Shown here: positions 1-64,000 of the stretch, in pieces | Layout of the letters: the number at the start of each line of letters is the position of its first letter | How positions within the stretch are numbered: the stretch's first letter is position 1 | Source of the DNA: Sinohyriopsis cumingii | Taxonomy: Eukaryota > Mollusca > Bivalvia > Unionida > Unionidae | Assembly: GCA_028554795.2 (NCBI GenBank) | Contig: CM068828.1 | Location: forward strand, 5,673,720-5,737,719 | Direction: 5' to 3' | DNA length: 64,000 bases | The notes under the pieces: generated by a model | Told to the model about the DNA's origin: nothing | The model's input: the letters and a program-made list of their open reading frames with translations, nothing else | Databases searched by the model: none | Program-made: the position numbers and the translations under genes

Positions 1-966
1 TTAGGATTCGTAATTTTGACAGTTATTGTCAGTAGTAATAGCCACTAATTATCAAAGTGAACAAGCTCAACATCTTACTAAGGGAAGCCATAAAGGCTAT
101 CAAACCATTTTCCTGCTGACTTGGGTATTGTACATCGATACTGCCACTTCTCAGCTGTTACTACTGTTCAATAATTGTAATCTTAACAATTATCAGAGTG
201 ACTAAACCGGACATCTTATGATAACACAGCAGTAAGGCTAATTGGATTACATGTACTTACCCGTTTGTATGGATTAAAATTTGAGTCTCTCTCAGTTTTT
301 ATGGAATAAATTTGGCTTCTCGTGAGGCGTAAATGATATAATATTAACCTTAGTGGTACATGTACTTTACTCAACACTTCTTTCAGTAACGAAAACCTGA
401 CATCGGGAAACAGAAATCGGATTACTGAACACATGTTATGAATACAATACTGGTTCTGGATACATATTCAAATAAAATGCGGCCACTTGTGAGGGTTAAA
501 TTTTATATTATTGCACTAATATGCTGGCCGCTGGTGGTGTTAGCCGGGTGGCTTTTTGCGTGGGGTACTTTTGAACACAAACTCGTCAGTGCCAACAGAT
601 TCTGGCCGTAAGGAGCGGGTGGCCGCTGGTCAGGGGGCCCGTTCAAGAGGGGGACCACTGTACACTGACGAAACTTACAACCAGTGGGTGTCATTCTTGT
701 CCAGACCAGCTTCGGTTGCCTGTTGTGATGAATATCTTTGCAAGAATTTTGACTCCAATAGTCTTCCTGTATATATCAGGTTGTAATTTATTTGCTACTT
801 CAGATTTACTCCTTAGGCAAGGAAATCACTGTTTATTACTTGTTACATTACTTTTATGTTGCTACAGGAATGCAGTAGACAATTATTTACGTTAGTTTGC
901 AGATCCTCTGGTGGTATATTCATGTTCCATCAACACGTTTTTAGTTATAATGTCCTTGTTTTGCAG
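1..966 (+). other. Intron 1 (partial) of the eIF4A gene
   Basis: This non-coding stretch lies before the first visible eIF4A exon and ends in a splice acceptor (ttttgcag at 959-966). I find no exon matching the usual eIF4A N-terminus, so the first coding exon is probably outside the window. Positions 515-700 are clearly richer in G and C than their surroundings, but no gene is recognisable there. Confidence 0.6.
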
Positions 967-28745
<27,779 letters not shown>

Positions 28746-30106
28746 TAATTGAGCTGCCAAACGAGATATTGCGTCACTGGTACAACAAAATATTTTGTGT
28801 ATTGGTGATTTTCCCACATTCTGCTGAAGCGGAATATATTTTTTCAATTGTCGGTGTTGCAAAGAAAGTAGCAATCCTTTTTCAAATAATCCATACACCA
28901 AAGTTGTTGGTGTGGGGACTAAATTTTTGACTTGAAAGCTCTTGGACACAATAAGGAATTAGTTTATGCTCTGTATAAAATTGTTTACTATATTGTAATT
29001 GTTGTACTTGTTGTGCTTCTGTTGCCATTAGAAATATTGGGTTATGAATTGGTACCGCTGAAGAATTGAGGGTAGATTCAAAGACTTGTCCAAGTGCGGA
29101 GGGCTACAGTTGCCTTCTATAGCCATTTGGTTAAAGAGTCTCAAAAGTAATTGCAAATTTGCTTTGTATCATACATTGTACCTTAAATTAATTTGCCTTT
29201 TTTTCCCCTCCTATTTAATTTGATTTCCTTGCTAAGTGCAGAATTTTTCAGAATGAGTGTTCATATGTATTGGTCTGAATTGAACTTGACTTGTATTAAA
29301 TGCTGGTCTTTCTGGACAGACAGTACTAGGATTTGGTCATCTAGACAAGACAAAGAAATGAGATGTACTCCGAATCGTTATATGATGTATAGTGTAAAAT
29401 ACAGTCATCGGTTTATTAAAAAACTGTATAATTTCTGTTTTGTTTTCTTCTGAATTTATTTGCATGTTAATCCTGTATCTTTCCTAGCTACACAAGTTTG
29501 TACATCACCTGTCCATAAGGTCATGCAAGCTTATGGTATGGACCATTTTGTATGGTCTTAAATAGTTGCTAATTTGCAACTTTTTAAAAACCACACAACA
29601 AATTGTGACCAAATCTGACAGAAAGATTTCCTTGTATGATGCTCTTTCAAATTTGTTAAAATGTTGCCAATCAGCAAATAATTGCAATGCCAGTAGCTGG
29701 TACAGGAAAGTAACATTTCCATTGGTCAGAATGTTACCACGTGATCAAAACGAATTGCGTTCATTTCTGTATGAACTGTAAGGAGAACTACTTTTCCACT
29801 TCTATAAGTAGAGTCACGTGTACACCATAAGATAAACACCGCCAGTTAAGGCAGACATGAAGTAAGCATTAAAGAAAAACAACATTCTAACAAGCAAACA
29901 AAAAATAATTGAAAAAATTTGGCTTCCATTGGTTGAAGGACTGGTATTATGATGACCTTACTGCGATCAAGCAGGACATCCCAAGTGCTATAAATAGCTA
30001 CATAACAGAAAAACCACAAATATGTATTACTACGCTCAATTAAGATTTCTGTTTTTTTTTAATGATGCAAACAAAATAACATAACCAATGATTACAATTT
30101 CAATTA

Positions 30107-30262
30107 TAAGAGTTTAACGTTTTTTCAGAGTTCATTGTGGTATAACTGTCAGTTACCGACTTACAGCTTACATAACGCCCTTTGGGCGTTATTTGCTGTG
30201 TGAGTCGGCAAGTGACAGTTTATACCATGATGAACTCAGAAAAAACAACGTTAAACTCTTAC
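30107..30262. repeat. Near-perfect 156-bp palindrome (foldback element)
   Basis: The left arm starts TAAGAGTTTAACGTTTTTTC and the right arm ends with the near-complement GAAAAAACAACGTTAAACTCTTA. The arms match almost throughout, and the centre is ATAACGCCCTTTGGGCGTTAT (about 30173-30191). Transcribed, it would fold into one long hairpin with a few bulges. It is non-coding; a foldback MITE or a hairpin RNA source are the options. Confidence 0.75.
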
Positions 30263-30861
30263 TTAGTTGTAGCTGCCATTACTAAAAATAGATAAAAACT
30301 GCTGTTCTGCCATCAAATATGGTCATTGTTACTAAAAATAGAAAAAAACTTTAAAAGACTGAAAACAAACTTGGCAGAATTGGACCAGATTTCACAGAAG
30401 CCTCCATGGATGGTTTTTAAATTCGTATAAACTGTGATGATCAGACAACATTATATGGCAACCATTTAAAAAAACATATAAAAATCTTTTTATGATTTCT
30501 TAAAAAAAACACTGAACAGAATGCAAACTTCAAATGCCAATATTTGACACACAATGATGTGCCATTAAGTATGGATGAACTTGTAAACACTAGAGGAATC
30601 TTGAAACAATTATTTTCATTCCATGTGATCAACAGCATTGTCTTCAGAAAGCATTCTACTGCTCTTGCATTTGGTATTGAGGCAGATTTTAGCCAGGTAA
30701 GCAATCTTGGGCTCACTTAGGCCACTTGTCATATTTTTTCTTTTAACATAGCCTTCATGTTGTGTAATATAGATCAGTTTCCAAAAAAATTCATGAAAGT
30801 ATATATCGAGAAAACAGTTTTTAACCATTTAACATTGTCAGTGGAAAAAAATGTATGTTTT

Positions 30862-30863
<2 letters not shown>

Positions 30864-30918
<55 letters not shown>
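30864..30918. repeat. (AT)n microsatellite
   Basis: About 27 uninterrupted AT dinucleotides. Confidence 0.95.
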
Positions 30919-30920
<2 letters not shown>

Positions 30921-32577
30921 CGACATCAAAAATATTATCGTCTAAGAACGATGCTTAACTAAGACTTTCCAACCATTCTGATTTTGGCAGAATCTTTCCT
31001 TTTTTATACCTCAGTTATGCCATTATGATCACTTTTGCCAGAACACTATTTTCCAGTCAGGTAAAATTTTATGTAGGTGAATTGCAGCTTAAATACTGGT
31101 AGTTAAGATCACTGAAACTTGGATAATGTCTGATAAATATTTTGTAAAATCCCCTAACTTAATGCTTATGTTCTCAAAGCAATTCATTTTGATCAGTTTT
31201 GTTCCTTTCTTTGTTCTTTTCTGACAGTGTTACAATGTAAAAGCAATTTCGCATTGACTAAGCAGAAATTGCATGTTGCAGAAATTCCAAACAGGATATG
31301 CAATGCATGGACATTGGATGAAAACCTTGCCTTTTTGCAGCAAGTTCTTAATGGATGTAAGCATGTTATATGGCAGGAAGACGATTGTAAGAAAATTGTA
31401 CCAAACCAAAAGAGCACATTGAAAAGGAAATTTTAAGCATTCATATTTTATATTCAGATTTGGATTTTTTTCAGCGGATACTCCTCTATTTAGTTGGTAG
31501 GGGTAGAAACTGCTATAGTAACCACACCAATCCAACAATCCATTCATTGGATAATGTCCATTTATCAGCAATTAGGTTTTCACAAGTGACTCCACTTGAG
31601 ATTGTTGGATTCATTAAGATTTGATATGCCACTTTAAATTGATGTGACATCAAAATAGTTTAATTTCTAGTCATCTCTGTCGTCATTTAGAGGAGTTGAT
31701 GTCCTATAGTGCTGATCTTACCTTTCATTTCCACTGCTGAACATCTACAAAGATTGTTGGACATGTAGATCTGAGTTTTATTTCCACCATTCCTCAACAT
31801 CATTTACATAGCTGTGCCTCCAGACTGCCAATTCTATGGACTAGTTGATGCAGTGCAACTTTGCTCAGGGTCGTTGGAGTTTAGCTTGACTGCGTAAGCA
31901 GAATTATGAACACTTTGACGGCCTGCATCCCATGATGTAATATACAGGAATGATACCTGATTGCCTGTCTTCCTGGTTTCTGCAGCATACTGTGTCCAAA
32001 GTTTGTATGTGGTTATATACTGACAACGTATCAAATGAATTTGATTTCTGTGAAAGAAAGTTTTTTATATGAACTCCATTTGGGAACTTTATTATGATGT
32101 ACCACCCAAATTTTGACTGACTGTACTTTATAGAAAAATTTTGACTTGATGTTTTAATGATTTTAATGCATAGTGTATTTATTGTGATGTCCATCCATCT
32201 TTTACGCCTTTTGTTTCACACCATAACTCTAGTTGTCCAGCAACTACAATTGCCAATTTTTATGGATTGCTTGCATTCAGAGTAAGGAAGAATCCTTTTA
32301 ATTCATCGAATGAAAAGGTTAAAGGTCAGAGACACTGACTGAAAAAATCAAAATGGATTCCGCATAATAATATTCTATATTGCATGCTTTGAATGATCAT
32401 TGTGAAAGGTTTGCGACGGGCAAGAAAGACGTCAATTGGTTTGCAGATCCAAAGGTCAAGGTAATTGACTAAAAGAAGAAATGTGGTTTCTGTTCACAAT
32501 TGTATTTATTTGCATAAAAGGCTACTAAACATGGGAGTGAGTGCATAATGTCTTGTTTATAGTACACTTGTTAATTG

Positions 32578-32800
32578 TCATGAAATGTACATATTAATAT
32601 CATAACATGAAATGTACATATTGTCATAACATGAAATGTACTTATTAATGTCATAACATGAAATGTACATATTAATGTCATAAAATGAGATGTACATATT
32701 TATGTCATAACATGAAATGTACATATTTATGTCATAACATGAAATGTACATATTTATGTCATAACATGAAATGTACATATTAATGTCATAACATGAGAAA
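32578..32800. repeat. Minisatellite, about 27-bp period, 8 units
   Basis: The unit is approximately CATGAAATGTACATATTAATGTCATAA. Units differ by a few substitutions and one short deletion. There are no unique spacers, so this is not a CRISPR array. Confidence 0.9.
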
Positions 32801-34419
32801 GTGCATATCAAGAAATCACTTTGCTCCCACAATGTTTGCTTTGAGTTATTGCACTTTTTATAAAGGTAGCATAAAGAAGGTAACTAACAGGAATACTGGT
32901 TTATGCATAATAACTCGAGATTTTCACGTTCAGTTTCAGTCGGGGTAAAGAAGAAACTTTTTTGACTATGGAGTTGATGTCACTGTGACTGAAAGAAGAA
33001 AATGTTTTCTGTACAATAACTGGTTCTCCATCATTTACAGTAGCAAAACATTGTGGATGTGGGGAAAGGAAAAAACATTTTGGTTTTGGCTATGACTATA
33101 TGGAGAAAAATGGTTTCCATATAATAACTCAAGTTTTCCACTGGATAGAGTTTCCAAACCATGTGGGTGGTTTGCTTTTGGGATAAGGAAGAACCAAATC
33201 AGATTGGGAGTGAAAAGTTCCAACATTAAGATTACTTTGATTGAAAGAAGAAAAATAACATTACTTCGTTATAGACCTGTACAAGACCTTGTGGATGGCT
33301 AGCATTCAAATAAAGACCTCTTTCGATTTGGGGTCAGAGTTCAAGGTCATAAGCGGGCTGAAAGAATATTTTTGGCTCTGGTTGCTAAGGACAGAATTGC
33401 CTGAGAAAGAGACATTTAATTATTACTACATGTGTTAAGATTTTGCTGATAGTTATTTTAGCTTGACTGGTCATAGAGAGGAACAGCTTTTGACGTGGAT
33501 GTTGTGCATTGAGCATTATCGATCAGTCCTATAACAGGAGTTTATTATTTCTACTCCTAAAGTATGTGGAGGATTATTATGAAACTTGGAACACATTCAT
33601 CCCATGGTCTAGTTGGCCAGAAATGGAAATGGTGCAGCTCGGATAGCGAGTATTTATGTCACAGCAGCTATCTTGAAAATCTTGTCGTTAATCATTGGAA
33701 ATGGTCACATTAGGATGAGGTTTTTGCTAAAAGACTTCTGGTTGTTCTTAAATGAAAATGTGATAATCTGACAACAAATATAAGTGCCACCCTGGAGGCC
33801 ATCTTTCTGATTCAACTTTGAAGAATCATTATTTGAGTTTATATCAAGATCTTGTAAAAGTTTGATAATGAGTAAGATGCATTTGTATCAATGAGGTAAT
33901 CTGTCTTTGATTTGCTGAGCATTTTGCCACATGGGAAGCAGTAAGGTTCTTTAATGAGGGAGATGAACACTTATTAATGATGTAATCTTGCACCTGATCG
34001 CAAACATTCAGGAAGCCACAACTGTGATCAGACTTTTATTATGCTGATATCATAAAGGCAATTTTGGTATTCGTGAATATTAAAGTAGCATTCTTTAATC
34101 GGGTTGATTGATCTGAGCCTAATACCACTCTGGAAGTAATAAATTTGGAGCGGATTTTATTTATCAAGATTTATTTTAATATGAGCAAGAGATAGATATA
34201 TTCACATATATGATTGAGTTTCTTACCACTTGAGATAGTAATTGTGACTTGACTTTAATTAGATTTGGTAAATAGGCATAAGGATTTTGGATATTTTATT
34301 ATGATCAAAATCCTATGCATTTGTTTGTTTTCTTGAATCTGATAGGGGATTCTTTTACTACTTTAAAGGCTGTATGTTTTATAGGATTGTGTTAAACGGC
34401 TACATCATTAAGATCAAGA

Positions 34420-35668
34420 TTGAGTATTAGCCATATTACGATTTTGCCCTAAGTCTTAGAAAGTTAACCTTATAATACAACTTATGGCATAATAGCAAAA
34501 ACTTCAGGAAAATGATTGTTGCTGAACAATTAGGATAATTGGTTCATCCTTGTTTTTTTGGGATCCAGGTTTCATCTTAGAAATAGTTAAGTTAGTCAGG
34601 GAACCAGGCTAACTTTACAGCAGCACCCCAGATGCTTTAAACTGCACCTATTTGTTCATGCGAAGCATCTGCGTGATCAAACTTGATTATATAATTTTTA
34701 AAAATTGTGTCCAGCTAGCGGTGCGTGTTTAAGGACACAGTACTAATGATATGGAAAAATGGGAACCAGCCTGGAAATGGGTGAACATAAAATTGAGTAT
34801 ATATGGGTTTGGCTGACTAGGAATGGTTAATAATGTAAGTTATGTTTTAGGAAAAGAATCTTTTGAGAGCTTGTCCTAGTTGTAATTGAGAAAAAAATAG
34901 AGACATTGTTTTATTGATGGAATTTCAGTCCTTTAACAGTCTCGAGTTTGGAACACTCGTTACTAACATTAGCACCTGCCTCTTTGGTGCGGAATTAAAA
35001 TCACGTTTCAAACACATGCAGGTCCAGAAATGCCACGGCACACTGTTTCCTCAACACAGACATCCAGGTTTCATCGATACTGATAAATATCGGTTTGATC
35101 ATGAGCTCTCTAACATTTTAAGTTACTGAATTTTTAATATCATTTGCGAAGGTTTACTATGGGAACTGAATGCGAGTCCTTAATATGAAAGGGAAATTAA
35201 GCTTCTTGAATAGTTGTAATAATCAACACAAAAGAATAAAAAGGAATATTCACATTCTTGTGATACAAGCTGGAAAGGATACCGTTCGTTTATTGGACAT
35301 CACATTGCCAATTTGAATATGACTCATGGTGGGAGTTGTGATTGCCATCGTCATGTCAAATGGAAACGAATTCCCAAGACTTGTGTTAACTTCAGAGATA
35401 GTAACAAGCCTTTGAGCTGCATAGGGTTTGGAACTAGAGTTTTGCAACTGTACAAGTGGTAAATAAAGTCGATGCATACTTTACAAACTTTTCAGTTGAA
35501 CATAATGTTAATCGTCGATGCGTCTAACCTTTAATTACGTTTTCCAGCTTTACAATAGCAGTTATTGATATTTTGTTACACCTTACTGAAAACAGGTCAA
35601 TCTTACGGAAAAAAAATCAACTGCCTTTCAGAGACAGACTCGTCAGGGTTGACAGGTCTGTATTAGTA
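34420..35668 (+). repeat. Non-autonomous inverted-repeat element, copy 3, with internal insertion
   Basis: The outer parts match 23513-24314 (for example 'cagggaaccaggctaactttacagcagcacccca' at the left and 'actcgtcagggttgacaggtct' at the right). About 440 bp near 34735-35180 is absent from the other copies, so this copy seems to have received an insertion. Both ends are eroded. Confidence 0.6.
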
Positions 35669-35970
35669 TGAGTGAAATTCATGAATTGAGCTTCAGTCTG
35701 ATTGCTTGGTAACCATTTTGGAACTATCTTATCAAGATATTGGATGAGTTTTATTAGAAGCAAGATCTTTGAATAATAATGAGGTAATCTAATATTGCTG
35801 CACTTTCTACCAGACAAGAGATAGAATTCCATTTGAGTTTGCATGACCATGTACATATCATTATCCTCTACTGGTTCTACATAAATAAAAACTGCACACA
35901 TTAATGATACTTTGAATTATATTGGCTCAGCTTGTTACAACTGTACAGTAAGTGACTGTCATTTGAGACT

Positions 35971-36235
35971 GCTCCAGTGGCCTTGTGGTTCGAACCCTGG
36001 ACAAGTAATAAAAATGACTTACAAAAATGGTACTAACAGCTGCCTCGTTTGGTGCTCAGCGTTAAGAGGTTAGTGTTAGGACTGGTCGGCTTGGTGTCAG
36101 GATAATGTGACTGGGTGGGACATCATGCTACATGTCTGCGGCATGATGCCCCAGTGCTAGATGTCACTATAAACTACCACACTGCAGACATCATAGCGAT
36201 ATGACTGAAAAATTGTTAAAGCTACCTTAAAAATC
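35971..36235 (+). repeat. SINE, copy 2 (internal deletion in the tRNA-like head)
   Basis: It starts gctccagtggcc and then jumps to ggttcgaaccctgg, so most of the tRNA-like head between the A and B boxes is deleted. The body matches 37009-37283 through to 'gatatgactgaaaaattg'. Confidence 0.75.
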
Positions 36236-37008
36236 GGAATCACACACGCTCACAATAATACTTTTCAAATCAAAATAAAGGTCAAAATGATCATATACTT
36301 GGTTGTTGTAGTTTTTAAATTTAGCGATAGAACCTTTATTGCGTTATATCCATTTGGTTGGGCTGCATGTCCTTTTGTGTGCATTTAATTTTAATTCAGT
36401 GAAAAAGGGTTCCAAGCAAGTCTGATAAGAGGTTTTGTTTATTAACTTGAGATGAAATCAATCTTGTAGCATCGTCTATTCCACAAAAATGATAATGGAG
36501 AAAACTTTTATCATTGTCTTCTTTAAATTATGATTACAAGATCTGCATGCGTGTCTTTACATTTCGTAATTCTTACTTGTCTTTTTGGTTTCTCCTAGGT
36601 TAAACTTTTAATTAATCCAATGCTTCTATTTATCAGGTTTGCATTTTTTTTTGGGTTTATATAGATGATTTTCGATCATATATTTAGAAAAGATTTTGTT
36701 GCGTACAAAATGCATATGTTGACTTTATTTTGTACGTCAAGACTGCATTTTCAGTTTATTTTCCATCTGCTGTGTATATGCATGAATTTCCTGCCATTGG
36801 TCTAAATCTATCAACGGTAACTCTAAATATGTCTCAGTAAAATCCGGTATGTATGTATACTTAATTCCTAGTCAACTTTTGTATGTGGTACATGAAATAT
36901 ATCTTTAACTTTTTTATTTCAATTTTGTTCATTATTATGTTTTTAGTTTTTAGCTCGACTCTATGACACAAATCTAAATAACGATGGTGACATACTCCAT
37001 CTTCGATC

Positions 37009-37283
37009 GCTCCGGTGGCCTAGTGGTGAGAGCGTCCGCCTCGGAAGCGGGAGGTCGTGGATTCGAACCCCGGCCGAGTCATACCAAAGACTTACAAAAA
37101 TGGTGCTAACTGCTGCCTCGCTAGGCGCTAAGCTTTAAGAGGTTAGAGTTAGGACTGGTCGTCGTGGTGTCAGGATAATGTGATTGGCATGATGCCCCAG
37201 TGCTAGACATCAATATAAACTGCCACACTGCTGATATCGTAACGATATGACTGAAAAATTGTTAAAAAGCTACGTTAAAAATC
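37009..37283 (+). repeat. tRNA-derived SINE, copy 3, with intact promoter head
   Basis: The first about 72 bases form a tRNA-like head with a pol III A box (TGGCCTAGTGG, 37015-37025) and B box (GGATTCGAACCCC, 37059-37071). The anticodon-type loop would read CTCGGAA. A tRNA-unrelated body follows and is shared with copies at 6838-7075 and 35971-36235. The body shows this is a SINE and not a tRNA gene. Confidence 0.85.
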
Positions 37284-38342
37284 CTAATCACACATACATA
37301 GTCCATCTATTGCAATTTTTACATACATGTCGAATCAATAAATCTTGCTATACTTTTACTGAACCAAAATATCTAATTCTTATACCTGTTATTTTGCAGT
37401 TTATTTTGTGTTCAGCTTCTTTGAAAGCTTTAAATGTGTATTCATTAAACGAGTCTTGTGGCTTTGTCATGACAGTTCGTTTTTAAAAATTTCATTCACA
37501 ATTCTTTTTTATTTCTCTTCTAGTCATCTAAACTAGATAACGGACGTGAAGCGTATTCAGTCATTATATAGATTAGAAATTATTAGCGTGCAACAATACG
37601 CCCCGAACCGTGTTGTGATATATTGCGATATACAAAACCCATAGTGCAATATTGATTGCTATACAGTAACACGTAATGAAAACAATAACAAAATTTCTAT
37701 AACATTTAATACTTGAAAAATACATCTCCAAGTGATGTTACCTTGTAAGACTTCAAACGGTAGTCAAATGAACATAAAGTTAACATACAAATGAGTCAAT
37801 ACTACAAACACCTGAATGAAGTCAGATTATCAGCATATAAAAATCTTGCCATTTTTGGTCTGTCACTGCTTTAATTTAAACTTAACATGATCATTCTTTT
37901 AAGTCCCAATACTCTTGAGCGATCTTTTTTGATATTTAGCAAGACGCTAAATATGTAACTTCATAGTATTCATCAGGAAAATTAACATAACGGCAACGTC
38001 TGAACTCCTAGCAGCCCACCGTGCAGTAACAATGTTTTCTATCAAAGGCTCTCTCTGAGGGCGCGAAAATTACAGGAATACATAGCATTTTCCTGGCTAC
38101 TTAGCACGTTCAAGATTGGAATTCATTCGGAACACCACTGACGTTTATTCGGAATACTCTATCCTTTTGGACTTGTGATACAACTTTTAGGACTATTGGG
38201 ATTTAATTCCCAATACTGTAAGTTCTTTTGAAAACTTCACTTTGTATTTGTTGAATTTACTAAACTTGTTGCATTTCGATTTCTTCTGTTACTTAGATTA
38301 ACACAATATTAGCGGCATTGTCGATCGTTAAAGGAGGATTCT

Positions 38343-38602
38343 AGCAGCAGGGGGGGCGAATCGGACATTTTGTCCAATCGTTATTTTGCTTAATTATTAC
38401 TTTCTGCACTCAGCGGATCCGGTGTAGTCAGCGCTGGTAAAAAAAAAAAACGACGTCGGTCCATCCTACACGATGGTGACGTCATTTGGTTTAATATACG
38501 TTCTGCACTCAGCGATCCTAGTTTTGTCAGCGTCCGGTAAACACAGCGACGACCGCGTCGATGTCATTTCCCCCCCTGCTGCTAAGAAGTTATTTACAAT
38601 GA
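38343..38602 (+). repeat. Left terminal inverted repeat of element 1
   Basis: It matches the reverse complement of 53447-53694 almost throughout. It starts AGCAGCAGGGGGG, and the same 13-mer recurs inverted near its inner edge (ending 38583). It contains two direct copies of TTCTGCACTCAGCG (about 38401 and 38500). The right repeat has lost one of them. The last 9 bases overlap the 3' end of the first gene. Confidence 0.95.
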
Positions 38603-39916
38603 TCTCACAAACAGAGTGATTACTAACTCCTCCTCTTGTAGATCAATTAGGTTATTTGACTGATAGGTAAGTCTAAAATTAATTCTCGTTAAAAACCGAT
38701 TATGGCATCGCATATAGACCGGATTAATTGGGCTCTCAACGATTAAGAATCCTGGAGGGGCTGTTGGCGAAAATGAATAAAGGATATACCCCTGTTGAGC
38801 TTGATTTGATTGCTTGGTATCTACCTGGTAACTCCCTTCGATAACATCACACACTAGATTGATTGCTATCACCGATGCGATATTTACGTTGTATGGAGCA
38901 ATATGCCTACCACCATCTCCGTTATCGTGTCTGAGGATAATTGATGGACCGAGAAAATCATTAAGAGACTTTCTTAGTTCTGGCGCGTTGTATCCTGGAA
39001 ACTTGAAATCGGGTAAATCGGCTTCTGTGATATTATACTCGGTTAGGAATTTTTGTTTATTACCATCGCTGTTATCGGATATCATTTTAACGATTCGTTC
39101 ATTGATATATTCCATGTCTGATATAAGTTGATTTAACACCTCAACGTGTTTTCGTGCTTTTGTTTTCCGTAGTTGTTCTAGTTGCAATTGGTAATAATGA
39201 TTAATCTCGATAAAAGCATTAGTGATATCATTTAAAATAACTGTTAATATGACTTGCGATTCAGGAGTTTCCTTATACTGAAAAAACCACTGCATGATAT
39301 TCCTGTTTTGAAATAAAAACCAACTGGGTAATAACGTGCTTTTTATAATAGACAAATTATCTCGATAACTGGGAATAATTTCATGATACGATTGCGCATT
39401 CGTGTGCAAATCCGCGGGAATTTCATTAGGTGGATTCTTGGGCCAACCTAGTATGGTTCTTATTGAACTGTTATAAATATCAACCATATACCCCGGTGTG
39501 CTTATTTCAATCGTCGATGATAACGTCGGCTCATGAACCGTAATATCGATTTTTGATTCTTTTCCTGTGATCGATTTTATCCTGCGTTGAAATTCTTTAT
39601 TGATTTGTTCTACTTGGTATGACCCAGTTGGTATTGTAACCTCATTCCAGTCTGGGGTCCCATCGGGTTTATTTGTCCATGCAAAAACCAGCGAGTTATT
39701 AGGTTGTTGTCCGTTAAATGCTTCCGCTCGGATATTAGGCCAACTGTGATATATTCGCAATTTTGCCAGCGCTATTTCCTTTACTGGAATCGGAGAAGGG
39801 AAGTTTACATTGAATTCTGGCTTCGTTGACGTTATCGATATCATACTTGTTTGTACCGGAGTGGTGTTCTCCGCGATCCGTTGAAGCAATTGAAACCCTT
39901 CGGGGTTCAGCGACAT
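38594..39916 (-). CDS. Conserved virion-type protein, candidate penton/minor capsid (element 1)
   Basis: The product has 440 residues. The N-terminal 150 residues follow a pattern seen in a structural protein of many invertebrate Maverick elements: a short lead (FNVNFPSPIPV), a strand with ALAKLRIYHSWPNI, and the IPTGSYQVEQINKEFQ segment. The protein at 58810-59733 in element 2 has the same layout (LPSDSS, VALVEMIHP, IPPGYYFSGQHLV), so the two probably do the same job. The middle (200-300) is helical and the C-terminus is predicted beta-rich. The gene is the last of the minus-strand structural block and its stop lies inside the terminal repeat. The start ATG is preceded by the shared palindromic motif. 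The exact role, penton or other minor capsid protein, is inference. Confidence 0.6.
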   Translation of the reverse strand: MSLNPEGFQLLQRIAENTTPVQTSMISITSTKPEFNVNFPSPIPVKEIALAKLRIYHSWPNIRAEAFNGQQPNNSLVFAWTNKPDGTPDWNEVTIPTGSYQVEQINKEFQRRIKSITGKESKIDITVHEPTLSSTIEISTPGYMVDIYNSSIRTILGWPKNPPNEIPADLHTNAQSYHEIIPSYRDNLSIIKSTLLPSWFLFQNRNIMQWFFQYKETPESQVILTVILNDITNAFIEINHYYQLQLEQLRKTKARKHVEVLNQLISDMEYINERIVKMISDNSDGNKQKFLTEYNITEADLPDFKFPGYNAPELRKSLNDFLGPSIILRHDNGDGGRHIAPYNVNIASVIAINLVCDVIEGSYQVDTKQSNQAQQGYILYSFSPTAPPGFLIVESPINPVYMRCHNRFLTRINFRLTYQSNNLIDLQEEELVITLFVRSL

Positions 39917-39926
39917 TATTATTATT

Positions 39927-39944
39927 TGTCGTTTCTAGTGTTTA
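39927..39944 (-). promoter_or_regulatory. Shared palindromic motif before the 39916 start
   Basis: Read on the minus strand it contains AAACACTAGAAAC and then an AT-rich run into the ATG. It is a weaker version of the consensus TAATTGAAAACRCTRGYGTT. Confidence 0.5.
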
Positions 39945-40037
39945 ATATTAACAACCTGCTTGTTTTAAGCCCATTGAAGTTGTTTCAGGAGAATGTTTTA
40001 AGCCCATTGAAGTGGTTTCAGCCACGTGGTTTCCAGC

Positions 40038-40526
40038 TTACAGTTGAAAATCCTCGATTTTTGACATCGCGGAGTCATACAACTGGACCATCGTGGAGAA
40101 TTCAGCATCGGATATAAACGAATTATCTATCGCCAACGAGATCAACCCGGATAATTTCAAGTACGCGTCGGATACTATTTGATGTTTTACTGTATACTCG
40201 TTGAGTTTTTTTTGAGAACACGATGATATCTTTCTAGTGATTGCGTTGGCGACTCCAGCTATTGTTGTCGCCGCGGAGATAGCGATTGGAACAGCGATCG
40301 GGGCTATCATGGTCACCGTGGATAAAATAACACCGGTACCGGCTACTATACCTGACACCGAGTACACGACCGCGTCGATGGTGGTTATTTTTCGACGGTA
40401 TTTTTTTATTTTTATACGGTATTGTTCGGAAAGCGTTTTCAAATTCGCGGAGAATTCTTTTACGGTATTGAATCGATATTGATGTGACGTCGGTGATACC
40501 TCTAATTCAATTACCTTGGTGGTCAT
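40038..40526 (-). CDS. Two-helix hydrophobic hairpin protein (element 1)
   Basis: The product has 162 residues. A charged N-terminal helix (about 20-48) is followed by a long hydrophobic stretch (about 50-95) rich in Ala, Gly, Ile and Val, with prolines near the middle, as in a two-pass membrane hairpin. A helical tail follows, with cysteine near 103. No catalytic motif is visible. Similar hairpin proteins occur in other invertebrate Maverick elements; their function is unknown to me. A virion membrane-active or host-membrane role is possible. The start ATG directly follows the shared motif. Confidence 0.65.
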   Translation of the reverse strand: MTTKVIELEVSPTSHQYRFNTVKEFSANLKTLSEQYRIKIKKYRRKITTIDAVVYSVSGIVAGTGVILSTVTMIAPIAVPIAISAATTIAGVANAITRKISSCSQKKLNEYTVKHQIVSDAYLKLSGLISLAIDNSFISDAEFSTMVQLYDSAMSKIEDFQL

Positions 40527-40540
40527 TTTTATTTTAAAAG

Positions 40541-40558
40541 AGCTAGTGTTTTCAATTA
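40541..40558 (-). promoter_or_regulatory. Shared palindromic motif before the 40526 start
   Basis: Minus strand: TAATTGAAAACACTAGCT. It overlaps the stop codon (TGA) of the upstream frame, and the ATG lies 15 bases further on. Confidence 0.65.
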
Positions 40559-40890
40559 CTTAGATCCGCTACAAATTCCACATACCATGTGATGTTTGCC
40601 CTAAATAGACTGCTATCAACGGCTTTAATTATAAACCGTTCGGTTGCATTCTTGTCAATGATTGTTGATATTGTATTGTTAAACCCAGATGAACTCGACG
40701 ATGATATATTAAACTGCATCGCTGAAATTAATGTCAATCGATAAATGCCCTTAACAACTGCGGTGATATTTACTGTATCATTCGTAGGAGTCCAATCGAA
40801 TGATTCATGCTGAATCATGTATACTGCGTTGATGGTGTTTTCATGAGATTTTTTTTTTCGGTAGTTTGTCTTTAATCGTTTCAATATCAA
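40552..40890 (-). CDS. C-terminal head of the fibre-like protein, in a shifted frame
   Basis: This open frame has no ATG before residue 25 (40818), so it is unlikely to be a complete gene. Its body (about 85 residues) is rich in Thr, Ser, Asn and hydrophobic residues in an alternating beta pattern, as in the head domain of a trimeric fibre. It overlaps the end of the coiled-coil frame 40841-41674, and the two are out of register at a run of ten A (minus strand, about 40850-40859). A one-base change in that run would make them one protein. Translation from 40818 as a separate small protein is the alternative. Confidence 0.5.
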   Translation of the reverse strand: MILKRLKTNYRKKKSHENTINAVYMIQHESFDWTPTNDTVNITAVVKGIYRLTLISAMQFNISSSSSSGFNNTISTIIDKNATERFIIKAVDSSLFRANITWYVEFVADLSN

Positions 40891-41674
40891 ATTTGATTTC
40901 TCCTATTTCCACTGTATGCGTTTCTGTAATCTTTTTGATCGTTATAACATTAGAGTTGATTGTTCCTATTGTCCATTTATGCGAGTCTATATTATTCTTG
41001 ATCGCTGCAACATCAGTATTGATTGTTTCTATTTTCTGTTCATACGCAGTGATATCATTTATAGTTATTGTAATTTCTTCCGGTTTGGTATTTTTTTTAC
41101 CAAAGAATTTATCAATGGCGTTATCAGCCCTGTTAAAATTTTTTCGTAACGTGTAAAATTGGCCCGACAGCGTTGTAAACTCCGAAATAGTATTTTTTAT
41201 CCCCACAAGATTCGGTTCGGTTACCGTCGGGGTTCCAAAAAAACTAGCAGTAGTGAGTTGTATATCGGTGACAGACTTTTGTATCCCCTCGAACTGATTT
41301 GCTTGCGCGTTAAATTTATCATACAAATTTTTTAACGAATCCGACATGGATATATAATTGTCGCCAAGTGTACTTATTTTTCCATTTATCGTCAAGATGG
41401 ATTCACCTGATTTAAGTCGTCCGTCATCGGTATACAACGCGATAGTATTCTCGGAGGCATCATTATTTCGTGTTAAAACGTCATTCAGCGACACATTACT
41501 GGATTTCAGTTTACCCTGGCGGTCTTGAAATACAACTATTTCGCCCGGGTCAACACTGGTTAAATTTAACGTATCAGCGATTTCATCCTCGATTAGTTTT
41601 TTTATGTCATCGGTGGCGAGCGTTTCCGTGGATGCTTTCAGCGCCGAAACCGGTCGTCCCCAGATATCAATCAT
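40841..41674 (-). CDS. Fibre-like coiled-coil protein, shaft part (element 1)
   Basis: The product has 277 residues. The N-terminus (1-95) has short repeats typical of virus fibres (VVFQDRQGKLKSS, IALYTDDGRLKSG). Residues 100-270 are long helices with repeated INTDVAAIKNNID / INSNVITIKK / IKFDIETIKDK units, a trimeric coiled-coil signature. The frame ends in a Lys-rich poly-A tract, after which a beta-rich domain continues in another frame (40552-40890). The gene lies among structural genes and is preceded by the shared motif. A receptor-binding or spike fibre is the best guess; no receptor-binding site is identifiable. Confidence 0.65.
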   Translation of the reverse strand: MIDIWGRPVSALKASTETLATDDIKKLIEDEIADTLNLTSVDPGEIVVFQDRQGKLKSSNVSLNDVLTRNNDASENTIALYTDDGRLKSGESILTINGKISTLGDNYISMSDSLKNLYDKFNAQANQFEGIQKSVTDIQLTTASFFGTPTVTEPNLVGIKNTISEFTTLSGQFYTLRKNFNRADNAIDKFFGKKNTKPEEITITINDITAYEQKIETINTDVAAIKNNIDSHKWTIGTINSNVITIKKITETHTVEIGEIKFDIETIKDKLPKKKIS

Positions 41675-41689
41675 TATTATTGTAAAAAA

Positions 41690-41707
41690 AAACAGCGTTT
41701 CTAATTA
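41690..41707 (-). promoter_or_regulatory. Shared palindromic motif before the 41674 start
   Basis: Minus strand: TAATTAGAAACGCTGTTT. It includes the stop codon (TAG) of the protease gene and is followed by an AT-rich run ending in the ATG. Confidence 0.65.
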
Positions 41708-42126
41708 ACCCGCCGGGCCTCTACGACCCCACTAGTGTATTCGTTTACAACCACATGAGGTGGTTTCCGCGATGATGAAATCGCCGCGAGTACGTTCAAT
41801 ACCTCACGGCCGCATATCGGTTGGTCACTTAATTGTTGTGTTGGCAGCGTGGAATAAAAAACCGGGGCTGAACACGCCCGGATATACCGCATGAACTCGT
41901 TTGGCGGGGCTAACCCGTATGAATCAAAATAGACGATCGCACGCGGATCAATTGCGTATGCAACCCAATGAGTTCCCGCTCCGGAGGACCCATCGAGGTT
42001 AATTATACCGGTTTCAATATTCCTTGGTTTTGTCGGTAATTGATCCCTCATGAAAACACCTCTGAAGTTTTTTATCGCTAACGCGTTTGCGGCATCTATT
42101 AAATCAAAATTAGACATTGGAGTCAT
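41701..42126 (-). CDS. PRO: Adenain-like cysteine protease (element 1)
   Basis: The maturation protease cleaves capsid and core precursors in Maverick elements and adenoviruses. From the ATG at 42126 it has 141 residues. The catalytic residues are visible: His53 in GTHWVAY, Asp68 in YFDSYG, Gln98 (oxyanion) and Cys105 in ICGREVL. The spacing agrees with the adenain family, and the product is shorter than adenovirus protease (about 200), as is usual in this group. I chose 42126 because its ATG overlaps the stop of the upstream gene as TAATG, the same arrangement seen at 45841. An upstream in-frame ATG at 42168 is the alternative. Confidence 0.85.
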   Translation of the reverse strand: MTPMSNFDLIDAANALAIKNFRGVFMRDQLPTKPRNIETGIINLDGSSGAGTHWVAYAIDPRAIVYFDSYGLAPPNEFMRYIRACSAPVFYSTLPTQQLSDQPICGREVLNVLAAISSSRKPPHVVVNEYTSGVVEARRVN

Positions 42127-42599
42127 TAAACGGTTCCCGGTAGTCTTAGACCCTTCCCCGAGTACCATGAATACGGGGTTCCCGGTAGTCTTAGACCCTT
42201 TCCGGCTACGGGTCGTTTTTTTTTATAGCCTTTCCCGGTTGCCTTCTTCAATGCCATTCCCGCCGCGGTACCAACGGCTCCTAACGCCGCCGCCTTCGCC
42301 ACTGCTGGGGCCGCCGCGGCAATCAACGCTGGAATCGCAGCTAACAGCGGAAATATCCCACCGGTCTTTTCCATGTTTTTAATCGCTGCGGCCGAAAAAT
42401 CTATTTGAACACCCTTTTTATTCTTCATCGCATTATTGAAATGTTTTATTTGACGCGCCGTCAACGATATCTTATGATTACCACCTGCCATCTGTGACGG
42501 CTTCAGCGTTATTGTGGTTCCACATTGTTTAGCCGACTTTGATCGTAATTTCTTGACTTGACCATCGGTCAACTCTACACTGACGACACTATACGACAT
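42126..42599 (-). CDS. Hydrophobic minor capsid-type protein with GKGLRLPG repeats (element 1)
   Basis: The product has 157 residues. An N-terminal beta region (SVVSVELTDGQVKKL, TTITLKPSQ, HKISLTARQI) is a pattern recurring in invertebrate Maverick elements. A hydrophobic Ala-rich segment follows (about 82-115), then a basic KKATGKGYKKKRP stretch. The C-terminus carries two copies of GKGLRLPGT, encoded by a direct DNA repeat (ggttcccggtagtcttagac at 42132-42151 and again near 42178). The layout, a membrane-active segment plus a basic tail, resembles adenovirus-type minor core proteins, but homology is not shown. Its stop overlaps the protease start. Confidence 0.65.
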   Translation of the reverse strand: MSYSVVSVELTDGQVKKLRSKSAKQCGTTITLKPSQMAGGNHKISLTARQIKHFNNAMKNKKGVQIDFSAAAIKNMEKTGGIFPLLAAIPALIAAAAPAVAKAAALGAVGTAAGMALKKATGKGYKKKRPVAGKGLRLPGTPYSWYSGKGLRLPGTV

Positions 42600-42607
42600 T
42601 TTATTGT

Positions 42608-42630
42608 AAACGCGTTTATGTTTTCAATTA
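42608..42630 (-). promoter_or_regulatory. Shared palindromic motif before the 42599 start
   Basis: The minus strand contains TTGAAAACATAAACGCGTTT. It begins at the stop codon (TAA, 42628-42630) of the capsid gene. Confidence 0.6.
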
Positions 42631-44054
42631 CATGTTTTCCACTGGCGCATCAACGATTCTCATTCGTCCACCAACGCCTTCCAACAGCATTGATTTATCG
42701 CTGAGAATGACAGCAACCGCTCTGTAATCAACACCACCCGGGGTTATACGAGCTCTGAAGTGTATATCAACGACGGATTGTCTCGTTAAATCAAGATGTT
42801 CCAACGAAAAATAATAAATCGGATACAGGTTTTTAAAATCAAGTTGTGATATTTGCAGACCAGTGTCGACGTTTTGATCACGACCCATATATGACAGTAA
42901 TCGATGATACACACGTGCGACATGGTTGTCACCGTAATTAAGCTGTATATCCTCGGATGGTTCCTGTTGTCCGTTTATTCTCAGCGAAACCTCCCTGACT
43001 CCTAATCGATCAAATATCATATGGCTGCGTTCTTGATTACCCAATCGTTCCCTATTCTGTAGCGCTATGAATATATGACGCGGGGCTGAAACACCCTGTT
43101 TTGATGCCAGGTGCCATGTAAACGTATCGGCGACGTTATCCTCTTTAGCATCAGTTGTTACCGCTAGCCAACTCAACAACGATTTTCCTCCCTGTTCCAT
43201 AAATGCTAACAATCGTGCTTCCGTGGTAACTGATGGAGTCAACACCGGCATCCACAATGCCATTTTAGTTAAAACGACTTTACCGGCAGCGACGCCAGCA
43301 GCATGCCATATTGCATTGTTATCCTCGCCCCTTCGCGTCAGCGCGATTGTATGCTTAGCCCCATAGATAACTTTTCTAACATTTCTGCAGAATCCAAATA
43401 TGTGATGGAGTGGAATCGCGCATGAAAACTGCCGGCGTGGTCTTTGCAACATCCCTACTCGTGTTGCGAATCCTAGATTGTAATCATTGTTGATACTCTT
43501 TATAATATTGAAATTAGCGCCTGGTCTTACTCTGCGGTCTGGGTTATTTGCTTCAGCCTGTGGGTCAACTGCGGTATCTCTTTCCACCAGCACGTTAACG
43601 TACTGAAGATGATCAGCGTTATTAGTGGTGTCCTTCGCAAACATCATAGATGGACCCGCCGATCTTGTATAATCATCTGAATACCTCGCTAACCCAATTA
43701 TCGTCGTTGCAACATCAACCTCGCGTTCTATTGATTCAATTTCTCGCCCGTCAATAAGATATATGGCACTCTCAAATAACGCCATGATACCGTTGTTAAC
43801 GAAGCCAACTCGAACACGATCGTCATCTGCGTACGGTGTATTATCGGCAACATTTGTCACGAGTTCTCCCTCGATTCGATAAACGCTTCACACGGCAAAA
43901 AATATTTACTGGTATCTTGGACCTGAAGTTCAATTCGCGATCGTAGGTCAGGTTGCGCTGCATAATAAGAATAATATTGATAATCACGGACAGAATCATC
44001 CCTGCGCACTGGGGCATCCATATCAAACGCGGGGTCAGCGGTTCGCGCAAACAT
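42628..44054 (-). CDS. MCP: Double-jelly-roll major capsid protein, frameshifted near the N-terminus (element 1)
   Basis: The long frame (42628-43860) encodes about 410 residues with hallmarks of the double-jelly-roll capsid family of Maverick-type elements: GFVNNGIMALFESAIYLIDGREIES near the start, IPLHHIFGFCRNVRKVIYG in the middle and a beta-rich C-terminal half. It has no ATG at its beginning (the first in-frame ATG would cut off conserved sequence). The 5' part of the gene is instead the 65-codon frame 43857-44054, which starts with an ATG placed correctly behind the shared promoter motif and carries YYSYYAAQPDLRS, typical of the family's N-terminus. The two frames are out of register at about 43865-43880 (near a GGG). 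As sequenced the gene is broken; I describe it as one gene with one frameshift. The shift is either decay or a sequence error. Confidence 0.8.
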
Positions 44055-44070
44055 TTCTATTATTATTCAT

Positions 44071-44086
44071 GTCGGTGTTTTCAATT
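44071..44086 (-). promoter_or_regulatory. Shared palindromic motif before the capsid gene
   Basis: Minus strand: AATTGAAAACACCGAC, 17 bases before the ATG at 44054. It supports 44054 as the true start of the capsid gene. Confidence 0.6.
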
Positions 44087-44094
44087 GAAATCCA

Positions 44095-44556
44095 TCAACG
44101 TCGTTTTCGTCGTAGACCACTCCCCGCTATCGCGTTAATGATCGCGTTGGTTGACGCATCGGTGGATGGCGAAGTCGCCATTGGCGAAGTTGTCGCCGCC
44201 AACGACTCTAGTTTTTCTTTCACGGCGTTATTTATTACTTTACTGACATTTGCAGGCATCACTGTCGTTGATGGCATCTGTTTTTTTCTCCTCACCAACG
44301 ACATTAGTTTGTTCCGCGCGGCTGAAAGCGCCTTTCCGGCAACATCTCCAATAGCGCTGATTCCCTTATCACGAATAACATCAATAGCCTTCATTCCTAA
44401 TTGTTTGGCTAACGGCGCTACTTTTGGAGCCATTCTTGTAAATAACCCCGCAATGGTGCTACCGAGACCATCTCCATAGTACGCGCGGTAAACAGGCAAT
44501 CGCGAGTTTACCACGTAGACGAGTACTGGTTTATCATGGTTGTAGTGTATGATCAT
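44095..44556 (-). CDS. Basic core/minor capsid protein of the PVYR...GxGLG type (element 1)
   Basis: From the ATG at 44556 the product has 153 residues. It contains LPVYRAYYGDGLGSTIAGLF, a signature shared with element 2's protein at 58390-58806 (PVYRG...GHGLGDMLKSAF). An amphipathic helical middle (KVAPLAKQLGMKAIDVIRDKG) and an Arg-rich end (GSGLRRKRR) fit a DNA- or capsid-vertex-associated protein such as a core protein. I prefer the ATG at 44556 over that at 44586, because the latter lies inside the shared promoter motif. Confidence 0.65.
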   Translation of the reverse strand: MIIHYNHDKPVLVYVVNSRLPVYRAYYGDGLGSTIAGLFTRMAPKVAPLAKQLGMKAIDVIRDKGISAIGDVAGKALSAARNKLMSLVRRKKQMPSTTVMPANVSKVINNAVKEKLESLAATTSPMATSPSTDASTNAIINAIAGSGLRRKRR

Positions 44557-44565
44557 CTTTATTAT

Positions 44566-44589
44566 AAAAACACCAGTGTTTTCCAATTA
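44566..44589 (-). promoter_or_regulatory. Shared palindromic motif before the 44556 start
   Basis: The minus strand reads TAATTGGAAAACACTGGTGT and then an AT-rich run into ATG. AAACACTGGTGTTT is a perfect palindrome. Its position decides the start of the downstream gene. Confidence 0.7.
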
Positions 44590-44896
44590 GTGATTGACCC
44601 CCCCCCCTTCCCACCGCCGTGTGGAAAACCGGAATAAATTTTGACAAAATTTCCTTGGGTTTTTGCCCTCGATAAAAATCCGGTTTTTTTCTGGTTTTTT
44701 CTTGATTTTTAGTCATTTTTGGTCGTTTTTTGTTGCCTATAGTCGTTTTTTTTCGATTTTTCAGCAAAAACATCGATTTTCTCTAAATGATTTCCTGGGG
44801 TTTTTGCCCTCAAAAAATTGCCAAAAACGATAAGAAAACGACCAAAAATGGCCCAAAACGGTCAAAAATCGACAAAAAGCTGACAATTTTATAATT
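44590..44896. other. Intergenic repeat region between structural genes (element 1)
   Basis: There is no gene (a 79-codon frame at 44534-44773 is low-complexity and probably chance). The region holds two copies of TTCCT(T/G)GGGTTTTTGCCCTC (about 44652 and 44788). GGTCGTTTTTTGTT (about 44719) is answered by the inverted AAGAAAACGACC (about 44832), and GTCAAAAATCGACAAAAAGC lies at the end. A large AT-rich foldback is therefore possible. It could be a transcription terminator or a replication-linked structure; the evidence does not decide. Confidence 0.45.
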
Positions 44897-45841
44897 TTAA
44901 TCATCCACTAACTCGTCTATGAGCGTTCGATACGCATTAATATCCATGATACCGCCTGCAAATAAACGCTTGCAAATATCAGCGGCCTCATTGATTATTT
45001 CCGGAGAGTTATTTCCGGCTCGTTTTCCTCCGATTAGTATTTCTAGCCGTGATATATCACTGAGAACACTACCAGGACAGGTAACGCCGTAGGATTCTTT
45101 ACCAACAGAGTATCCTTTTCCTTTTTTTGGTGTTCTACTCTTAACTTTCTCGAGGAATGCGTCGTAATCGGGATCACCACGATGTGGTAATGCATCTTTA
45201 TATTTACTCGCTAAATACACTATTCTTGTCCAGTTCTCCGTCGAGGTTATTTTTTTCTTGTAACCTTCATTGATATACTCATCTCGAAGGCTCTTAGGTG
45301 ATGTTGTAACAACAAAATTAATTAATTCTTCGTCGCTGTCGATGTCTCTAATTTGATCTATTGCGGACTTTTTAAGAACATTACGGGGTATATTCCCCTC
45401 TTTCTTTTTTTCTTCCGGTGCTTCTTCTTTTGGTATTTCTTCCAGTATTTCTTCTTCTGGTTCTTTCGCAGTAGCGCCTGGTTCTTCTTCGTCGGCCATT
45501 GTAACATAAGGTTCTTGTGGGTCCGTTATAGCGAGTGGTGGCGGCCTCCGTGTTGTAGCAGCCGCTATTTTCGCAGGGAGTGTTTCCAGAGACTTTTTTG
45601 TTTGCTCGGTCTGAGCCGCTATCTTTTCAAGCGCACCGAGGACGGGCACAGTTGCCGCTGTAACATCCCTAGTCGCTTTAGTTACCGGGGCAAACAGTTG
45701 TTCGCTTCCAACAGTAAAATCAGTTTGTAGTTGTTGCCGCGTTTGAAGTTGTTTTCGAACCCTGTCTCGTAACGGTATGAACTTTTTAAGCGCTACTAGC
45801 CGCTCTCTGGCTAGCCGAGTAGTAAGTGATTCGCCTACCAT
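44897..45841 (-). CDS. Coiled-coil/acidic scaffold-type protein (element 1)
   Basis: The product has 314 residues. The N-terminal 110 residues are helical and basic to neutral. Residues 118-155 are very acidic and Lys-rich (EEEPGATAKEPEEEILEE...EEKKKE). The C-terminal 60 residues carry RLEILIGGKRAGNNSPEIINE...ICKRLFAGGIMD, a helical module that I have seen ending internal proteins of invertebrate Maverick elements. It has no enzymatic motif. An internal scaffold or core protein is likely. Its ATG overlaps the stop of the upstream gene (ATAATGG), so the two are probably read from one transcript. Confidence 0.6.
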   Translation of the reverse strand: MVGESLTTRLARERLVALKKFIPLRDRVRKQLQTRQQLQTDFTVGSEQLFAPVTKATRDVTAATVPVLGALEKIAAQTEQTKKSLETLPAKIAAATTRRPPPLAITDPQEPYVTMADEEEPGATAKEPEEEILEEIPKEEAPEEKKKEGNIPRNVLKKSAIDQIRDIDSDEELINFVVTTSPKSLRDEYINEGYKKKITSTENWTRIVYLASKYKDALPHRGDPDYDAFLEKVKSRTPKKGKGYSVGKESYGVTCPGSVLSDISRLEILIGGKRAGNNSPEIINEAADICKRLFAGGIMDINAYRTLIDELVDD

Positions 45842-46269
45842 TATTGCAATTGCTCCGTAATTTCTAATTTCCCGCCGAGTGTGGCGGGGATATGTCCCAG
45901 GGGCTCCAGGGAGTTTTCGTCTATAATCCTTCTAATGTTTTTAATTTTATTAGAGATTTCTCGACGTCGTTCAAAAGCCTGTCCGAGTTTTTTTCGTACT
46001 GTCTCAACGGCAGTAAATAGTCCAATAAATGCATTTACGTCATTGCCATACAAGTTTTCATTGATCGTATATTGTAATCGCTTTATAAAAGAATACTCGC
46101 GTGGCAAGGTATATCGACCTTTCTTTGATTGCTCGTTAATAATTTCATAATCGGACAATACTTTTTGGTTATCAAGCTTATCAGATAATTCAATTCCTTG
46201 ATTTTTTAATTTTAAAATCTCGGTTAATATATTATTGATGTCTTCGATATTCATATTCTTATAAAACAT
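45841..46269 (-). CDS. Small all-helical protein of unknown function (element 1)
   Basis: The product has 142 residues and is almost entirely predicted helix with heptad-like spacing of Leu and Ile (INNILTEILKLKNQGIEL; FIGLFTAVETVRKKLGQAF; KIKNIRRII). There is no cysteine and no signal or membrane segment. Its stop overlaps the start of the scaffold-type gene. I do not recognise the family. It is the first gene of the minus-strand structural block after the 600-bp promoter-like spacer. Confidence 0.55.
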   Translation of the reverse strand: MFYKNMNIEDINNILTEILKLKNQGIELSDKLDNQKVLSDYEIINEQSKKGRYTLPREYSFIKRLQYTINENLYGNDVNAFIGLFTAVETVRKKLGQAFERRREISNKIKNIRRIIDENSLEPLGHIPATLGGKLEITEQLQ

Positions 46270-46872
46270 CTTATTTCTAATATCAAAAATTTTAATAAAA
46301 TTATTGGGGTCATTTTTTGACCCGTTTTTAAGGATGATACAATGCCGTAAATCTCCACTCGAGTGTTGTGGCAGATTGTAGGTATATAAACAATGACGTA
46401 GATGATATTATGGTATGGGATGATGGGACGGCATAAGACAGCACAAACATAAAACGACGGGGCGGAACTCTACGGCTGATTCGACCAATCAAAAGCAACC
46501 CAATTAAATTAACCCGGTTGCATGATTGTGAACAAAAGACAACCACACGCCCGGGGCAAGTGCGTGGGTTAGTTTTGATTGATCGAATCGGCTTTCGAAA
46601 GCCCCAGGCTTATAACGAGTCGTCTTATATATAAGGTGACTAATACAACCGCATCAGTCACAAGGTGTGTGTAATTTGAATTCCCTTGAATCGTTAAATC
46701 CTTGAATACTTATTAATGGTGTTTCACAGCATTTAAATGAAACCAAATATTTGAATAAAACATTAAAAAAAAGAATACAGCTGTTAGATAACAGCGTGTA
46801 TTTCATTAGTTTTCATCGTAAAATGATTAATTAATCGTAACATTAATTGGACTTCAAGGGACGTAACTCTTG
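46270..46872. promoter_or_regulatory. 600-bp spacer with palindromic TATA element (element 1)
   Basis: No gene is supported. It holds CTTATATATAAG (46624-46635), a perfect palindrome that reads as a TATA box on both strands, and GGCTTTCGAAAGCC (46590-46603), another perfect palindrome. It precedes the minus-strand block that starts at 46269, so an early or regulatory promoter region is plausible. Confidence 0.4.
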
Positions 46873-47403
46873 TCATGCGACGCTATCACAAAACGAGTTA
46901 TCTCCCTTTGATGTTATATATGAAAATCGAATTCTGTGACCCGTCTTTTTTGAGATCGCTGTTTGATATACTCGTTCTGCAACAAATTGTATTGAGGCTC
47001 TACAAATATCGAAATATTTTCCTGCCTCATTCATCGACTGAAATATTTTTTCCTCGTGAGTTGTTGTATCAAATGACTTTACGCTTTTTGCTTTTTTTGA
47101 GCATTTACCAGTTCCGCCTTTTTTACTATTTTCACTCTGAGAGATGGCTTGTAGGTTTATAAGAGAATTATTTTGAGGACATCCATCAATATGATCAATA
47201 ACGAGACCGTCCTCGATTAATCCGTTGAATGCTTCAAATACCACCCTATGAACATAATACTTCTTCTTTCCGGCACCAAACATCAAGTATCCGTGATTAT
47301 TTTTCCATCCAACCGGCTTCTTCAGTCTACAATTTCTAACAACGCCGTCGCGAGATGCCTCGTAATTAACGAGCACAGGATGCGGCTGAAATTCTTGGTT
47401 CAT
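46873..47403 (-). CDS. HNH homing-type endonuclease with NUMOD-like DNA-binding module
   Basis: The product has 176 residues. Residues 50-90 carry an HNH_3-type core (HRVVFEAFNGL...IDHIDGCPQNNSLINLQ), with the catalytic His in the IDHIDG segment. An N-terminal NUMOD4-like portion (GVVRNCRLKKPVGWKNNHGY) precedes it, and a NUMOD1-like helix-turn-helix follows (FDTTTHEEKIFQSMNEAGK). This combination is typical of phage and large-DNA-virus free-standing homing nucleases and is unusual in Maverick elements. It could be a selfish passenger or a recruited nuclease. Its upstream region has only a weak version of the shared motif. Confidence 0.85.
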   Translation of the reverse strand: MNQEFQPHPVLVNYEASRDGVVRNCRLKKPVGWKNNHGYLMFGAGKKKYYVHRVVFEAFNGLIEDGLVIDHIDGCPQNNSLINLQAISQSENSKKGGTGKCSKKAKSVKSFDTTTHEEKIFQSMNEAGKYFDICRASIQFVAERVYQTAISKKTGHRIRFSYITSKGDNSFCDSVA

Positions 47404-47416
47404 TTGTATAATAATA

Positions 47417-47758
47417 CTACTTGTCTAATTCATTATTTGGTTTAATTATAAACCTTGCAATGTAGTCCTGAGGAGTTTTGATGACGAAGTCTGCGGTGGG
47501 GTCAATGACGGCGTTTTTTATTCGCTTGTCGTAATAGCGTTTTAACTCTCTGTATCGCTTTCCGCCACAATTGATACACAACTGCGATTTTCCTCTTACA
47601 CCAACGTGGCAAACCAAGCACGGTAGGGGGCCAAGAGAACCATTACGAACGCTTTGTAAATGATACCCGCAGAATTCACCTCTACATGATTTATTGCACG
47701 GGGTTATCGACCCAATCATCAACCATTTGCAGTGATTCATTATACTATATTCTTTCAT
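47417..47758 (-). CDS. Small cysteine-rich zinc-binding protein (element 1)
   Basis: The product has 113 residues; the ATG at 47740 is a possible alternative start. The first 75 residues have the series C...C...CGYH...PCLVCHVG...LCINCGG, enough for two zinc sites. A basic helix follows (KRYRELKRYYDKRIK). The gene is divergent from the polymerase gene, with 21 bases between the ATGs, so a shared bidirectional control region is likely. A DNA-binding regulator is possible, but no specific family is assigned. Confidence 0.6.
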   Translation of the reverse strand: MKEYSIMNHCKWLMIGSITPCNKSCRGEFCGYHLQSVRNGSLGPLPCLVCHVGVRGKSQLCINCGGKRYRELKRYYDKRIKNAVIDPTADFVIKTPQDYIARFIIKPNNELDK

Positions 47759-47779
47759 TTAAATACTTGTTTTAATTAT

Positions 47780-50700
47780 ATGGAAGAGTTTGAGAGATTA
47801 GCAGCAATTAAGCCCTGGAAAAATATTAAGTTCAATCTCGATAGAGTCCTCAAGGACGCACCAAAAGCGTTAATAAACGATAGAACCCTGTTGAATAAAA
47901 TACGCGACTGTATCAATGAATTCAAGCGTGATGGTGCATCTCATAGTTGGTCAACATTTCGAATTGATGGTGTTGTTGATGCTACCATGAACGACAACCG
48001 CGCAGCAACGATAATATCACAACTTGACGGTAAAAGGTATTTCTTCAGAGTAAAATTCATTGTCCGGGTGGAATCAGGTAATTGGATCATACGTGATAAA
48101 TTTGAACCGGTTCTCAGCGATAAGAAAACAGTCATTGTTAGCCGCGACTCCAAGCCAGGGCTGTTAACCGGAGTTGACAGACCATACTATGAACGAGCGT
48201 ATCCTGAAACAGCAGTTGTCTATGGAATATACCCGTTAAATAAGAAACCTGATATCGGAAAACTAGCGCCGATGAAACAGTCAACGGGGATAAATTGTGT
48301 AGCAGAACGAGTAATAGAGCATTTTACAAATGCGTGTCGAGGAAACAAATTGACTGATTTACGACGTAGTAAAATAAACCAATGGGAGGAGACAGTGCGC
48401 GAGCGAGGAGCAACCATCAGCGACATAGCGAAATTAGAAACGTCGCTGAGATTTCCAATAACCGTTACAACAATAACCGGTGAAGTATTATACAAATCAA
48501 AGTATAAATCAAAGGGAGCCCCAATCAAAATTATTGATCATAACGAACACGCGTGGACGCCCGCGGTCACAATATTTCCACGGGATAGAACAGTAAAGTA
48601 TATCCCGGGGGAATTCCTGGGAGAGGATAGTTTTCTCGCGGAGAGGAAACTATTTGATGCTATTGCCTGCTTGTGTAAAAACGACCCTGTATCAGTGTGG
48701 TTACTTCGCAGCGCTGAAAACGACATGGATACCTTTGATCAGTTTGTAAGACCAAATGGTGAATTATATCGCACTGAAGCGTTTCACAACAAGATGAAAA
48801 AAACCGCCATGGAATTTGAAGAGCATGATGAACAACTGCTAACAAATTGTTTTACGATTCCATCGGTTGCGGCTCATGTTGCAGCAAGGAAAAATGCGTG
48901 GAGACCAACGCGCAAGGAATTTCTACCAGGAATTTGTACAATCCAGTTGTTTGGAATACTATCACGGTGGACTATGGAACACTGGATACAACCGCGACGC
49001 TATGATTTCCGTTGATATGGTTGCCTGTTATCCAGCGAGTTTTCTCGGGTATGGATCCGCCGCTGAGTATTTCAAACGATTTGGACACCCCAGACATGAA
49101 ATGACTCGTGTTGCTATTAATGGACCACTGCCTGATTTTGATTTAACCGGATTCGCTCGCATAGTATCATTTGAATTCGCAGCAGGACTTCATCGCTGTT
49201 GCTATATTTGGATCGGTAGACACATGGCTGAAAAGAAGTGGCTGCCAATAGCGCTGCTACGGTATATGATTGATTGTAGCATGCTTGTATCGTTGATTGT
49301 CAGTGACGCAATAATATCATATCGGGCGCAGACTGAAGTCTGGTTACCAGAACCAGAGCGTCTAGATAGCATAATTGACGAGTCTAGAGCACACATTGAT
49401 GCCGACGAGGAATATATCATCGAATGGTCCAAAAAGATATTCAACCAACGAAACCGCGAGGCAAAAGATCTCGGTAGAAGGATAATTGGTAAGTTCACAC
49501 AAGGTGGAAAAAACTGCGACTACAAACGATATTGCTCACGGCTGATTATAGATGACGCAGAATATGATTTCGTAATCAAGGACGCAGTGGCAAAAAATAG
49601 ATACGTGAACTGCAAAACAGCTTTCTTGTCCAATGGAACAAGGTTGGGTACAGTTGTTACCTACTTCGATGGAGACAGCCCCGCGTATCCGCATTTGAGG
49701 GCGTCTATGCTGGGTTACGCCGCTATCAATTTATTCTCGATGATAAATAGATTTCCCGACACCGCGGTTAGAGTAGCCGTTGATTCATTTTATATAGACG
49801 TAAAGTATAAGGGAAACTTAGCCGAGTTTACTAGTCCGGACGAGAGTTGGGGTATATGGAGAATTAAAAACGAAATACGACGCGATTATTCCCCGTCAGC
49901 AAATGTCACCGTTGAAAATAATTACTTACGCGGTGATAAATTGTCAGAATGGTCTAATGCACCACCGTGTTCTGATCCAATTTGTAGACACAAAACAGTT
50001 TATTTAAGCGGCTGTGGCGGGTCAGGAAAGACGACTCGGGCAATTGAATTATTTCGAACGCGGGCAAGTATAATCGTGCTTACACCGACCCATAGACTAG
50101 CGCGAGAGATAAAACAACGAAATGTTGACGCCGTTACTTATCACAGCTTTTTTCGATACAGCGGCGGTGAGTGGACTCCTGATCGAATGGGGGAAAAATT
50201 TATTCCCGAGGTTATCATCTGGGATGAGATATGTACTGTTTCGTTAGATACTTTACAAATGTTTCTTGAGTGGTTGCTGCGCGCGAATACAGCGGTAATC
50301 ATGTGTGGCGACCATGGCCAACCACCACCATTTGTCGGCGAGGGTCCACATGATTGGTTAAAGGGTTTTGTGGACTATTATGAAGAAACCGATACTGATT
50401 ACCGAGCACTTGATGAACAACTGCGCGAGGTTAAAAAATTAATCAGATTACAGCCGGATAGAGTTCAATGTGAAATAATCCGCGAGGTGATTCCGGAAAC
50501 GCCGTTAAATGAATTTTGGGAAACATGGAGACCAAACGATTTGATTGTAGCGAGTAGAAAGATAGTCAGAGACGCACTTCAGCGGAAGTTGTTTGCGTTG
50601 CATAAGGAAAAGTTTCCAACGCGTCCAGTGCCGTTGTGTTATAGACCCGCTGACACACGGCGGCAAAACATTGAAGTTGAAATCCCGGGCCCGACAGCGT

Positions 50701-51251
50701 CAGGGACAAAAAACAAATTCTTGTGCTGAATGATATTGTACTCGTTGATATCAGCGTCGTCGAGGACGCGCTACGTGCTGATAAATCCCCGTGGACGCTA
50801 GGATACGCAACGACAATACATTCCTCGCAGGGATTAACCATCACGGACACAATTGTTTGGATGGTTGATAATCGCATCGAATGGTCAAATCTAGTCTATC
50901 TTGCAGTGTCCCGAGTACGGAGAATGAATCAGCTTCGAAGAATTGTTATTGACGAAGCCACCGACGAAGCCGGCGACAACGATGCTAGCGTCATTGATAG
51001 AAAACTCTCGGGTTACCGCCAACAGGATAAAAAAACAGCGGCGTTTTGATATTGATGCCGAATTAATAATTGCGTTACGACAACAACAGAATAATCACTG
51101 CGCGAGTTGCAATTGTGTAATGCGCTGGCGTTATTCGGATAAAGACGCTCGCCAATTTACCGTGGATAGGATCGATAACAGTTTCGGTCATATCCGTGGT
51201 AATGTGAGGTTAACTTGTCTTGAGTGTAATAGACGCAACGGCGCTAGTTAA
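47780..51251 (+). CDS. POLB: DNA polymerase B - SF1 helicase - HNH fusion gene with frameshifts (element 1)
   Basis: The gene spans about 1150 codons in four frames: 47780-49015, about 48900-50729, about 50700-51049 and about 51020-51251. The N-terminal about 370 residues contain NCVAERVIEHF and IDHNEHAW, which could be a Cys/His pair. The polymerase palm follows: motif A at 49014 (DMVACYPASF), a motif-B-like IIGKFTQGG (about 49480) and motif C at 49773-49799 (VAVDSFYID). Then comes an SF1 helicase: Walker A GCGGSGKTT (50010-50036), Walker B WDEIC (about 50220), GDHGQ (about 50308), HSSQG and YLAVSRVR (about 50820-50920). The end is an HNH module (CASCN, DRIDNSFGHIRGNV, CLECN; 51093-51240). 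No frame after the first starts with a usable ATG, so this is one gene. The shifts fall near poly-A runs (A6 at about 50709, A7 at about 51030). It would replicate the element. Maverick polymerases normally lack a fused helicase. Confidence 0.75.
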
Positions 51252-52188
51252 GACCACGCGGGGGCAATTGAGTATCGTCAGGTATCACTTGTAGTTGCTC
51301 GCGAGTAAATCCGCGCTGAGGAGCAGTTGAATCCAGTCTATAGATCGGTGGTCTACCAGTTGATCGTGTTATCGTTGATATGTTATGTGTGGTAACACTC
51401 CAAATAGGATCAGTAGCTCTTTTTTTACCGCCTTCAAGCTCTCCTGGTTCATACAGATATCTGACAGTGACATCGCCGAGAATCGGCTTGGAAACGCTAT
51501 CTATTTTTGATCTTCCGGGTATGTACTCGTATTTAATCGCGTCGCTGGGCTTCATGTTGATTGCTCGGGTAATCTCGTTATTTAACGCTGCAATTACGCC
51601 TGGCAACCTTTTGACCCATTCACGAGATCGTTTTTCTTGGATGAATTCCTTCGCGTATTGATACCCAAATAACCGTTCAGCAAGAGTCCGATTGAATCGT
51701 TCAACAATTGCCTGATCACGATGTAGCGCAGTATGACCTCGTCGTATCGCGACGCTATGATGTTTCAGCGTTGATAAAACAGCGCCGCGAAATTCATTGC
51801 CAGGATCAACTTGTAATAGATTTGGCCAGCGCAGAGGACCCCTTCGGTAAATCCGCTCAAACGCATCGGCTACTTCAGTTGCTGACTTTGTTTTTAACGG
51901 CTCCGCTTGTTTGTATCGACTCGCAACATCAACTACGGTTAGCGCGTATTTGTAACCGTTGTCATGCGGCAGAAATAATATATCAGCCTGATGAACTTCA
52001 TTAGGTACGCTGACATCAAAGTGTGAGAAGTTTATTTGTTTAGGCGGTGGTAGATAAATTTGCCATATAGCCTGTTTGGATAACCAATTAGCCGCAACGG
52101 CCTTTGTTACCTTTGCAGCGCTTGCGAGTTTACCAATTGCGGCCTTTCCTTTCCAGTATCCTCTCGGAGAATAATAGATGGATTCCAT
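51244..52188 (-). CDS. INT: Retroviral-type (RVE) integrase without chromodomain (element 1)
   Basis: It catalyses insertion of the element's linear DNA. From the ATG at 52188 it has 314 residues. The catalytic triad is Asp69 (HQADILFL), Asp128 (LQVDPGNEF) and Glu163 (AIVERFNRTL), a DD34E-type spacing normal for the family. A C-terminal SH3-like region follows (GDVTVRYLYEP...PIWSVTTHNI...YRLDS). I chose 52188 and not the longer frame from 52245 because the shared promoter motif lies just upstream of 52188. Its stop overlaps the end of the convergent HNH frame by 8 bases. Unlike element 2's integrase it has no chromodomain, so targeting is probably different. Confidence 0.93.
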   Translation of the reverse strand: MESIYYSPRGYWKGKAAIGKLASAAKVTKAVAANWLSKQAIWQIYLPPPKQINFSHFDVSVPNEVHQADILFLPHDNGYKYALTVVDVASRYKQAEPLKTKSATEVADAFERIYRRGPLRWPNLLQVDPGNEFRGAVLSTLKHHSVAIRRGHTALHRDQAIVERFNRTLAERLFGYQYAKEFIQEKRSREWVKRLPGVIAALNNEITRAINMKPSDAIKYEYIPGRSKIDSVSKPILGDVTVRYLYEPGELEGGKKRATDPIWSVTTHNISTITRSTGRPPIYRLDSTAPQRGFTREQLQVIPDDTQLPPRGLN

Positions 52189-52199
52189 GTTGTTATTAT

Positions 52200-52220
52200 A
52201 AACGCTAGCGTTTTCAATTA
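52200..52220 (-). promoter_or_regulatory. Shared palindromic motif before the integrase start
   Basis: Minus strand: TAATTGAAAACGCTAGCGTT. It contains the perfect palindrome AAACGCTAGCGTTT and the TGA stop of the upstream gene, and it places the integrase start at 52188. Confidence 0.75.
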
Positions 52221-52753
52221 CCAGCGCGAGAAGCTCCGCTTCCAATCATTAATTTACCTTTCATAGCTGATTTTACCAACCATGAAGCCAATTTTTCTTT
52301 GAATGATTTATCAGGAATAGCATTTAACACGTGAATTAATTTTACATCCGCGATATGACGCTGTTGCAAATAACCGCTACGATAAGCTATATCATGTATC
52401 CGACATGCTTCGTCGATAGCGTTTATTGGATACTCACCGGGTCGCGGCTGATTTTGATCATCGAGTCTGATATCTAATCGTGTTCCGGGGCCACAGTAGC
52501 TATATCCTGGGAGGTGCTTTTCTCCTGGATACTTTGCCCACGGTGTTCCGGGGAGTTTTGATAACTTGGCTGCAATATCACCTCCTCGCTTTTTTTTTAA
52601 AGCATCCTCGGGTCTAGCAGAAATAAATCTAAATTTTTTTGTACCGCATTGTACACACTTACCAGTAAGCGCCGATCTGTTATTTCTCGTTGTAACGGTT
52701 GTCATATCATTTGTGCCAGTACGCACTCTACACTTCACACAATATAGATCCAT
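52214..52753 (-). CDS. Zinc ribbon plus phospholipase-A2-like protein (element 1)
   Basis: The product has 179 residues. Residues 4-45 form a zinc ribbon with Cys5, Cys8, Cys33 and Cys36 (YCVKC...GKCVQCG), of the DUF5679 kind. Residues 80-130 match the phospholipase A2 fold of the parvovirus VP1 type: Ca-loop YCGPGT (86-91), then DEACRIHDIAY with His120-Asp121 as the catalytic pair. The joining segment, LPGTPWAKYPGEKHLPG, resembles the C-terminal repeats of the 42126-42599 protein. Known PLA2 domains of this type help virions leave endosomes; here the role is inferred. The gene is divergent from the ATPase, with only 5 bases between the ATGs. Confidence 0.85.
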   Translation of the reverse strand: MDLYCVKCRVRTGTNDMTTVTTRNNRSALTGKCVQCGTKKFRFISARPEDALKKKRGGDIAAKLSKLPGTPWAKYPGEKHLPGYSYCGPGTRLDIRLDDQNQPRPGEYPINAIDEACRIHDIAYRSGYLQQRHIADVKLIHVLNAIPDKSFKEKLASWLVKSAMKGKLMIGSGASRAGN

Positions 52754-52758
52754 AATTT

Positions 52759-53433
52759 ATGTATAGAGATATGAATATAATTGATTTTTCGGCGACTAAA
52801 ACGAGAGAACCAGTTAAGCATGTTGCAGCGTTACCAAACTCGATCCGGATAATTATCATCGGACCATCTGGATCCGGCAAGACGCAATTGTTACTTAATT
52901 TAATAATGAGATGGATGAAGTGGGATAAGTTGTATTTAATCGCCCCTAGCGTGGATGATCAACGATGCTACGAGGTGTTGAAAGATTTTAACGAGAATGC
53001 ATCAGCGATCGCTGAAAAAAATGTTATTGAGTTTATTACAGATATCAATGATGCACCAGGCATTGATGATATTGATGGCGACGTTAACAATCTAGTCGTG
53101 TACGATGATGTTATGTTAGACAATCAAAAAAACCCAGCTAGGATATTTTCCAGAGGCAGGCATAAAAACACCGACGTGATATATGTCACTCAACGATACA
53201 CTCAGATTCCAAAAGTAATCAGAGACAACTGTAATATTCTTGCTGTATTCAACGGCGTTGATACACACACGCTACGAAATATTTGGCAGACATGGTGCGG
53301 CGGTGACATGGACTTTAATGGTTTTCGAAACTTTTTTAGTCATGCTCAGTCGACCCCACATGGATTTGTAACGATAAATTTACATGATCCTCGGACACGA
53401 TATCGTATCGGACTTGACCAAATATTCGGTTAG
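52759..53433 (+). CDS. ATP: FtsK/HerA (A32)-type genome-packaging ATPase (element 1)
   Basis: The product has 224 residues, the usual size. Walker A is GPSGSGKT (35-42). Walker B is LVVYDDVM with Asp116-Asp117. An arginine-rich RGRHKNTDVIYVTQR follows, with the sensor-type Gln in VTQR. It powers loading of element DNA into capsids. It is transcribed toward the right end and stops 13 bases before the terminal repeat. An alternative start, MNIIDFS, is four codons downstream. Confidence 0.92.
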   Translation: MYRDMNIIDFSATKTREPVKHVAALPNSIRIIIIGPSGSGKTQLLLNLIMRWMKWDKLYLIAPSVDDQRCYEVLKDFNENASAIAEKNVIEFITDINDAPGIDDIDGDVNNLVVYDDVMLDNQKNPARIFSRGRHKNTDVIYVTQRYTQIPKVIRDNCNILAVFNGVDTHTLRNIWQTWCGGDMDFNGFRNFFSHAQSTPHGFVTINLHDPRTRYRIGLDQIFG

Positions 53434-53446
53434 TTGTAAATAATTT

Positions 53447-53694
53447 TCATTGTAAATAACTACTTAGCAGCAGGGGGGGAAATGACATCGACGCGGTCGT
53501 CGCTGTGTTTACCGGACGCTGACAAAACTGGGATCGGCTCGCATTAAACCAAATGACGTCACCATCGTGTAGGATGGACCGACGTCGTTTTTTTTTTACC
53601 AGGCGACGACTACACCGGATCCGCTGAGTGCAGAAAGTAATAATTAAGCAAAATAACGATTGGACAAAATGTCCGATTCGCCCCTCCTGCTGCT
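53447..53694 (-). repeat. Right terminal inverted repeat of element 1
   Basis: It mirrors 38343-38602 with few changes and lacks one internal TTCTGCACTCAGCG copy. It is bounded on both sides by AGCAGCAGGGGGG and its inverse (53466 and 53694). Confidence 0.95.
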
Positions 53695-53699
53695 ATTCT

Positions 53700-54212
53700 T
53701 AAAGCGCTCCCGTCTTAAATAAAATCCACTAATACTTAAGCAATGTTCAAGCCAGTGTGACTCTCTGTAAGTTCTTTGGTCTGCAGAACTAAAGGCTGCA
53801 TCTCCCAGTCCTCGTTTAAGATCGAAGATTCGGTCCTTCTACTCGTCCAGGCACGTTCAGGAGACTTGTAATCACATAAGTAGTAAATGGGGTGAGATTA
53901 GCGACAATGGGAATTAGCATTACAGAGACCCCTGGGTCAGATTAGCGACAATGGAAATTTAACATGGCGAAAAATCGTGGGTCAGATTAGCGACAAGGGA
54001 AATTAACATGGGAATAAATCGTGGGTCACTCTAGCGACAAGGGGAATTTAACATGGAACTATAGTGTGGGTCTGTCTAGCGACAAGGGGAAATTAACATG
54101 GGGAATAGAGTTCGGGCTTTTGGGATTTTTTTTTTTTTAAATTTAAATTTAAATTTAAATTTAAAAAAGGGGTAGGCAATGGAAAGGCTATCTCTTTTCG
54201 AGAAATATGGCT
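53700..54212. other. Spacer between the two elements, with possible left end of element 2
   Basis: Positions 53700-53885 show no feature. Positions 53890-54106 are a tandem array. Positions 54139-54166 are (AAATTT)n-like and palindromic. The actual left terminus of element 2 cannot be fixed, because its right end is outside the window. Confidence 0.4.
53890..54106 (+). repeat. Tandem repeats at the probable left edge of element 2
   Basis: Five units of about 45-48 bases share GGGTCAGATTAGCGACAA.GG followed by AATTTAACATGG. The spacers between cores are similar and not unique. They may be terminal or origin-type repeats of element 2. Confidence 0.7.
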
Positions 54213-54230
54213 GGCCCTGAAAAGGGCCTT
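54191..54230 (-). terminator. Histone-mRNA-type 3' stem-loop and downstream element, cassette A
   Basis: Minus strand: CCAAAGGCCCUUUUCAGGGCC then AGCCA (stem-loop 54213-54228; six base pairs, UUUC loop). This equals the animal histone mRNA consensus, including the 5' CCAAA flank. A purine-rich CGAAAAGAGA (54191-54200) sits where the U7-binding histone downstream element is expected. The stem begins 22 bases after the stop codon. Confidence 0.8.
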
Positions 54231-54250
54231 TGGGTTTTCTTCTTCTGCTT

Positions 54251-54640
54251 CTAATTTCTTCTTTTTCTCCACCAAGTTCTTATTTTATCTCCAACACTCT
54301 TTCTCTTCTTCTCTTTCTTTTTCTCCTGCTCTTCTTTCTTCTTCTTCTCTTCCTCCTCTTCTTTCTTCCTCTTCTCATTTTCTTCTTCTTTTTCAATCTT
54401 TTCGTTCCATTTGCTTATTCTTATTCTTTCCTCTTCATCCTCCTTCTCCTCCTTTATCTCTTTCATGACACCACTAATCTTGTCCTTTACCTTTTTTAAG
54501 TTATTAATTTCCATCTTTACACGATGGGGACTATAGGAATAATGGTCTTCAACCAGTCTTATTAACATCTGCTCCATCATTCCTAAGTTGTCTAAAACGT
54601 CTTGTAATGTTTGTATTTTGTCCATTTGGTTAGAAGCCAT
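54251..54640 (-). CDS. Cassette gene A: short coiled-coil protein (element 2)
   Basis: The product has 129 residues and the gene is intronless. The N-terminal 45 residues have regular Leu/Met spacing (LQDVLDNLGMMEQMLIRLV), as in a helical hairpin. Residues 60-115 are almost pure Glu/Lys. The end is basic and Trp-containing (RTWWRKRRN). It is probably a diverged relative of the genes at 55398-55772 and 56271-56651, which share size, strand, promoter motif and 3' stem-loop. Function is unknown; a chromatin or DNA-associated role is a guess from charge. Its mRNA is predicted to end at a histone-type stem-loop. Confidence 0.6.
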   Translation of the reverse strand: MASNQMDKIQTLQDVLDNLGMMEQMLIRLVEDHYSYSPHRVKMEINNLKKVKDKISGVMKEIKEEKEDEEERIRISKWNEKIEKEEENEKRKKEEEEEKKKKEEQEKKKEKKRKSVGDKIRTWWRKRRN

Positions 54641-54689
54641 CTTCTTTTTTTATTCTTTGCAGAATGGTTTGAACGACGAATACGATGGG

Positions 54690-54802
54690 TTCTTATACTT
54701 AAAGCGCGTACGTGAAGGAAAACATCCCCCTAAAACGTAAAATTGATCTTACCTAGATCATGACCAAACAACGCGCGAACGTGAAGGAAAACATCCCCCT
54801 AC
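54690..54802 (-). promoter_or_regulatory. Promoter of cassette gene A with duplicated upstream motif
   Basis: The motif, read on the plus strand, is AAAGCGCGTACGTGAAGGAA continuing as AACATCCCCC (about 54703-54733). It recurs as ACGCGCGAACGTGAAGGAAA at about 54770-54802. On the minus strand a TATA-like AAGTATAAGAA (about 54693-54703) follows it, 50-60 bases before the ATG. The same motif precedes cassettes B and C. Confidence 0.6.
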
Positions 54803-55260
54803 TTTTTCATTTCATATAATAAAACCCAAACTATACTTTTTCATTTCATATAATAAAAACCCAAACTATACTCTCCACATACGCTAAGAAACAATAAACA
54901 AAATCCATAATCTACTATCCACACAATCTTACGTGAGCGCTTACAAAACCCAAACTATACGCTTCACATACGCTAAGAACAATAAACAAATCCATAATCT
55001 ACTATTCACACAATCGTACGTGAGCGGGTACAAACACAAACACAAACACACAAACACAAACACACAAACACATACGCTAAGAACAATAAACTAATCCATA
55101 ATCTACTATCCACACAATCGTACGTGAGCGCTTACAGAACCCTAACTATACTCTTCACCTACGCTAAGAAACAATAAAGAAACCCATAATCTACTATTCC
55201 CACAAACATACCTGAGCTCTTACAAGCACCAACACACAAACACATACCCTCACACTATCT
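54803..55260. repeat. Tandem array upstream of cassette A
   Basis: Repeated units contain ACGCTAAGAACAATAAAC, CCATAATCTACTATCCACAC and CGTACGTGAGCGCTTACA, with a period of about 85-115 bases and four imperfect copies. A (CA/AAC)-rich tract lies inside (55030-55075). A shorter duplication, TTTTTCATTTCATATAATAA, precedes it (54804-54870). It is non-coding. Confidence 0.7.
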
Positions 55261-55268
55261 TAAAAAAG

Positions 55269-55346
55269 AGTTAGTGTTTATAATCACACTACTCTACCTA
55301 CACACATTGGCAAATCGATCGTTATTTCTTTTCTAGAGTATTGGGT
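55269..55346. repeat. Duplicated downstream segment (matches 56148-56222)
   Basis: About 75 bases, from 'gttagtgttta' through 'tcacactactctacctacac' to 'tttctagagtattgg', are almost identical at 55269-55346 and 56148-56222, just beyond the stem-loops of cassettes B and C. This shows the cassettes arose by segmental duplication. Confidence 0.85.
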
Positions 55347-55362
55347 AGCCCTGAAAAGGGCT
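55325..55362 (-). terminator. Histone-mRNA-type 3' stem-loop and downstream element, cassette B
   Basis: Minus strand: AGCCCUUUUCAGGGCU (55347-55362), six base pairs with a UUUC loop, followed by the consensus 3' flank ACCCA. Purine-rich AGAAAAGAAA (55325-55334) is at the U7-type position, about 12 bases after the stem. The stem begins 35 bases after the stop. Confidence 0.8.
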
Positions 55363-55397
55363 GTTTTTTTTTTGTTTGGAACTTCATGGACACCTGG

Positions 55398-55772
55398 TTA
55401 ATGGTGGCACCTTCCAGGCCTGGCGCCGCATACACATCTTATCCCCCAATTACTTTTTACCTTTTGGGGGGAGAGAGCAGAGGCAGGATATGTCGCTTCA
55501 GAATCCCAATTTTCGCTCTCTGGGATTCTGAAATTTCTTCTTCTTCTCTCCTTTTCCTCCTCCTCCTCTTCTTTGCATCTTCTCTCCTCCTCTTTGTATC
55601 TTCTTTCCTCTTCTTTATATCTTCTCTCCTCCTCTTCTTTGTTTCTTCTTTCCTCCTCCTCTCTTATCCTTCCCTCCTCCACAATGGCTTCCGCGGCCAG
55701 TTCATTTAATATGCGCCTGGCATATTCCAGATGCACATGAAGTTCCAACAGTTTCTCCAGTCTCGTGTTCAT
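55398..55772 (-). CDS. Cassette gene B: short charged coiled-coil protein (element 2)
   Basis: The product has 124 residues. The N-terminus (RLEKLLELHVHLEYARRIL) has the same Leu pattern as cassette C (SKLAKLNEAYVNLHRVRHSL). Residues 35-78 are EEERR/YKEEERR repeats encoded by a low-complexity tract. The last 40 residues (containing CVCG and CHH) are different in character and might reflect an old frameshift. Promoter and 3' stem-loop are shared with cassettes A and C. Function is unknown. Confidence 0.55.
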   Translation of the reverse strand: MNTRLEKLLELHVHLEYARRILNELAAEAIVEEGRIREEEERRNKEEEERRYKEEERRYKEEERRCKEEEEEEKERRRRNFRIPESENWDSEATYPASALSPQKVKSNWGIRCVCGARPGRCHH

Positions 55773-56203
55773 TTTTGGTGTTGATCAATCAACAAGGGTA
55801 GCTGGACTGCCGAACGAGTTTCAATTTATAGTGAAAGCGCGGACGTGAACGAAAACATCCCCTAAAAACATAAAATTGATCTTACCTACATCATGACCAT
55901 AAAACAACGCGCGGACCTAAAAGAAACACTCACTCACTTTTTATGCTACCCATCACTATTTTAAAATTTTTTTTAAATCACTTCAATAGACTATCCACAT
56001 ACGCAAAGCAATCCAATCTAACCCCCAAATTTACACCTCAAACACCAAAAAAAAAGAGATCATTTTAATCTACTATCCATACCAACTTACTTAACCACTT
56101 ACAAACACAAACACACAAAAACATACCCTCACATTTTTTTAAAAAAGAGTTAGTGTTTATTTTCACACTACTCTACCTACACACATTGGCAAATCGATTG
56201 TTA
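55773..56203. promoter_or_regulatory. Promoter of cassette B and spacer to cassette C
   Basis: A TATA-type CACTATAAAT (minus strand, about 55826-55836) is followed upstream by the shared motif AAAGCGCGGACGTGAACGAA (plus-strand reading, about 55836). A weaker second copy is near 55905 (ACGCGCGGACCTAAAAGAAA). Between them, TAAAATTGATCTTACCTA and ATCATGACC match the cassette A upstream region. The remainder to 56147 is AT-rich with nothing recognised. Confidence 0.55.
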
Positions 56204-56241
56204 TTTCTTTTCTAGAGTATTGGCTAGCACTGAAAAGGGCT
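56204..56241 (-). terminator. Histone-mRNA-type 3' stem-loop and downstream element, cassette C (one mismatch)
   Basis: Minus strand: AGCCCUUUUCAGUGCU (56226-56241), flanked by AGCCA. One of the six stem pairs is a C-U mismatch. AGAAAAGAAA (56204-56213) is at the same distance as in cassette B. The stem begins 29 bases after the stop. Confidence 0.7.
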
Positions 56242-56270
56242 GTTTTTTTTTGTTTGCTATGGCATTCTTT

Positions 56271-56651
56271 TTAGTTTCTAAGAATGCGATGTCCTCTGAG
56301 GATAGACTTTCTGGCGATAGGTCTGCTTCGTCGGAAAGAGAAGAAGAACTCTTTGGTGTCGATACGACAATCGACAAAGCCTCTGTCAGCTTCAGGTTGC
56401 TGCTGCTGCTCTTGTTGTTGTTGTTGCTGCTGTCTCTGAAGTCTGTACTTCTCTGTCCATTCTTCTTTTTCCCTGTTCATTTCTTCTCTGAAGAGCTCTT
56501 CTATCAGGTCTTCAGTGATTTTTAACATTCTCACATTCTCTATTTCTTCTGGCTTCGGTATCAGACTGTGTCTGACCCTATGCAAATTCACGTAGGCTTC
56601 GTTGAGTTTAGCTAGTTTGGAGCACATCTTCTTAGGAGGATGAGTCGACAA
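56271..56651 (-). CDS. Cassette gene C: short Gln/Glu-rich helical protein (element 2)
   Basis: The product has 126 residues. The N-terminal 35 residues match cassette B's Leu pattern. Residues 50-72 are helical and charged, and 73-87 are a poly-Gln run. The C-terminus is basic (FRRSRPIARKSILRGHRIL). It shares the upstream motif and histone-type 3' end with cassettes A and B, but its body has diverged. Function is unknown. Confidence 0.55.
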   Translation of the reverse strand: MSTHPPKKMCSKLAKLNEAYVNLHRVRHSLIPKPEEIENVRMLKITEDLIEELFREEMNREKEEWTEKYRLQRQQQQQQQEQQQQPEADRGFVDCRIDTKEFFFSFRRSRPIARKSILRGHRILRN

Positions 56652-57059
56652 TGGATGGTTAGACTGGAAACTGCCCCGGTTCTTAAAGTCAAAGCGCGGA
56701 CGTGAAGGAAAACATCCCCCACACGGTTTTTGAGTCGCAACGTTCAGTGAGTGTCATGAGAGGGATAGTAAGAAATGAAAGAGCATCAATCCAACATTCT
56801 TATAGCTAAACAAAAGACAAAGGCATTTTTTTCAAAACACAACATTTTTTATTCAAAAATCACTTAACACTAAACAACAACTCTAACATTTTTAACAATA
56901 ATCCAACAATATAACATCAAACAATTTTTTCAAAACACAACATTTTTTATTCAAAAATCACTTAACACTAAACAACAACAACTCTAACATTTTTTAACAA
57001 CAATGCAACACTAAAAGTTTCTCCACTAGGTAAAGAGGGATAACAGTCTTCCATGGTTT
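56652..57059. promoter_or_regulatory. Promoter of cassette C and spacer to the capsid gene
   Basis: The shared motif AAAGCGCGGACGTGAAGGAA (about 56691-56710), continuing AACATCCCCC, lies upstream of a TTTAAG TATA-like site (minus strand, about 56681). Positions 56824-57010 contain a 70-base direct duplication (TTTTTTCAAAACACAACATT to AACACTAAACAACAAC). No gene is seen. Confidence 0.5.
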
Positions 57060-58373
57060 CTAGTAATCTAGGATGACTTCTCTCAAACTGTTGATTTCTA
57101 TGGTATTATCGAATTCTGCATACAGGATGACGTTCACCGTTTCATCAGGGTCTCGGTCTTTAAACTGAATTTCCACACGAATCTGGCCGGATTTTATAGG
57201 GTGGAAATGTCCCTCGTCGCTGCCTTGGTCTGGAGTGAAATCGAAAGCCCACAAAGCGTAGCCTCCTCCATAATCCTCGTACGTAATACCGTGACTGGTA
57301 TTGGTTCCTAACTGTCCGGTGGCTTCGTACAAGGACAAGTACGATCTCAAGTAATTCTTCTTTTTAAAGTCAGGTTCGAAAGGTCGGGTACACAAGGTCT
57401 TGCCATCGCGACTGACTTCGATTTTGGACACGCCAAAGTGTTGAAAGTAGAAAGGATTTTTTTCGGCAGCTCCGTTGAAGGCTGTATTCTCGACGATACC
57501 AACGATCAAACGTTTGGGTAACTGTCCTTGGAACAGATGATCTTCGATCATGGATCGCTGTCCCTTGGGAATGGTGAAGGTTTTCACTTCCACGCGTCGT
57601 ATGGGATACTTGGCGGTCGTTCTGCTCAACGTCTGACTGATGTCGTTTCCCACTTTAGGTAACACTTCCACACGGCGTACGTAGAGTCTGGCTTCTAGGA
57701 TTTTGGTTTTGTAACCGTCACTATCAGCCATCAAATGGAAAGCGGCACTGCTACGATTCAGTCTCAGGCGGACATCCACCCCGTTCAGCAAATACTTTTC
57801 TTGCAACCACATGTCCAAATGCAAACGATCCATCAGTTCTAAACTTGTGTCGGCTCCCGTGATTCTCTTTCTTCGTTCTACAAATCCATCATTGTTGTCT
57901 TTCTTTTCATCAGTTTCCAATATTTCAAACTTGGTAGGTTCGTCAGCTTCCCATACCACACAGGCATTGAGATGAGTGTTCTTGGCATCTATTCCGTACG
58001 TCAAGAGATTTTCCAGGTAGGCACGATAAGGGTAAGTATCCATGCTGCTACTGACCAGTTTGTTATTCAAATACAAGTCCACTCCACTGAACAAGGAATG
58101 CATGAAACTGTTGACGGGAGCTACTGCTTCATCGTCTATAGCACCTCCAGTCTTATCTAGAATTTTGACTTTCAGGTACAAGTAACTGCTACTCAGATCG
58201 ATGTAATCTTCGGGCTGTCCTTTGATTTCAAACTCGATGGGAGCGGAATCGGTCAGTGAGGAGACGGGGTGAAATTCCACCCACTGGGATTCTTGCATCG
58301 TCATCATCGTGGGGGGCATGGCAAACAGATTCAGTTCCGTCTTGGAACAAGCGCAAGATTCTCGGTGCATCAT
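57060..58373 (-). CDS. MCP: F54H12.2-type double-jelly-roll major capsid protein (element 2)
   Basis: The product has 437 residues and is intact. The N-terminus (CSKTELNLFAMPP) and the SQWVEFHPVSSL...IEFEIKG block match the protein annotated in many invertebrate genomes as 'F54H12.2-like', which I take to be the capsid protein of this Maverick lineage. The segment NSFMHSLFSGVDLYLNNKLV...YPYRAYLENLLTYG (about 85-130) is characteristic of double-jelly-roll capsid proteins. It is not alignable by eye to element 1's capsid protein, beyond being the same fold class. The next gene ends 16 bases upstream, so it is read as part of a compact minus-strand block. The fold assignment is by recognition, not computed. 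Confidence 0.78.
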   Translation of the reverse strand: MMHRESCACSKTELNLFAMPPTMMTMQESQWVEFHPVSSLTDSAPIEFEIKGQPEDYIDLSSSYLYLKVKILDKTGGAIDDEAVAPVNSFMHSLFSGVDLYLNNKLVSSSMDTYPYRAYLENLLTYGIDAKNTHLNACVVWEADEPTKFEILETDEKKDNNDGFVERRKRITGADTSLELMDRLHLDMWLQEKYLLNGVDVRLRLNRSSAAFHLMADSDGYKTKILEARLYVRRVEVLPKVGNDISQTLSRTTAKYPIRRVEVKTFTIPKGQRSMIEDHLFQGQLPKRLIVGIVENTAFNGAAEKNPFYFQHFGVSKIEVSRDGKTLCTRPFEPDFKKKNYLRSYLSLYEATGQLGTNTSHGITYEDYGGGYALWAFDFTPDQGSDEGHFHPIKSGQIRVEIQFKDRDPDETVNVILYAEFDNTIEINSLREVILDY

Positions 58374-58389
58374 TTTTTTGTCTCTTTTC

Positions 58390-58806
58390 TCAATAATCGA
58401 AAACGTCTAAGTCTCGAACGGTTCTTCTTTTCTTGGCCTTTCTCGCTTGAAGTCTGGTGAAAGGGTGTTTTCTTCGTCGTCTCTTTCTGCCTTGTCCTTG
58501 CTGAATGCCTGACTCGGTAGCGTGCAGGGCATTTATAGGTGTTTCTCGTTGGCCTAAAATGTCTTTGCCCGTTTGCAGCAAGACATTTTTGCCTGCCCTC
58601 ATGAAGGCTTCTTTAGGGTTTTGTTTGTCGATGATGACATTTTGGAGAAATTCTTTGCCTTGTGTCAGTGCCGCATCTTTCAAGGCGTGCAATCCGCGTG
58701 TCACCATCGGTTTCAACATCGGGGCCACCGAACGAAAGGCCGATTTTAACATATCTCCTAAGCCGTGTCCTCGCTGTCGAGCAACCCCTCGGTACACTGG
58801 ATACAT
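58390..58806 (-). CDS. Basic core/minor capsid protein of the PVYRG type (element 2)
   Basis: The product has 138 residues. It starts MYPVYRGVARQRGHGLGDML, the counterpart of element 1's 44095-44556 protein. A helical middle follows (VAPMLKPMVTRGLHALKDAA), then a strongly basic end with GRKRRRRKHPF and KAKKRR. It probably binds DNA or sits under the capsid vertices. It lies next to the capsid gene and starts 3 bases after the stop of the next gene. Confidence 0.65.
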   Translation of the reverse strand: MYPVYRGVARQRGHGLGDMLKSAFRSVAPMLKPMVTRGLHALKDAALTQGKEFLQNVIIDKQNPKEAFMRAGKNVLLQTGKDILGQRETPINALHATESGIQQGQGRKRRRRKHPFTRLQARKAKKRRTVRDLDVFDY

Positions 58807-58809
58807 GAC

Positions 58810-59733
58810 TTAAGAGTCGTGAGAGAACCGTTTTCGAAAATGGAGTTTCACCGTGACTTTTCCTTTGGTGAATGGAATATTTTGTCCCAGATCTCCTTTT
58901 ATAGCAATGTTGACCGTGTCCAAATACGACTTACTGACAGGCAAATAGTGAGGATGGACAAATTCGCGGTGGACGTGGTAAGTGTTTCCACCTTCCTCGT
59001 CAGTGTTCGTGGCAGAATCCACTTTGAAAGGAATGACACGCAGTAACGGTACGGAGGTGTGTCCCACCACGTTGTACTCCACCACATCGGAATACACGAA
59101 CATCAAATTCAGTCCTTGGTTCAGTTCTACCGGGGCACGAAATAACTTGCTAAAAGACTCGTTGTCGTAAACGATGGGTAATTCGTTTTTCTTGATCATG
59201 GTCTTTCTCATGTCCATGTCTCCGCCCAACATGTCAAACAATTCAGGACAAAATAAAATGGACAGGATTTTACTCCGTTCAAATTTCATCAAGAAGCGAC
59301 GAGCTGCTTTGTGGTACTCCATGGTGACATTTTTGTTGACATGCTCCAAAGCTTTCAGAAACACGACATTAAACCTGGAGGTTATGGTGCTGACCAAATG
59401 TTGACCACTAAAATAATAGCCTGGGGGAATGAACAAGTGATAGGTGGTGTACTTTTGTGTACGGGTTTTCTTGTCATATTTGACATTGCTATCCATCCAC
59501 TGTTGCATTTGCTCGTCATGAACTTCCACATCAAAAAAATTTTGATTGGGAAGGACATTGAGGACTTGGGTCGGGTGAATCATTTCTACTAAAGCCACTT
59601 CCCAATGGGCTTCGTGATCTAACTGGATGGCTTGAGGTAATTTGGCCGTGTAACAGCACAACGTGTTCTTGGGAAACACCTCCATGGAACTGTCACTGGG
59701 TAAGGTTAAGTAAAATTGGTTTTGGTGACTCAT
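58810..59733 (-). CDS. Conserved FYLTLPS-type virion protein, candidate penton/minor capsid (element 2)
   Basis: The product has 307 residues. It begins QFYLTLPSDSSMEVFPKN, then LPQAIQLDHEAHWEVALVEM, IPPGYYFSGQHLV and a beta-rich C-terminus ending GKVTVKLHFRKRF. This family accompanies F54H12.2-type capsid genes in many invertebrate elements. The layout matches element 1's 38594-39916 protein, though that one has about 130 extra residues. Its start overlaps the stop of the membrane-protein gene (ATGA). The precise structural role is not established here. Confidence 0.65.
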   Translation of the reverse strand: MSHQNQFYLTLPSDSSMEVFPKNTLCCYTAKLPQAIQLDHEAHWEVALVEMIHPTQVLNVLPNQNFFDVEVHDEQMQQWMDSNVKYDKKTRTQKYTTYHLFIPPGYYFSGQHLVSTITSRFNVVFLKALEHVNKNVTMEYHKAARRFLMKFERSKILSILFCPELFDMLGGDMDMRKTMIKKNELPIVYDNESFSKLFRAPVELNQGLNLMFVYSDVVEYNVVGHTSVPLLRVIPFKVDSATNTDEEGGNTYHVHREFVHPHYLPVSKSYLDTVNIAIKGDLGQNIPFTKGKVTVKLHFRKRFSHDS

Positions 59734-60146
59734 AATTCCAGAGTTCTGTGGCTGTCCGAGGGGTTACTGGACGTCAGAGGCGTGTCTCCGTCTAAAATGG
59801 GGTTCTGGTTGTGATTGAAGTGGTGACTGGCACTGGCACTGGACACAAGGTTCCCGGGGTTCCCGTTCGAGGTGAATTTCAGGGAGGGATTAGGAAGCAG
59901 GTAACCGATGCAACTGCTCAATAAAATGGTCCACAATTGTTTGTCTCCTTGTTGCAAACTCAAATTGGCGATGGCTGCCCCGATGACACAATACACCACG
60001 AAGATTTGGCAGAAAAAGACGATTTGCGTTTTAGGCACACGTTCTCCACACCACACCCACAAGGGTTGTTTTTGTAAATCTTGCACAGAAGAACTAGGTG
60101 AAGGAGGAGTGGTCGACGTAACTGCGTCTGCTGTGTGAAAGGGCAT
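59730..60146 (-). CDS. Two-pass membrane protein (element 2)
   Basis: From the first ATG (60146) the product has 138 residues; the longer frame to 60155 begins with GTG. Two hydrophobic segments are clear: IVFFCQIFVVYCVIGAAIANL (about 42-62) and LWTILLSSCIGYLLP (about 70-85). A Ser/Asn-rich tail follows. The WVWCGERVPK...LPNPSL pattern recurs beside capsid genes in invertebrate Maverick elements. It is possibly a virion or host-membrane protein; function is unknown. Confidence 0.65.
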   Translation of the reverse strand: MPFHTADAVTSTTPPSPSSSVQDLQKQPLWVWCGERVPKTQIVFFCQIFVVYCVIGAAIANLSLQQGDKQLWTILLSSCIGYLLPNPSLKFTSNGNPGNLVSSASASHHFNHNQNPILDGDTPLTSSNPSDSHRTLEL

Positions 60147-60151
60147 GATGG

Positions 60152-61261
60152 TCACTTCTTTTTATAGTCGATGACTTGCGAAGCGTAGATCCAAGAATCA
60201 AAACTGGGTGGATATCCTTTCCAACGTAATTTGACTTCTTTGACACATCGTTTGCCCACTTTACGGGTTCTGCGTTCGAGAATGCTTTCGATGTCGTACA
60301 CGTCGTCTTCTTTTTTGGTGACACGTTGTAACTTGGGCAAATAAAACGTTCCTTTGAGCAGTTCTCCGTTCATGTCTTCCAATTTATAGACGGCAGGATG
60401 ACGGCCATGCACTCGTCCAGTGACGCGAAACAATTCGGCCGTCCAGTTAGGTAAGTAACCTTTGTCGAAAGTGCGTTTGGTTTTGCCAATGCGCACCCAA
60501 TCTCCTACGGCCAACTCTCCACTTTTCTTGGGGACAGCCCTCGTCGGGGACGTACCAAACAGGTGCTCAAACACCAACACTTCGTTGTCGGTAGTCACGT
60601 CTTCCGGGGCACGTCCGATGCTTCGACGGTAAGATTGGTTGTACGCTTGCACCAGGTGCGGTAAGATGTCGATGTACTTCAGAGTGTGGTGATGCGTAAA
60701 ATATTTCCACATGCGTTCTTTCAATGTGCGTTGAGAACGTTCCACGATGCTGGCTTTGGTTTCGGGATTCTCGGTGGTAAAAAAATGAATGTCACGTTTC
60801 TTTAATTCTTTTTGGAAAGCTTGGTTCAGAAATTCGGTGCCTTTGTCCGTTTGCCATCGAAGAGGGTGACGACCGCTTTGTTTCAACACCCGTTGCAGGG
60901 CTCGCACTAACTCGCTGCTCGATTTGGAAGTCAAGGGCACGACCCAGGCAAATTTGGAAAAGACGTCGATGACACAAAACAAATATTTGTAGCCACGATT
61001 GTAGCTGGCCAAATGAGAGACATCAGCTAAATCGGCTTGCCATTGATGATCGATGCCTTCCACTCGGGTGCGACTTCTGGCAAACTTGCGTCGAATGGGT
61101 TTGTGTAAAGTGTAGGTAGCTTGTTCTTGTAACCATCGTTGCACTTGAGGTAAACGGAGACTTTTCAGTCGCGTTTTGGCAGCACGATACAATTTTTGAA
61201 CTCCTGCGTAACCTGCAGGATGGGAGGGATCGTAATAAATGCTGGCTAAGACTTTTTCCAT
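60152..61261 (-). CDS. INT: RVE integrase with C-terminal chromodomain (element 2)
   Basis: The product has 369 residues. The core triad is Asp77 (WQADLADV), Asp139 (QTDKGTEF) and Glu174 (SIVERSQRTL). An SH3-like segment follows (GDWVRIGKTKRTFDKGYLPNW). The last 50 residues are a chromodomain (YDIESILERR...VKLRWKGYPPSFDSW), which in Maverick integrases and chromoviral retroelements is thought to direct insertion to methylated-histone chromatin. The protein is intact. The first gene of the downstream block (60146) starts only 5 bases beyond its stop. Confidence 0.96.
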   Translation of the reverse strand: MEKVLASIYYDPSHPAGYAGVQKLYRAAKTRLKSLRLPQVQRWLQEQATYTLHKPIRRKFARSRTRVEGIDHQWQADLADVSHLASYNRGYKYLFCVIDVFSKFAWVVPLTSKSSSELVRALQRVLKQSGRHPLRWQTDKGTEFLNQAFQKELKKRDIHFFTTENPETKASIVERSQRTLKERMWKYFTHHHTLKYIDILPHLVQAYNQSYRRSIGRAPEDVTTDNEVLVFEHLFGTSPTRAVPKKSGELAVGDWVRIGKTKRTFDKGYLPNWTAELFRVTGRVHGRHPAVYKLEDMNGELLKGTFYLPKLQRVTKKEDDVYDIESILERRTRKVGKRCVKEVKLRWKGYPPSFDSWIYASQVIDYKKK

Positions 61262-61282
61262 TTTTTTGTGTTGGTTGATGTG

Positions 61283-61921
61283 TTAAAAAGACACCCACTC
61301 TTGGAGGATGCTACTCTTTTTCTCTTGGTGTATTTTCTTGGATTGCAATGCTTTGCGTGTGCGGCCAGCAATAGGTGTCGAAGAGGAGAAGGATGTCTGA
61401 GCGGGGGATATCGGTTCTTGTTTCACTTCTGTCTTCACTTCTGTCTTCACTTTCTTTTTCTCTTGTGAGGAAGAAGGGGTGGCCATCATCTTTTTAATCC
61501 ATCCAATTCTGGAGGTAGGTGGTGTTGTTAACTTGCGTACTTTTTCTGGTGGAGTTTGAAACCCTTCCTCTTCTTCTCCTTTTTCTGTCTTGGTCACGGG
61601 TACTGGTGGTACTGGTACTGGTACTGGTGATGGTGCTGGACTTTTCATCAAGGTCTTAAAATCTTTCAGAGTGGGTAGAGCTGTTTCGTCTAAAGCTTTC
61701 TGGTGAAAGAGTTGCAGTCGTTGCAAGAGTTGACCGTACTTTTGCGATTTTTCTGTTTCGGACAAATCTTGGCGATCCATCAAGGACTGCAATTCGTGTT
61801 GTAACTGGGACATCTCGCTCAAATGGGGATTGGGAGGTAATTGCGGGGTGTGTTGTTCTTGCCATCGATGGTATTCCATCCATCGTTTGTAAGGCACTAA
61901 AGCTAGTTTTCGTCCTTCCAT
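61283..61921 (-). CDS. Pro/Lys-rich internal protein (element 2)
   Basis: The product has 212 residues. The N-terminal 95 residues form helices (KLALVPYKRWMEYHRW; LSEMSQLQHELQSLMDRQDLSETEKSQ-type). Then come a Pro/Val repeat (PVPVPVPPVPV), an acidic patch and a Lys-rich tail. It resembles a helical protein commonly beside integrase in this lineage; function is unknown to me, and an internal or core protein is likely. A TATA-like AGATAAAAAGG (about 61962-61973, minus strand) lies about 40 bases before the ATG. Confidence 0.6.
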   Translation of the reverse strand: MEGRKLALVPYKRWMEYHRWQEQHTPQLPPNPHLSEMSQLQHELQSLMDRQDLSETEKSQKYGQLLQRLQLFHQKALDETALPTLKDFKTLMKSPAPSPVPVPVPPVPVTKTEKGEEEEGFQTPPEKVRKLTTPPTSRIGWIKKMMATPSSSQEKKKVKTEVKTEVKQEPISPAQTSFSSSTPIAGRTRKALQSKKIHQEKKSSILQEWVSF

Positions 61922-61969
61922 GGGGTTGTCAGGGGTCGATTCTGAGATCTTGGAACTTCCGAGGCCTTT

Positions 61970-62356
61970 TTATCTTGCTCCCACCAGTCCTCCCAACATG
62001 GTTCCCAAGACTCCTTTCGGTATGGGGCCTAACAAGAGAGGTAAAATACCTCCACGTTGCACTAACATCTTCTTTTTTTGACGAATGGGAATTTTCTTTT
62101 GAACCATTTGGCGAAGAACGTGACGATGTTTGCCTAAGCATTGTTTCTGGTGTTTGGACAAAGGGATCGTGCCTTTCAAAACGTTCAAACAACATTCGCA
62201 CACGGTATCGATGACCTCTTTGGAGGCTGTTTGAATGAGTTTTTTTCGTAGGGGTGGAGAAGCTTTGGAAAGGACAGATAACATGTCCCCATGTTTGGCT
62301 AAACGTGGTGGCAGTCCTTTCCTTTTCTTTCCTTGGGGTTTTCTGGAGGGTGACAT
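61970..62356 (-). CDS. Small basic protein with Gly-rich hydrophobic tail (element 2)
   Basis: From the ATG at 62356 the product has 128 residues; the longer frame from 62386 begins with GTG. It is Lys/Arg-rich with VCECCLNVLKGTIPLSKHQKQCLGKH, then MLVQRGGILPLLLGPIPKGVLG. This arrangement, a helical domain followed by a GG-hydrophobic tail, is recurrent in Maverick elements. The tail could interact with membranes or pack in the capsid. A TATA box, AGTATAAAAAAGG (about 62408-62420, minus strand), lies about 55 bases upstream and supports the 62356 start. Confidence 0.7.
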   Translation of the reverse strand: MSPSRKPQGKKRKGLPPRLAKHGDMLSVLSKASPPLRKKLIQTASKEVIDTVCECCLNVLKGTIPLSKHQKQCLGKHRHVLRQMVQKKIPIRQKKKMLVQRGGILPLLLGPIPKGVLGTMLGGLVGAR

Positions 62357-62414
62357 CTTTGAGTCTTCAGGAGCACCAAAAAACACTGATACCCGACTTG
62401 GTCACAGGCCTTTT

Positions 62415-63335
62415 TTATACTGGAACGCGTCGCCACTGATTGTCTTTACGTCGTATTAGTTTGAGGACAGGCATGACACGTCGTGCAGGGGTACGTAAAG
62501 GACTAAATCGAGCCAGTTCTTGCTTGGACAAATCCAGTAAACTTTGTAACATGCCCGATCTTTCTTGAACTTTGATTTTGGGAGAAGGTACTTTGTGAGC
62601 AGCAGCCACTGCCACTAAATTGGAAGGTCCTGCCACTGGGGAAGTTCTTTTGGGGGTCATCAACGGAGAAGTTCTTCGTGTGATCAACGTCTCCAAGTAC
62701 TCTTCAGTTCTGGGTGTCATTAACGGAGAAGTGGACAAACGTGAAGCTGCCGGAGACGCAGTCACTGCCGTGGCAGGTCGTGGTTTGCGAGTGTAAGGTT
62801 GCGTCCTGGCCGAAGTGCCTCTCTTGCGACTAGTTTTCTGTGGACTTTTCTTTTTCTGGGGGCTTCTTTTCTTTTTCCGGGGTGGTGGTGGTGTCTGGTC
62901 AGAGGAGGGTCCTGCCACTGGAGAAGTTCTCCTTGGGGACCTGGTCTTTTTCTTCTTGGGGCTTCGTTGGACTTTTGTCTTGGGTATAACTTTGGGGGCA
63001 TTAGGATCCCATCTTAAGAGTGAGCGAATGATGACCCCTCCTAGAGTACCGCTCCCTCCAGGTTTCAAAATTATTTGTTTTTTGGTTTGAGTGTCGATGC
63101 GGGGATCGGCCAGTTGGACCAAAGCGACTTTGTTTCGATCGAAAAAGCGTTTGGTTTGATGAGGAATCTGAATGATTCCTTGGAGTAATTGACGTGCCGT
63201 CACCGTGAACCATCGTAAGACTTCTTTGAGACTAGCTTCTAAGACACGAGCTCGTGTTTGTGGATTTTTTTCTCGACTGATGCCATACAAGGCACGAATC
63301 AATTTGACGGGAAGATGCGACTGAAGGGACGTCAT
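62415..63335 (-). CDS. Lys/Arg/Pro/Ser-rich core protein (element 2)
   Basis: From the ATG at 63335 the product has 306 residues. The N-terminal 110 residues (LPVKLIRALYG...LLQGIIQIPHQTKRFFDRNKVALVQLADPR...KKQIILKPGG) parallel the 61970-62356 protein, including the Gly-Gly step, so the two may be paralogues. The rest is a series of SPKKKK, SPRRTSPVAGPS and SPLMTP repeats, a strongly basic, phosphorylation-prone region like sperm-protamine or viral core proteins. It is predicted to condense DNA. A TATA box, CTATAAAAACC (about 63373-63383, minus strand), supports the start. The gene overlaps the 3' end of the ATPase frame. Confidence 0.65.
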   Translation of the reverse strand: MTSLQSHLPVKLIRALYGISREKNPQTRARVLEASLKEVLRWFTVTARQLLQGIIQIPHQTKRFFDRNKVALVQLADPRIDTQTKKQIILKPGGSGTLGGVIIRSLLRWDPNAPKVIPKTKVQRSPKKKKTRSPRRTSPVAGPSSDQTPPPPRKKKRSPQKKKSPQKTSRKRGTSARTQPYTRKPRPATAVTASPAASRLSTSPLMTPRTEEYLETLITRRTSPLMTPKRTSPVAGPSNLVAVAAAHKVPSPKIKVQERSGMLQSLLDLSKQELARFSPLRTPARRVMPVLKLIRRKDNQWRRVPV

Positions 63336-64000
63336 GTTCGCACTGTGTGAGACAGACGAAAAAGGGTCTGAGGTTTTTATAGATTTTTTTATGGGGAGTG
63401 AAATGAAGTCGAGGACGGAGACGTGTACAGGACAGGCCCTCCGTCTTGGCACCAGTGGTGAAACAAGTGGGTACGAAATCGCAAATCCTCGGGAGTTGTA
63501 GGTTCAAATCGACGAGTAAATAGGCGTGTGGCGTTTGAGTGGCATCGTCGTACGCCTGAGTCAGCCAAGGCTTTCCTAACTGTTTGGCTAAGACTTGCAC
63601 TTGCGATTTATCTCGAGGGCTTTTAAACAAGACCACGTAATGCGCATTGAGACTGATGGTGCGATGGGCTTTACTTTGTTGAAACAAATTTTGGGTGATG
63701 TAAACGACACTGGCATTACGGTGATGCCCTTTGCGCGTGAACCACAGTTTAATTTCTTCTTCGTCTTCTCCTAACATGTCGTCGAAAATGACCAAATGGG
63801 TTAGACGGGAGTCAGAGACGATGCCGTCGTCTTCTTTAGGAATGCCTTCCACAAACACGATGGAATCGCCTTGACTTTCTCGCAAGAGGCTGTACGCCGA
63901 TTGCCACTCTTTGTAACACCACACGATTCGTTGAGGGGGTCGATCGATCAAATGATGTTTATGTTCGATCAAACGTTTGACGAATTCGGTTTTGCCTGAA
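63232..64000 (-). CDS. ATP: FtsK/HerA-type packaging ATPase, partial (element 2)
   Basis: The window edge cuts the gene at its Walker A motif: the last bases encode SGKTEFVKRL, in frame with the rest. Walker B is LVIFDDM (about 63775-63795). RKGHHRNASVVYITQNLF follows, with the sensor Gln. The order and spacing agree with element 1's ATPase, but the sequence is distant. The C-terminal about 70 residues overlap the N-terminus of the core-protein gene in another frame. The true start lies beyond 64000. Confidence 0.88.
   Translation of the reverse strand, partial: SGKTEFVKRLIEHKHHLIDRPPQRIVWCYKEWQSAYSLLRESQGDSIVFVEGIPKEDDGIVSDSRLTHLVIFDDMLGEDEEEIKLWFTRKGHHRNASVVYITQNLFQQSKAHRTISLNAHYVVLFKSPRDKSQVQVLAKQLGKPWLTQAYDDATQTPHAYLLVDLNLQLPRICDFVPTCFTTGAKTEGLSCTRLRPRLHFTPHKKIYKNLRPFFVCLTQCEHDVPSVASSRQIDSCLVWHQSRKKSTNTSSCLRS

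Follow-up and report, generated by a model that had tools for sequence, protein, structure and literature searches.

Whether a virus-like element can end genes that are not histones in the manner of histone genes is the question posed by a 64,000-nt stretch of Sinohyriopsis cumingii DNA, the whole of which is referred to here as the window (assembly GCA_028554795.2, contig CM068828.1, positions 5,673,720-5,737,719 of the forward strand). In animals a stem-loop end is known almost only from replication-dependent histone mRNAs. The initial annotation described a 16-nt stem-loop after the stop codons of three consecutive minus-strand genes, and we find these 22 (A), 35 (B) and 29 nt (C) past the stop. 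The purine-rich U7-type site that it placed behind each stem-loop is likewise present as GAAAAGA, at a spacing of 13 nt that also holds for two further genes of the same element, D and E, which makes five in all.

54213-54228, minus strand: stem-loop A (GGCCCUUUUCAGGGCC), 35.6 bits with RF00032 over 54188-54233 (cut-off 34)
54193-54199, minus strand: GAAAAGA, U7-type downstream element of A, 13 nt past the stem
55347-55362, minus strand: stem-loop B (AGCCCUUUUCAGGGCU), 31.0 bits with RF00032 over 55322-55367, below the cut-off
55327-55333, minus strand: GAAAAGA downstream element of B, 13 nt past the stem
56226-56241, minus strand: stem-loop C (AGCCCUUUUCAGUGCU), with one mismatched pair, unlisted by Rfam at E<=5
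56206-56212, minus strand: GAAAAGA downstream element of C, 13 nt past the stem

Covariance scores better than background, on which the earlier reading depended, are obtained for A (E 1.2e-6 with the whole window searched) and B (E 2.6e-5 with 26 kb searched, 3 bits short of the RF00032 cut-off), whereas C alone would fail. D and E both exceed the cut-off of 34, with 35.6 and 41.2 bits respectively. Hairpins with a TTTC loop and at least five of six Watson-Crick pairs are not rare when GAAAAGA is left aside (nine in the window against a shuffle mean of 6.1 and maximum of 12), but in combination with GAAAAGA they number three in the window and none in each of 40 dinucleotide shuffles. Chance hairpins are ruled out on three counts, namely covariance score, downstream element and shuffles. 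Agreement of the flanks with the histone consensus is partial, with ACCCA after B as had been claimed and AGCCA after A and C. B and C are not independent of each other because they have a 186-nt repeat, 89% identical, in common.

A comparison of element and host histone genes using 16 hand-picked sequences places the two sets of signals very close together. The 16-nt stem-loop of host H2B is identical to that of the element, those of H3, H4 and H2A have the same stem with another loop base and that of H1 has a different stem, while GAAAAG follows the stem in all five host histone genes at 13 nt (H2B, H3, H4) or 14 nt (H1, H2A). As judged from these signals A, D and E end in stem-loops that RF00032 scores above cut-off, and all of A to E have a purine site resembling those of the host histone genes. 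A search for U7 in the same genome with RF00066 gave no match, with 65 of 801,960 candidates scored and no positive control detected. The stem-loop, the purine site at 13-14 nt and the short single open frames are shared with animal replication-dependent histone genes; unlike these, A to E encode proteins without a Pfam family above cut-off and belong to a virus-like element.

That element is a Maverick/Polinton of about 17 kb which starts in the window and runs on into the adjoining stretch of the same contig (L140, G000:C5:5737720-, whose coordinates count from there).

53879-64000: Maverick/Polinton, window part, running on to L140 6968
53873-53878 (left) and L140 6969-6974 (right): 6-bp target-site duplication CACATA on both sides of the element
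53879-54237: left terminal inverted repeat, 359 aligned nt, 99.2% identical to L140 6613-6968
54251-54640, minus strand: gene A, charged protein of 129 aa, basic at the C-terminus, no Pfam family above cut-off
55398-55772, minus strand: gene B, charged protein of 124 aa whose C-terminus is Cys/Arg, no Pfam family above cut-off
56271-56627, minus strand: gene C, 118-aa protein, no Pfam family above cut-off
57060-58373, minus strand: putative major capsid gene, 436 aa, some relatives named F54H12.2-like
60152-61261, minus strand: integrase, rve core and chromodomain (PF00665, E 1.8e-14; PF00385, E 1.3e-5; both above cut-off)
63232-63777: putative A32-type packaging ATPase, no Pfam match, assigned by gene order and by-eye comparison with a distant Maverick (L001)
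L140 1092-4691, minus strand: PolB, viral type-B DNA polymerase (PF03175, E 8.8e-43)
L140 5583-6143, minus strand: gene E, beyond the window in the same element
L140 6364-6597, plus strand: gene D, beyond the window in the same element

A, B and C thus sit at one end of the element and E and D at the other, and the terminal inverted repeats contain the stem-loop of A (left end) and that of D (other end), where homogenisation could keep the two alike. Type-B polymerase, rve integrase with chromodomain, inverted repeats, 6-bp duplication and a putative capsid gene are all shared with Maverick/Polinton elements. The putative capsid protein has no Pfam match and its best solved-structure match reaches only E 0.078; it has 844 relatives, and among the 120 matches listed some are F54H12.2-like, from Crassostrea, Saccostrea and Ostrea. 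We noticed no frame for an adenain-type protease in the window copy, and a related copy has a candidate (L148 1934-2494) whose match to PF00770, at E 0.02, is below cut-off. What sets this element apart from known Maverick/Polinton elements of the F54H12.2-like family in oysters and other animals is the histone-type signals on five of its genes, and a neighbouring Maverick in the same window (38342-53695) has no Rfam Histone3 match. As the initial annotation had stated for A, B and C, the genes are not histones: Pfam finds no histone match for these or for D, E and F, the last being a different gene that some related copies carry at the position of A with the same kind of 3' end. A set of histone peptides was absent from all 30 related loci (L110-L139). 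Gene E has 20 relatives among public proteins at 56-91% identity.

The stem-loop is kept in related copies and is confined to these accessory genes. Protein sequence was used to locate stops of E, B and C in one host genome, with neighbouring stem-loops rather than their own as seeds. A stem-loop follows the stop in 35 of 35 cases with up to two substitutions allowed, and a purine site in 33, lying exactly 13 nt past the stem in 31. For other genes of the element, among them capsid, protease, integrase and polymerase, 0 of 17 stops have a stem-loop within 200 nt, and the capsid (checked to 200 nt) and integrase genes of the window have none near the stop. In ten 10-kb pieces all 16 RNA matches at cut-off level were RF00032, nine of them already known and seven new. 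The stem-loops of A and D, inside the terminal repeats, would suit hairpins that act in DNA during replication, integration or packaging and merely resemble histone 3' ends. We regard this as highly improbable, as stem-loop and purine site are also kept by B, C and E, which are not within the repeats, all 35 stem-loops are in gene sense within 75 nt of the stop (sense strand examined), 31 of them with the purine site at 13 nt, and the two signals occur together in host histone genes too.

Likeness to histone genes extends to the 5' side of A, B and C, where we newly find what appear to be histone-type promoter motifs.

54704-54727, minus strand: M1 motif of gene A, one CGTCCG core base changed, TATAAG 6 nt downstream
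54773-54796, minus strand: second, upstream M1 motif of gene A
55837-55860, minus strand: M1 motif of gene B, matching host H1 and H2B promoters, TATAAA 6 nt downstream
55906-55926, minus strand: M2 motif upstream of gene B, 21/21 nt identical to the host H4 promoter
56694-56717, minus strand: M1 motif of gene C, with TTTAAG instead of TATA after it

Motifs of 24-26 nt are common to the promoters of A, B and C and those of host H1 and H2B, and the matches of A, B and C with H1 and H2B and of B with H4 were better than 200 of 200 shuffles and 105 of 105 host control pieces. The promoters of A and B had no significant match with host H2A, and those of A, B and C none with host H3, which is itself without the motif. 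No significant match to histone promoters was found for the D/E promoter (against H3, 26 of 200 shuffles were as good), and the seven upstream regions taken as controls were without the motif, one of these giving a weak H4 match (score 12, equalled by 2 of 200 shuffles). In its GTCCGC core the shared motif is similar to the HINFP site, and we take this core to be a candidate site. HiNF-P is described as binding subtype-specific H4 promoter elements and recruiting NPAT (PMC5706932).

The histone-promoter motif occurs 30,572 times in the host genome. From the first 100 of these sites, which fall in one 6.7-Mb stretch and were not read individually, we estimate that the element family probably has thousands of copies in the genome and perhaps ten thousand copies or fragments. 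As the family is so numerous, passive spread would be easy, and fragments of a host histone cluster could once have been picked up and copied along without function. The near identity of element and host signals and the local duplication shared by B and C are in keeping with such a capture. Across the five gene classes, identity among copies ranges over 0.93-1.00 within the stem-loop and 0.84-0.97 within the purine site, compared with 0.54-0.87 for upstream sequence and 0.29-0.74 for sequence 45 nt or more downstream. Stem-loop and flank outconserve both upstream and far downstream sequence in five of five classes. Part of the conservation inside the stem-loop stems from how sites were chosen, because the loci L110-L139 were picked by stem-loop score (75 of 589,472 candidates scored, the window's own match not among them) and the 75 aligned sites were restricted to at most one substitution from the core pattern. 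Conservation of the purine site exceeds that of the spacer in only three of the five classes (in class D 0.84 against 0.86, while the class C spacer is at 1.00), and this counts slightly for passive capture and against our preferred explanation. The outer stem pair has changed on both sides, with 10 distinct rows having G-C and 5 having A-U, although two covariation measures were not clearly beyond shuffles (28/500 and 500/500). With this change, the restriction of the signals to five accessory genes against none of 17 other stops, and the replacement of A by F with its 3' end of the same kind, we consider passive capture unlikely.

Two distant Mavericks from genome contigs elsewhere (L001 and L002), which may end before the accessory genes, have no stem-loop, and no relatives of capsid, integrase or gene E were found among viral contigs. 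The bare 16-nt core in 107 of 107 IMG/VR stretches was rejected as chance, none having both an ACCCA-type flank and a purine site (two carry AAAGAG), and 15 of 15 further stretches with half a stem and ACCCA form only 3-5 of 6 pairs. Among the literature matches listed on histone-type ends in Polintons, transposons and viral non-histone genes, a single paper was relevant. In it, 8,300 genomes of Polinton-like viruses and virophages were scanned with Rfam at cut-off, giving six histone stem-loop matches, none of them in cryptophyte elements (PMC12220804). Such matches in Polinton-like viruses are therefore already tabulated, and the section concerned leaves them without interpretation: it does not say to which element or gene they belong, and mentions neither a downstream site nor a host comparison nor a function.

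Taken together with the promoters, the 3' ends make it likely that a Maverick/Polinton has brought its small accessory genes under the programme that governs the replication-dependent histone genes of the host, and the best reading of their signals is that A, B and C are wired like such genes at both ends and D and E at the 3' end. Host SLBP and U7 snRNP should recognise the stem-loop and purine site of A to E, and cutting a few nucleotides past the stem would leave their mRNAs without poly(A). The promoter motifs of host H1, H2B and H4 on A, B and C lead us to expect transcription of these three genes in S phase, perhaps at the histone locus body. The tie to S phase put forward in the initial annotation, which we still infer, gains from these promoter motifs of A, B and C. 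We also lean, with less assurance, towards a wider disguise of a virus lineage as histone genes, in which accessory and probably early, replication-coupled genes with histone-type 3' ends, three of them also with histone-type promoters, would be made in the histone locus body only during DNA copying as poly(A)-less mRNAs, with the structural genes on ordinary signals. If true this would be a virus-wide cell-cycle switch built from host histone parts. It would show a way for a Maverick to match the timing of its genes to DNA replication in the host, and would serve as a natural experiment on which signals are enough for coupling to S phase. Transcripts of A to E would escape RNA-seq that selects for poly(A), and if copies match the motif count then SLBP, U7 and histone transcription factors could be drawn on by thousands of competing loci.

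A less strict coupling is conceivable, with histone-type cleavage in S phase and downstream polyadenylation otherwise, and would be partly compatible with placement under the histone programme. The window copies of A and B have no AATAAA or ATTAAA within 200 nt after the stop, which speaks against it; polyadenylation of C, E and D is nevertheless possible because AATAAA lies 109 nt (C) and 93 nt (E) and ATTAAA 110 nt (D) past the stop. On balance we hold such dual ends to be possible but doubtful. A precedent described for human H2AC18, where either a histone-type or a poly(A) 3' end can be formed, resembles C and E in having a potential poly(A) signal close to its stem-loop and downstream element (PMC9756948). 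It differs in being a cellular histone gene and in that its poly(A) signal overlaps the downstream element, whereas in the element the signal lies beyond it.

Genes A, B and C, the minus-strand accessory genes for charged coiled-coil proteins (54251-56627), occupy one end of a ~17-kb Maverick/Polinton element which continues into the chromosome piece directly after the window (L140). The main features of the element are:

Left end: 53879, preceded by a 6-bp target duplication
Right end: L140 6968, on the next chromosome piece
Integrase with chromodomain: encoded by the element
Type-B DNA polymerase: encoded by the element
Putative capsid protein: some relatives, in oysters, are named F54H12.2-like
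Gene E: 186 aa, beyond the window, adjoining the polymerase and back to back with D; stem-loop and purine site, 41.2 bits
Gene D: 77 aa, beyond the window, adjoining the polymerase and back to back with E; stem-loop and purine site, 35.6 bits

Because the terminal repeats are 99.2% identical (359 aligned nt) the insertion looks recent. The order of the remaining genes resembles that of a Maverick contig from a tubeworm-symbiont assembly (L001), with the capsid 43% and a neighbouring gene 31% identical. This contig and a second one (L002) were deposited within public bacterial assemblies (Escarpia endosymbiont and Breoghania sp.) and most likely represent animal contamination. By eye, the window copy seems, at 56628-57060, to be without the protease gene and most of a 160-aa gene, both of which come after the capsid gene in copies L144 and L148. 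A second, different Maverick at 38342-53695, bounded by a separate pair of terminal inverted repeats whose main arms are 94-100% complementary, stops 183 bases short of the element carrying A, B and C; it encodes a double jelly-roll-like capsid (PF21738), a phospholipase A2-like domain (PF08398) and a Pox_A32-type ATPase and gave no Histone3 match.

The initial annotation had described histone-type stem-loops behind three genes, and a sequence check found those of A, B and C where it had placed them; the count of three was too low, as D and E bring it to five. TTTC-loop hairpins in which 5/6 or more of the pairs are Watson-Crick number 9 in the 64-kb window against a shuffle mean of 6.1, and those followed by GAAAAGA number 3, which are A, B and C, against 0 in 40 shuffles. 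The Rfam Histone3 covariance model scored copy A at 35.6 bits, above its cut-off of 34, and copy B at 31.0 bits, below it; copy C, which has one mismatched pair, was unreported. The spacer between B and A (54902-55258) consists of four degenerate repeats at 87-104 nt spacing.

Ten pieces of 10 kb were scanned, two running on from the window and eight surrounding other copies, and every one of the 16 RNA-family matches that reached Rfam cut-offs was Histone3 (9 already in the genome-wide Histone3 list, 7 new); the B and C stem-loops there fell under the cut-off, yet were visible by pattern. Genome-wide, the 75 places scored comprised 69 at 42.6-45.6 bits and 6 at 34.5-36.5 bits. The histone peptides sought were found in 0/30 cut-out loci, and 28/30 held a reading frame of 50 aa or more that stops no more than 250 nt upstream of the stem-loop, these frames belonging to gene families A, D, E or F. 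Gene F occupies the position of A in some copies; in L113, L124, L126 and L128 it encodes another coiled-coil protein but has a promoter motif and 3' end of the kind seen on A. At this position the coding part has been swapped and the control signals kept.

Recurrence of the stem-loop in related copies, which the initial annotation had proposed as a check, was seen at every E (15/15), B (14/14) and C (6/6) stop, all located via protein sequence and none via its own stem-loop. The purine site followed 33/35 of these stops, at 13 nt in 31. Taking the window and the element loci together, 70/75 stem-loop sites had it, 68 of them at exactly 13 nt. By comparison 0/17 stops of other element genes, namely capsid (3), the 160-aa gene (3), protease (2), integrase, ATPase, polymerase and six others, had a stem-loop within 200 nt, and both protease genes carry AATAAA 92-96 nt past the stop.

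Stem-loop identity among copies was 0.93-1.00, in part due to selection of the loci since they were found through it. The five nt that follow the stem-loop gave 0.88-0.98 and the purine site 0.84-0.97, compared with 0.54-0.87 for the upstream sequence, 0.65-1.00 for the spacer, 0.69-0.91 directly past the purine site and 0.29-0.74 at 45 nt downstream and beyond. Classes A/F, E and B conserve the purine site better than the spacer; classes D and C do not. Median dN/dS was 0.12 across 15 sequences of D, a clear sign of constraint, and 0.45 across 11 sequences of E, a weak one. Among copies of these neighbouring genes (L140 5583-6597 and other D/E pairs) median dS was 0.91 for D vs 0.086 for E, a gap which suggests recombination or D alleles of different ages.

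The host histone genes form tandem units of ~8.3 kb. Host H3 and H4 end in GGCCCUUUUUAGGGCC and H2B in GGCCCUUUUCAGGGCC, the latter identical in copies A, D and E, each with GAAAAGA 13 nt past the stem; H2A has a UUUA loop with GAAAAGG at 14 nt and H1 a stem of its own with GAAAAGA at 14 nt. When 3' ends chosen by hand, 11 from the element and 5 from the host, were aligned, 98.9% of stem cells were paired. Among distinct rows, 10 have G-C as the outer pair and 5 have A-U, with one more double change in the stem of H1. The A-U pair reflects few events, because its rows are B and C genes of common ancestry. The covariation score exceeded all 500 shuffles; pairs changed on both sides were not clearly beyond shuffles (28/500) and the number of pair types was not beyond them (500/500).

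Host-like promoter motifs upstream of A, B and C add to the initial finding. Each has GGATGTTTTC(C/G)TTCACGT(N)CGCGC, with a TATA box 6 nt beyond the motif in A and B and TTTAAG for C. The host H1 promoter reads GGGATGTTTTCAATCACGTCCGCGCT with TATAT 5 nt past CGCGC, a spacing close to that of the element; in H2B (GATGTTTTCCATCACGTCCGCGCT) TATAAA lies 29 nt further on, unlike the element, and in H4 the motif TTTCTTTTAGGTCCGCGCGTT adjoins the TATA box. Gene B carries the same 21 nt as the H4 motif, but further upstream than its own first motif. A, B and C each matched H1 and H2B, and B matched H4, better than all 200 shuffles and all 105 control pieces from the remainder of the window. Upstream of host H2A a related motif stands in the opposite orientation and only C matches it beyond shuffles; A, B and C showed no match to host H3. 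Scores were 17-21 for A, B and C and at most 12 for seven upstream regions of other element genes, the region upstream of gene 58390-58806 reaching 12 with H4 (2/200 shuffles equal), and the D/E promoter scored 10 against histone promoters. These element-host comparisons revealed no similarity beyond the promoter motif. Its GTCCGC core resembles the HINFP site. HiNF-P is described as binding H4 promoters and recruiting NPAT (PMC5706932).

Most likely, judging from these sequences, the accessory genes borrow the host histone programme: A, B and C would be transcribed in S phase, and transcripts of all five genes would undergo SLBP/U7-dependent cleavage and carry no poly(A). C, E and D may make dual use of a histone-type end and a poly(A) site. 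The cleavage, its timing and what the accessory proteins do are predictions. A table covering 8,300 genomes of Polinton-like viruses and virophages lists six histone stem-loop matches (PMC12220804), and the section that presents them gives no gene, host comparison or function. Among the literature matches listed, none describes histone-type ends or promoters on viral or Polinton non-histone genes.

With 22/24 letters fixed, a search of the 2.9-Gb genome for the promoter motif gives 30,572 sites (reversed control 0). The first 100 sites form 43 clusters, from which a rough extrapolation based on motif positions only gives ~13,000 copies or fragments. Given 30,572 occurrences of one promoter motif, there may be one Maverick family with about ten thousand copies or fragments, an unusually large expansion if the estimate holds. 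In one further piece (L149) two gene-D-kind stem-loops lie in the same orientation 9.7 kb apart with a D/E pair beside the first, an arrangement of adjacent, nested or tandem elements.
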